Assembly: GCF_964204865.1 (NCBI RefSeq)
Contig: NC_135259.1
Span: 3,658,001 to 3,722,000, forward strand
Direction of reading: 5' to 3'
DNA from: Styela clava
Lineage: Eukaryota > Chordata > Ascidiacea > Stolidobranchia > Styelidae
Length of the DNA stretch: 64,000 bases
The translations under genes were made by a program, and so were the position numbers. Each line of letters begins with the position of its first letter. The first letter of the stretch is position 1. Shown piece after piece: positions 1 through 64,000 of the stretch. Under the pieces are notes generated by a model. The model worked only from the letters and a program-made list of their open reading frames with translations. It searched no databases and was not told the DNA's origin.

Positions 1-81
1 CTTCTACCTCGAGCGACATGAGCTGTGCGACATGCCTCATTCTTTAGAAAGCTGCCTGTTTCAGCAACAACACTTGGACTC

Positions 82-2581
82 ATGGCGATAAAGATTTGGG
101 ATTGTATGAATATGAGATGGAAAGTGCTGGCTAGCTTATCTTTTTTAGTACTTCTCGTGTTTTATACTCGTCAACATCGAAACGTTGTTGTAAAAGACGC
201 ACAATTGTATCCGAACGCAAATAAGATAGTGTTTATTTTAACTAATCAAAGGTCAGGATCGTCATTTTTTGGAGATCTCTTCAATCATAACGAAAAGGCT
301 TTTTATATGTTTGAACCGCTATTACCATTCCTCCCGAGCTGCGAAAACGAGGAGGTACAATTGCAAGTTTTAAAAAATATTTCGCTATGTAACTATAAAA
401 ACTTGACCGAAAAATATACTGAAGCATTTCTAACTCAAACACGCAGTTCGAAACCAGCGGAACTGTGCGGGAAAGAAGGCGTGTGTTTTAGTGGGAACCT
501 CGAACCCGCACTCAACAGGTATGCTTCATTATGTTACGCAACTCGATCAAAAAAGCTTGGAAGGCGTTCTACTCAAAGTCGTCTGTTTGATCGCAGATCA
601 GCTGTTTGTGGGTTTCCATTAAACATGGAGCTTTGGTCACAAGTATGTCGACAGGCAGAGCTTTTGGCCTTCAAGATTATACGCGTTTGTTCACTTGCAT
701 CATTTAAAGACATTGCTCGACATCTAACTCAAAAAGGATATGATGTTCATATTATTGAACTTGTTCGCGATCCAAGGGCTGTTGTGAATTCGGCAATAAA
801 ATTGGAACTTAAAGCAAATAGAATAAGCCGAGCTGCTAATTATCTATGCACACGGCTGAGAACGAATTTTGATCTTGCCGAAAAAGGAAACGTTTTAGGT
901 AAATGCTCGCCTACTTCTATGTTCTTGAACCATTTTGTAATGTTCATAGCAATAAGGCTATAATGCCTCACATTTTAAATTATATTTTTTCAGATACTGA
1001 AAGTCATTTTATGAAAATCCAGTTGCCTCATGCCAGATATATGCGAGTACGATATGAAGACATAGCCATAGACCCAGTCGAAGGAGCCAAGCTGATATAT
1101 AAGTAAATATTTGGCATAAATGTGATTTTGCATAAAGCTTTGTATGTAACTAGAAAAATATTTTACGGGAACTCCTAATTTAACTTCACAGAGCATCTTG
1201 TAAATAGTGTATAGATAGATATATATAGATCTGGGGAATACGGGATCGATATTTTTGTATATTACGTTTTATAGCAGGAAACTAAGCAATATTATATTAT
1301 TTTGAATAAGATAGCGTAGATTAAAAGATTGAGTGTCCAAATGAATTTTGAGGCAATAATGATATTTTAATGTCAATAACATTGTATTACCAATGAAATA
1401 TGTAATTGAACAAAGATTTATTGTGAAGTAATCGTAGCGCAGAAAGTCGCTTGCAAATACCCAAACACCTTCTTTTGGTAGCAAGTTCAGTAACAATCAA
1501 TTAATAGAACAACTTATGCATACTAATATAAAAACGTCGATTTATTCCACGAAGTGCAATATATACGCACTGAGTTAACATATTGCTAGATAAAAAATTT
1601 TAGTTACTACTTATAATAGTGCAAATGTCTGTATACGTTTTATGAAACGTTTCACACATTCATTCACTCTCAATAAGACCCCAGAACAAGCATCATATTC
1701 AAGACACAATTTACAAATGTTTTCAATTTGGCATATTGCAGGACTAATATGTTATATGTTAGTTGAAGTTGTGAGCAGGCAGTTTGAACTCAAAATGACT
1801 GCTAGCTACTAATATATATATTATTTGGGTAAACACAAAATTGTCATATTGAAGTTAGAATTAGCTGTGGGGTCACCTGAGGCTCTACCTTTTAATTGGC
1901 TTTTTCCATTTTTGAGCATTTTTCAAAGACCCGTTCTCGAGAAAACGCTTGAAAATATATTCCAATTTATAAGACAATGACTGCCCATTAGAGGTATAAA
2001 ACCAAGTTCAAATGCATTGATCATCAAGTAGCACCTGTATATTTGTGTGAGAGGTTTTATTCTGTACTGTCATTCTATACGGTTCTATTTTCATATTAGC
2101 AACATTGGATTGGAATTACCACAAGATGTAAAAGAATGGGTGGACGAGACTTCGATGAATCCGTTACTAAAGATAAAAGAACTGCAACATACCGTACGAA
2201 ATCTTGCAATTCCGGAATCGGTAAGATGAAAGTCAATATCTAAATTTTGAAACTCCTATGAAACAATCAATTTCTGATTCTTCAATTCCGAGCGACACGT
2301 GACTAACTGGTAGTGATAGAATTCAAGTGAATATAATATGTTTTTTTTTTCAGGATCGAATTCGCGCCAAGATCAAACTTGAAAAGTTGTTGAAAGAATC
2401 CAATGATCCATACGGGACAGTTCGTAATTCAAGTCAAATTATTTCGAAGTGGAGAAAACAATTGCCAATGGATATGATACATCACGTTCAGGACAAATGC
2501 AAAGACGTTATGGACAGACTAGGATATAAATTATTACACACAACTGAAGAACTTAATGATTTGTCAATAAAACTTTGGTAA
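82..2581 (+). CDS. Carbohydrate sulfotransferase (GlcNAc/Gal 6-O type), 4 exons
   Basis: Predicted Golgi type II membrane enzyme that moves sulfate from PAPS to a sugar 6-hydroxyl on glycans. Exons 82-898, 994-1102, 2100-2220 and 2354-2581 join in frame (phases 1, 2, 0) with GT/AG borders to give about 424 residues, normal for the CHST family. After a short cytosolic tail, a hydrophobic anchor lies near residues 15-28. The 5'-phosphosulfate loop reads NQRSGSSF (residues 55-62) and the 3'-phosphate site LVRDPRAVVNSA (from 227). Exon 3 carries the family-like segment GLELPQDVKEW. The ATG at 82 is the first in frame; the frame is open further upstream without an ATG, so a 5' exon outside the window cannot be excluded. 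An AATAAA at 2566-2571 overlaps the last codons. The family is clear from the motifs; the exact member and acceptor sugar cannot be told. Confidence 0.9.
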
Positions 2582-4880
2582 AAAGAAATACAATACACTA
2601 TATATCAAAAATTATATTTTATTAGTTTCAAGCTTCTATACAAATACAATTTACTCAATGAATGAGATAATTCTTTTAACAAAGCAGTTCACATATATCG
2701 CGACAACTCCGGTGTAAACGCCAGTTATATAATGTCGATACATGAAAGGCATTTTATATGAAACTCACTCTGTTGGTGAATAATGAAAAAGGAGCATAGT
2801 CTTATGGAGATATATAGATAGTGGTCAGAAATCGGAACCTTTGCCATTGAGATTGAAAAATAGATCTTATCGCCGATCGAGTGGGAGGAAGAGGCGAGCA
2901 CGATTGTTAGTTCTGTATTAGTGTATATTAAGGATGCATATGGCCTTCATGAAGGTTTTAGATGCGTTAATAGATTAATGAGTATGAATGGATGTATTGG
3001 GATTAGTCACATTCGGTAAGACGGGAAACAACGATCTTTGGTCCGTTTTGCACTTTTCAGTAATCACCGAACTCTGTGAAACAATCGTACTAGGAATAGT
3101 TTGAATAATTCAGCGCAATCAGTGGTTCATTATTTACCATATATACATAGAATATATATTGTAAGGAAGCAAAACTGGTATTTAGGGGTGAAGGGATATA
3201 CGAGAAACCAATAGGCCTACTGGTTATCTATCATCGACATCTGCGAGTAAGCCTAACAGTTATTGAATATAGCATAAAAATTCAAACAATGACTATTAAA
3301 ATAAATAAAGTAAATCAGTGTTTCTCGAACTTCTTTTCTGCCAGCGCCCGCTAGGCGACTTTTTAACCAGCAAACGCCCCCCTGACAAATACTTTATTCT
3401 CCATTTATCATTAGTATAATGTGGAGGTTGAGCCTAGTGAAATACCACCAGTTTGATAATATCTAGCTTCATTTCAGTCAAAAAGAGTCTTGAGTCTAAT
3501 CTGACACTGTTGAGAAAATCTCTCTTGATATGTAAAAGTGCGGTCACTGCACTAAATAGTACACGCTCTACCATGAATGAGCTGGCAAGAGCAATAAAAA
3601 AAACTTTTGATCCGATCTCACACGTGGGGATATTTCAATTTGATTCTGTTGCTAAAGAGATCGAACACTGAAAGACTGAACATGGGTTTGAAAGTATAAA
3701 TCCAATGATAGGGGTGCATTTTCGCTTCTGGACATTCAGGGTTATCTAGAAAACGAAAACTTCTTAACTATCTCCAAAAAACCTATTTAATTTTATTTGC
3801 GCTTGAACTTCTGTTTGCGTTTGCTTATACTCAAAAGTTTGGCAAATTTTTCAACCACTCACTTAGTTTGCTGCTGAAGCGCACTTTCTGCTGTCAGGAC
3901 ATGGAAATGAAAGAGTTCAAACGGTGAATACAGAACATGATTTCCTGAGAGAAGAGTCGGAAATGACATCTAGTGGGCACCTTAATTATCGGACTAGACC
4001 TCTCAGATTCTGATAGGTAGGGTGTTCGAAGGGCAATTTGTATCAGAACAATCCTCAAACGATTGGTGAACTAAAGGCTGGCTGCAATTGCAAAAATAAA
4101 TATAGAGAAATATCCAAAGATAAGTGATTGACAATGTTGCAAAAAAAATGCAATTGCCGAGGAGGGCATTTGAAACATATTCTATGAACAACATATTTTT
4201 TGTGCAAAACGTCCTAGATTTTTCGACACTTTTGGGTACAAACAGACGTACAGGTGTAGACAAAATGAAATGATTCATTCCATTTTCGTAGAAGTGATTG
4301 AGAAGTTGATGGTTCCATTTTTTAGGGACCACGCTCTATAATATACTGTTTTTAAAGTAATTCAGTATTCGTATTTTGGGGAATTTCGGGATTTGCTAAG
4401 TGAAAGGACATTGAACTTAATTGAAGAGCGAGTGTTGTGTTCATGCACGGATGCGTGCATTTTTTCAATGTGCGCTTTATGTCCGTTTTGTTTTTCACAA
4501 GGATATTACCATAGTATATTAGTTTTTACCTTGCTCTGAAGAGGAGTCTCACTTGAGTTGAAGTAAAAGCATGTGCGAAAGTGTATTCAATATTTACAAC
4601 AACGGTCTCACTTATGATCCCGATCTCGCGTAGGCAATAATTTGATGCGGAATACAAAAATTTGTAATTAGCATTACTTGACATTTCTCCGCGAAGTCTC
4701 AATAGAATCAGGAGTACCAAAATTTGATCAGAGTGGTCAATGATGGGTTTCTGTCAAAATGTGAACAAGCATTATTTTGCGCACAGCACTTTTGGAAAAT
4801 ACGAAATGATTTGATTGTGGACGACGGCTTGATATTATATATTGTCAGTATATATGTGTAGTTTCCCGAGGGTCAAGAAA
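2582..4880. other. Intergenic; possible decayed hAT end at 3316
   Basis: No supported gene. At 3316 the sequence CAGTGTTTCTCGAACTTC has the form of a hAT-superfamily terminal repeat (CAG-G-TTCTC-AAC type), but no matching inverted end or 8-bp target duplication was found downstream, so at most this is one broken end. Short open frames at 3453-3671 (+) and 4003-4332 (-) resemble no family I recognise and are probably chance. Confidence 0.35.
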
Positions 4881-4882
4881 GG

Positions 4883-5125
4883 AAACTATTTCGACATCGA
4901 CTCTACGACGCGCATCAGGGCAATTTCTGTATGAAAAAGCGTTCAAGACAAACTACTTATTGGCCCAGAATGATGAATAGACGATTCACTAAATTGAACG
5001 TGACTGACACAGAACAACAACAAATGGGCCAGACCGACTTGCCCGTTCTTGATGCTCCTCGGAGGAGTGCGAGAGAAAGAATGTTTTCCTTGCCAGAGTC
5101 TACGCAAAGAATATCTCTACTATAG
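4883..5125 (+). pseudogene. Ty3/gypsy-type integrase zinc-binding fragment
   Basis: A short open stretch reads LYDAHQGNFCMKKRSR followed by QTTYWPRM. This matches the pattern L-x-x-x-H-x-G-x-x-x-M-K-x-x-(A/S)-R-x-x-x-Y-W-P-x-M found at the start of the H2C2 integrase zinc-binding domain of Ty3/gypsy-type polyproteins. The two cysteines that should follow are absent, and no reverse transcriptase, protease or LTR was found nearby. The remaining residues to the stop at 5123-5125 are not integrase-like. I read this as a dead retrotransposon scrap; a small host protein derived from an integrase is less likely. Confidence 0.5.
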
Positions 5126-7025
5126 CAAAATGAAAAAAAAATGACATAATATCAGCTAGGATATATCAATGCTCAATCTGCTTCAAGCACTAGCCGAAGT
5201 CTTAAATTTTCAATATATTTTTTATTTCAAACTCATAACTAATTTTTCGGCTACAGAATCAATGATCCACAGCAGTGTAAGAATTAACATTTATGCAATG
5301 GAATAAACTTACCCTGAAGTAAACTCACAAAGTAGCCATTATCAGGAAAGTATTCAATTATGGTACCAAAATCTAAAAAATGACGATGGCCAGAAAACAC
5401 GAGGCATCATGCATGTTGAGTCCGCATAGCTGAGAAACAGAAACAAGAGCACCACTAGGGTTAGGTCAGATATCTATGTTTTTACTATCCTGATAACTGA
5501 TATATTCGTATGCTCATTGTTATAGAATTGATTTCACAAGATTTTTGTGGTGAATTACACACAAATCACGACACAGTTATATTGTAAACCTATGCACATA
5601 CACTTTACCAGCATATATATAAATGAAGTTATGAACACATCCCCATCAGCCTCACTTTCCCAACAAAATACCCGAATTTCCAAAACAGCGACAGCAAAAA
5701 ATAGTCACACTTCCAAAACCTTCAAAGCTTTTCAACCGAATTCGTTTACACTGTAAAGTTTACACAACCTTGATAATACTTCCAACCTAGCTTTATAAAG
5801 CGAATGCGCTTTTCTATTGCATAATAATCACATTAGTTTTGCATATTTTGTGATGTGATGAGGAAGTTCACTCCAGCATTTTACGGATGGCTAAAATATA
5901 GGCAAGGCGGTGTGTTGGAAAGTTGTTAATATATGCTCTTGGGGATGTGAGCCGCCACTTAACAAAAAATATCAAAACCGTGTCAATGATATCAGATAGC
6001 AAAATACATCTCGGTTAACCAGTTATCCGGATAATCCTACCTCAGGCAGGACCTTCCGCTATTTAATTTTCAGGAGCCATGCTCGTTTGCGACTATTTGT
6101 TTACTATATATACTGTAGTGTAGGCTAACGCTAGAATAAACATGAAATAAGATTTGTTCGATACGTTTGACAACTGAACAATCTTAACCCCAGTTTAGCA
6201 CGGTAAACTGTCCACAGCTACTAGACTACAGTCACTCTTACCCAGTTTAGACCTTTAGGGATAGTAACACGTGGTTTAGTAACACGTTAATAAACGATAA
6301 AGAAGTTTGGCGAATGGGGCCCATATTTAATTACCGAAATTCACGTCGCAACATACCTTTCCCATATAATCCATCAGATCGCTCATCAAAGAAGCCGTTA
6401 TCAAACTTTAAATATATATAGGTCAATTTCAGTGACAAGACTCAATTGTATTTACACCAAAACAAAAGAGCTATAAAAATAGACAGCTGTCAACAAAAGA
6501 GTAATATGAGATCATGAACGACATTCATATCAAGGCACATCGCTCTGCAGCTTAGCAATTTGACAATAAGCCCATCATTAACTGTAGTTCTAGCACAATT
6601 CATATTACAAAATTCGTTGACAACTGTTCGTATATAAAGTATATAGAGATCATGAAGGTATCACTGTACTGCATAATTGAAAAGTAAAAAAGGATGCATA
6701 TTAATATGTATCTAAAACAGACGTGAAAATAGATGATATAAGTCTAGTTGTTTATTCAAATAACTGACGTGAAAGAAGAAATATTAAATGCACTGAAAAT
6801 TCATATATGAATTATGCAAGAATAATTAAACAAGTTATTTTTCTTGAAACAATTTATCGTTCGATAATACTATAGATTCAATTGCAAAATTTTATATTAA
6901 GTCATTGCAAGAAATTCTTTGCAAACCATTTTGAAGAATTTTTGAAAATTATAGTTTCGAAACCTAATTTAAAACAAAATTATTTTAATGCAGTACAGTA
7001 ACACAAATGAATCAGTTTTCTACTA
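5126..7025. other. Intergenic, nothing recognised
   Basis: AT-rich sequence without a credible coding frame, RNA gene or paired inverted repeat. The frame at 5547-5756 is low-complexity Thr/Ser/Asn-rich and is probably not coding. Confidence 0.4.
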
Positions 7026-7919
7026 TCAGCTATTTGATTCCTTCTCTGTGTAGGGAGGAGGAGGATTGTATCCTGCTCCATAATATTCATTGCTTTGCTG
7101 TTTCTGGGCAACACTTGGAACTTGTTGCCCCGAAAGTGAGCAAGATCGTGGAGCTGTAAAACAATCAGTGTTAAAACTCTGTTGGGCAGGGCTGAACTAA
7201 AACCTCATATACAGCAATATTCTAAATCTTTGAAAATACAGTTGGGAACTTCACTCTTTTGTTTTTGACTGGAAAAATTTATAAGATTTTCGAGGTAAGT
7301 AGTCGATTCAATGTGTAACATGGAACTTTATGAATAAATGTGTTTCAAAGGCATCAAAATTATTATACCAGGCTATTCGAGATCCATGCATCTAGCCTTA
7401 AAATTGAATACAACAAATATAAATGTTGAAATTTGTTCTTAACTATTTGAGTATTACCCTAGTCTCCATGCATGATATTTTATTAAAACAACTAATGGAA
7501 TCGTAATTGTTATTTGGAAATCAATGAAGACCTTTGAAACACTGCTAAAGACGAAGTAACATATTATATCTTTGGCGAAAAAATCCACGTATCCTCATAT
7601 GGATAGTTTTCATATATCATAACACTTGTAAAGTTTATATACTTTTTGAAATTTAAAGTAAGGTTATTAGATTCGGGCCATTAAATTATGACCTCAACAA
7701 GTACATCAACCGAAGTCTACTGAAATAGTCATGTAGCAATAAATCGATAATTATTGATTAGCCTTTCACAGTTTAATATGCGATACAGAATCACAATTAG
7801 CGCATACAGTTAGCAGTCACAAAATCAAATTTAATAATTGCACAAAAAATAATGCACACCATTCTTTTCCTCTTCCTTGTTATCGACGCATCGCATCCAT
7901 CGACAGATGGCACTGCACG
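7026..7919 (-). CDS. Partial gene: last two exons of a PPxY-tailed (probably membrane) protein
   Basis: Two exons on the minus strand join in frame. The penultimate exon (7919-7860, 60 bp) encodes CSAICRWMRCVDNKEEEKN. The terminal exon (7153-7026) encodes PRSCSLSGQQVPSV and continues to the tail GYNPPPPYTEKESNS and stop TGA. Acceptors (TTTTTTAG, TTTTACAG) and the donor G|GTGTGC fit, and the phase matches (one base carried over). A cysteine- and base-rich segment followed by a PPPPY motif resembles the cytoplasmic tails of Shisa/CYYR1/WBP1-type single-pass proteins, whose PPxY binds WW domains; that assignment is inference. Upstream exons were not identified. The penultimate exon lies inside the 9.3-kb tandem unit and recurs at 17167-17226; the terminal exon is outside it. 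Confidence 0.5.
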
Positions 7920-8959
7920 CTAAAAAATAAATAAAGGTATGAATTATGAAAAGATTTCTCATACTTGACCCAGTGACAGAGAGACGACTGATAAGAAGGG
8001 GTGATATGGCAAATAACCGCCTTGATTAGGAGTACTTTTCTAGTACCTTCCATTTTAACCATGGTTTCTTAATCAGTTGACCAGACCTGTTTCTCAGGTA
8101 TTGGACATCCCCATGATTTGGGCATATTTATGTTTCTTTGTCATTTTGTCTTGAAAAGTGAAAATTGAAAATAACCTTTCGAATGTACATATGTACAAGA
8201 CCATATTACAATTAAAATGCAAAATTAATTCTGTAATTGGTAACTGTATTAAAGAAATATTATACCATAAATATTTACTCTAGCATGATGATGATATATA
8301 TACCTGTATTGAAATAAAAATTTATTTATAAATATTTCAAAAAAGTATGAATAAATGCCAACTTTTTTCAGAGCACAATTCTATTCAAAAGGAGGTGTTA
8401 AAAGATAGCAAACATCAAAATTTTTAGGTCTTCTCTATAAAAAAGAATATCCAAACTGGGTGAACTCGTTATTCAAAAAACCACAACCCGAAAAGTCGAA
8501 AATTACAAAGTCAATAATTTATTCACACGAAAAAATTATTGCAGAAAGACATCATGAGCTTATGCATGTATGTATGTATTTATTCGTCTATTAAAAGCAA
8601 AAACACAGGAGTTAGTAAATATCAACATTAAAGAGACACAAGACCATACTATTCTAAAACACATGAACGTGTAACTCTTTTTCAAGTATCAGACTTTTTA
8701 ATTGAGCCCATGGCACAGTAGTCTACACACAAAAAATAATTCGCAGGTTGCTGTTAACTACATCAATCTGTCAATTTTACCGTACTGGTATAAAAAAAAG
8801 ACTACCGGTACTGTGATTGCCGTACGGTAGGCCTATATTCAGATATTGGGATAATTGTCAAACTTTTAGTTTTAGTTTGTCAAACTTTTAACTACAGAAC
8901 AACTGACACCTGAGCTGTCATTTTGTCCTGAATCAGTGAGAGGGTTTAATTCAGTTAAC

Positions 8960-9050
8960 ACTACAGGTACCGGTACCGTGCTTGTGTCTGTTTGTAGTAC
9001 CGGTACCGGTACCGTAACATACCGGTATCGGTACCGTCACCGTACTCACC
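8960..9050. repeat. ACCGGT-rich cryptic repeat (copy at 18267-18357)
   Basis: A cluster of GGTACCGGTACCG-like overlapping palindromes, preceded by scattered copies at 8780-8835. Every block is a small self-complementary word, so the stretch can fold back on itself in many registers. It is not a regular array. Confidence 0.6.
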
Positions 9051-9567
9051 GTCGATTATTAATCAGCACATCTTCCTGTCTTCACAACAATGCTTGTAGT
9101 ATTCAATTGAAAATTCGAAAGCCAACAGCTCAACCTTGTAGGCTACACGACTATTAGATCCTGAGGTCTGTATATCCTGAAACCAGATAAACAAACCACC
9201 TCAATGCACAAATACGGAAATGGTTTGTGTTTAGATTTGAGCGAACAAAGCCCGATATCTGCCGAATCATTGTATGTCACGTGACCAATTTAGCAATATC
9301 GGATAGGATAGGATTTATATAATTTATTCCGGAGGTAACAACTGACAACCGATAAGCCGGCTTGGCGAACCACGATTTCTCGTCCGGTTTAACTGTATTG
9401 AAAAGTGTATCGCTATTTAACATCTGTCTACTGAACATATCATTTACCGATTTTGCATTTATCGATTTATCATATTTATTTGCATCATTTAACATGCTAC
9501 GATAGACATTTCTCGTAAAAATCAAACGTATTAATCGAGTGTTACGTCAGAGCAATGACATTAAACT

Positions 9568-10815
9568 TACGCCTTCCGTAATTTCTTCTATAGTACTAAC
9601 AAAAGTTGATGAACCAAATATAACACAGGTGCAGTGAGTTACCCGTAATCCTCATTTTCCAAAGCTGTTTTAAGTATGTCTGGCGTGTTTTGTGCCTTTT
9701 TACAAATAAGATCGCTTATGCAATCTTACGCTGGGAAGTTTTAGTTTTTTTCCTCAAGCCCTGCAGGATGTGGGGGCCATACACAACTCTACCGGAGGGT
9801 CAAATGTCTTTGCATGCCTCCATAGGTTGTTTTTCTATTGCAAACATTTAAGGAGTACTCTAATTATATTTCTTGGAATCACACTGTCACTGATATGTCG
9901 CCAGACTTCTGATATCTCCCCTTCTGCTATAGTTGTCCTGTGAATAAATAATAGGAAATTAAGATTAGACGAATAGTTGAAAGTTTTGCTTCATGTCGGC
10001 TTAATTTCTTGATTGATATACTTACTATTTCCGCTATTACCTCTTGTGCTGCAGGAGTCTCACAATGCTTAGACAGGTTTGTCCACAACTTTCACATATG
10101 AAGAAAGAGAGGAGATTTATTAATTTTCGTTAAGAATAAATAAAGCAGTCTATATGGTTTAGAATGGAAAAGCTAATAAATTCAATATCTCATATTTTAC
10201 TGAATTTGGTATATAAACCAACTAATAAAAGGGTTTAGTCAGAAAATTACAAGCATTCGCGGCTCCAAATACTTGAGAGATCAGACTATACAAGATAGAC
10301 CGGTATGAGTGAAATGTTAGGTGAACTTGTTAACACTTTGATTCAATACGCAAATATAAGTGAATGCGCAATAGTATATTACAATGAGCAGCAATCAACA
10401 ATGAGTAAATATCCTCACTGATTAAAAGAATCTAACTGGAGGTGCAGGAACTATTTGAAACCATAAGGAGTAAGTAAATATGTAATTTCGGCAAATGGGC
10501 AACTACGTACCGTACTGAATTAATAACTTCGTAGTCTTTGACAAAGGCTGTCTTTCCCACATGTACTTAACAGTGCGATGCCCGGGTGTGATATACCACA
10601 ATAGTATTTACCTTACCTTTTTCCGATTTCTTTTTACCTTAACTTTCCAAAATATCATTAAAATCGACAACAGCTGTCGAAGCAGGCACGAACACCATTC
10701 GTGCTACGCCTTGAAAGCAGCACACATCCGCTCGTTTTCGTCTCGTCAAGTATGTGCATTGGAGCGTGCTATCCAATACGATCTTCGGACAAAAATGCCG
10801 GAGTTGCGCATCATG
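9568..10815. repeat. Internal repeat A, uninterrupted copy (also 18875-20122)
   Basis: 1,248 bp that recurs inside the same 9.3-kb unit at 13174-15254 with scattered substitutions, so this duplication is older than the tandem one. The second copy is split by the 833-bp insertion. On the minus strand A contains short exon-like pieces. One reads CESCGQTCLSIVRLLQHKR (zinc-knuckle-like CxxC), ending at a donor near 10040; the next reads TTIAEGEISEVWRHI after a TTATTCACAG acceptor near 9940. No complete gene could be built from them. Confidence 0.85.
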
Positions 10816-10915
10816 ACAACATAATAGGCAACTCTGACGTCACTCCATAAGACTACAGGCGAAAGATTGTATTTCATGATACGCTCCAATGCACATATTT
10901 CTCGTCGCCTTTCGC
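10745..10915. repeat. Imperfect inverted repeat around ATGTGCATTGGAGCG
   Basis: The stretch GTATGTGCATTGGAGCGT at about 10750-10770 is mirrored on the other strand at about 10875-10900 (ACGCTCCAATGCACATAT). Both arms sit next to CGTCTCG/CGAGACG-like sequence. Repeat A ends inside the loop. The structure could be a fold-back end; a copy is present in the second tandem unit. Confidence 0.45.
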
Positions 10916-12104
10916 GTCCGTTTTCCGCTCGCTTTTGCTACTCGGCGTCTTTTTTACGTGTAGTACCTGCCTTTTTGCGCCTGTAACGAAACAAAATAAT
11001 CTCTATATCTAAGAAGTTTTGCTCACTTGGAAAGCTGGAATGGCAGGCAAGCTGTAAAGAGCAATTTTGGACATCATAGACTTTTTTTTTATCAGTGAAG
11101 ATTACAAACGCGATAGCGGAAAGATTTGTGTGGAACATTTTGCAGATAATGACAAAGTTCAAAGTTAGTAATTTTAATGTTTGCGCTTAATCATTGAAAT
11201 TTCATTTAAAGAGGGTGTCATACAAAACTGTGCTGTGATACAATTCCATAACACAAAGTCTGCACCTATCGAACTTGCTTTTGTAGTTGAATTTATTAGA
11301 CATATTACATATTCAGTTAATCGTAGGTAACATTGCTGGTACATAATGCATCGTAGATAGGTTTGTTTAAATTTAGGAATTTAGTTCATAGCCCACTAAT
11401 TAATATTATCTTCTATGCAGGAGGTTGCAGAGCTGAATTCAACTTGCAGCCTTACCGATCACCTGACGATGCTCATTTAGTTTGGCTCGAGCAAGTCTTC
11501 TTGAAATGCTTGTGTGGATGGAAAGTGGAAACTACCTATAATTTTTGCCTTTCTCCGATTTTGGACAAATTTATTCTGAGGCATTTCGCATAAAATTCTT
11601 ATTGATTGTTGGCTGTTTATAATTCCTATTGATTGTGAATTCTGATTATAACAAAGAGTTAAAAAAAATTTTACCTAATTTACTGGCACCTTTTTCTTGT
11701 CAATACTCCAAGCTGAGGTAATAAACAAGACATACATTTATGTCATCTGGAAGCAAAATATGCACACTAATTAATAGTTTGGCACATTGAGATAATACAT
11801 CATGACAGAAAATACAAGTTAAAGATATGTATGACCATCACATGGTAATTAAAATTATAAAAAATTAATAGGGGCTGTGGAGTATGAAAAGTTCAAGACA
11901 AAGAAAGGAACAAATGTTCATAGCTCATGAACTCTCAATTTTGCCTCCATTGCTTTGTGAAGGCCAATATATTTCGAGTGGCTGAATTGGTTTACCTTTA
12001 TGATAGCAACGATTTTGTATTTAATATAGCAAGATTATGATTATTTCAATTTAATTGAAGTGATATTATTTCCCAAAGCAATGCTTGAATCGTCTAGAAT
12101 AGAT
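10816..12104. other. Unique part of the unit, no gene recognised (copy at 20123-21411)
   Basis: Contains a perfect TGACGTCA palindrome at 10836-10843. A possible short exon follows a CTTCTATGCAG acceptor at about 11419, but its frame closes soon and matches no family known to me. Confidence 0.3.
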
Positions 12105-13115
12105 CAGTGGTTCAAACTCATGGGTTTTCGAGAGCCGCATTGCGATTTGGAAATTGTAAAAAGGGCCGCAAACAGTTTTTGATAATGTATACTTGAAAGA
12201 TATTTTTAAGATAGTTTTAGTTTGTGACATATATTGTGATGCAACTAAACAGTTGGATTAAGTTTTATTATTTTCTTCAATTTCAAATGCAATTACATAT
12301 TGAGATTTGCATTCCACTATTATTGCAACATTTGCAAGTTACTGTAATTATTATAAAAAATCATAAAATGTCACAAGCATAGTAAGGCCAGGCTGAAATG
12401 ATTTTATAGTACCAACTCTAAATAACGAGGCCACATGATCATGGGTTAATCTGGATCTTTGCAAATGTTTAATTATTCCAGTAATGCAAAAAAAGTTACT
12501 TTCATCATTTCATGTATAGATCAGTAAAAAAAAAATGACAGATTTTTTCGACAAGACATTTCGCACCACATTGCGTGGCATAGGATTGCTTGAATTATTA
12601 TTGATATAGATTTTTAGTAACCAAGTCGTTGTATAATTATATTAATATACAAACACATGGAAATTTTCTGTTCGAAGTTGGTCTTCGAATTTGTCATATT
12701 GACTGCTGAGCTTATTGTGTTTTTTCATTGTATTGATGGAAATATGACAAATTAAACAATGTGCTTCAAAATTTTGTGGAAAGCAGAAATATTGCAACTC
12801 CCATTTTCTTCGAAAATGCCACTTTCTTCATGTACTTTGCGTTTGATTTAATCACTCAAGTGTTTTATTCAAGTATTCTTTTGCTAGCTTGATGTGTATT
12901 CTTAATTGGGTCAAAATGTGGACAAAAAAAATTAATATTCCAAAACTACTTTCAGTAAATTGTTTTCTGTGTGGATAATCAATCTCACTTTAAAAGGTTT
13001 GAAAAATCTATTACATTTAGATAAAAAAAAAACTTCCAAAATACTATTACAATTATTGTTAAGCGTTCGAGGGCCGCACTGGAAGTTCTCTGGGGACGCG
13101 AGTTTGAGATCCCTG
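12105..13115. mobile_element. Non-autonomous hAT element, 1.0 kb
   Basis: Left end CAGTGGTTCAAACTC and right end, read on the other strand, CAGGGATCTCAAACTCGCG are hAT-type terminal inverted repeats. Both lead into GGGCCGCA/GAGCCGCATTG-like subterminal words. Flanking octamers GAATAGAT and GTCTAGAT agree at six of eight positions, fitting an aged 8-bp target duplication. No transposase frame remains. Confidence 0.75.
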
Positions 13116-13173
13116 GTCTAGATTGAAGTTGTCCAAAAAATATATGATAGTATTTTATCATGAATGATGATTA

Positions 13174-15254
13174 TACGCCTTCCGTAATTTCTTCTATAGT
13201 ACTAACAAAAGTTGATGAACCAAATATAACACAGGTGCAGTGAGTTACCCGTAATCCTCATTTTCCAAAGCTGTTTTAAGTATGTCTGGCGTGTTTTGTG
13301 CCTTTATACAAATAAGACCGCTTATGCAATCTTACGCTGGGAAGTTTTAGTTTTTTTCCACAAGCCCTGCAGGATGTGGGGGCCATACACAACTCTACCG
13401 GAGGGTCAAATGTCTTTGCATGCCTCCATAGGTTGTTTTTCTATTGCAAACATTTAAGGAGTACTCTAATTATATTTCTTGGAATCACACTGTCACTGAT
13501 ATGTCGCCAGACTTCTGATATCTCCCCTTCTGCTATAGTTGTCCTGTGAATAAATAATAGGAAATTAAGATCAGACGAATAGTTGAAAGTTTTGCTTCAT
13601 GTCGGCTTAATTTCTTGATTGATATACCCACTATTTCTGCTATTACCTCTTGTGCTGCAGGAGTCTCACAATGCTTAGACAGGTTTGTCCACAACTTTCA
13701 CATATGAAGAAAGAGAGGAGATTTTTCCTTTTTTTTCCGTCAGACCGCCGTCGGGTGCGGACGTGGTATTACACGGTGGAGTACTGGAGTAAAAAATATT
13801 TGGACTAAAACTTGGAAAACCGGACAAACAGGATTGAATACAGACTAGCTTTTATCTATGGAGCTGCTTTGATAAGAATTGCGTTGATCACTTATTCACT
13901 TGTAACAAGTGATTGAATCTAAGGGACTTCGAGGAAACAGAAATAATCGACTTAGCTGCCGACACTGGATTGATCAGTAAATTCATGCGAGAGAAACAAT
14001 TCATAGGAACAATCGATGTTCAACACAATAAGATGGAAGCTCCGGAATGTTGGACGTTGCAAAGAATAAAAACATTTACTCCAATTTCTACGAATTTGAA
14101 CCAAAGCAACGCCCGAAACTAGTTTTCGTGTTTTTATGTTTGTTGTTTATTTTTTACTTTTGTTTGTTTACAAAAAACAGCAGCTAATCAATTAATTGGT
14201 ATTCGCATTTCGGCACAGGCACCATCACATAACTTCTAAATGTTTTTGTATTCTTCACGACTTTCACTCATCAAAATTATTTACAACATTACAAGTAAGC
14301 TTTGCCCGGGAAATTTATTTTCTCGTGATCATGTACTCTGTTCATTAATTTATTCTAGTATGATTGTCTTGGTGTGTTTCACGTGTGTGAATGTGGGTGA
14401 ATGGGCACAATCGCTGGTTACAGCGTTCGTTATAAACCTTTATATAGGTTTTGCCCGTTTTCCCGATCTTTCAGTTGACCTTGTCTGTGTTCTTTTTATT
14501 TGTGTTGTAGACGAAAGATCGAAATAAAATTGTATTGTATTGTATTGTATTGTATTTATTAATTTTCGTTTAGAATAAATAAAGCAGTCTATATGGTTTA
14601 GAATGGAAAAGCTAATAAATCCAATATCTCATATTTTACTGAATTTGGTATATAAACCAACTAATAAAAGGGTTTAGTCAGAAAATTACAAGCATTCGCG
14701 GCTCCAAATACTTGAGAGATCAGACTATACAAGATAGACCGGTATGAGTGAAATGTTAGGTGAACTTGTTAACACTTTGATTCAATACGCAAATATAAGT
14801 GAATGCGCAATAGTATATTACAATGAGCAGCAATCAACAATGAGTAAATATCCTCACTGATTAAAAGAATCTAACTGGAGGTGCAGGAACTATTTGAAAC
14901 CATAAGGAGTAAGTAAATATGTAATTTCGGCAAATGGGCAACTACGTACCGTACTGAATTAATAACTTCGTAGTCTTTGACAAAGGCTGTCTTTCCCACA
15001 TGTACTTAACAGTGCGATGCCCGGGTGTGATATACCACAATAGTATTTACCTTACCTTTTTCCGATTTCTTTTTACCTTAACTTTCCAAAATATCATTAA
15101 AATCGACAACAACTGTCGAGACAGGCACGAACACCATTCGTGCTACGCCTTGAAAGCAGCACACATCCGCTCGTTTTCGTCTCGTCAAGTATGTGCATTG
15201 GAGCGTGCTATCCAATACGATCTTCGGACAAAAATGCCGGAGTTGCGCATCATG
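13174..15254. repeat. Internal repeat A', interrupted copy (also 22481-24561)
   Basis: Segments 13174-13724 and 14558-15254 align with repeat A at offsets of 3,606 and 4,439. The offset change marks exactly the retroposon inserted at 13725-14557. A shows the uninserted sequence GAGATTTATTAATTTTC. Confidence 0.9.
13725..14557 (+). mobile_element. 833-bp retroposon insertion with (TTGTA)n tail
   Basis: Present in repeat A' and absent from the uninterrupted repeat A, so its borders are exact. The left border follows GAGATTT and the right border ends in five ATTGT units and ATTT before ATTAATTTTC, giving a probable short ATTT target duplication. A GC-richer 5' part (GACCGCCGTCGGGTGCGG), an AATAAA just before the tail and a pentanucleotide tail fit a non-LTR retroposon or a deleted non-autonomous derivative. 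It holds a frame at 13913-14122 (no ATG at its start; LRDFEETEIIDLAADTGL at its beginning) and another at 14240-14527. Neither resembles reverse transcriptase. Confidence 0.75.
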
Positions 15255-15325
15255 TTGTTTAATGTCATTGGTCAGAGCGCTCCAAGAATTTTATGACTAT
15301 AGGTTACTGTGTTTTCCCCTTTTTC

Positions 15326-15699
15326 CTACAATTTTAGCTTCAGCTCTGACAGCATATTTGCAACATATACTGCATTAGTATTTTCGTTTTCCAAAATCAG
15401 AATAATTTTGTTGAAGAAGGCTACATGAGCTTGCCAAGGTCATACTTTAAGTACAGTTTTTACACTGGATCGTCGAAACATTTTTGTATAAAAATAGGAC
15501 ATTCTTTTTGAGAAATGAAATAACTTTTTAGACCTTCAAACTTTTCCGTAATCCTCTGCAGAGCAGGTAGGGGGAGAGGAGAGAAGCCATGTGCTGCCAT
15601 GCTGCAATAGCCGTTGATGCTCGATATCAACAGTCGGGAAATGATTTCAGCTCTGTCAATCGAACGGTGTAAATGTAAAAAATATTTGCAAACGGTCAA
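15326..15699 (-). pseudogene. hAT-family transposase remnant (copy at 24633-25006)
   Basis: On the minus strand the frame contains ITEKFEGLKSYFISQKECP and IFIQKCFDDP. After a stop and a frame change it continues as WQAHVAFFNKIILILENEN and AVYVANMLSELKLKL. The order of an LKSYF-x-S segment, CP...F..P and a hydrophobic helix followed by M-S-E-L-K is the pattern seen in the central part of many hAT-like transposases. The in-frame stop and the shift make it a pseudogene. The second tandem unit holds the same damaged copy. Confidence 0.5.
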
Positions 15700-15983
15700 G
15701 TATCTACGGCATGTTGGATGCCGTTACGGGCCACGCACATCATATCGCCAGATTGGTACTGTAATGATTATTATGCTGTCTTCTGTTATTGTTGTGGGCG
15801 CGTTCTTGATTACGTGATCTGTAGTTGTGTGAATTTGTTTACGACAATACATTCGAGTCTCGGCTTCTTTTGGAGTAACGTGTGTTTTCTGTCCTCGCTT
15901 GTACATCACTAGACAGAGGAGTTTAGTTATTTAATGGTGGCATGCGTTGAAAACGAAATTCACGTTATCACTTCAGGACTGAA

Positions 15984-16150
15984 ATGGCTTCACCTAAAGT
16001 TCCCAAACAATGGCAGCTTAGCAAGTTCGAGACTATTAACTCGTTCAAATCGTGGCGCCAGAACAGCTATATATTCTTGCAATAGACAACAACTTTAGTC
16101 AATTGCTCACTGTCGGATTCACCTGGGGGAAGAAAACCAAATCTTCACCG
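15984..16150 (+). pseudogene. LTR-retrotransposon gag-like remnant (copy at 25291-25457)
   Basis: Starts at an ATG with MASPKVPKQWQLSKFETINS then FKSWRQN. The similarity continues, after a frame shift near 16060, as LAIDNNFSQLLTVGFTWGKK. The combination W-x-L-x-K-x-E-T-I-x-S-F-x-x-W-R-Q-N followed by a hydrophobic FTWGKK segment resembles gag N-termini I associate with BEL/Pao-like elements; this rests on pattern memory only. No LTR pair or pol was seen. The frameshift shows it is dead. Confidence 0.4.
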
Positions 16151-17166
16151 GCAATATTTCTTTTTAAGTTTAGTTTTAGTTTGAAGAAAACAATATTTGT
16201 CCCTCGTTTTCTCACGCCTTCGAAGTTTACAACTGCAACTGGACAAGCTTTAAATTATTTTGTTCTATGTATAAAAACTTTTAAAACGTTGGCAATGAAC
16301 AGCCTTGACATGCAAAAGACTAGTAAGTCATCAAATCCACGTCACCCCTGCGGAGTTCAGGAGCAGATCACTTTGTAGCAAATGTGGAATATAACTATGA
16401 ATTTTATTGGTGTTTAACCCCTTTATTTGAGACGTAAGTGTACATAACGATCGTTTTGATATTTTTGGACACGTGAGTGGACCTATGGATCGTTTTCATA
16501 TTTTAGACAAACTTGTTCTTGTTGGTCTTCTCCTTCTTCGTATCGTTTGGAAAAAATCGCTTTTCTTCTTGATTGTTGGAAAAATTTATAAGATTTTCGA
16601 GGTAAGTAGTCGATTCAATGTGTAACATGGAACTTTATGAATAAATGTGTTTCAAAGGCATCAAAATTATTATACCAGGCTATTCGAGATCCATGCATCT
16701 AGCCTTAAAATTGAATACAACAAATATAAATGTTGAAATTTGTTCTTAACTATTTGAGTATTACCCTAGTCTCCATGCATGATATTTTATTAAAACAACT
16801 AATGGAATCGTAATTGTTATTTGGAAATCAATGAAGACCTTTGAAACACTGCTAAAGACGAAGTAACATATTATATCTTTGGCGAAAAAATCCACGTATC
16901 CTCATATGGATAGTTTTCATATATCATAACACTTGTAAAGTTTATATACTTTTTGAAATTTAAAGTAAGGTTATTAGATTCGGGCCATTAAATTATGACC
17001 TCAACAAGTACATCAACCGAAGTCTACTGAAATAGTCATGTAGCAATAAATCGATAATTATTGATTAGCCTTTCACAGTTTAATATGCGATACAGAATCA
17101 CAATTAGCGCATACAGTTAGCAGTCACAAAATCAAATTTAATAATTGCACAAAAAATAATGCACAC

Positions 17167-17226
17167 CATTCTTTTCCTCTTCCTTGTTATCGACGCATCG
17201 CATCCATCGACAGATGGCACTGCACG
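17167..17226 (-). CDS. Second copy of the 60-bp penultimate exon of the PPxY gene
   Basis: Identical to 7860-7919 and carried on the second tandem unit. The exon starts with two bases that complete a codon and ends with one base, so it is symmetric and could be spliced in twice without shifting frame. Whether it is used depends on exons further upstream, which I could not locate. Confidence 0.4.
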
Positions 17227-20200
17227 CTAAAAAATAAATAAAGGTATGAATTATGAAAAGATTTCTCATACTTGACCCAGTGACAGAGAGACGACTGATA
17301 AGAAGGGGTGATATGGCAAATAACCGCCTTGATTAGGAGTACTTTTCTAGTACCTTCCATTTTAACCATGGTTTCTTAATCAGTTGACCAGACCTGTTTC
17401 TCAGGTATTGGACATCCCCATGATTTGGGCATATTTATGTTTCTTTGTCATTTTGTCTTGAAAAGTGAAAATTGAAAATAACCTTTCGAATGTACATATG
17501 TACAAGACCATATTACAATTAAAATGCAAAATTAATTCTGTAATTGGTAACTGTATTAAAGAAATATTATACCATAAATATTTACTCTAGCATGATGATG
17601 ATATATATACCTGTATTGAAATAAAAATTTATTTATAAATATTTCAAAAAAGTATGAATAAATGCCAACTTTTTTCAGAGCACAATTCTATTCAAAAGGA
17701 GGTGTTAAAAGATAGCAAACATCAAAATTTTTAGGTCTTCTCTATAAAAAAGAATATCCAAACTGGGTGAACTCGTTATTCAAAAAACCACAACCCGAAA
17801 AGTCGAAAATTACAAAGTCAATAATTTATTCACACGAAAAAATTATTGCAGAAAGACATCATGAGCTTATGCATGTATGTATGTATTTATTCGTCTATTA
17901 AAAGCAAAAACACAGGAGTTAGTAAATATCAACATTAAAGAGACACAAGACCATACTATTCTAAAACACATGAACGTGTAACTCTTTTTCAAGTATCAGA
18001 CTTTTTAATTGAGCCCATGGCACAGTAGTCTACACACAAAAAATAATTCGCAGGTTGCTGTTAACTACATCAATCTGTCAATTTTACCGTACTGGTATAA
18101 AAAAAAGACTACCGGTACTGTGATTGCCGTACGGTAGGCCTATATTCAGATATTGGGATAATTGTCAAACTTTTAGTTTTAGTTTGTCAAACTTTTAACT
18201 ACAGAACAACTGACACCTGAGCTGTCATTTTGTCCTGAATCAGTGAGAGGGTTTAATTCAGTTAACACTACAGGTACCGGTACCGTGCTTGTGTCTGTTT
18301 GTAGTACCGGTACCGGTACCGTAACATACCGGTATCGGTACCGTCACCGTACTCACCGTCGATTATTAATCAGCACATCTTCCTGTCTTCACAACAATGC
18401 TTGTAGTATTCAATTGAAAATTCGAAAGCCAACAGCTCAACCTTGTAGGCTACACGACTATTAGATCCTGAGGTCTGTATATCCTGAAACCAGATAAACA
18501 AACCACCTCAATGCACAAATACGGAAATGGTTTGTGTTTAGATTTGAGCGAACAAAGCCCGATATCTGCCGAATCATTGTATGTCACGTGACCAATTTAG
18601 CAATATCGGATAGGATAGGATTTATATAATTTATTCCGGAGGTAACAACTGACAACCGATAAGCCGGCTTGGCGAACCACGATTTCTCGTCCGGTTTAAC
18701 TGTATTGAAAAGTGTATCGCTATTTAACATCTGTCTACTGAACATATCATTTACCGATTTTGCATTTATCGATTTATCATATTTATTTGCATCATTTAAC
18801 ATGCTACGATAGACATTTCTCGTAAAAATCAAACGTATTAATCGAGTGTTACGTCAGAGCAATGACATTAAACTTACGCCTTCCGTAATTTCTTCTATAG
18901 TACTAACAAAAGTTGATGAACCAAATATAACACAGGTGCAGTGAGTTACCCGTAATCCTCATTTTCCAAAGCTGTTTTAAGTATGTCTGGCGTGTTTTGT
19001 GCCTTTTTACAAATAAGATCGCTTATGCAATCTTACGCTGGGAAGTTTTAGTTTTTTTCCTCAAGCCCTGCAGGATGTGGGGGCCATACACAACTCTACC
19101 GGAGGGTCAAATGTCTTTGCATGCCTCCATAGGTTGTTTTTCTATTGCAAACATTTAAGGAGTACTCTAATTATATTTCTTGGAATCACACTGTCACTGA
19201 TATGTCGCCAGACTTCTGATATCTCCCCTTCTGCTATAGTTGTCCTGTGAATAAATAATAGGAAATTAAGATTAGACGAATAGTTGAAAGTTTTGCTTCA
19301 TGTCGGCTTAATTTCTTGATTGATATACTTACTATTTCCGCTATTACCTCTTGTGCTGCAGGAGTCTCACAATGCTTAGACAGGTTTGTCCACAACTTTC
19401 ACATATGAAGAAAGAGAGGAGATTTATTAATTTTCGTTAAGAATAAATAAAGCAGTCTATATGGTTTAGAATGGAAAAGCTAATAAATTCAATATCTCAT
19501 ATTTTACTGAATTTGGTATATAAACCAACTAATAAAAGGGTTTAGTCAGAAAATTACAAGCATTCGCGGCTCCAAATACTTGAGAGATCAGACTATACAA
19601 GATAGACCGGTATGAGTGAAATGTTAGGTGAACTTGTTAACACTTTGATTCAATACGCAAATATAAGTGAATGCGCAATAGTATATTACAATGAGCAGCA
19701 ATCAACAATGAGTAAATATCCTCACTGATTAAAAGAATCTAACTGGAGGTGCAGGAACTATTTGAAACCATAAGGAGTAAGTAAATATGTAATTTCGGCA
19801 AATGGGCAACTACGTACCGTACTGAATTAATAACTTCGTAGTCTTTGACAAAGGCTGTCTTTCCCACATGTACTTAACAGTGCGATGCCCGGGTGTGATA
19901 TACCACAATAGTATTTACCTTACCTTTTTCCGATTTCTTTTTACCTTAACTTTCCAAAATATCATTAAAATCGACAACAGCTGTCGAAGCAGGCACGAAC
20001 ACCATTCGTGCTACGCCTTGAAAGCAGCACACATCCGCTCGTTTTCGTCTCGTCAAGTATGTGCATTGGAGCGTGCTATCCAATACGATCTTCGGACAAA
20101 AATGCCGGAGTTGCGCATCATGACAACATAATAGGCAACTCTGACGTCACTCCATAAGACTACAGGCGAAAGATTGTATTTCATGATACGCTCCAATGCA

Positions 20201-21411
20201 CATATTTCTCGTCGCCTTTCGCGTCCGTTTTCCGCTCGCTTTTGCTACTCGGCGTCTTTTTTACGTGTAGTACCTGCCTTTTTGCGCCTGTAACGAAACA
20301 AAATAATCTCTATATCTAAGAAGTTTTGCTCACTTGGAAAGCTGGAATGGCAGGCAAGCTGTAAAGAGCAATTTTGGACATCATAGACTTTTTTTTTATC
20401 AGTGAAGATTACAAACGCGATAGCGGAAAGATTTGTGTGGAACATTTTGCAGATAATGACAAAGTTCAAAGTTAGTAATTTTAATGTTTGCGCTTAATCA
20501 TTGAAATTTCATTTAAAGAGGGTGTCATACAAAACTGTGCTGTGATACAATTCCATAACACAAAGTCTGCACCTATCGAACTTGCTTTTGTAGTTGAATT
20601 TATTAGACATATTACATATTCAGTTAATCGTAGGTAACATTGCTGGTACATAATGCATCGTAGATAGGTTTGTTTAAATTTAGGAATTTAGTTCATAGCC
20701 CACTAATTAATATTATCTTCTATGCAGGAGGTTGCAGAGCTGAATTCAACTTGCAGCCTTACCGATCACCTGACGATGCTCATTTAGTTTGGCTCGAGCA
20801 AGTCTTCTTGAAATGCTTGTGTGGATGGAAAGTGGAAACTACCTATAATTTTTGCCTTTCTCCGATTTTGGACAAATTTATTCTGAGGCATTTCGCATAA
20901 AATTCTTATTGATTGTTGGCTGTTTATAATTCCTATTGATTGTGAATTCTGATTATAACAAAGAGTTAAAAAAAATTTTACCTAATTTACTGGCACCTTT
21001 TTCTTGTCAATACTCCAAGCTGAGGTAATAAACAAGACATACATTTATGTCATCTGGAAGCAAAATATGCACACTAATTAATAGTTTGGCACATTGAGAT
21101 AATACATCATGACAGAAAATACAAGTTAAAGATATGTATGACCATCACATGGTAATTAAAATTATAAAAAATTAATAGGGGCTGTGGAGTATGAAAAGTT
21201 CAAGACAAAGAAAGGAACAAATGTTCATAGCTCATGAACTCTCAATTTTGCCTCCATTGCTTTGTGAAGGCCAATATATTTCGAGTGGCTGAATTGGTTT
21301 ACCTTTATGATAGCAACGATTTTGTATTTAATATAGCAAGATTATGATTATTTCAATTTAATTGAAGTGATATTATTTCCCAAAGCAATGCTTGAATCGT
21401 CTAGAATAGAT

Positions 21412-22422
21412 CAGTGGTTCAAACTCATGGGTTTTCGAGAGCCGCATTGCGATTTGGAAATTGTAAAAAGGGCCGCAAACAGTTTTTGATAATGTATACT
21501 TGAAAGATATTTTTAAGATAGTTTTAGTTTGTGACATATATTGTGATGCAACTAAACAGTTGGATTAAGTTTTATTATTTTCTTCAATTTCAAATGCAAT
21601 TACATATTGATATTTGCATTCCACTATTATTGCAACATTTGCAAGTTACTGTAATTATTATAAAAAATCATAAAATGTCACAAGCATAGTAAGGCCAGGC
21701 TGAAATGATTTTATAGTACCAACTCTAAATAACGAGGCCACATGATCATGGGTTAATCTGGATCTTTGCAAATGTTTAATTATTCCAGTAATGCAAAAAA
21801 AGTTACTTTCATCATTTCATGTATAGATCAGTAAAAAAAAAATGACAGATTTTTTCGACAAGACATTTCGCACCACATTGCGTGGCATAGGATTGCTTGA
21901 ATTATTATTGATATAGATTTTTAGTAACCAAGTCGTTGTATAATTATATTAATATACAAACACATGGAAATTTTCTGTTCGAAGTTGGTCTTCGAATTTG
22001 TCATATTGACTGCTGAGCTTATTGTGTTTTTTCATTGTATTGATGGAAATATGACAAATTAAACAATGTGCTTCAAAATTTTGTGGAAAGCAGAAATATT
22101 GCAACTCCCATTTTCTTCGAAAATGCCACTTTCTTCATGTACTTTGCGTTTGATTTAATCACTCAAGTGTTTTATTCAAGTATTCTTTTGCTAGCTTGAT
22201 GTGTATTCTTAATTGGGTCAAAATGTGGACAAAAAAAATTAATATTCCAAAACTACTTTCAGTAAATTGTTTTCTGTGTGGATAATCAATCTCACTTTAA
22301 AAGGTTTGAAAAATCTATTACATTTAGATAAAAAAAAAACTTCCAAAATACTATTACAATTATTGTTAAGCGTTCGAGGGCCGCACTGGAAGTTCTCTGG
22401 GGACGCGAGTTTGAGATCCCTG
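21412..22422. mobile_element. Non-autonomous hAT element, copy in second tandem unit
   Basis: Same element as at 12105-13115, carried by the tandem duplication and not inserted independently: the flanks and the imperfect target duplication are identical. One substitution (position 21611) separates the copies. Confidence 0.75.
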
Positions 22423-23031
22423 GTCTAGATTGAAGTTGTCCAAAAAATATATGATAGTATTTTATCATGAATGATGATTATACGCCTTCCGTAATTTCTT
22501 CTATAGTACTAACAAAAGTTGATGAACCAAATATAACACAGGTGCAGTGAGTTACCCGTAATCCTCATTTTCCAAAGCTGTTTTAAGTATGTCTGGCGTG
22601 TTTTGTGCCTTTATACAAATAAGACCGCTTATGCAATCTTACGCTGGGAAGTTTTAGTTTTTTTCCACAAGCCCTGCAGGATGTGGGGGCCATACACAAC
22701 TCTACCGGAGGGTCAAATGTCTTTGCATGCCTCCATAGGTTGTTTTTCTATTGCAAACATTTAAGGAGTACTCTAATTATATTTCTTGGAATCACACTGT
22801 CACTGATATGTCGCCAGACTTCTGATATCTCCCCTTCTGCTATAGTTGTCCTGTGAATAAATAATAGGAAATTAAGATCAGACGAATAGTTGAAAGTTTT
22901 GCTTCATGTCGGCTTAATTTCTTGATTGATATACCCACTATTTCTGCTATTACCTCTTGTGCTGCAGGAGTCTCACAATGCTTAGACAGGTTTGTCCACA
23001 ACTTTCACATATGAAGAAAGAGAGGAGATTT

Positions 23032-23864
23032 TTCCTTTTTTTTCCGTCAGACCGCCGTCGGGTGCGGACGTGGTATTACACGGTGGAGTACTGGAGTAAA
23101 AAATATTTGGACTAAAACTTGGAAAACCGGACAAACAGGATTGAATACAGACTAGCTTTTATCTATGGAGCTGCTTTGATAAGAATTGCGTTGATCACTT
23201 ATTCACTTGTAACAAGTGATTGAATCTAAGGGACTTCGAGGAAACAGAAATAATCGACTTAGCTGCCGACACTGGATTGATCAGTAAATTCATGCGAGAG
23301 AAACAATTCATAGGAACAATCGATGTTCAACACAATAAGATGGAAGCTCCGGAATGTTGGACGTTGCAAAGAATAAAAACATTTACTCCAATTTCTACGA
23401 ATTTGAACCAAAGCAACGCCCGAAACTAGTTTTCGTGTTTTTATGTTTGTTGTTTATTTTTTACTTTTGTTTGTTTACAAAAAACAGCAGCTAATCAATT
23501 AATTGGTATTCGCATTTCGGCACAGGCACCATCACATAACTTCTAAATGTTTTTGTATTCTTCACGACTTTCACTCATCAAAATTATTTACAACATTACA
23601 AGTAAGCTTTGCCCGGGAAATTTATTTTCTCGTGATCATGTACTCTGTTCATTAATTTATTCTAGTATGATTGTCTTGGTGTGTTTCACGTGTGTGAATG
23701 TGGGTGAATGGGCACAATCGCTGGTTACAGCGTTCGTTATAAACCTTTATATAGGTTTTGCCCGTTTTCCCGATCTTTCAGTTGACCTTGTCTGTGTTCT
23801 TTTTATTTGTGTTGTAGACGAAAGATCGAAATAAAATTGTATTGTATTGTATTGTATTGTATTT
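23032..23864 (+). mobile_element. 833-bp retroposon, copy in second tandem unit
   Basis: Identical to 13725-14557, including tail length; carried along by the 9.3-kb duplication. Confidence 0.75.
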
Positions 23865-25729
23865 ATTAATTTTCGTTTAGAATAAATAAAGCAGTCTATA
23901 TGGTTTAGAATGGAAAAGCTAATAAATCCAATATCTCATATTTTACTGAATTTGGTATATAAACCAACTAATAAAAGGGTTTAGTCAGAAAATTACAAGC
24001 ATTCGCGGCTCCAAATACTTGAGAGATCAGACTATACAAGATAGACCGGTATGAGTGAAATGTTAGGTGAACTTGTTAACACTTTGATTCAATACGCAAA
24101 TATAAGTGAATGCGCAATAGTATATTACAATGAGCAGCAATCAACAATGAGTAAATATCCTCACTGATTAAAAGAATCTAACTGGAGGTGCAGGAACTAT
24201 TTGAAACCATAAGGAGTAAGTAAATATGTAATTTCGGCAAATGGGCAACTACGTACCGTACTGAATTAATAACTTCGTAGTCTTTGACAAAGGCTGTCTT
24301 TCCCACATGTACTTAACAGTGCGATGCCCGGGTGTGATATACCACAATAGTATTTACCTTACCTTTTTCCGATTTCTTTTTACCTTAACTTTCCAAAATA
24401 TCATTAAAATCGACAACAACTGTCGAGACAGGCACGAACACCATTCGTGCTACGCCTTGAAAGCAGCACACATCCGCTCGTTTTCGTCTCGTCAAGTATG
24501 TGCATTGGAGCGTGCTATCCAATACGATCTTCGGACAAAAATGCCGGAGTTGCGCATCATGTTGTTTAATGTCATTGGTCAGAGCGCTCCAAGAATTTTA
24601 TGACTATAGGTTACTGTGTTTTCCCCTTTTTCCTACAATTTTAGCTTCAGCTCTGACAGCATATTTGCAACATATACTGCATTAGTATTTTCGTTTTCCA
24701 AAATCAGAATAATTTTGTTGAAGAAGGCTACATGAGCTTGCCAAGGTCATACTTTAAGTACAGTTTTTACACTGGATCGTCGAAACATTTTTGTATAAAA
24801 ATAGGACATTCTTTTTGAGAAATGAAATAACTTTTTAGACCTTCAAACTTTTCCGTAATCCTCTGCAGAGCAGGTAGGGGGAGAGGAGAGAAGCCATGTG
24901 CTGCCATGCTGCAATAGCCGTTGATGCTCGATATCAACAGTCGGGAAATGATTTCAGCTCTGTCAATCGAACGGTGTAAATGTAAAAAATATTTGCAAAC
25001 GGTCAAGTATCTACGGCATGTTGGATGCCGTTACGGGCCACGCACATCATATCGCCAGATTGGTACTGTAATGATTATTATGCTGTCTTCTGTTATTGTT
25101 GTGGGCGCGTTCTTGATTACGTGATCTGTAGTTGTGTGAATTTGTTTACGACAATACATTCGAGTCTCGGCTTCTTTTGGAGTAACGTGTGTTTTCTGTC
25201 CTCGCTTGTACATCACTAGACAGAGGAGTTTAGTTATTTAATGGTGGCATGCGTTGAAAACGAAATTCACGTTATCACTTCAGGACTGAAATGGCTTCAC
25301 CTAAAGTTCCCAAACAATGGCAGCTTAGCAAGTTCGAGACTATTAACTCGTTCAAATCGTGGCGCCAGAACAGCTATATATTCTTGCAATAGACAACAAC
25401 TTTAGTCAATTGCTCACTGTCGGATTCACCTGGGGGAAGAAAACCAAATCTTCACCGGCAATATTTCTTTTTAAGTTTAGTTTTAGTTTGAAGAAAACAA
25501 TATTTGTCCCTCGTTTTCTCACGCCTTCGAAGTTTACAACTGCAACTGGACAAGCTTTAAATTATTTTGTTCTATGTATAAAAACTTTTAAAACGTTGGC
25601 AATGAACAGCCTTGCCATGCAAAAGACTAGTAAGTCATCAAATCCACGTCACCCCTGCGGAGTTCAGGAGCAGATCACTTTGTAGCAAATGTGGAATATA
25701 ACTATGAATTTTATTGGTGTTTAACCCCT

Positions 25730-26330
25730 TTATTTGAGACGTAAGTGTACATAACGATCGTTTTGATATTTTTGGACACGTGAGTGGACCTATGGATCGT
25801 TTTCATATTTTAGACAAACTTGTTCTTGTTGGTCTTCTCCTTCTTCGTATCGTTTGGAAAAAATCGCTTTTCTTCTTGATTGTTGAAATTTTCAGTGAGT
25901 AAAGATTATATTTTTTGCTAGAAGGCTATTACTTCTATTTATCGTTTTTTGTGTGCTATGACACCATTAAAATTTGCCACGTGTTCATAAATTTGAGCGT
26001 AACTCTCTTGTTGTCGTTGTTATTATGCTCGTTCTTGATCTTTGACACGGTATTGAAAAGTCGCTTTTCTCTTCGATTACTGGACCAATTGCTTCGAAAT
26101 TTTCAGTGGTGTAAGATAGAATTTTCTTCTAAAAGGCCATTACTTTTATTTTCTTTCAAATTTTCTGGGAATAGTTTTAATTTTTAAAACTGGGAGATTT
26201 AATTTTTATTTTTCAATCATGGGAACACCATTTTTAATCCGCCAAGCGTGACTGCCGACTCTGAAAATGTTTGCTCAAGAAACTCGGAAGATTTTTGAGA
26301 TTACCGGTACGCGTAATGTTGTGGATTACT
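25730..26330 (+). repeat. Dispersed repeat family, copy 1
   Basis: Shares ordered blocks with 59705-60060: GTGTACATAACGATCGTTT, TCGCTTTTCTCTTCG, CTGGACCAATTGCTT, GAAATTTTCAGT, TTAATCCGCCAAGCGTGAC and TTACCGGTACG. The left part (to 25884) lies in tandem copy 2 and also occurs at 16423-16577; the right part is outside the duplication. No terminal inverted repeats were found, so the class is unknown. Confidence 0.65.
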
Positions 26331-27649
26331 GTTTCTCTTGGAGTCCATATATTTGTAGACTGCGGTATTTACTGTTATGATACCGTGGTAACTCGAATCA
26401 GTTGGTATTTCAATTGAAGTTGAAACAGAATTGCGGAAGAAACTGAAAAATCCGTGTACCTGTAAAAGTGCCGCTTTGCCGAGAAGAAGTAAGTATAAAA
26501 GTCAAACAGTCTCTCATAAGCGGGGCTTGCAGTCACAGTTATAATTAATGACCTTTAATATGGGGGCCTTTTTAAATAGGTGAACTGTGTTGTACTGGGT
26601 ACCGGTACTAGTAAGTCAGTTACCATAGCCATGAAGCTGTTTCGCAGTTCAGTTTCGTGCAGGATACCCTATCCTGTGGTTTTCGGTGAAGGGATGATAA
26701 TATATTTCGTTTTATTCTAGGTTTCCGTATATTTGAGCATAGCTCTCTTGTATTAATAACATGTTGAATTCAACGAAAATAGGTGATGTTTGCACATTCC
26801 ACGGTGGTGATTTATCGTATCGAAGGCTTCACTCTTTATGAAGAACTTCGTGTTTCATAAACAAGTTTCCGTAGATTAATTTTCATACTATGTTCTATGT
26901 AGGTTTTTAATGGAAAATATCCCCCGTCACAAATTGCAGAAACACATTTAAATAAATACAGTTTTTAATAATCACATTACCAGAAATGTATAGAAATATT
27001 GAATATTATCAAAATTTACCAGAGTTCAAATTTTATCAATGTTGTTTATATTGAAGGCTAGGACACTAAAAAACTATATAAACACACAAATTAGACTATA
27101 AAATCCCCAAATGTGAAATATTTAAACATGAATAGAATCTTTGAATCATGTCTGGAGCAGCAGAAGTGACTACGAAGTTTCTGCATATATAACACTGAAG
27201 AACGACGTTACCACTATACGCATTAATATATATATATTCCAGATTAGGCAATAAAACATGCTTTCAATAACAATAACCTTTTATTAGATTGTGAAATGGT
27301 GGCCCTCACGCGGCGCCTCGTGTACCACGATCTATTTAATAATCATGTTTTGCATTAATCCGAATTAATGATAGCAGTTTTGTAGTTGACCAATAAAATT
27401 ACTGATATACACTTTTTACAAAAACATTAAAATAAAAAAAATAACAAAACAAAAATGAAAAGCAAGGCAATATTCCCAACAAGTCCCTATTTCTATTTAA
27501 AATTAATGCTATCGTTAATAATTTATTTAATTAATATATTACTTTGTGAATATTATATTTTAGGTCTTTAATATTAACAAATTGAAATTAGATCCTAAAA
27601 TGGTAAGACCACACAATGTCCAAACACCTTCTGACTAAATAGCCTACCA
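26331..27649. other. Intergenic, nothing recognised
   Basis: AT-rich non-coding sequence. At 26731-26752 it has one copy of the recurring ATTTGAGCATAGCTCTCTTG motif that also occurs twice at 60.1-60.4 kb. Confidence 0.4.
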
Positions 27650-27969
27650 CAGGGCTACTCAACTATTTTTATCGAAGGTCCGCAAACAAAACTTCAAAAT
27701 TATTTGGGTCCGGTCATTCCATAAATGATATTTCGTCATTCTTAATTAAACGAGCACTTCATCGACCGACTAATGATTAGTAGCAAATTAAAATTGTTCA
27801 TTATGGGGTTATTGTTCTTTTCGTATATGTTCAAAACTATGAAAGTCATTTTATAATAGGAAATTCAAAAAGTGGGGCTAATGATCCAAAATAAATAATT
27901 AGGTGCGGTCCAAATCCAATACTCGAAAGGTCCGGATTCGGACCGCGGTCCGCCAGTTGAGTAGCCCTG
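27650..27969. mobile_element. hAT MITE, 320 bp, perfect 8-bp target duplication
   Basis: Ends CAGGGCTACTCAACT and, inverted, AGTTGAGTAGCCCTG: 15-bp perfect terminal inverted repeats. The element is flanked on both sides by GCCTACCA (27642-27649 and 27970-27977). Subterminal GGTCCGCAAAC and GGACCGCGGTCCGCC also mirror each other. The intact target duplication suggests a fairly recent insertion. Confidence 0.93.
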
Positions 27970-30401
27970 GCCTACCATATACTGTTTTGGCTTACTCATT
28001 CGTTAAATATGAATTCGTGTTTATTGATCGCACGCAAAAAATTCTAATGCATGTTGTAGTTATCTATGATCTTCAATGACTCCACTGTGTTTTGCTTCAA
28101 ATATGACAAAATTTTTTTTGGTCATTTCGGTGTTTGAGATATGAAGTTCTATTGATTCTGTTGCATCGAAGAACATTACGTTGCTGTATATATCATATCC
28201 TGAATGTGAATTTTTTCCCAACTTCCTAATTTTTTTTATAATGAAATCTCCGATTTGAATGGTTTAATATAGTGTTTGATTGAGCTACGTTTATATTATA
28301 TTTCATTTTTATTATACATATAAATGTGATTAAAATGAAAAAAAATTGATATGGGTGATCAGGAAATACATTTTTTCTCGAACATATAAAATAGGAACTT
28401 TCCCATCATCCGGATAATTCTTCAAATGTATTGGATAATTCTATTCTGCAATAATTCTAACTTGTCCTAAAAAATCGGAAACTCTCGAATCATTCCGAGC
28501 ATTTTGAAATTTACAAACTATGGGAAAGCGAAGCATATTTCACAATAAAACGCTATATATTCAGAATAGGCATAATAGTCCCTTATGCATACACTTAACT
28601 TTACACCATTTTTCTAACCTCATACTCTGGAACCAAGTTACCTATATCTGAATCAAATTCATACAACCCCCTTTTATAGGTAGTGAACTCTTAATTTGGG
28701 GCAGATAAATCTGCTGATAACGAGCCCATATTAGTCAAACTGAGTGGATTGCTTTGAAATATTAGGTCGGGGCATCACTGAAGTCACTTCATCGGTACTA
28801 GATTATTCTTGTTTAATTGCGGCAAAGACACGTCTATTGCCAGTCAACTCCTGGCCGTGAGAATAGCTAGCCAAGGAATAATTCCAAGGACATGAACATA
28901 ATGGTGGAGCAGTGCAATTGGGTAAGTGCACTAACGAGTGATGTCAGGGGGATTTCGATTTTCTCACATTCAGACACTAATTTGAAATTAAGGAAGTTGA
29001 TGAAACGGCTAAATTACATGTCGAACCACGGGCCCATGGCCTCTCGCGCAATTAACAGTCCCGGTCGGGTATAGTAATAGCCACCAAATTTTTGATAGTT
29101 CTTAAGGATAGTTCCGAACTGCATTTCGATCAAACTAGCTAATCCCACACCCGGCGCGGCTGTTTAAAGCCGGCGAGAGGCCAAGGTTCGTCAAATGAAT
29201 TCACCGTTTACCGGAATTCTTTTATTCCAGCATAAAAAACCTAAATGTGGAAAACATAAATCTCTCAACATCACTGAGTGGTTTACGTAATTTCTCGCAA
29301 CTGCTCCACAATTTACACTCACGCGTCTGAAACGATTATCAGCTAAATATTCCCAAATCAGGAATGGACTGGTACCGCGGAATAAACAAGATCATTCCAG
29401 TAGAGAACACCCATTCAAAATATACAGCAATCATTCTAGCACGTTTATACTGGATTTTGTCAGAATGCCAAAAATTAAGATTAAGCTTCCACGCTGGCCA
29501 GTTTTTGAAAATCGTTTTAAATTCTAATAATATTATCTAAAGTAAGACAAATCTCTGAACGAAAGGGAGACTTTGCTAGGTAGCCTATAAGCAAAGCATA
29601 ATCTAACTAAAACTACAAAAAATGTACTTTATGCGCTGGTGACGCTTTTTTAATAATGCCTCAAGTTAAGAATTGATTTATTACCTCGTAGAACATGTCT
29701 TAAAATAGCAAAGGGTACTCACTCTAAGAAAATATCAATCTGTGTTTGGACTGCATCACATATTCACGTTAAGATCGTTCAATAATGCAGTATGTTTTGC
29801 ATTATTCGTTTGACGTTCAATTTTTATAACTTTTGCCAGTTTCTAATATAAAATGTTTTATTTTGTCACGACACAGGTATTTAATGGTCGCGGGTCATTA
29901 TTACCTACTTAAATATATTTCTTCACTATAAAATTTGTACGGTATTTTTTCAGCGATACACTTATTTGAAATGTTCTAACTGTACAGAATCATAAACAAC
30001 GCACATATGTGACGTGTAACTAATTCTGAAGCATAGTGATAGGTGAGGATCATAGATAACTCTGACCAAACAAGCCAAAAAATGTTGAGTTGTGTTGTCA
30101 TACCATCTTTGCTAAACATTTTTTTATGTTAATATATCAAAATTTAAGGTAAATAAAGATATAACCGTGATTGAGAGCTAAACTAATACGTTTCATCAAT
30201 TTCAAAAGAGAAATGGTGGGGCAGATGAGGTAAGCTTTTATAAAAAATGTACATAAAAAGTGGATTTTTAAACATATTAAAACGTTAGGATGTTGGGAAT
30301 ATTGCCTTACAAAAAATACAAAATATAACAAAATAAATTTTTAAAATAATCACGACTAGCACAATCAAAATACGACGTGCTGTCGTATACAATATCCTGG
30401 A
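27970..30401. other. Intergenic; GC-richer island at about 28780-29200
   Basis: Mostly AT-rich. A stretch at 28780-29200 is richer in G+C (for example CCCACACCCGGCGCGGCTG near 29140) and contains a 60-residue frame at 28892-29074 with no recognisable motif. It may be an old element or an unannotated exon; I cannot decide. Confidence 0.35.
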
Positions 30402-33400
30402 TTATTGCCGCTTTCTGTCCTTACTGGGAGGACCTAGAATTAAAAAAATATTTATTTCGATTTGTATCTATTTTATTTTATTAATAAAAGCCACCTATGC
30501 AATAATATGATTTACTGCTGGAGAGAAATTGCCTGAAAGAGTTCTTCAACGATTTCTATATTAGCATAAAGAAGTAAACCTTACATTTTCCAGTTGCCTT
30601 TCTCAGTAACTCTTCCTCTTCTTCGCGAGTAATAACCTGCATTTGAGATTTGAAAGCCACTGGTTTTCTTGTCTTACGAACAATGGTGTTGGAAGTTGGA
30701 AATGGAGCTGAAAACTCGGCAAAAGTTCCAGAGAATTCAGCTGAAAATAGATGTTATACTATTAAAAGAAATTAAATCACAACTTTTTAAAATAAAATCG
30801 ATGTAGGCTACTTTAGCACATCTTCAATTGCCCAAATTATCACTACGGCAATAAATATTCGAAGAAAAAGGTATTCAGATTTGGAACTGACGTTTATAGT
30901 ATTGTATGTATTGTTTACAAGAAATTTCTAACGAGTTAATGAATTCAACATAGTGAAACTTACGTTCTATCCTGGTGGCTGCGACAAATGGCTGTATGGT
31001 CTTTGAGATTTGAATCTTAAAAATTGAACAATAAATAAACTATTATATACTTGATATTCTAATTGTTCATTGAGATCTGTTACCTGTTACTTGTGCTCTA
31101 ATTTTTGTCAATATTATGTTCAAAATATGCAAATTTCCAGAATATTTTTTATGAAAAACAGTTTTTTAAATGAAGAAGTTCAGCCTAGTTAGCAATAGTT
31201 AATATAATTTCAAACCATCAAAATGTCTTTGAAGGAGGTATTAATCTCTGAAAGAGTGCTACTCACTTGTAGCCTTAGAATGTAAATCTAATAATGATAC
31301 AGTGTGAAAAAAGTGAAACAAAACAGTATTCAATTGGTTTACCATTTCGGATGGTGAAGGTAGAAGTGAAATCGGTTCTGGAACCTTTTTCTTGTATTTT
31401 TGAAGAATTGAAGTGATTTCACGCTTTAACAATAATTAAGTTAAGTCAAATTCGAGTGATAGTGAACCAGTATCCAAAAAACATCTAATGCTTTGAATGA
31501 AACAAGAGAAATATGCTTAAATATAGTGACACGAATATCGCATCAGTTCCGATACGGTTAGTCACAAGAACACTGTGTTTGCTAAAATGATTGACGGGCA
31601 AGTGGTGGTATGTAATAAAAATTGATCCCCTTCAACTAGAATTCAATAATGTTCTTGGGGAAATATCGGGTTCCATCATGATTTGAAAAAAAACTACTGT
31701 AATTGCCACTGGCTTCTATCTTCCATATACTGGCAATTTGATTTGGGCGAAGAAAGGCGATTTTTCAACAACAACAATAATCGTAACAACCAACAACAAC
31801 AACAATTTTGTTAACTCCATAATACCCGAGGTATCTTTGCCCAATTCATTCCATTTTCATAGTCTACCTCAATTGTGCAATGGTATGTTCTTCAATCGAA
31901 AACAGCTACAAAAAAATTAAACCATTTCCTAAATCCTTCATACCTTCTCCTCTTCCTTTCTGCGAATGATATCCATCGTATCCAGAACCACAGACTGAGC
32001 AATTCCTCTGCACATTTTCTGCAAAAACATTATAACTTATCAATAAGTAAGCAAAAAATAAATCATAAACTAGACTTTGTTATAATTTTTTTAATACAAA
32101 AGTTAAAGTGGTATTTCAAATTGCAAAAATTAAAATTCATTTGCATAAATATCTGAAATGTAATTATTGCAAGAATTCAATACGAAAATGTGATTGCCAT
32201 TATTTGTTTAAAGTAAACGGGTTAGAATTATAAAACAGAACCTCGGTACGATTCTTCTCTACTGACGCAGTGTATCCAGACAAAATATTCATCACATTGT
32301 CATCACCAACATTCTGAAAATTTGATATAAATAAATTTTTGCTCAAATCTAATTCAAGTATATAGGGGAGATTCAGTTTTGGGCCACCATTTTTTTTGTC
32401 TGTTTTCAATCAGAACCCTGAACATTTAATTCAACCGATACTCCCCGAAGCACACTTATAACTCTGCTATACAATTTCTGTTGGTTTGTAACGTGTAAGG
32501 GACATTTCCAATATATATATATATCTAACGTACCTCATCCTTCTCATGTGCCAGTTGAACAATTGCTCCACAGATTGCATTGAAAGCCATTTCACCTGCA
32601 ATTTCTCTCTAAAAAGAAATTTGTATTTCTTTTGAGAGTAGAGAATAATATCGTAATAAAAGTTAGAAAGTTTTGTTCTGGAAGAAAACTTTTGCCAAAT
32701 ATCACATTAATTATGAATGGCAATATTGAATTCTTTTGCGCATTCCAAGTATTAATGCCTTCAACACCTCATAAATTCCAGCTGCCTAAATGCCGAACGT
32801 TTGATATATATACAGTGATATATACAGTGTAATCCTGTGTAAAAATGTTATTTAAATAATATCCGAATTATTTGTATTATACTCACCAATTCCATGGCAA
32901 GTCTCATTGACTGCAAAAATTCTTCTCTCTTACGCTTCTCTTCTTCCTGATAAATGAATAAATAAATAGATAAGGATGCTATTTAAAACGATTTAATATA
33001 TATCAAACTACTAAATGTGTTCAGTGTGCGATTTTGTTTTCATATTTTTTGAATAAACATGGCCAAAAACACGTTGGTTAGTTCAATTGGTCTACTTCGG
33101 AGATATAATGCTCGTATTAAACTTACTTCCTTATTGATATTATCCTTCGCACTGCCAATAGCTTCCGCAACAAAGTCGTTGATATTCTGCCAAAGAAAAT
33201 AAATAGAGATAGAAAACTTGTTCCAGCAAAAGCCCAGTATATTTCATTGAACTGACTCAATTTTAATCTACAACTAGAGTTACTAAATAAATTATAATCA
33301 AATGAAAAAGATTGGACGATATGATAAATACCTTCGCGATCGAAGATGCATCACTGCTGTTACCAGATTCTGCCTGTGTTGAAAAAAACAACTATTTTTA

Positions 33401-36400
33401 ATAATTTATTCTATATTTATATATTGACTATAACGCATTAAATAGTTCATACTTTAGGATTGACGGTGCCTTTTGCAGAATCAATGACATCCGTAACGAA
33501 GTCGCTGAAATCCTGAAATGTGTATGTAGTAAATAAATTAAAATAAATAATAGTACAAAGATGTTTATCACAGTAATGATTAATATTTAGATATGAGCAA
33601 AGTAAGATAATATAAAATTCAATACCGCAGAAATCGAATCATCAAACGAATCGAAAAAATCATCATCATACGCTGCACTCTCATCTTCATTCTTCTCTGT
33701 GCTCTGTCACAAATATTAGTAGTGATAATAACAGGGTTTATTCGATCATATATGTTCCTATTTTCATGATGGAAATCCCAATCCCCTGGAGGCTCTTCTG
33801 CGTCTCATGAGTTCGAGATCGAGCAGTTTACAACCTTTATACTCAAGTATTTTAAAACATTCAATGCGTAAAATATAATCAGATTAATTTGCTTACAACA
33901 GACGATTTTTCATCTCCATCTCGACCACCCACTGGTTCATCATCAGCTGCAGACACCAACTTGCCACCTGAATCCGTAGACTATGAATAGAATCAAAATG
34001 TAATTATTGGGTTAATGCAATGTAATATATCTCTGTGATGACAAACCACAATTCAGTCACGGCTTAGTCAGAGTCAAGTACCAGCTTCAAATTCGAGTTC
34101 TAAGCCCCCCTCTCCTGTGGCAAGTCAAACCGTATCACTGCTATTTCGAGTCACAATTCAAATTAAAGTCAATGTAGATTTCATGAACAACAGTAAAATG
34201 GATAAATGTGAATCACATTGACACCTGAAAATACCATCTTAAGATTGACCCAACATTTTTTTAAACTCAAACAACTGAGATTTACTTATATAGCGTGGTT
34301 CGAAAATTTGGGCAAAATACTAAGGGTTGGAAATACGCTTACCGTAGCGATTCTTATTACCTTGCGCGGGCTCAAATCGCATGGGGCATAATCGTTTACA
34401 TAATCGGCGTAACGTTGGGTGAGAATTGAATCACTTAGAATCAATGACTAGATTATCTTCAACACTGCTTACTAGAAACAAACTGTAATTTACTTTTGCA
34501 GGCAAGGGTGTGCGTGGGACGCAGGTTGTGCCACCACCCCCACTGTCACATGCATCGTTCATTGTTTTGTTTTCCACCTTCTCTGGTGAAGGTGTGCGTG
34601 GGGAACAGGTTGCTCCACCACCCCCACTGTCAAATGCATTGTTCATTGTTTTGTTTTTCATCTTATCCAGTTTGTCGCTCTTTGGGAAGCATGATGTAAT
34701 AATCTGTTATAAGGATTATAGTTATAAACAATTCGATAGGATACAATACATAGATTATGTATCCTTAATTTGACAATGCATCCTTTTTTATATAAATATT
34801 AATAATAAAGTAATAAGTAAACCTTACTTCCATCATAGTTCTTAGAGACCTTCCATGCTTTTTGTCGCGGTTCTCCGCTCCTCTTATGTTAAGATTCATC
34901 TTCTTTTTTCTCTGTGAAAAACACATTACATTAACCTGATTGTAACTATAGACACGAACAATTATTTATGACAAGGTCTGTGTGTTTCCTAATTAATAAA
35001 ATGAGTTCTGTTGCTACTATTCTCTCTTCCCGAAGGGGGTTGTACACTTGCAGCAGAGTAGTAGCATGTTTATAAAGAAGGAAGTTGTTCAACAGAGCAT
35101 TGGCTGTCTAGTATTTCCTACTACTAACAGAAATTATGTATTGAGCCACAATCTCTGAAATACGAAGTCACATTAGTTGTGCCCACCACGCTAACAGGAG
35201 TTGAGTAGTATTGTACCTTCAGGCCGGAAAGAATTTTATTCAAAGTAGTTCTGACAGCTTCCTTGTTGATGTTATCTTTAACATATTTCTCTCCACAGTT
35301 TCTTCTCTTCTGTTTTCTATACCATCTTCCATTCCTCTATTAAAATAATTAGGAAAAGGGTGAAGATTTATTTTAAAAGAGACGAAGATAATATATAAAT
35401 ATTTAAGCTTTTTCTTATCTACAATGCAATCAATTAATATATGGTTAATGAATATAATATATCATACGTTCTCATTAGGCTCGAAATCACAACTCTGGTC
35501 CGATGACGAATCTTTGGTCTCATATCTGAAGAAACATGGCAAGCCCTGGGAATGTGAAGGTTAGGTTTGAAAATTTGCAAACGACCATATCGGATAATAA
35601 AACTGAGTATTGTAATATACCAAAAATAATAAACAAAACAGGCTAGATTCAGGCAAAAGAAACTATGGGTTCGGGATTTGGAATAAACGCTAAACAGCAT
35701 CATCATCAATTTTTCATCTTGAACTTTGAAACGTCATAAAAACTTTAAAATAATAGCTAAATCCTCTAATCATAATCGACGAGTAACCCATTAGCGTCCA
35801 TGCCAAAATATGCTTGGTTTTTGGTACAGCTTCATGAGGAATGATGAAATATAGTTTTCCTTACCACAGCATTGTTGGCTTTCTTCAGTCTCTTACCAAA
35901 CCAAGTCACAAACGCAACGACGCATTGTACAGCGCTCAAGTACTGCATTTCTTCATCATCTGGTTTCTAAAATAAATGAAGATAATACCTCACCGAATAA
36001 TCACCGAAGACGATGTCAATCACGACTATTGACCAATTTCGGTTGAACATAGTCATTTGTCGTGGTGGAGTAGTTACTCGACGGACCACCAGAAGTATGC
36101 GCAACCTGAACATAGTACGTGTGTACCGGTTAGGGTTCAGGTTGTGCGACATCTTGTTGCGCATACTTCTGGAGCACCGACTCGACTTTACACGGAACTC
36201 AAAGTTGCCCGTACTTGGCTCGAGACTTATAGCATTATGCATAGATTCACTATTGCTAAAAAATAATTGAAAAAAACTACCCAATACAACCAGCATTTAG
36301 CAGGAATATTATGATTCTTTATGTTTTTTAAAGAAAGTTCGATAGATCTCAACTAAAACGGTAAAATCGATTGGATAAAATTGTAGGAGATATGGAGGAA

Positions 36401-36978
36401 CACCCTGACGGGCTATGGCTATTGCTAGTAATTTCGTTCGCTCTTCTTTTGCAGGCTTGAATTTCTTCCCGTAGATTTTTCAAAACAGTGACTGATTATT
36501 GCTTTAAATATAAAATACTGGTTCTGTGTTTAAAAAACAGAGTCGATGAGATATGTGGATAGATAATTTTTGGGATCTTTTTTTTCTAGGAACATAAGAT
36601 TCATTTCTGCTTTTGATCACATTGCACGATCTGCGGTGAACTTACATATAATATGCAAAAAACAGACATCAATTTCTTATAATAGACAAATAACCTATAT
36701 AATTTAATAAACTCCCACCCCTGGTTATCACGAAACTCCTTGTGACGAGATAGAGTTCAGCAAATCTCTGTATATTTTTCGCTAGAAAAAATCTGTCTGT
36801 CAACAATCGGCACAATACAGAAAAACGCGTTCAAAAATTAGTTAAGTAATTCACTCACTGTATCCAACTTTTTGCGATTTTTTCGACTCCGCTTTTTGGT
36901 ACTACCGGTACGTGATATGCCATATCCCCCGTCATCATCTGGTGGGAAGACTCCCACTTTATTCCGGCGAAGTTTCAT
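30402..36978 (-). CDS. Novel multi-exon gene, about 538 residues, family unknown
   Basis: Exons (minus): 36978-36859, 35966-35865, 35336-35217, 34911-34828, 34703-34494, 34447-34361, 33980-33897, 33703-33626, 33512-33453, 33373-33332, 33186-33127, 32946-32887, 32608-32534, 32313-32242, 32018-31944, probably 31390-31343, 31015-30964, 30740-30585, 30433-30402 (stop TAA). All joins hold frame; the first 16 exons are phase 0-0 and three are exactly 60 bp. The N-terminus is basic (KKRSRKNRKK). Exon 2 has a hydrophobic stretch (LSAVQCVVAFVTWF). Exon 5 carries a 28-residue tandem duplication with DSGGGG. Exon 8 is acidic. Exons 9 and 11 encode related DFVTDVIDSAK / DFVAEAIGSAK segments, and exons 12-15 encode charged helices. 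INDFVAEAIGSA and AFNAICGAIVQL fit the degenerate RII-binding (AKAP) helix pattern. No enzyme domain was found; a scaffold protein is a guess. Confidence 0.75.
34494..34703 (-). repeat. Two 84-bp tandem repeats within exon 5 of the novel gene
   Basis: The exon encodes two consecutive 28-residue units of the form N-K-T-M-N-x-A-x-D-S-G-G-G-G-x-T-C-x-P-R-T-P-x-P. The DNA repeats are strongly similar, including the GGGGGTGGTGG core, so this is a recent in-frame expansion. The TPSP/TPLP ends could be proline-directed phosphorylation sites (inference). Confidence 0.85.
36088..36172. repeat. Nested hairpin in intron 1 of the novel gene
   Basis: Outer arms CCAGAAGTATGCGCAA and TTGCGCATACTTCTGG are perfectly inverted. 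Just inside them, CAACCTGAAC and GTTCAGGTTG form a second perfect inverted pair around a loop of about 25 bases. It could be the core of a fold-back element or a structured transcript segment. Confidence 0.75.
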
Positions 36979-38308
36979 GGTACCCGACAGCGAATAGTAG
37001 CTCATTAACTGGTTTCTTTAGAATTACAATATTTGGGAAAACACATGCCTTATTACGTCATAATGAGCGTACGCCATAATGGGCAATGTTCAACTTGTCA
37101 GCTACAAGTAGGTTACACGGCTATTTTCTATAAAATGAAAGAACCAGATCTATCGTCTTGTTGATTTCCAGTGAAAATTGATGAAAGTTGAGTTCCACAT
37201 GGAAAAGATGTATTGCAGGGCAAGATCTTCAGCTTGAAATCCTCATGCGCGCGCACCAGTAACTCAGCCATTGCGCCATTTGCCTACCAATACTTTACTT
37301 CAAAGCAGAGGTTGGCGCCTAAGATTTTCGCGCAAATGTACTGCTTTGGTCTCGGAAATGACTTGACCGTTATTGCGAAATTATCATCGACAATCACCCA
37401 GTCTGAATTAACCCTCTTTTTCCGCTGGTTACAATCGACTTTTTGTACCATTTTATAATATGTAATGACTAGTTAACCAAACGTGCCATGAACACCCCCA
37501 ATATCTCTTTGAAAAGCCTATTTTCGCGTCTTCCTACTAAAACGCGCCCAGATGACGTTTCCGCAAACTGTTCGACCTTACGCCGGTAAGAAGAGAGAAA
37601 TTTCAAAAAATTTTGAGAGAACGTTTCACACTCTCATCGCTCCGATGAACACGTGTTACAAAGAAACAAGATTTAAGCGCTCTGCTCAAAGAGCATTACG
37701 TCACCATTGCAGAAAAACCAGACTCAGCTTCGCAAGCGAAGCGAAACGCGAAATATTCAATGATATGTAAGAGCATGTTCACGATAGTTGTCTGGAATCT
37801 TTGTTTGTTTATTATGTGCGCGAAATTGTTTCCCGCTCGATCAAATGACTTATCTTTGAAGTAATGACAAATACTTTCGTGTATCTCTAAGCTTTGAAAT
37901 ACCTACACAAATAAAATTCACCTAGTAGTAGAATAAAAAATTTACAAAAAAAAAAATTTTGACGGATCAAGCACGGATCGTAGTTGGAAGCCAAAAATGA
38001 TTTTAGTTAGTGCGGGAATACTTCACAAAACATGAACATAAACGTAAAATAGTCCGAAAATAACTATTATTGTCATATTATGACCAAGGATGGTAGTACG
38101 AATATATATATCATTAGGAAAAAGAGAGTTAACACAAGCAACTACGCTAAAGCATAAGAGTGTTTATTGTAATACTTCAAAATGAATGAGGATTACCACA
38201 CATTGGATCAGAATCAAGCTCTGTCTAAGAAACTACACAAAAGCACGATGCCATCTATTCACACATTCTGTCATAGACATGGTACGTACAGGCAATTATA
38301 AAAAGGTA
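36979..38308. other. Upstream region of the novel gene; no gene seen
   Basis: A TACGTCATAATG word at about 37054-37065 lies upstream of exon 1; a TGACGTCATAATG word stands in the comparable place (about 41308-41320) before the duplicated exon at 41.1 kb, so part of a CRE-like promoter element may be shared. Frames at 37213-37458 and 37552-37770 are somewhat GC-richer but match nothing known. A self-complementary TTCGCAAGCGAAGCGAA occurs near 37729. Confidence 0.35.
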
Positions 38309-39563
38309 TCAGGTATACACTATACCAGAGTTTCCCAAACTTTTTCGGCCGCGGAACACTTACACTTTTTATCTCGCCTCGCGGAACACCAAAAGATGAA
38401 AGGGTAAAATTGATAAAAAAAAAACAGTGCAATGTAGCGGTTCCCAATAGGTTCGTCGTGGCGAGTTGAAACTGACAGAATTGTGTTAGACATACCTAAA
38501 ATATGATTGAATATTTTACATATTTCATTTTTCATAAATGTTTTATTGCTTCTCAATTTGAATGCTGTGTATATAAATCAACAAATTTTTTTTCCCCTTC
38601 TACGTCGTTTACTTTTCATTACGCAGTGTTTGCCTCTAATGTTACGTCTAATGGAGATAGACGTACTTGCTGCAACTTCGCGAGCTGCAGTTTATTTATA
38701 TGCTGAATCGAGTTCAGCGAACATGAGTAATTTTTTCAGCATTTCAAAGTAAAACCAGGCAGAGATGGCGGAAAAAGAGTTGACCATTTGTCTTCATTCA
38801 TTATACCTACTTGTTTGCCTATCTATAGCAAAACCGAAAGGATTGATGCAAACTTGATAAAAAGCTAGGACGACAGTTAACGAAAATGCGTTGAAGACGT
38901 GTTCCGCGGTACACAGTTTGGGAAACGCTGCACTATACAGTCATGCATTCTACTTCAAATATTCTCTGTTGAGCACCCAATCAGCAGGCTTGCGGTGAAT
39001 ATACACACATTCGATCCGGAATCGCATTCCAAACTCTCGGGAGTCCGAACCGGAGTCGCTTCCTTAACTACGGAGTCGGAACCGGAGTCAAACTCTTGTT
39101 TTCAGGAGTATGGTGCCGGCACTTCAGTCGAACTTTTGAATTATCTGGAGTGCGGAGTCAGAATTTGAGACATAATGATGACAATTGAGATTAAAATTTC
39201 CCACAAAAGCATCAGGTTGACTAAGCATTCTCAACAGACTATAAGGGAAGGCAGGCTTGCATACACAAAGTTTTTGTTATGAATCATTTCCTGAAATTGG
39301 AGTCAGAGTTTCTTGTAAATCCGGAGTCGGGAGACATTTCGCAAATATCTATCTGAAAGTTTGGACTTGAGGCAGGTGTGAATTTTCCCCGATTCCGCAG
39401 TTCGACAAAAATACCACACAAAAGTACGGTAGTATAAATTCACAACTTATCCCAGATGTAGGCTGTAGTTCAAAAACTAAAAAAATATGTTCCTTTACGT
39501 CGTCCTATAAAGGCCCTGTGCCTTACCTTGTAGCGGAGCGCATAAGTGTATATTCAAGTAAGA
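38309..39563. repeat. Local direct repeat, copy 1 (contains a hAT insertion)
   Basis: Without the 605-bp hAT element, this copy aligns with 39584-40226 from TCAGGTATACACTATAC through CGGAGTCGGAACCGGAGT-rich sequence to GTAGCGGAGCGCATAAGTG. The CGGAGTC words recur as short degenerate repeats. The copies differ by scattered substitutions and small indels. Confidence 0.9.
38326..38930. mobile_element. hAT MITE, 605 bp, with matching empty site next door
   Basis: Left end CAGAGTTTCCCAAACT; right end, inverted, CAGCGTTTCCCAAACT. Both ends continue into CGCGGAAC sequence. Flanked by perfect 8-bp duplications CACTATAC (38318-38325 and 38931-38938). The neighbouring repeat copy has a single CACTATAC at 39592-39599 and no insertion. 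Non-autonomous: no transposase frame. Confidence 0.95.
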
Positions 39564-39583
39564 TATACACACTATATTCTTGT

Positions 39584-40226
39584 CAGGTATACACTATACA
39601 GGCATGCATTCTACCTCAAATATTCTCTGTTGAGCACCCAATCAGCAGGCTTGCGGTGAATATACACACATTCGATCCGGAATCGCATTTCAAACTCTCG
39701 GAAGTCCGAACCGGAGTCGCTTCCTTAACTACGGAGTCGGAACCGGAGTTACACTCTGGTTTTCATGAGTATGGTGCCGGCACTTCAGTCGAACTTTTGA
39801 ATTATCTGGAGTGCGGAGTCAGAATTTGAGACATAATGATGACAATTGAGATTAAAATTTCCGACAAAAGCATCAGGTTGACTAAGCATTCTCAACAGAC
39901 TATAAGAAAAGGCAGGCTTGCATACACAAAGTTTTTGTTATAAATCATTTCCTGAAATTGGAGTCAGAGTCAAAGTTTCTTGTAAATCCGGAGTCGGGAG
40001 ACATTTCGCAAATATCTGAAAGTTTGGACTTGAGGCAGGTGTAAATTTTCCCCGATTCCGCAGTTCGACAAAAATACCACACAAAAGTACGGTAGTATAA
40101 ATTCACAACTTATCCGGGATGTAGGCTGTAGTTCAAAAACTAAAAAATATGTTCCTTTACGTCGTCCTATAAAGGCCCTGTGCCTTACCTTGTAGCGGAG
40201 CGCATAAGTGCATATTCAAGTAAAAT
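39584..40226. repeat. Local direct repeat, copy 2 (uninterrupted, empty site)
   Basis: Same sequence as copy 1 without the hAT element. Frames of 89 and 103 residues cross both copies (38899-39168 and 39518-39829) but are driven by the CGGAGTC repeat words, so I do not call them genes. Confidence 0.9.
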
Positions 40227-41109
40227 CAATACAAAATACTTTCCACTAGTTGTTCATTCAAACCCATATTTATAGAAAACATATGAATGAACTCTAGTTT
40301 AACTTCGAATATATAGGGTGGTCCAAAAGTTGGTTGGTTAAAAGTTATTCAAATAAATAATCTAGTAACTGTTGAATACACACACATTTATAACTGGTAA
40401 AAGCACACTTCTATAATATTGTGCAGTTGTTTATACAGAGCCCAGTTAAGAGCGAATAAATGAGTGAGTTTTGGGAGAAGGATAATTGGCCCTATCTGCG
40501 TGTCCACTCACGTGTTATTGGGTTGACACGCGTTTAATTGCGTGCAACTCTAATCTGAATTTCTCATAAGTCATTAAGCACACAATGTATTGTAATAACA
40601 AATGCTCGTATATTGTAAAGTTGCACCATCGAATTGACCCAAATAACAGATAACAAAATACCCCTAAAACCCTAACGCAAGACGAGCGATAAAGACGAGC
40701 AATACTTGAGCAAGGAAACAATATCATTTATCTATCAACAATACATGATGAAAATATCAAAAGACTATCCTTTTGTACTCGCTACAGATTAAACTCCACA
40801 TGCTTATTCGGATGCTCAAGTATAGGGACACAGAGAGTAGATAGACATAGAGTCTAGTGTCGAGCAAGTGCGTGGTTGAACCTCAAACTTTTCTACGCGT
40901 TACTTGAATTGCTCCACGAAAGATCGGCACCTGAGTTTTTTGCGTTATGTCTACGACTACGTGAAGGTGTACTCGAACATAGGATTAGCATCATCAATAT
41001 TACATTTAGGTAGAACCTTATACATAACAAATATCAATATAAACATTTTTGTTCGCTAACCAATGCGGAAAAATACATGTAAAAAATCTAAATAAATGAC
41101 ATCACTCAC
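40227..41109. other. Intergenic; possible transposon end at about 40315
   Basis: TATAGGGTGGTCCAAAAG near 40313 looks like the start of a TA-inserting DNA transposon, but no inverted partner was found. Nothing else recognised. Confidence 0.3.
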
Positions 41110-41229
41110 TGTATCCAACTTTTTGCGGTTCCTTCGACTCCACTTTCTCGTACTACCGGTACGTGATACGCGAGGTCTTTCGCCATCGTCTTGTGGGACG
41201 ACTCCCACTTTATTACGACGAAGCTTCAT
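41110..41229 (-). CDS. Duplicated first exon of the novel gene
   Basis: A 120-bp open exon, exactly as long as exon 1 at 36859-36978, starts MKLRRNKVGVVPQDD and ends SRRNRKKLDT at a consensus donor (ACA|GTGAGT). It agrees with exon 1 at 29 of 40 residues, mainly at the ends, including SRTGST and RKKLDT. Bases 5' of the ATG are also related (CACAGCGAA against GACAGCGAA). It lies 4.2 kb upstream on the same strand in the same phase, so it could be an alternative first exon splicing to 35966. It could also start a lost paralogue. The open frame and intact donor argue against simple decay. Confidence 0.7.
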
Positions 41230-44169
41230 GGTATTTCACAGCGAAGATCAGCAATTTCTAGATTTTCTTTGCCAAGCTTTCAATTTAAATATAAAATGGG
41301 CATTTTGTGACGTCATAATGATGGCATCCAATTCGACCAATCGCCAAATTCGATAAGCCGATTTGCGGTACGTCAATTTTAGGATCGTCAAAAACACCGG
41401 ATTTAAGAGCAAGAGAATTGGTTTCGAGGGACGGGACCATTTTTTGAAAAAGCGGTTCTGTGGGAATGTAGCTGTCCATAAATGTACTTTTGCAAATGTA
41501 GGTCAGCACGACGCGAGATGTATACTATAATAGTGAAAGATATTGATTTTCCATAAATACATATTCCATGTAGGAAAAAACTTGGTCCAAAGCTATAATG
41601 CATGATTTTTAACAATTCTTCTTATCCATTTCTATAACGATGATAAACTTCCCACAAATCACCCTATTAACTTAGGACGGCTATAAAACTTCAGTCAGAC
41701 AATTGCAAGTAAATTTGAAGGTCTGGATTCCCGCAGAATCGGTGTTTTACTCTTTAATTTTTACTCGCAAGCAAAATACATCAAGCTGCTTGAAACAGAA
41801 GCTTCTTAAGTTTAAGAAATCACACTCTTCACCAGAAGTGCATTTTTAAAGCACACTGAGTTGACGAGATCTACAGAACGCCGAAAATCTCTTATTACTA
41901 TTAAACAAACATAATTTTTCATTCATCCTATGTTTTAGGAGCCACACTTTTTATTCATACTATGAAAACTGAATAATTTTCATTATCAAAACAAAAACGA
42001 TATTTTGATATTATTTTATTTTTCATTAAAAAAAAACGAACAACAGCATCCATATAGCTGAAGTTATTTAATGATGTATTGCAGCATAATATATAATAAA
42101 AATAGAACATTCAATGTATGTTTTCCTTAGTGAGATTTTTGGGGACCTTTTTGCTTTACTAATCGCTCAAATGCATATCAAAATTTTGGTCTGTCAGTCT
42201 TGACCTGTGTGGAACAAGTTTGGTTTAGAGCAAAGTGACTATGAACATGTTCATGTGACTATAAACATGATGCCTTCATGAATGTCCCAAAGCGCTTACC
42301 ACCACGATAATGCGATCATTTTGATCAAAATGCTTCTAATCAGATTTGTAATCACAGAAAACACTTCATTTTTTCATAAACATACTCTACAAATCCATCT
42401 CAACCACTTCCCCTAAAATCATGCCGGTACAGTGACCGGAAAACCGTTTATACTGCCTCTACTTCCACCTTGTCAGTGGGGCAATTACGATCAAAAACGT
42501 ATATTTGCGATCATAAAAAATCTCACCAATCGGAGCGCCGACGTTCCTGTTTAGACCCTACATAGGTATAGAAAATGTTTGCAAAAGCAGCTTTTGGGTG
42601 TGCTGACGCGCCTACTGTCATCTGACAAGATTTTTACAAACGTTTTTTTTTCAACCTACTCTCACCAACCCTACCCGATTACTGTATTTGATTCTACACG
42701 GGACAAATAAAATTGAATAGCATAGCGACTCAACCTTGGTCCATTCGATAAACCGATGGTAATACCCTTACTTTTTCATTAGTGATTACAATAGGTACCT
42801 AGGACGCTGGTTTGTATTCAATCAACATCGTGTATACATTTGCAGTATGGCGAACAAATTCCCGTGGGTGACCAGAAATACGGCCTTGCCTTGTCATATG
42901 ATTGATTACGCTCATCTCTTCACCCCATCACGGCGATGTGTACGAAAAACCTAATCTTTCGGTAGAAGGCCGGTATGTTTACATTGCAGAGAACAATATT
43001 ATCAAATTTATTTGTGCGCTCAAAATTATCGCTTTACAAATGCCAAGAAGTAGTGTTTTTATACAATCAGTGTAATCAAAGCCACAAAGATATACACTTT
43101 TTGACTCCGCCGGAAACGCATTGCTGTTCAATATAATGAGGAGCAAAGCTATATTTTCGATGACTCCCAATGTGCTCTGCAAGTATGTCAACTCCTAAAC
43201 TGATAAAGTTAAATAATTACAAATAGTGCTCGTGGAAAATTATTGTTAACAAAAATGAAATTTGCCATTGACACTGATACGTTAAGAATTATAACGTCAT
43301 AACGTCATAAATGTTTTTACATTTAAATCAACAAGAAACATTCAGAGCAGACATGGTTGGTGTATCCTACGACAAATACAAGGCAGGTAAATATAATTTA
43401 TTACGTTATTGACCACTCAGTGATTTTTCATAAATGGATTGTGGGGGAAAGATGTGATCAAATATCCAGTAATTTCGGAAATCTACATATCATGCATTAT
43501 TTTTAAAACGAATAACGTGGGCAATAAGAGTAGCTTTATTATATTTTGGAGTTTTTTTGGTACGTTGTCTAGGCACATCATTTGAAATAAAGGGGCTTTC
43601 ACTCGGGTCCTGATCATACATTTATACTTGATCGCGAATGTGACCAAAGTGGGAATCGCGAGAGTCCTTTTTCACACGTGGAATTAGCTGCGATGCAATG
43701 GGACAATGATGCAAAGATAAAGACTCATTACTTCGGCGACGAATGGGAGAGAATATAAGTTTTTCCCACTCCAATTTTCACGGCTCTATCTTTAATTTTC
43801 ACCCGCATGTGCTTCCGTTCTTCCGGATATATAAAAAAAGGTTTCGTGCTCTAAATTGATCATTTTCGACCACTAGTGGCGTTTTGACCCAGAAAAATCT
43901 CATTTTTGGACCAAATTTGACGAGAAGCGAGCTGTGGGTAGGCGAGTAGGTATGGATCAAAGTGACTATGGTATGGATCACGTATATCGAGCGGGAATTT
44001 ATCACTGTTTCTAGTTTGGCCAAAACAGGATGCTGAAAGGTAGTGATCGTAAATGTGACGTGAACGCATATCGGGGAGGGGACTCTAGGCTGCTCTAGGC
44101 TAGCCTATTTCTTTTAATTCAAATAACATCTTATTTTCTCAAATACGGCAGGGACAAGTAAAATATATA
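41230..44169. other. Mostly intergenic; two possible exon scraps
   Basis: At 43353-43386 (+) ATGGTTGGTGTATCCTACG begins a short frame (MVGVSYDKYKA) ending at a good donor CAG|GTAAAT. At about 43606-43758 (+) a frame reads HSGPDHTFILDRECDQSGN and continues to HYFGDEWERI and a stop; it looks coding in composition. I could not join the two in phase and recognise neither. Confidence 0.3.
43606..43758 (+). CDS. Possible terminal exon or gene fragment, unknown
   Basis: An open frame of about 50 codons with a mixed, protein-like composition (PDHTFILDRECDQ ... VELAAMQWDNDAKIKTHYFG) ends in TAA. No start codon was found, and the only nearby acceptor (ATAAAG) gives the wrong phase for the short frame ending at 43386. 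It may be a fragment of a decayed gene. Confidence 0.2.
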   Translation, partial: GPDHTFILDRECDQSGNRESPFSHVELAAMQWDNDAKIKTHYFGDEWERI

Positions 44170-44316
44170 GGGTCTCATGTAGTTTCGTACCTAACATACT
44201 TATGGTGGGCGTAGAATAACAATGTTTGCATGTGTCATTCCTAACCCCCACCTGACTACGCCATCCAAATATTATGTTTCTACGACGTCACAGTGATGTA
44301 ATAGAGCCCCTTAAAC
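44170..44316 (+). repeat. Left inverted repeat of the 1.5-kb element
   Basis: Pairs with 45545-45689 in inverse orientation, by eye at roughly four bases in five, with a few small indels. Confidence 0.8.
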
Positions 44317-44454
44317 TATACGAACTGTCATCCGAGACGCGCTCGTCTGCGCACCCGAAATCGAACGACTATATCTCTCGTTTTTTCGTCGCGACGATCC
44401 AATATGAGAGAGATCGCTGACGTTAGTAAGTTCTTTATCGTCGGCGCCGATGCC

Positions 44455-45110
44455 ACTTCGGGTGATCGGGTCGATCGTCAATTATAAAGAATAAAGACAT
44501 GGCGAGTTAGCCCTCCCTCGAACTCGCGATGCCGATCACAATTATAAAGAATAAAGACATGGCGAGTTAGCCCTCTCTCTCGATCTCGCGATGTCGATGG
44601 TCAATTATATAGAATAAAGACATGGCGAGTTAGCCCTCTCTCTCTCTCTCGCGATGTCGATCGTCAATTATAAAGAACAAAGACATGGCGAGTTAGCCCT
44701 CTCTCTCTCTCGATCTCGCGATGTCGATGGTCAATTATAAAGAATAAAGACATGGCGAGTTAGCCCTCTCTCGGACTCGCGATGTCGATCGTCAATTATA
44801 AAGAATAAAGACATGGCGAGTTAGCCCTCTCTCTCTCTCGAACTCGCGATGTCGATGGTCAATTATAAAGAATAAAGACATGGCGAGTTAGCCCTCTCTC
44901 TCGAAGTGGCGATGTCGATCGTCAATTATAAAGAATAAAGACATGGCGAGTTAGCCCTCTCTCGAACTCGCGATGTCGATCGTCAATTATAAAGAATAAA
45001 GACATGGCGAGTTAGCCCTCTCTCTCTCTCGAACTCACGATGTCGATCGTCAATTATAAAGAAAATAGACATGGCGAGTTAGCTCTCTCTCTCCCTCTCT
45101 GCTCGCAATC
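44455..45110 (+). repeat. Minisatellite, ten units of 60-67 bp
   Basis: CATGGCGAGTTAGCC (with CT-run variants after it) starts at 44498, 44558, 44621, 44684, 44751, 44812, 44879, 44942, 45003 and 45070. Each unit also has CAATTATAAAGAATAAAGA and CGCGATGTCGAT(C/G)GTC. Length differences come from the number of CT dinucleotides after GCCCT. Units alternate partly between GATCGTC and GATGGTC forms, hinting at a higher-order pairing. Confidence 0.95.
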
Positions 45111-45544
45111 AATGGCTGTTAGAATAAAATGAGACTGCCGGTAGCAAAATAGAACTTTTGATTTATTTTTGGCGTTGTTGTTGATTCAGTGCTCATACAA
45201 TCAATTAATATGATGATATATTTAGCATGCTTGGATGAAAATGATAAGTTGAGACATCCTTTGCGCGTCGAGTACCGTACGGTACCGGTATGCCTTCCGA
45301 CATATAAGCACGTTTTCTTGACACTTTGTTACCATTTGCACAGTAGGTATTGTAACCAAACACATTTAATATATTTATTCTTACTATTGAAGTTGTTAGT
45401 ATAAACAGCCACCTTTCCATCTCCCATTACAAGAAGAGCCTCCACACAGTTGCAGGCTAACCCGTTAACCGCCGTCGCATGGCGAGTGGTCCATGGCGAG
45501 TTAGCCCTCATGGCGAGTTAGCCGTCAGCCATCGTACGTATATT

Positions 45545-45689
45545 TGGCAAGCTCTATGACGTGATTGTGATGTCGTAGTGACGTAATTTTTGGATGGCAT
45601 AGTCAGGTGGGGGTTTGGATTGATATGTCGAAAAATTATGATGCTACGCCCACTAGAAGTATGTCAGGTACGAAACTACACGAGACCCC
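45545..45689 (-). repeat. Right inverted repeat of the 1.5-kb element
   Basis: Inverse counterpart of 44170-44316. Just inside it, three extra CATGGCGAG core words occur at 45478-45520, linking this arm to the minisatellite motif. Confidence 0.8.
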
Positions 45690-46055
45690 AAAATTTCTCA
45701 CCATTATCATTATGCAGTTACTGAGTTGTGGCAGTATGGGTAGATTCTTTTGAAATGTACCGTAATACGGTACCGGTACCTCATTCCAGTATTTCTTTAT
45801 TTAGATATCCCCTATTGTGAGCAGATAGGATTTACATAGTCATGACCATGAGATACCGTACATTCAGACATTACTGTATTACTATGTGTATTAGGACATA
45901 CGCAAACTCTGACATTCCCATTTTGTTCCCTATTCCCTATTTTTTATAACCTTCTGAGATCATGAAATTATTTTAAAATCCTGATATTTACAGATTTATA
46001 TAAGCTGGCAGATGCTGTTTAGCTATGAACCTTCAAAGTACCCGGAAAATAGAAA

Positions 46056-49000
46056 ATGGATAATTTTGGTTCTGTTAATATAGCAATACACGCTTTCATA
46101 TTGTGCTTTTTCATTTGTAATGGTAAAGCACAAAGGTTGTCCATAGCATACCATCCAACTAGTGGTGCCACATGGGATATATCTTTAACAGCTCAGAGAA
46201 TGCGATGTGGCGTCAGAGGACCCAGGTCTACTGTAGTTGATTGGTACAAAGATGGCAAACGCATTACTGGAAATATGCGTGTATGGATAGCCAAACCTGA
46301 TTATATTGATGGTGTTATCATAAGCTACATTATCTTCAAGACTTTATATAAATCCGACGAGGCAGTATACGCATGTAAAGCTCATAACAGTAGAGGTAAT
46401 GCACAGTCAAGGCCAGCCACTTTGACAATTAGAGGTCCACCTGGCGTAAATATGCAATCTTCATCACCGGAAATTATAGCTGTAAGTTGGCATGAACAAT
46501 TTTCGATACCCTGTGTTGGCAAAGGCCCACCAGATGTGGACAAAGTGGTTTGGAATTATAAAGGATTCAAAAGTTCTGCTGTTCATAAACCAGTAGAAAT
46601 CTTGTATGGAACGCAGCATAAACCAGTGAGATTTCCTAGTTTGACTGCTCTTCCTAGGGAAGATGATGCTATGGCTAACAATATTTTGTTTTATGAAGTG
46701 TTTTGTGTGGTACATAACAGAAGAGGGAGTGCTAATTCAACAAAAACAAGAATTAACATAAAGCGTAAACCTGGAATCCCAACAGTGCATGAAATTGTTT
46801 CATCTTCTGGAGGAGCTAATGCATCAGTGTTTTGGAAAATATCGTCCAATGGTTTTGATAGAATTACATCTTGTTCATTACAACTGCATTCTAAACCAGA
46901 TTTCATCAAATCTTTTTCACTACAAATATCTTCAAGATCAGGAATGAATGAAAAAGTTTTAACTGATTTAACACCAGTAACTGATTACACATTTATTGTG
47001 AAATGTTCTAATTCAATTGGTGCATCAGACTGGTCAAAAGAATATAGTTTCACCACTGCAGAAGGTTTTCCAGATCGTCCTCCAGGAGATGTCACTGTTA
47101 CACCTGTTAGTGAAAGTCGCCTCGAAGTGTCATGGTTACCCGTTCCAGAGGTCCATGTCAATGGCATTCTTAGAGGATATAAAGTAAAATTGTTGCATGG
47201 CAATGGCGGCCACGAGGCAAGGAAATTGACTACTGTAGATCCTACTAAGACAACATTCAATTTTTATGATTTATCTCCTGGGAAGGCATTCTGTGCCAGA
47301 GTTTTGGCTTTCACCAATGTAGGAGATGGACCTTTGAGCACTTCTAGCTGTGCTGCAACCCTAAATCCAGCACCGCTTGATCCTCCTATCATTGAGAATG
47401 TCAAACCAGGAAGAGGACAAGTCACAGTAACATACAGAGATGGAAATAATCGACAAGGACAACTTCAAAATTGTACAATCATAATTCAAGATTCTGCCAA
47501 AATTAACCAGCAGCATCGTCTAGATGTACAACTACAAAATGGTCCTGTAGAAAATACTATACGATCACTTTTGCCGAATGCTGCATATAGCGTTACCATG
47601 AGATGCAATTCAGTAAATGAAGTTTCTGTTTTAAGTAATACAAAGTATTTCAGAACGCTAGAAGAAAAACCTAAATATGCTCCACGTAGCTTAACACTCT
47701 CTGAACACAATCATGCACTTGTAGCGTCATGGAGCTCTATAGATAACTCACGTCTGAATGGAAATTTTACAGGATACAACATATGTATTTCTTTCAAACT
47801 CGTGAAATGTTATGATTCTGTAAAGGCAACAAATTTTTCTTTTGCTAATGTTGAGGCTCAAGGTGTATATACTGTCGAAGTAGCAGCATGTACAAATGCA
47901 GGTTGTGGACCATTCCAATACAAAACTTTCATTATGTCTTCATGGACAACAATTACTCCAGTAACAGTAAATACAACCAATGTTGCTATGACACCTTCAC
48001 CTAATAAAGATGAAAAAAGTGTTGTTGTGATTGTTTGCATCATCATTGGAATATTACTCATTTTATTTGGTGTTATTTTCATATCTCTACGAAAATTCAG
48101 AGCTAGAAAAGCTAGTAATACAAACAATAGTCCGACTGTGGTGTACACACCAGCGAATGGTCGAATGGCTGTTGGAGAGTATGATGAAGTTCCAAATTTG
48201 TCACGTAGTAACGCGAATACACTAAATCCTTATTCCACACCATTGCTTGCCGATTCCTCAATGCTTTCACCAGAAACAATGACAAAACTCGAGAAATTTA
48301 AATTTGGTCGAGAAAGATTGAGAATATTTAAAGTGCTGGGAGAGGGTGAATTTGGCTGCGTTTACAAAGGTAAATTTGAACCATTCGATACAGATGAACC
48401 CACTGGGTCCGATGGTACAATTGACGTTGCGGTGAAAACAATGAAAATGAATGAATTTGATGCAAGTGAACGAGAAGAATTTGTTAAAGAAGGATTGAGA
48501 ATGAAAGATATGGATCACCCACATGTAATGAAATTAATTGGAATTTGCTTGCCCGAAGACGGTTCAAACACAAATGGTAATAACCAAATTCGACTCTCTG
48601 GGTTTGAAGCGGTGTCACCTCTAGTGGTTCTTCCTTTCATGATAAATGGTGATTTGCGGTCGTACTTGTATTTGGCTCGTAACACGAATGATGTTAAAGA
48701 TTTAACCCTCAATAGATTACTTCATTTTATACATGACATTGCTAGTGGTATGGAGTATTTAACAATGAAAAACATTATTCACAGAGATTTAGCTTGTCGA
48801 AACTGTATGTTGGATGAAAAAATGCGAGTAGTCGTTTCTGACTTTGGACTTTCTCGCCAAATTTATTCAAGTAATTATTACAGACAGAGAAGAGTTGCAA
48901 AAATGCCAGTAAAGTGGATGGCATTGGAAAGTCTTGTTGACAGGATATACACAACCATGACAGATGTGTGGTCATTCGGCGTTACAGCGTGGGAAGTATT

Positions 49001-49511
49001 CACTTTTTGCCAAAATCCATATCCTGGAGTTGCCAATCATGAAATGCATGAGCTTTTAAAAGCTGGGACAAGGCTAAAACAGCCTAAAGGATGTCCAAAT
49101 GATGTTTGGAATGATGCAATATTCCCATGTTGGGATCCAAGACCAGATGAACGACCCACGTTCATTGAACTTGTAGATATGTTAGCAGACTTTATAAAAG
49201 CTTATCCAGCTGACTATCAAGCATCAGAAGCAAGTGCAGCAAGTTATGTAAATGTTCTGCCTCCTGATCCTTATGAAAAATTATCATCACACACTGATCC
49301 ATTACTAAATAAGGTACGTAGTAATACCGTATCAAGTTCTCACAATGAGGTACCAATGCCATATGAAACGGCGGTTGCATGTGGTACAACTAAAAACGGG
49401 AATTCACAAAGCCGAGATAGAAGTAGTAGCAAACGTCCTCTCCTCAGAATGCACGAAGATGACGATGAATTGCCTTCTGACAATCATTCTCCTAGAGTGA
49501 GCTATTTGTGA
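46056..49511 (+). CDS. TAM-family (Tyro3/Axl/Mer-like) receptor tyrosine kinase, single exon
   Basis: 1,151 residues in one open frame from the ATG at 46056. Order: signal peptide (1-25), two Ig domains (about 26-240, each with a Cys pair and Trp), four fibronectin-III repeats (about 240-335, 337-437, 439-536, 538-630), a membrane span (about 656-678) and a kinase domain (about 755-1040). Kinase motifs are complete: GEGEFG at 762-767, Lys794 in VAVK, HRD at 909-911 and DFG at 929-931. The TAM signature is strong: FGLSRQIYS, YYRQRRVAKMPVKW and NPYPGVANHEM. The tail has YVNV (Tyr1064), a pYxN-type Grb2 SH2 site. Vertebrate TAM receptors have two FN3 repeats, so four is unusual. A single coding exon is also unusual where neighbouring genes have many introns. 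AATAAA candidates lie at 50650 and 51067. Ligand unknown; Gas6/protein S is the vertebrate precedent. Confidence 0.95.
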   Translation: MDNFGSVNIAIHAFILCFFICNGKAQRLSIAYHPTSGATWDISLTAQRMRCGVRGPRSTVVDWYKDGKRITGNMRVWIAKPDYIDGVIISYIIFKTLYKSDEAVYACKAHNSRGNAQSRPATLTIRGPPGVNMQSSSPEIIAVSWHEQFSIPCVGKGPPDVDKVVWNYKGFKSSAVHKPVEILYGTQHKPVRFPSLTALPREDDAMANNILFYEVFCVVHNRRGSANSTKTRINIKRKPGIPTVHEIVSSSGGANASVFWKISSNGFDRITSCSLQLHSKPDFIKSFSLQISSRSGMNEKVLTDLTPVTDYTFIVKCSNSIGASDWSKEYSFTTAEGFPDRPPGDVTVTPVSESRLEVSWLPVPEVHVNGILRGYKVKLLHGNGGHEARKLTTVDPTKTTFNFYDLSPGKAFCARVLAFTNVGDGPLSTSSCAATLNPAPLDPPIIENVKPGRGQVTVTYRDGNNRQGQLQNCTIIIQDSAKINQQHRLDVQLQNGPVENTIRSLLPNAAYSVTMRCNSVNEVSVLSNTKYFRTLEEKPKYAPRSLTLSEHNHALVASWSSIDNSRLNGNFTGYNICISFKLVKCYDSVKATNFSFANVEAQGVYTVEVAACTNAGCGPFQYKTFIMSSWTTITPVTVNTTNVAMTPSPNKDEKSVVVIVCIIIGILLILFGVIFISLRKFRARKASNTNNSPTVVYTPANGRMAVGEYDEVPNLSRSNANTLNPYSTPLLADSSMLSPETMTKLEKFKFGRERLRIFKVLGEGEFGCVYKGKFEPFDTDEPTGSDGTIDVAVKTMKMNEFDASEREEFVKEGLRMKDMDHPHVMKLIGICLPEDGSNTNGNNQIRLSGFEAVSPLVVLPFMINGDLRSYLYLARNTNDVKDLTLNRLLHFIHDIASGMEYLTMKNIIHRDLACRNCMLDEKMRVVVSDFGLSRQIYSSNYYRQRRVAKMPVKWMALESLVDRIYTTMTDVWSFGVTAWEVFTFCQNPYPGVANHEMHELLKAGTRLKQPKGCPNDVWNDAIFPCWDPRPDERPTFIELVDMLADFIKAYPADYQASEASAASYVNVLPPDPYEKLSSHTDPLLNKVRSNTVSSSHNEVPMPYETAVACGTTKNGNSQSRDRSSSKRPLLRMHEDDDELPSDNHSPRVSYL

Positions 49512-50008
49512 TTACGGTACCTACATGAACCGAGGTTTTCAAATTCATGTTTATGTATAATCTATTTTTTATCGTTTGATTTGTTTTGTCTGAAGTAAGC
49601 CTACATCATGTTTGAAAGATTATCATATACAATATTTTAACCAAATTCCTGTTTCCTAGTTTATTCTTTATACATATTAATACCTCTTCATTATGACTGA
49701 AGACATGTCCATAATGTATTTTGCGAAAATTTAGTTCATAATTAATTTTAATTTTTCTTAGCAATAGCACCAAATTTTGGTATGTAAAAGTATTTGTTTC
49801 GAATGTTTTTTTTTTTGTAAACTGCTCTGATTGAAAAACATAACATTCTAAATTTATTCAAAACATTCATATTCTGTCCCCTTACACTAATTATTAAATA
49901 TACTTATAAATGTACCAGAACATGAGGGATTTTTTACTATTTGCCACTACTAGAAGACTTTTCAAAACAAATTTTGAAATATATTATAAACCCATTCAAA
50001 AGGCTATA
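49512..50008 (+). other. Kinase 3' flank, probable 3' UTR
   Basis: AT-rich with no competing gene. It probably belongs to the kinase transcript, since the first good AATAAA words lie further on at 50650 and 51067. Confidence 0.4.
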
Positions 50009-50511
50009 CAGGGAGTCCTCGACTTGCGACGTTGTTTTGTTCTTGAGGAGCGGTGTAACCCGAATTTCAGTGTTAGTAGGAACATTATACTGTACAGTAC
50101 ATAAGTTACTCTATACATATCGTACTGTATCAGCTGCTTTACGCTTCGAGTCCATAACAAAGGGCAAAAAAAAATGATCAAACAAATTACGAAAAAAACG
50201 GCTTAAACAACCAAAATGGCGTGCAGTATCACTGAAACTGTGTATCATGTGACTGAAGCTTAGTGATTATTCGTTCATAATCGTAATAGTTCGCAATTGT
50301 CTACGTCATTCACAATGTAAATGACGAGAACCAATGAGCCCAAAGCACTGATTTTCTTGATCACAATGATCCAGTTTAAGGGCTCAGATATTACAGTACA
50401 GTATTATATTTTTATGGAGTGCGTTCGTAACCTCGAAACAGCGTTATGGAGTGCGCGTTCGTAACCTCGAAACAGCGTAGGTCGCGACCGTCGTAACCCG
50501 AGGACTCCCTG
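50009..50511. mobile_element. TA-flanked MITE (pogo/Tigger- or mariner-like), 503 bp
   Basis: Left end CAGGGAGTCCTCGACTTGCG and inverted right end CAGGGAGTCCTCGGGTTACG form terminal repeats of about 23 bp with two or three mismatches. The element is flanked by TA on both sides (50007-50008, 50512-50513), the target choice of Tc1/mariner/pogo elements. A 33-35-bp segment (GTTCGTAACCTCGAAACAGC) is tandemly duplicated near the right end. It probably sits in the 3' UTR of the kinase. Confidence 0.88.
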
Positions 50512-53372
50512 TATGGGTGAATGGTTAAAAATTGTATGAAATAATGGATAATGCTTTCTGCCTCACTCAACCTGGCGTTAGTAAGTTACTGTTTTTTTTC
50601 TTCTATTTTTGCTGAACAATCATTATTACCTTGACACTATATAATCTCTAATAAAAATAAACTATACAGTATTTGATGTTGATTATAATTTATTAATATG
50701 CTAATGTTGTGGAAAATTTAATATTGTGTATTTTTCTCTTTTATTTAATATTATCTGTCTTGCGTATTTTTTTAATTTATATATATTTTTTTTAATTGAA
50801 AGCACTCTACTAACAGAACCACGTTTTCACAACTTTTACCTTTTGTCCCCAATAATGTTATGGGATGAAATTGCATCTACCGCTCAATGATGATATGCTC
50901 TCATGGCTGTATTGATTACTTGACCATGAGCATTAGATATCAATTTCATCATTGACTCGCTTTTTCGAGTTGATGTTAATTTTTGCTTATGACTGCCCAA
51001 GGTGAATAATGGGATGTAAATATTAGGTATTTTATATTTGCTTGCCTTTTTTATGATTGAGTATTAAATAAAGCAAGTTTCGAATTTTTTTTTTTTTTTC
51101 AAACTAAATTTAAGCTCCCATTTGTTTTAACATTTTCCATTCCATTTTCCATTTCCATTTTGCATGATTTTTCTTTTTGGCTTCAAATAACTTTTTAGTA
51201 AAATTATTGCACTATAATTAAATGGTAATTTTAAAGTTTCCCAGCAATTTTATGAATTAATCATCAGCCGTGTCAAATCCACAAATGGTGGATGCTACAT
51301 TTAATCTATAAGCTTTTCACTTTATTTAGTGCAGATTCCAACACCAAGTTCGTAACGAGTAAGAAACAAGTTTTGATTCTCTTTATATTATTCCCGTATT
51401 TGTAGCACAACAGATTCGCTGGTTTACAGTTTTTATATACCATTCCTGTTATTTTTTTCTAGTTAATAATTCCAATTTGTTGAAAAGCGCTGTTGCAAAT
51501 CAATTCTTACATTTTCATTGATTGAATAACCAAAGTCAATTTCGAATTCATATCTGTTTTAAGCATATTTTGTTACTATATTGCATAACATTTTTATTGT
51601 TCATGGTGCTATTTTATTTTTGCTATTAGTTTGTAGACACTAACCATTGTGCTTCGAAATAAAAATGATTTTTTTAATTGCTACCTTCTATATTTCATTC
51701 GGATTGTTTATAAAATGGGGATTTTCTCCTAACATAAAAAAGGGGATTTTCCGGGTTTTGAGAAATGGAAGTCAAGACAGAAATTGAGACTTTTCTGCAC
51801 CTGTTGCAAACAAATTTATGCTATACACTTACAAATAAAAAATAGTTGAATTTAAGAACATACAAGTCAATTAAGATGCACCTGTCTCAAATTCATCTCC
51901 AAGAAAGGATTGGAGATCGTGTAACGACTGAACCAATGCTGGTGATAAAACATCTGTAGGGTAAAGATTCTATTCTCCCAAATTTCAATTATATAATTTG
52001 TTGCCATGTTCGGTGATATGTCTTGAGTCGTAAATATTCGTCATGATTTCACTGCCAATTAGAATGTCGCCATTGACATGGATTAAATCGATAGCCCGAG
52101 GCGAATCACGCAAGGAAGCTATCGGAAACTAATGAGACTCGGTATAAGGAAATATAGCAATGAATTATTTCCGACTGTTAAGGTTTTAACAAGCCGAATG
52201 CAGTTAGGATCCCAACAGTAGTCTATATTTCTAATGTATTTTACGCATTTTTTTACATTGCAGAAATTGTTTATTGGACGAATTCAATGAAAAAACAATA
52301 AATCTTACTACTTTATGACTAGTATGAATATAGCCGGTTGCCCCATTTTTAGAAAGAAATTCCGAATTTATAGACAAATATTAAGTAAAGATGTTCAATA
52401 CTTTGGCAATATTTACAGAGAATTTTTATCAATTTAGTAAATGTTTATTGTTTTGAATTTCTGTCAGATATTCTTAGTGACTCGGGATTTGCAACGTTAG
52501 GTTTTTGTATAATGATATTGTTCAATATCATAAAATTATTGCATTTATTAGAATCATTATAACACAAATGTAGACAGGCCTATTCTAACGACCAAAAAAA
52601 TTTGATAGTATTTTTGAAATGTGGATTGAAATCAGTTTTCCAAGTATGCCTACACAATAACGAACGACGTTTTTCAGAATGCGAATTATGCGGAAATTCT
52701 ACAAACGCACATAAAAAAATCTCGTGGAACAAAATCTGTAGCCTTTGTTAAAATATATTTCCTTATATACCAAATAAACAAAGTGTTTCATTTTACACAG
52801 TTATCAGAATGCAAAAAAAATCAACTAATACTGGATATAAAAAAAAACAAGGCAAACTTCACAAGGTCAAAACACTTTGTAGAATACGGTTAAAATTCGT
52901 TCATGAATGATATAAGCAAAATGAATTGAGGCGCATTGTAAGTACATACTGCCACTAAGCAAAACATTTCTCAAGAATTATTTCAAGCATCGAGCTCACG
53001 TAAGGTAAATTTAGTTTGGAATGGGAATCATAACTTGAATGGTTCGCTCGCTGCCATCTCCACAGCTTCGAGCCCAAATTCTTCTGCAGATTGATTCAAT
53101 TCACGTCAACACCAAGTAACAAATTATGAGCGAGTTTGGCCAATTTTTCTGAATAATTCTCGAATTTCAGCATCCGCAGTTTCTTACAGCTATTTTAAAT
53201 ATGGCTAACGGTAAAAATCGACGCTCAGAACTAAAGCGTTATGTAGAATATTGCATTGGTTACTGTCACATGCAATAAAATACCATATAAAATAAGAATC
53301 CAATTTCTTATAAGGCTGTGGGGTGAATGGGAATGGTTGTTAATGTTAGATTGTGTTCTGGCTAAATAGCTA
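50512..53372. other. Convergent intergenic region between the kinase and the receptor
   Basis: AT-rich. AATAAA at 50650-50655 and 51067-51072 (the latter followed by a long T run) are candidate poly(A) signals for the kinase. No gene, RNA gene or paired repeat was seen from 51.1 to 53.37 kb. Confidence 0.4.
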
Positions 53373-56300
53373 TTACAATTTCTGATCATCATCTAGCGTA
53401 GTGGTGCATGTAGTAACTGAACCTTCTTCTCGAAGTGGTCTGTGAAGGCATATCTGATCTGAATTTCCATTGAGAAAGTTTCCTACCGCATTTCCATTTT
53501 CACTCGTAGGCATTCTAGGCCGTCGTCTGCGACTGAAAAAAGAATTGATTGTTATCGCAAGTTTACGGGCTGCATCTTAGACGTCCATTTTAGTATTGAT
53601 AAAGCTTCCGTCCTACTATTCTAATGTTACATTGCATTAGTTTTACCTCTAAATTACTCTTGTTTATGGAACAGGATATGGCTTCTGTGATTATTGCAAC
53701 ACCTTTGTCACTGATTTTACAATTGAAAACAATTTCTTACTTGTAGCACATAGGACCAAATATGAGAACAAAACACAGAATCATTCCTCCGAATGTACCG
53801 AGTATTCCCGCGAGTATTTCATGTTGTGTTGTTGATGTTGCAGGCCGTGTAGCTTTCTCTATAAAATTAGAAAGATTGTAATTTTTATTGTGATATTGAT
53901 TCTATGTTTTCGTTGCCCATTTGAAATAGTTTTTTTTTGTACAGGTGTCATTTTAGATTGTTCCATTTTACGTTCTGATACTACAATTTAAACAATTGAA
54001 AGAGCGACGAGTGTTATTCCCGAGCTCCGAACCCCATGGTAAATATGTCAAATATAAATTGCAAAATAAATGTTGTATTGCCAAATTTGCAGTAATAGTT
54101 TGACGAATAAACACATCCTACTTTGGATAAACAAACAGTAAGTAAGCAAGTCTAATAAAACTGTATTGAGTATAGTCATGAGCCGCCATCGCTCAAAGAT
54201 CCGTCTTACATAATTTATATATACCTTCAGGATTCAGTATATATATATATATCATTATGGCGTACATTATAAAGAATTAGTAGATTACGAACTGTCGAAG
54301 CATATAATTGCATACCTCTTTCGGCTTCTGCTAATATGGCCTTGACATCTACTCCATTATTGTACTGGGAATAGTTCATGAAAGCTTTAAAGTATAACAA
54401 TATTTATGAACAGTGAAAAGAATTGAAATAGTAATGAATCAATCAAAACAAAAAATTCTCTAGATACGGTTGTACTGCTACATAGTTCACAAAATGAGAC
54501 TGTTCCCTTTCGCTGCACACGTAGCCTACGTCAATTGGTTTTGCATATGAAAGTTGTATAGAGTTAATGAAAAATATGTAATACCAACACACTCACCTTC
54601 ATCTGTCAAGTCTAACTCTGGCATTCCGTGGTTATAAACTAAGACCCAGCTTCCAAGATAATCGTACACAGACTAGAAGAATAGAGTTCAGAAAAAATTA
54701 TGCACTGAATGAGTGTCGATCGTTTAATGGGACGTTACTCTCTATTCAGACGAAAATTTTATTCTACTGAGAATTACGAAGCTACTGTTATTCTGTGCAA
54801 TGTCACTTCAGTTAGACAAACTTGCTAACCATTAATTATGCTCATTTGGAATGTACAAATATATATATAGTGTTTTATATATCATATACGTATATGATAA
54901 TATGCATCATTTATGCCATCGCTTGTATTCAAATCCATACTTACGGAAAAGGTCCCTAATTTGTAATCTTTCATAGCTAGTATGCTGTAATCCCCATGCC
55001 GATCTCCGTTTTCAGTCATCACGACAGGTCCAGCTATACCTGACAAAACAGATAGGCGTTAGATGAATGAGAAATTTATATCTATAGAGTATAGACAATC
55101 ACTGATGTTGCAAAATTTTCACATACTAATATTATATTTTTGTATATATACCATGAATGGTGACATTTTTCATAAATCTCGATATCGCTCGCCCATCGCG
55201 AATGTTGATCCCGCGTTCATGACATTGTCGAACTGCATGGGCATATAGTAACACTGCGTCATGAAATCCTTCCACGAATTCGTTCACCTAAAATATTTAT
55301 TTATAGAATAAATGTTGAAAGAAACAATAAAACAAAACTGGCATAAATTCATTTATTCCAAATAAAATTTACATCTCAAACTTTAATTTATATCAACCAC
55401 AAACAAAAATTCTCAGGCCTCACCGTTCCGCTATGTTGAATGCCGCTCTTTTCGTACTCTTTGTTCATTTTTTTGACAAAATTTTTAAACCTTGGTGCAT
55501 TGTTGGTATAAATTGTTATAACTTGTAAAGCTCTGTAAGCAAGTTTTGCAATCTCATCTTGGTCGTCTCCTAAAAAGGCAATATACACACTCATAAATAG
55601 AAATTTTTTTAAAGTGGCCCGGGAATGGTATTTCCTGACTCAGAGAAGAAAAGTAAATTTCAGCACGGGATTTATAGTAGCACAAATAGTTAATGTGGTG
55701 ACTGTAACTGCACACCTATAACGTATAAAACTGAGCTTTCTTACCCCTTTTCCACGCCCCGTTGGCGTAATGCTCTGTATTCCGTAGATCGATGGTGTAC
55801 CACATGTTACGTCTCGGATTTGCAAATCCGGTTTTGTACGCTCCAAGCATTACTCTGCGCACAACATCACTGGAAGCGCACATGAGCACAACTAAAATGA
55901 AAGTTCTAGTATATAACTATTTTATGGGAGCAATATGAACCTGCATGAAAAAAATCGCAACCAACAAGATAGCAAAAGTTATCGAAAGAATGTACCGTAG
56001 TAACTTTTAGTTTATCAATAAAGTCAAGAACGTTGTTAGTAAAACCTTCTTTCCCCCTAAATTACCTCTGGGGTCTCCCATGTCTGAAGCAATTCTTTCA
56101 TCATCGAAGTCTCCGCTCGTAATATACGTAGGCCCATATAGCCTCATGTACGGATCACGATTGAGCACGTGATAAACAGCTTGCATGACGTAATGACATT
56201 CTCTAAATAAGGAAAAGATGTTCATTTGTGAAAGATGTAAATCGAAATTCTTGACTGAAATAAAGTGTAAGCGAACTTGAATTACACCGAATATGACTAG

Positions 56301-57265
56301 AATGAAGTAATATACAATCTCATAATCAATTATAAATGATGATTTGTGTTGCGATCTGCTTAGTATTTCTTACTGAATCTGGTATTATACTTCGATCGTT
56401 TGAGCGCGCCCTATACCAAGTAAGCGCTAATTTAAATTTGGTAAATAAAATTCAGTTTTTATTTAGTTGAATAAACTAACCTTTCTGCGGCAATTCCTTG
56501 AATGACATCTTCATACAACAAATGTATTGGTACTTTCGTTCCATAGCCAAGGTTATTGAATAAGATTGATATGAAGTAAGCTAAGTACAAGTAACTTGGA
56601 GACACCCTAATCAGAGTGGGGTAATCTGGGCCAGGCGTTATCCAAGCGGCTGGGGCACCACTCGTAATTAATGGGACGTTCCAGTTTTCTGCAAAAGCTG
56701 ATACAATTGATGTTGCTTCGTTGCAAACAGGACCAAGAAACACTAATGGTGAATTACGGTCTCGACCTCTCATGTTACCTGGACTCCGCTTTCGTCTTTT
56801 AGCGTCCCTTTTGTACCCTTGTGTAGTGACAAATCCACCGACTCCAATATTTTTGCCATCAGGCATCGAGAGTGACCGATTATACATTGCATCATCATCG
56901 TAATATAAATCCACAACAGCAAGTGCCGCTCGTCTGCTACAAAATGAATCTCGATAGACGGGCTCTAATTTGTATCCTATTGCCGCCATGTCATTTTTGA
57001 CTGAATTTACTGCATAATCAATCGCTGGCTGGACTAGTCCTTTTCGAAAAAGAAAAGGGTCTCGTGTGGGAAGAATCACTGCAAGTTTTATCGTCGTAAG
57101 TGAACCAAATGTGGGTTCTACCCCACGTTTAAATATTTTATGAAATCTATTCAACCTAGACTTAATTTGTCCTTGGATGACGACATTTCCATTATCGCTA
57201 TGAACAGTTTTGTATATCAAGCATACAAATAGTGTCACAACTCTCCATAAGATGCGTATATTCAT
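53373..57265 (-). CDS. Natriuretic-peptide clearance receptor-like (NPR-C type), 10 exons
   Basis: Exons (minus): 57265-56481, 56202-56066, 55891-55745, 55569-55424, 55287-55152, 55039-54945, 54672-54597, 54384-54316, 53858-53741, 53532-53373. They total 1,869 bp (622 residues plus stop) and every join is in frame with GT/AG borders. A signal peptide (1-23) precedes an ANF-receptor ligand-binding domain with LGPVCNEA, LYEDVIQGIAAERECHYV, VVLMCASSDVV, GAWKRGDDQDE, NEFVEGFHDAVLLYA and ENGDRHGDYSILAM. A membrane span lies at about 545-568. The tail is only about 53 residues (RRRRPRMPTSENG ... LHRPLREE) and has no kinase-homology or guanylyl-cyclase domain, as in NPR-C, whose tail couples to Gi. 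A dibasic insertion (AKRRKRSPGN, about 155-164) precedes LGPVC. A TTTTAG acceptor just 5' of the ATG suggests a spliced 5' leader. Confidence 0.9.
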
Positions 57266-58678
57266 TTTCGGACTCGTATCTAAAATTTGAAAATGAAGTA
57301 TTGCATATAATATCATATAGTTAAACACAGTCGTCATTACATCATTTGTAAACTAAATCGTTTCATTCCGCGGGTTTGTCGGCTATATTCGTATGGGATT
57401 AAACATTTTTGGAAGAGTGTCGCTCATGAGCTTTGATTTGCATGATATGAATGAAAAATAGGCAAAACAAGACCATTTGTCATTATATCCGAAGGTAACT
57501 AAGGTCTCAACGGGATAATATTGGATTGAATAATATATAGTTTTTATTATCCCAATTACCGGACAAGTTGAATAACAAGTGAACTATTGACTGGTTCTAT
57601 CTATAAAGGTTAGGAAGCCAAGCGTGCGTGAGAATACTGCGAATGTTTCATTTGTCCGCGTGTTCATTACGATTTCCAAAACAGTTAAACGAGTTCTAAA
57701 TATAAAGCAATTTTACATAGCCTTTTCACTACTTGACCTGAAAAATGTAACTTGGCCATAAACGGAGTTTTGTCATTTTGGAAAATGAAAAAAATTTTAT
57801 TATGAGTATTTCCTCATACTCCATACATTGTTATGTTGAAATTTCATAAATTTTCTGAAACTTAATTTAAGCACCGTTCAAGATCATAACAATTTTCTAC
57901 GCTAATGATACAAACTCTAACCTATGGGGTAATTCTACCAACTATATTCTATATATTCCAGTATGGCGCTACTGGTGTGACATTCTGAGATGACAAACTA
58001 CGCTTTTACTAAATTTAGTCTTCGTAACTGACTTATGTCGAAGGAGAAATGACGACCTATCTTTACAGAAAACCTAATAAGACTTCCCCTTCAGTAATTA
58101 GCTTTACAGAAAGCAGGACACCCGCTGCTAAGTGATTTCGGTACAATAGAAATGAAGACTGATTTTGGTTTAACGACTGACGTCGGGATTGAGCGAGGTA
58201 TTGTTCCTTATGACTAACAGAGACGCTTCGCCACCCCTTGGTGAAACTGGTCGTTCCTTGTCAAAAAATAATGGAGTTGAACTCTAATTATCAAGACCAA
58301 ATAAACAACTATAATTAGAAAATATTAAATGTGATTGTTGCAATTAAATTTACGATGTTTGCTGTCCCAGTTTTGCTACTTTGGATTTGCGAGACGCTTA
58401 ATAAATTGATTTTTAAATGAGCAAAATCTTTATATCATACATGACTGAGCCATGCGTCGATTGCTTGATTTATATTAGTAAACTGTCTGTTTTTTAACTT
58501 GTTGTTTATGTAAACTAAATAACTGCTAAACAATGCTTTACAAACAATTGAAATTGGATGCTTCACTAAATAAACGACACTGCGGCATAGTTTTGTAGCT
58601 AAATATAAACTGAGACCCGAACTGCACCAGGTTTGTCTTATTTTTACCCTGTATATATATATATATATATATGTAGGC
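57266..58678. other. Upstream region of the clearance-receptor gene
   Basis: The promoter and possible 5' UTR exons of the minus-strand receptor should lie here, but none can be fixed from sequence. A (TA)n run precedes the hAT element at 58652-58671. Confidence 0.35.
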
Positions 58679-59583
58679 CAGGGTGGTCCAAACCCAGGCC
58701 CAGGGGCCACATCTGGCCCGCTGCCCCATAATCTGTAGCCCGCGTCGCTTCTACGAGAGGGTAAACAAAAATCGCATTTGGTTTTGTTTCGTCATAAAAA
58801 TCTTTTGACATATTGTTACATCACAAATGTCACTGAATTGACTATTGTTATGGCTAGCTAAGGCAATTAGCGAAGTTAAATAATGAGCTTGGCTAGTCTA
58901 AGTTGTTAACTGGCTCTCTATATTTTTGGTCGGGAATATATGCTAACAAAATAGGCACTTAAAATCGAATGAGGAATCCATAAGCCTATATATCTTGGCT
59001 ATGCCCGGTAGCTCAATATTAATGTGATGGCCGAACAATATAAATCTTACCTGGTGTTTTATTTTGCAACCAGCCTACACAGTATTACAAAAAATGCTGC
59101 CTATATGTCAGGAAATTTAGTAATTATTCTCCTGCATCTCAAATTTGATAAAACTCGGTAATCAGTCAACCCGCAGTTATTTTGTAAACGTGAGTTTGAA
59201 AAGAAAGCTGACCAATTTGAACAGATTTTTGACTGTACATGGGAGGAAAAATACCACAATGCTTGCTTAATATATTTGCAAGTTGTTTTGGTGACAATCT
59301 AAAGCGGCAATTTCTCCTTATGGGACTTTCTCCGTTATGAAGAATTTGAAATCTGACACTACATTTAGATATAGTAAGATTTTTGCATGTTTTAGTGAGT
59401 TTTTTTGGTGTTTTTTTTATGTTTTAGCTTGATAAATGACAAATAATGATCAATGTGTTTGGACAATAAAAGTGTTTGCTGTGTACTGCACTGTTAATCT
59501 ATTCTTGGCACTATTGTGGCCCGCGAACAATAAAAAAATATTAGTGTGGCCCGCGAGGCCGACAAGCTTGGACCACCACCCTG
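58679..59583. mobile_element. hAT element, 905 bp, near-perfect target duplication
   Basis: Left end CAGGGTGGTCCAAACC; inverted right end CAGGGTGGTGGTCCAAGC. GGCCCGC/GTGGCCCGCG words lie inside both ends. The flanking octamers ATGTAGGC (58671-58678) and ATATAGGC (59584-59591) differ by one base. The interior is AT-rich without an intact transposase. Short frames at 58435-58729 and 59436-59699 are read-through of element ends. Confidence 0.88.
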
Positions 59584-59704
59584 ATATAGGCGATCATCAA
59601 CATCTGCCATCTATACTCTATGTCTATAGTACGAAGTTACTGCTCGTGTCGAGGATTCGCATCTTGTACATTTACTGGAAACTAAGTTTCTCTTCTTAGG
59701 CTTG

Positions 59705-60060
59705 CTGTTATTGGACACGTCAGTGTACATAACGATCGTTTCAATAGTATGTTGTTGTTCTTGTTATTTTTCTCCTTCGTCATGATAAAATCGCTTTTCT
59801 CTTCGAAAACTGGACCAATTGCTTTGAAATTTTCAGTATTTAAAGATTGATTTTTTTTGTTGGAAGCTCATTACTTTTATTTAGTCCTAAATTTTCTATG
59901 AATCCTATGAGATCTGATATTTCATTCAAAATTTCGCGGTATCACTTTTTAATCGTGGGAACATGGATTTTAATCCGCCAAGCGTGACGACCGATTCCGA
60001 AAATTCTCGCTACTCAAAATTCGGAAGTTTTTTGAGGTTACCGGTACGGGCAATGCTAAA
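59705..60060 (+). repeat. Dispersed repeat family, copy 2
   Basis: Same ordered blocks as 25730-26330, with small deletions in each copy relative to the other. The same strand shows the same order, so this is a genuine family and not an inverted pair. Confidence 0.65.
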
Positions 60061-63000
60061 GGTAAGGTAAACTGCTGCAGTACTGCTTCGCTTGGTGTCA
60101 ATATAGCTGTGAGCTGGGGTATGTGCCGTGACGTGTCAATATATTTGAGCATAGCTCTCTTGTTGTAAACATTGGATTGCCTTCGCACATAATAGACCAA
60201 TTTTAATTAATTAAAAATTGAAGAAATGAGTCTCTAAGACTATTAAATTTACTTTTATTCATGTTGTTTCTGAGCCGAACGGGTGCCACATTTCTTCCCA
60301 ATTTTGTTGTTTTTATATTTCGCGGGCATATTTTCCTGCGGCACTGTAGTGACAATATTGAGTATTTAACCTCCGATTCCCTATATTTGAGCATTGCTCT
60401 CTTGTGTGATTGATAAATTATTATATTCGGTCGCACGCGGTGCACTTTGCACACATTTTTTTGGGCGTCAGGGCATTGTACGTATACATCATGAGTTCTA
60501 AATTCAAATTTAATATTTACTGTATCTAATACCACTGTATCTATTACAATTTTCTGGATTTACAAATAGTCAGTCGGTTGTTCTATAAAACTTGTCGTCA
60601 GAACCAGCCTTATCAGAATTCTTCCACCGCATTGGACACGAAGTTGAAATATATTTTGCAAAAGTGTTGTTGTTGTTGTTGTTCCCATATAGGGTGCGGC
60701 ACGTGATATCTCCGGATTCACCGAGGAGTCAATGCTGTTACGTTTGAGTTCATACACTCTCGCTCCAGGCAAAAAGTTATAGGCGAAAACCCATTCTTGG
60801 AATTGTCAAGTTTACTGTTTATCACACAAATAGAAGTACCTTAAATCGGAATTATAGTAACATATTTGAAACAAATATGATGGAAATTACTTAGAAACGA
60901 AAAGGTCCCTCATACAAAATCAAACAACAATTAAACGGTAAAAAGGACAGAAAGATTTAAAAGGCTATAGAAGTCAAATTAGTACTGCCCAACCAGTTTA
61001 ACGCCAGACGATACTATGAATGAGAAAATGTAAATTCACCCTATAGTGAAATGCAGTTTTACTCCGTGATGCATTCATGAAACCTCGCCGATAGAAATGT
61101 CGAAAGTTTGCAACTGACGAGCAATAAATAGCGTAACTTGCAGCACAAAATTTAACGAATATTATATTCTATGCGATATACTTGAAATGCAATTGGGAGT
61201 ATTGGGTGCTAGCAATATAAAATTACAAATTTCATCAAACGTCATATATTCTTTGTAGTGACAATCAATATCAAATCGGATTTTTCGAAATAGACACTTC
61301 TGAAATCGAATATAATCTTTTCTATATAGATTGATGAACAATTTTTGTGTCGACTAATGAGAAAAGAAAATTAAAGAATATTTTTTCATATTTTTATTTT
61401 GATAAACAGCGTGGACGTGATAAGATGGGAGTAATATTGGTGGTACGTTCCCAAGAGATTGACGCAATCAAAATGATATCGAACTAACTATATGTACATC
61501 TATACGGAGAGGGAAAAGTTTTAACACCGTAGAAATATGTGGCCAGCCCCCCAGAATTCTTATAGTTGTGATACACATTTTGGTGTGGTAAGTAACGGAA
61601 CGTGAATCATCTAAAAAGGAACCGCAATGAGACGTGTTTGCATGAAATATTTGACCCTGAAGGCAGTTATTCATATTAAGCAAATAGTTAAATAAGATGC
61701 AATTTCTTTCCAAATCAATAATTGTTTTAGCTCTTTCTCAACGTCACAACAATTCGAAGTACTCTTTTCCTAATCATCGATCTTTTTAATGAAGATTTCG
61801 TTTCATATCGTCTCATTGAGGTAACTCCAGAGGTTATCGCAGAGAAGTAATACAACATCCCTATCTAGGTGAAAGAAAATTATCACAGTAACACATAACA
61901 AAATATTTGCAAATATGTTTTAGAAATGTGGCTTTATATTAATCATGATAGAAAAGAGAACATGTTTGTTAATTAATGAAGCAAGCATTCTACAAATTTC
62001 AAAACACGTAATCATGGAATAGCTGCATGTTTTGTGCGTGAACTTATAGGTTTCTTTGTTCATTCAAATTTATGAAGACTGATTAATCAGTATTGTTGTT
62101 CACAAAGTAAACTATTCATGCATCAAAATTTTAAAGTCGATGCATTTTCGATGAATACACCCGCCACCAACGCGATACATTTGAGACGAGGCCACGTTTT
62201 GTTTTCCTTTCACTCCATAAATATGAACATGGTCTAAGTACGATTCAAATATCACGAATAACAGCGATAGTATTGAATAAATATTTCTCCACACTGTACG
62301 CCTTGTTACAGTAGCTGTAAACAATGTCACACATTGGGCAAAGAGGGTGTCAACTGATCAGCTGCAGTAGTCATGTCTGAATTGGAACTTATTGTGTCGC
62401 ATTAAAGGGAGAATCGCAGAGGCAAAGTACTGCAGCTGCGGGTGTTTCTAAAATGGATGTGACGTATTATTGAGTTACATTCTCATGGGAAAACAGAGCG
62501 AAGTGATGTGAAACGTAACATGATGACTTTTCATTAGTAATCATGCTGTCAGACTTGATGGGAAGACTGTCTAAAATGCGGGCTGGAATAAAAAAAAATA
62601 TATAGAGATTCACTGTTTTGAGTTTATGGCACAGCCGGAAGTTACGTAACATTTGAAACTATTTATAAGGGTACACCAAAAAATAGTTGCTACAGAGTTC
62701 CAGGGGTAGCAGTATTCAGTATTTGAAAACGATAAGAATGATAAGAATATATATATAATATACCAAGAATAAATATATTTATAAAATTTGGGAATACGAG
62801 GTCTCAAAATTACAAATGGAAGTTTTTCTATGGTGCATTTCAGTTTAGTAAATATCTGTAGGGGGAATTGACAGATAATTTAGTGGTAACATACACTTTG
62901 TTTTCATTGTTAGCTCAACGATTTCAATATTTTATTGTTTGGTCAAATACCATATTAAAGAGATTACAAAGTTGTGCTATTGTCGTGTTATAGCATGGTC

Positions 63001-64000
63001 CTCCAGTAGAAAATTGGAATCATCGGCTATCGATATTTTTTTGGAACGTAAAATGTGAGTTTTGTCAGATTATACGAAATTCAGTAGGCGAGCCTGAGAT
63101 GAATATTGAATATTTAAGTTTGAATACGGGGGAAAATGGGATGAAAAAATATCGAATTTTCAAACGGCATCGAAGATGCTCTGGAAACTGTCGACTCAGA
63201 ATTCCGACTTTTTGGGAGGTTGAAATTGCGACAATAGACGAGTTCAACGCTCGAGGAGTCGTTTTCTCTCCATTACCGACTGAAATAAAACAAAGAACGT
63301 TAGGTGATTGGTTCTTTGAGTAAAAAAACATTCCTCGCTATTCACTAATTTTCCCGCGAATTCGCTTTTTGGTCCTAATCGATATAATTCAGATTAGTTG
63401 ATCGCGTAATATAATTTTCCTACTAAAGCTCCCACCTATAATGTCCTACATTTCCATCATTCCGAATTAATTCAACAACTGAGTCAGATGATTTAGCGGA
63501 ATTTGTATGGTGCATGGATAAAAACAATTAACTATATTGACTAGGTTGGAATAAAAATCGAATAACTGATTTTGTTTGTAACAAACCGCAAAAGTATTCC
63601 ACGTACGAGATTAGAGGCTAAATCGATTTTAGAAATTGATTTGCGTCCTCATTCTTCTCATACCGCTTTCGTGCTAACGCAAATTTGTCCGGTGTGTAAA
63701 TTCTGTATACAGTTAGTGCATAGATCGTAATGCGCAAATACGCAAGAATGGCAAATAAGATTTGATTAAAAGATGCCTTCTGCTTCATTCATCGCAGGGC
63801 CAAAAACTGGAAGCCAATACTAGTAGAAACTTGCAGGTTTTAGTTACATTGTTATGGTACGATTGCTCTGTCAAGAGAATACGCAGAACACCTTACATAT
63901 TATCCCAATATTCTTTACTCTCTTTTTGAGTAATATCCTCACTATTCTACCAAGTTTTTATTTATTTTCATGAGGTGGGTGGTTTGTCAAAATACCGTCA
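60061..64000. other. Intergenic, no supported gene
   Basis: Two copies of the ATTTGAGCATAGCTCTCTTG motif (60143 and 60383) and a short (GTT)n run at 60664-60681. Overlapping frames at 63099-63323 (+, 74 residues, ...RIPTFWEVEIATIDEFNARG) and 63065-63331 (-) are both open; the plus one starts at an ATG and is plausible, but I cannot identify it. No RNA genes recognised. Confidence 0.35.

Follow-up and report, generated by a model that had tools for sequence, protein, structure and literature searches.

A protein-coding gene of small, frame-preserving exons in Styela clava and its place in an expanded family linked to Suppressor_APC

A 64,000-nucleotide stretch of the Styela clava genome (the window; positions 3658001-3722000 of contig NC_135259.1, here C13) carries a real, protein-coding gene made of small exons that preserve the reading frame. 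It lies on the minus strand, from an ATG at 36978 to a stop codon at 30402. We regard this gene as a branch lacking Suppressor_APC (SAPC, Pfam PF11414) of an expanded and undescribed family linked to SAPC, which is probably a tunicate family. An earlier note on this DNA had recognised no family, and this stands as far as Pfam and PDB searches with the protein go; it does not stand for the genome, where the module encoded by exon 2 occurs in at least 17 places and is followed by a Suppressor_APC match at 11 of these.

The first splice model ran from the ATG to the stop codon without a frame break through 20 exons coding for 544 amino acids. Comparison with two close copies on contig C6 (C6a and C6b, described below) removed exon 13 and lengthened exon 17 by 33 nt, so that the refined model has 19 exons, 546 amino acids and 18 introns, 16 of them in phase 0 and two in phase 1; the numbering of the first model (1-20) is kept throughout (Table 1). 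Exon 13 (32785-32759, with a GC donor) was discarded as C6a has no AG acceptor there and C6b has neither the acceptor nor the length. The short form of exon 17, with its acceptor at 31390, was replaced because the upstream acceptor scores -0.04 against -5.15, and the 33 nt 5' of the short form are kept as codons with a single synonymous change. The donor of exon 15 and the acceptor of exon 17 are weak joins, but both are nonetheless kept in C6a and C6b. At about 34.4 kb, in the intron that separates exons 6 and 7, one more possible exon was inspected by eye only and omitted. The refined model bears out the description of about 19 small exons joined without a frame break, C6a having the same set, and also the count of 16 exons in phase 0-0, provided that exon 1 is included; the predicted product of 538 residues was 8 amino acids short. 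The several exons of exactly 60 bp turned out to be three (9, 11 and 12).

Table 1. Exons of the refined gene model and the second copy of exon 1, in window positions
Feature	Position	Strand	Remarks
Exon 1	36859..36978	-	carries the start codon; N-terminus basic (MKLRRNKVG..KKRSRKNRKK); retained in C6a, C6b; start codon altered in C14
Exon 1' (second exon-1 copy)	41110..41229	-	likely alternative first exon; donor and phase as exon 1
Exon 2	35865..35966	-	family hallmark helix (QYLSAVQCVVAFVTWFGKRLKKANN)
Exon 3	35468..35545	-	78 nt, phase 0-0; copy comparison
Exon 4	35217..35336	-	120 nt, phase 0-0; copy comparison
Exon 5	34828..34911	-	84 nt, phase 0-0; copy comparison
Exon 6	34494..34703	-	210 nt, phase 0-0; tandem 84-bp duplication at 34492-34659
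Exon 7	33897..33980	-	84 nt, phase 0-0; donor 9 nt upstream of C6 copies' donor
Exon 8	33626..33703	-	78 nt, phase 0-0, acidic
Exon 9	33453..33512	-	60 nt, phase 0-0; kin to exon 11
Exon 10	33332..33373	-	42 nt, phase 0-0; copy comparison
Exon 11	33127..33186	-	60 nt, phase 0-0; kin to exon 9
Exon 12	32887..32946	-	60 nt, phase 0-0; copy comparison
Exon 14	32534..32608	-	75 nt, phase 0-0; helix-like AFNAICGAIVQLAHE
Exon 15	32242..32313	-	72 nt, phase 0-0; copy comparison
Exon 16	31944..32018	-	75 nt, phase 0-0; copy comparison
Exon 17	31343..31423	-	81 nt (REITSILQKYKKKVPEP..), phase 0-0; acceptor shifted upstream from copy comparison
Exon 18	30964..31015	-	52 nt, phase 0-1; copy comparison
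Exon 19	30585..30740	-	156 nt, phase 1-1; absent from C6b by search
Exon 20	30402..30433	-	32 nt, stop codon

Coding potential was scored with the codon usage of three neighbouring coding stretches, and 18 of the 20 first-model exons scored positive. A gene finder trained on the same three stretches only recovered 11-12 of the 20 exactly, varying with the intron penalty, and gave the locus a score of 123.4, compared with a mean of 22.8 (SD 7.8, maximum 47.8) in 200 dinucleotide shuffles and 32.3 for the plus strand. Neither Rfam, at its gathering scores, nor a tRNA scan gave a match in the window. The idea that the model is a chance chain of open frames, and no gene, could draw on the shortness of the individual exons and on the slightly negative coding scores of exons 18 and 20 and the near-zero score of exon 3, but the gene-finder score relative to the shuffles speaks against it, as do the copies considered below.

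The longest run of phase-0 introns is seven at the locus and at most two in the non-overlapping control segments of the window (34 segments were examined in all, including those overlapping the locus). If 45% of introns are taken to be in phase 0 generally, the probability of at least 16 phase-0 introns out of 18 is 1.4e-4, which is no independent test because the gene had been picked in the earlier note for that very trait. Exon length is a multiple of three in 17 of the 19 exons. Since 16 of the 18 introns are in phase 0, the reading frame can survive the duplication, loss or skipping of exons.

A DNA search of the whole 376.6-Mb assembly with the exon-2 region found three more copies, 86-88% alike over the query, at 11.00 Mb (C6a) and 10.95 Mb (C6b) of contig C6 and at 21.79 Mb of contig C14. 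All 19 refined exons are present in C6a, their joins have AG and GT, and the frame stays open over 527 codons. Exon 7 of C6a extends 9 nt beyond the donor of the window exon; in the window the donor used by the other copies is altered, and one lying 9 nt upstream, in frame, can take its place. C6b keeps exons 1-18 with AG and GT and has about 8 kb of additional DNA between exons 16 and 17; its end is unclear, and neither alignment nor protein search found exon 19 there. The exon changes observed among the window, C6a and C6b are in frame. The C14 copy is decayed, with an altered start codon, exons 4, 9 and 19 out of frame, a stop in exon 6 and two altered splice sites, and exons 11-17 were not found in its alignment. 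Given the decay of C14, and the missing exon 19 and unclear end of C6b, the locus may be dispensable.

Nei-Gojobori counts gave dN/dS values (95% ranges in brackets) of 0.34 (0.22-0.52) for the window against C6a over 515 codons, 0.28 (0.20-0.39) for the window against C6b over 484 codons and 0.22 (0.14-0.31) for C6a against C6b over 458 codons. Values of 0.22-0.34 between copies show, as judged from substitution counts, that the gene is under purifying selection, and therefore that it is no chance chain, a reading which was extremely improbable to us and which, in our view, the splice sites and reading frame preserved in C6a have already refuted. Exons 12-16 are among the most conserved (dN from 0 to 0.034 when the window is compared with either C6 copy), and exon 7 is the most variable between the window and C6a (dN 0.197).

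These copies could also be explained by a mobile element or selfish segmental duplication of about 15 kb in which the gene is merely a passenger, because the homology to C6a, C6b and C14 spans about 26.9-41.8 kb of the window with a similar left limit in each (26866, 26866 and 26915). We think this quite unlikely: the DNA search found just three further copies, the aligned pieces are only about 73-88% alike, the ends of the common flanks are ragged, and dN/dS is below 1. An extra repeat at 25.8-26.2 kb, beyond the left limit, is common to the window and C6a.

The earlier note had also proposed that the protein grew by exon duplication, and this holds for a few parts. Exons 9 and 11 are kin, with 37 of 60 identical bases and a score that none of 40000 shuffles reached in the window, in C6a or in C6b. 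The 84-bp unit of exon 6 is present twice in the window, where the two versions are 82% alike, twice in C6b and once in C6a. The second copy of exon 1 (exon 1'), 4.3 kb upstream of exon 1, is present upstream of C6a and C6b as well, as an open copy with a GT donor, and is a likely alternative first exon. Among the three copies its dN is 0.12-0.17 (dN/dS about 0.46 to 1.1), compared with 0.05-0.08 for exon 1, so that exon 1' is less constrained than exon 1. Most other exon pairs gave no such result. Exons 4 and 11 share a heptamer (3 of 40000 shuffles in the window and 39 of 40000 in C6a) and exons 16 and 19 reach 165 of 40000, both weaker than the pair 9/11, and exons 14 and 16 show no kinship (10187 of 40000 shuffles reach their score). 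With four of the 190 tested pairs at P ≤0.01, and exons 14 and 16 unrelated, duplication accounts for few parts only. As to the related DFVxxxIxSAK segments said to lie in separate exons, they do occur in exons 9 and 11, but the SAK of exon 9 is not retained in C6a and C6b.

The module that defines the family is exon 2. With exon 2 of a C17 member as the query and E values up to 5, a count that is a lower bound, at least 17 places were found on six contigs: six on C17, five on C6, three on C3 and one each on C8, C13 (the window) and C14. Those on C17 form a tandem array with a spacing of about 13 kb, and the weaker relatives found by protein search are mostly exon-2 matches. A phase-0 acceptor and a phase-0 donor bound exon 2 in all 16 loci read, with additional upstream acceptors available at some of them. 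In a hand-chosen alignment of 12 distinct exon-2 sequences the residues A, C, A, F, W, F, G and K are fixed; the sequences left out of it include one C17 copy with R for that G and the decayed C14 copy with V for the second A. A single-sequence AF2 model of the window exon 2 predicts one helix over residues 3-33 with a mean pLDDT of 81. When viral contigs were scanned with this alignment, 18 stretches fitted a pattern and none was a relative.

Other family members share the phase-0 habit. In gene-finder chains the longest phase-0 run was 6 for C3, 5 for C17 and 7 for C6d (a further member on C6), compared with at most 4, 3 and 4 in 60 shuffles each, and under a codon model whose training included the window gene the C3 run was 12. 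Phase-0 introns numbered 13 of 21, 15 of 28 and 13 of 23, respectively, as opposed to 28-35% in shuffles. A run longer than in shuffles was likewise found in the window and C6a.

The link to Suppressor_APC comes from the loci around these exon-2 places. The gene-finder product of the C17 member matched PF11414 with E 1.4e-7, and its SAPC exon alone with 6.3e-9. A genome search with PF11414 gave 13 places, and at 11 loci the match lies 2-5 kb downstream of an exon-2 place on the same strand, 10 of them over the cut-off and the one on C8 below it (23.2 bits against 25.4). Strand, distance and the in-frame gene-finder chain suggest that exon 2 and SAPC would belong to one transcript. C1 has a PF11414 match over the cut-off and no exon-2 place was found on it; this locus may be an ordinary SAPCD gene, because it has a stretch resembling the family exon that follows SAPC. 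One weak match on C3 contains a stop. In the same search PF11414 was found at none of the six other exon-2 places (the window, C6a, C6b, C14 and two on C3). Both exon 1 and exon 2 are common to the window gene and SAPC-bearing loci, the exon-1 module being seen at five of the seven SAPC-type exon-2 loci read, where flanks of 1.5 kb may miss others.

PF11414 was likewise absent from the 544-residue first-model protein, from refined exons 12-17, from the whole C6a protein and from the window locus. That SAPC is present as a diverged part of the window gene was considered and rejected for want of profile similarity: comparison of the C-terminus with the SAPC profile gave an hhalign probability of 0.3, with a profile built from only three close copies. 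The window gene has a helical cassette, exons 12-17, found by genome search at C13, C6a and C6b only. A weak likeness to exon 14 occurs in a stretch of one C3 member (E 0.03-0.16), which the search with exons 12-17 missed; the C3 pair is grouped with the window gene mainly because SAPC is missing there. A resemblance of exon 18 to the exon following SAPC (tblastn E 3.6-5.8) was not repeated with a longer C17 stretch and is not claimed.

Searches of Pfam and PDB with the window and C6a proteins gave nothing over the cut-off or at a convincing E value, and the profile search which the earlier note had suggested, performed with the first-model protein, gave no Pfam match over the cut-off. We consider as chance the Pfam rows DUF5610 (E 0.31 with the whole first-model protein and 0.038 with a part), WASH-4_N (0.047), Di19_C (0.11) and Nlig-Ia (0.14) for the window, FAM186A-B_N (0.037) for C6a, and REC102, NAT_N and Ca_bind_SSO6904 (0.06-0.16), as well as the PDB rows for designed repeats (0.037) and two indole-glycerol phosphate synthases (0.27 and 1) and a decorin-binding protein for the SAPC alignment (0.91). 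Among the open-licence papers searched, none deals with the family by title, and nothing was found there on Suppressor APC in tunicates or on symmetric phase-0 micro-exon genes. A PF01341 (glycosyl hydrolase family 6) match over the cut-off on C9 (35.4 bits against 27), followed 2 kb downstream by another piece below threshold, makes a tunicate the likely source when taken together with the many introns and the animal receptors of this genome. Other collections may already list the gene under the label of an uncharacterised protein.

The best explanation of these observations, to which we give about an even chance, is a selected gene of the exon-2 family whose product acts as an adaptor inside the cell, docking through an N-terminal module common to the family and ending in a helical C-terminus peculiar to its branch. 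We infer this adaptor role from the predicted protein only. The first 168 residues contain 43 K+R and 20 D+E, and exons 7-8 contain 17 D+E and 4 K+R. Docking to a common partner or membrane surface would fall to exon 1, which is basic, and exon 2, which is helical; the disordered acidic middle would serve as a spacer, and the C-terminus, conserved and helical over exons 11-17, would bind a partner specific to this branch, the other branch having the SAPC coiled coil there. Exon 2 could instead be a membrane helix; however, the highest 19-residue hydropathy of the protein is only 1.22 and falls in exon 14.

The helices of exons 11 and 14 invite another reading, in which the protein is an A-kinase anchoring protein (AKAP) whose helices dock the PKA R subunit or a sperm R-like protein while the N-terminus targets the complex. 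Exon 14 may resemble a sperm AKAP helix. Each of the two exons has one strict match to an anchoring-helix pattern, where plain shuffles average 0.22 (P 0.025); with the hydrophobic pattern kept in the shuffles, however, P rises to 0.33, and a third match in the first model disappeared with exon 13. An amphipathic helix is what AKAPs use according to PMC12203939, which puts the need at five helical turns. AKAP3 and AKAP4 are described in PMC11276731 as having arisen in vertebrates with the fibrous sheath, and on that account an AKAP4-type orthologue is not expected in a tunicate. No Pfam or PDB match was over the cut-off or better than chance. We hold the AKAP reading to be unlikely.

Returning to the adaptor, a broader proposal, which we put forward tentatively and with less confidence, is that the family is lineage-restricted and joins a two-exon docking module to interchangeable C-termini, either the SAPC coiled coil or the new helical cassette. 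Its scaffold of phase-0 mini-exons would let the protein be recombined exon by exon in evolution, and perhaps also by alternative splicing and alternative first exons; loss and capture of SAPC would fit alike. Copies with mostly phase-0 introns and visible in-frame gain and loss of exons provide a test of how symmetrical exons become new proteins, and exons this short are readily overlooked by annotation. Furthermore, Suppressor_APC proteins, among them SAPCD2 with its part in spindle orientation, become tied to a family that has expanded and carries a different N-terminal module.

Three known systems can be set beside the gene. Schistosome micro-exon genes consist mainly of short exons whose lengths are divisible by three, as outlined in PMC7263636, and the window gene resembles them in both respects, but its exons are longer (32-210 nt, the smallest internal one 42 nt). 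That it is such a gene, with micro-exons which alternative splicing shuffles to yield a variable, secreted protein, is very unlikely, and a shade less probable than the AKAP or mobile-unit readings: the N-terminus is basic without a hydrophobic run, the protein is highly charged and by composition has no secretory look, and its sequence is kept between copies, notably in exons 12-16. With the AKAP family the protein shares helix-like segments, two of which fit the anchoring-helix pattern, but that fit lies within what the hydrophobic pattern yields by chance, and it has no family match. The closest comparison is with SAPCD2 and its kin. Vertebrate SAPCD2, according to the relevant section of PMC9066194, has an N-terminal EF-hand motif and a C-terminal coiled coil, binds LGN and steers the spindle. 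The window gene differs from it in lacking PF11414, and no EF-hand is listed in the Pfam scans of the first-model and C6a proteins; the likeness lies in the family loci that carry PF11414 downstream of an exon 2 held in common with the window gene.

The DNA 3' of the gene (26866-30402) is also conserved with both of its other copies on contig C6, C6a and C6b, at ~74-84% in pieces, and no clear gene was found in this conserved stretch. In C6b, the intron between exons 16 and 17 carries ~8 kb of extra DNA, possibly an insertion.

A further family member on the same contig, L056 (C6:2448806), has two exon-1-like stretches, the second lying upstream of the first, and duplicated first exons may therefore recur within the family. 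In the window, the interval between exon 1 and its second copy, exon 1', holds a tandem duplication (38931-39569 and 39592-40233, 95% alike). A larger one, of 9.33 kb (7256-16581 and 16560-25888, 99.9% alike), includes internal repeats of 701 bp and 551 bp, and is either a very recent event or an assembly duplicate. Units of ~60-65 bp, ~90% alike, are arrayed in tandem at 44470-45099.

Three neighbours of the gene are listed in the table.

Neighbouring genes and open frames in the window
Feature	Position	Strand	Basis
Carbohydrate sulfotransferase-like gene	106-2581	plus	by eye
Intronless open frame, 1151 aa	46056-49511	plus	Ig, fibronectin III and tyrosine kinase domains
Gene resembling a natriuretic-peptide-type receptor, extracellular part	56459-57352, more exons down to ~53.4 kb	minus	by eye

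The first of these looks like a carbohydrate sulfotransferase, and Pfam Sulfotransfer_1 matched it, in the first exon, with an E value of only 0.098. The best PDB row for the product of the open frame was an EGFR entry, followed by the AXL and MER kinases; since this frame is intronless and the genes around it are intron-rich, it is perhaps a retrocopy. The minus-strand gene resembles the ectodomain of a natriuretic-peptide-type receptor. It is predicted to have introns of mixed phase, whereas in the gene studied here 16 of the 18 introns are in phase 0.
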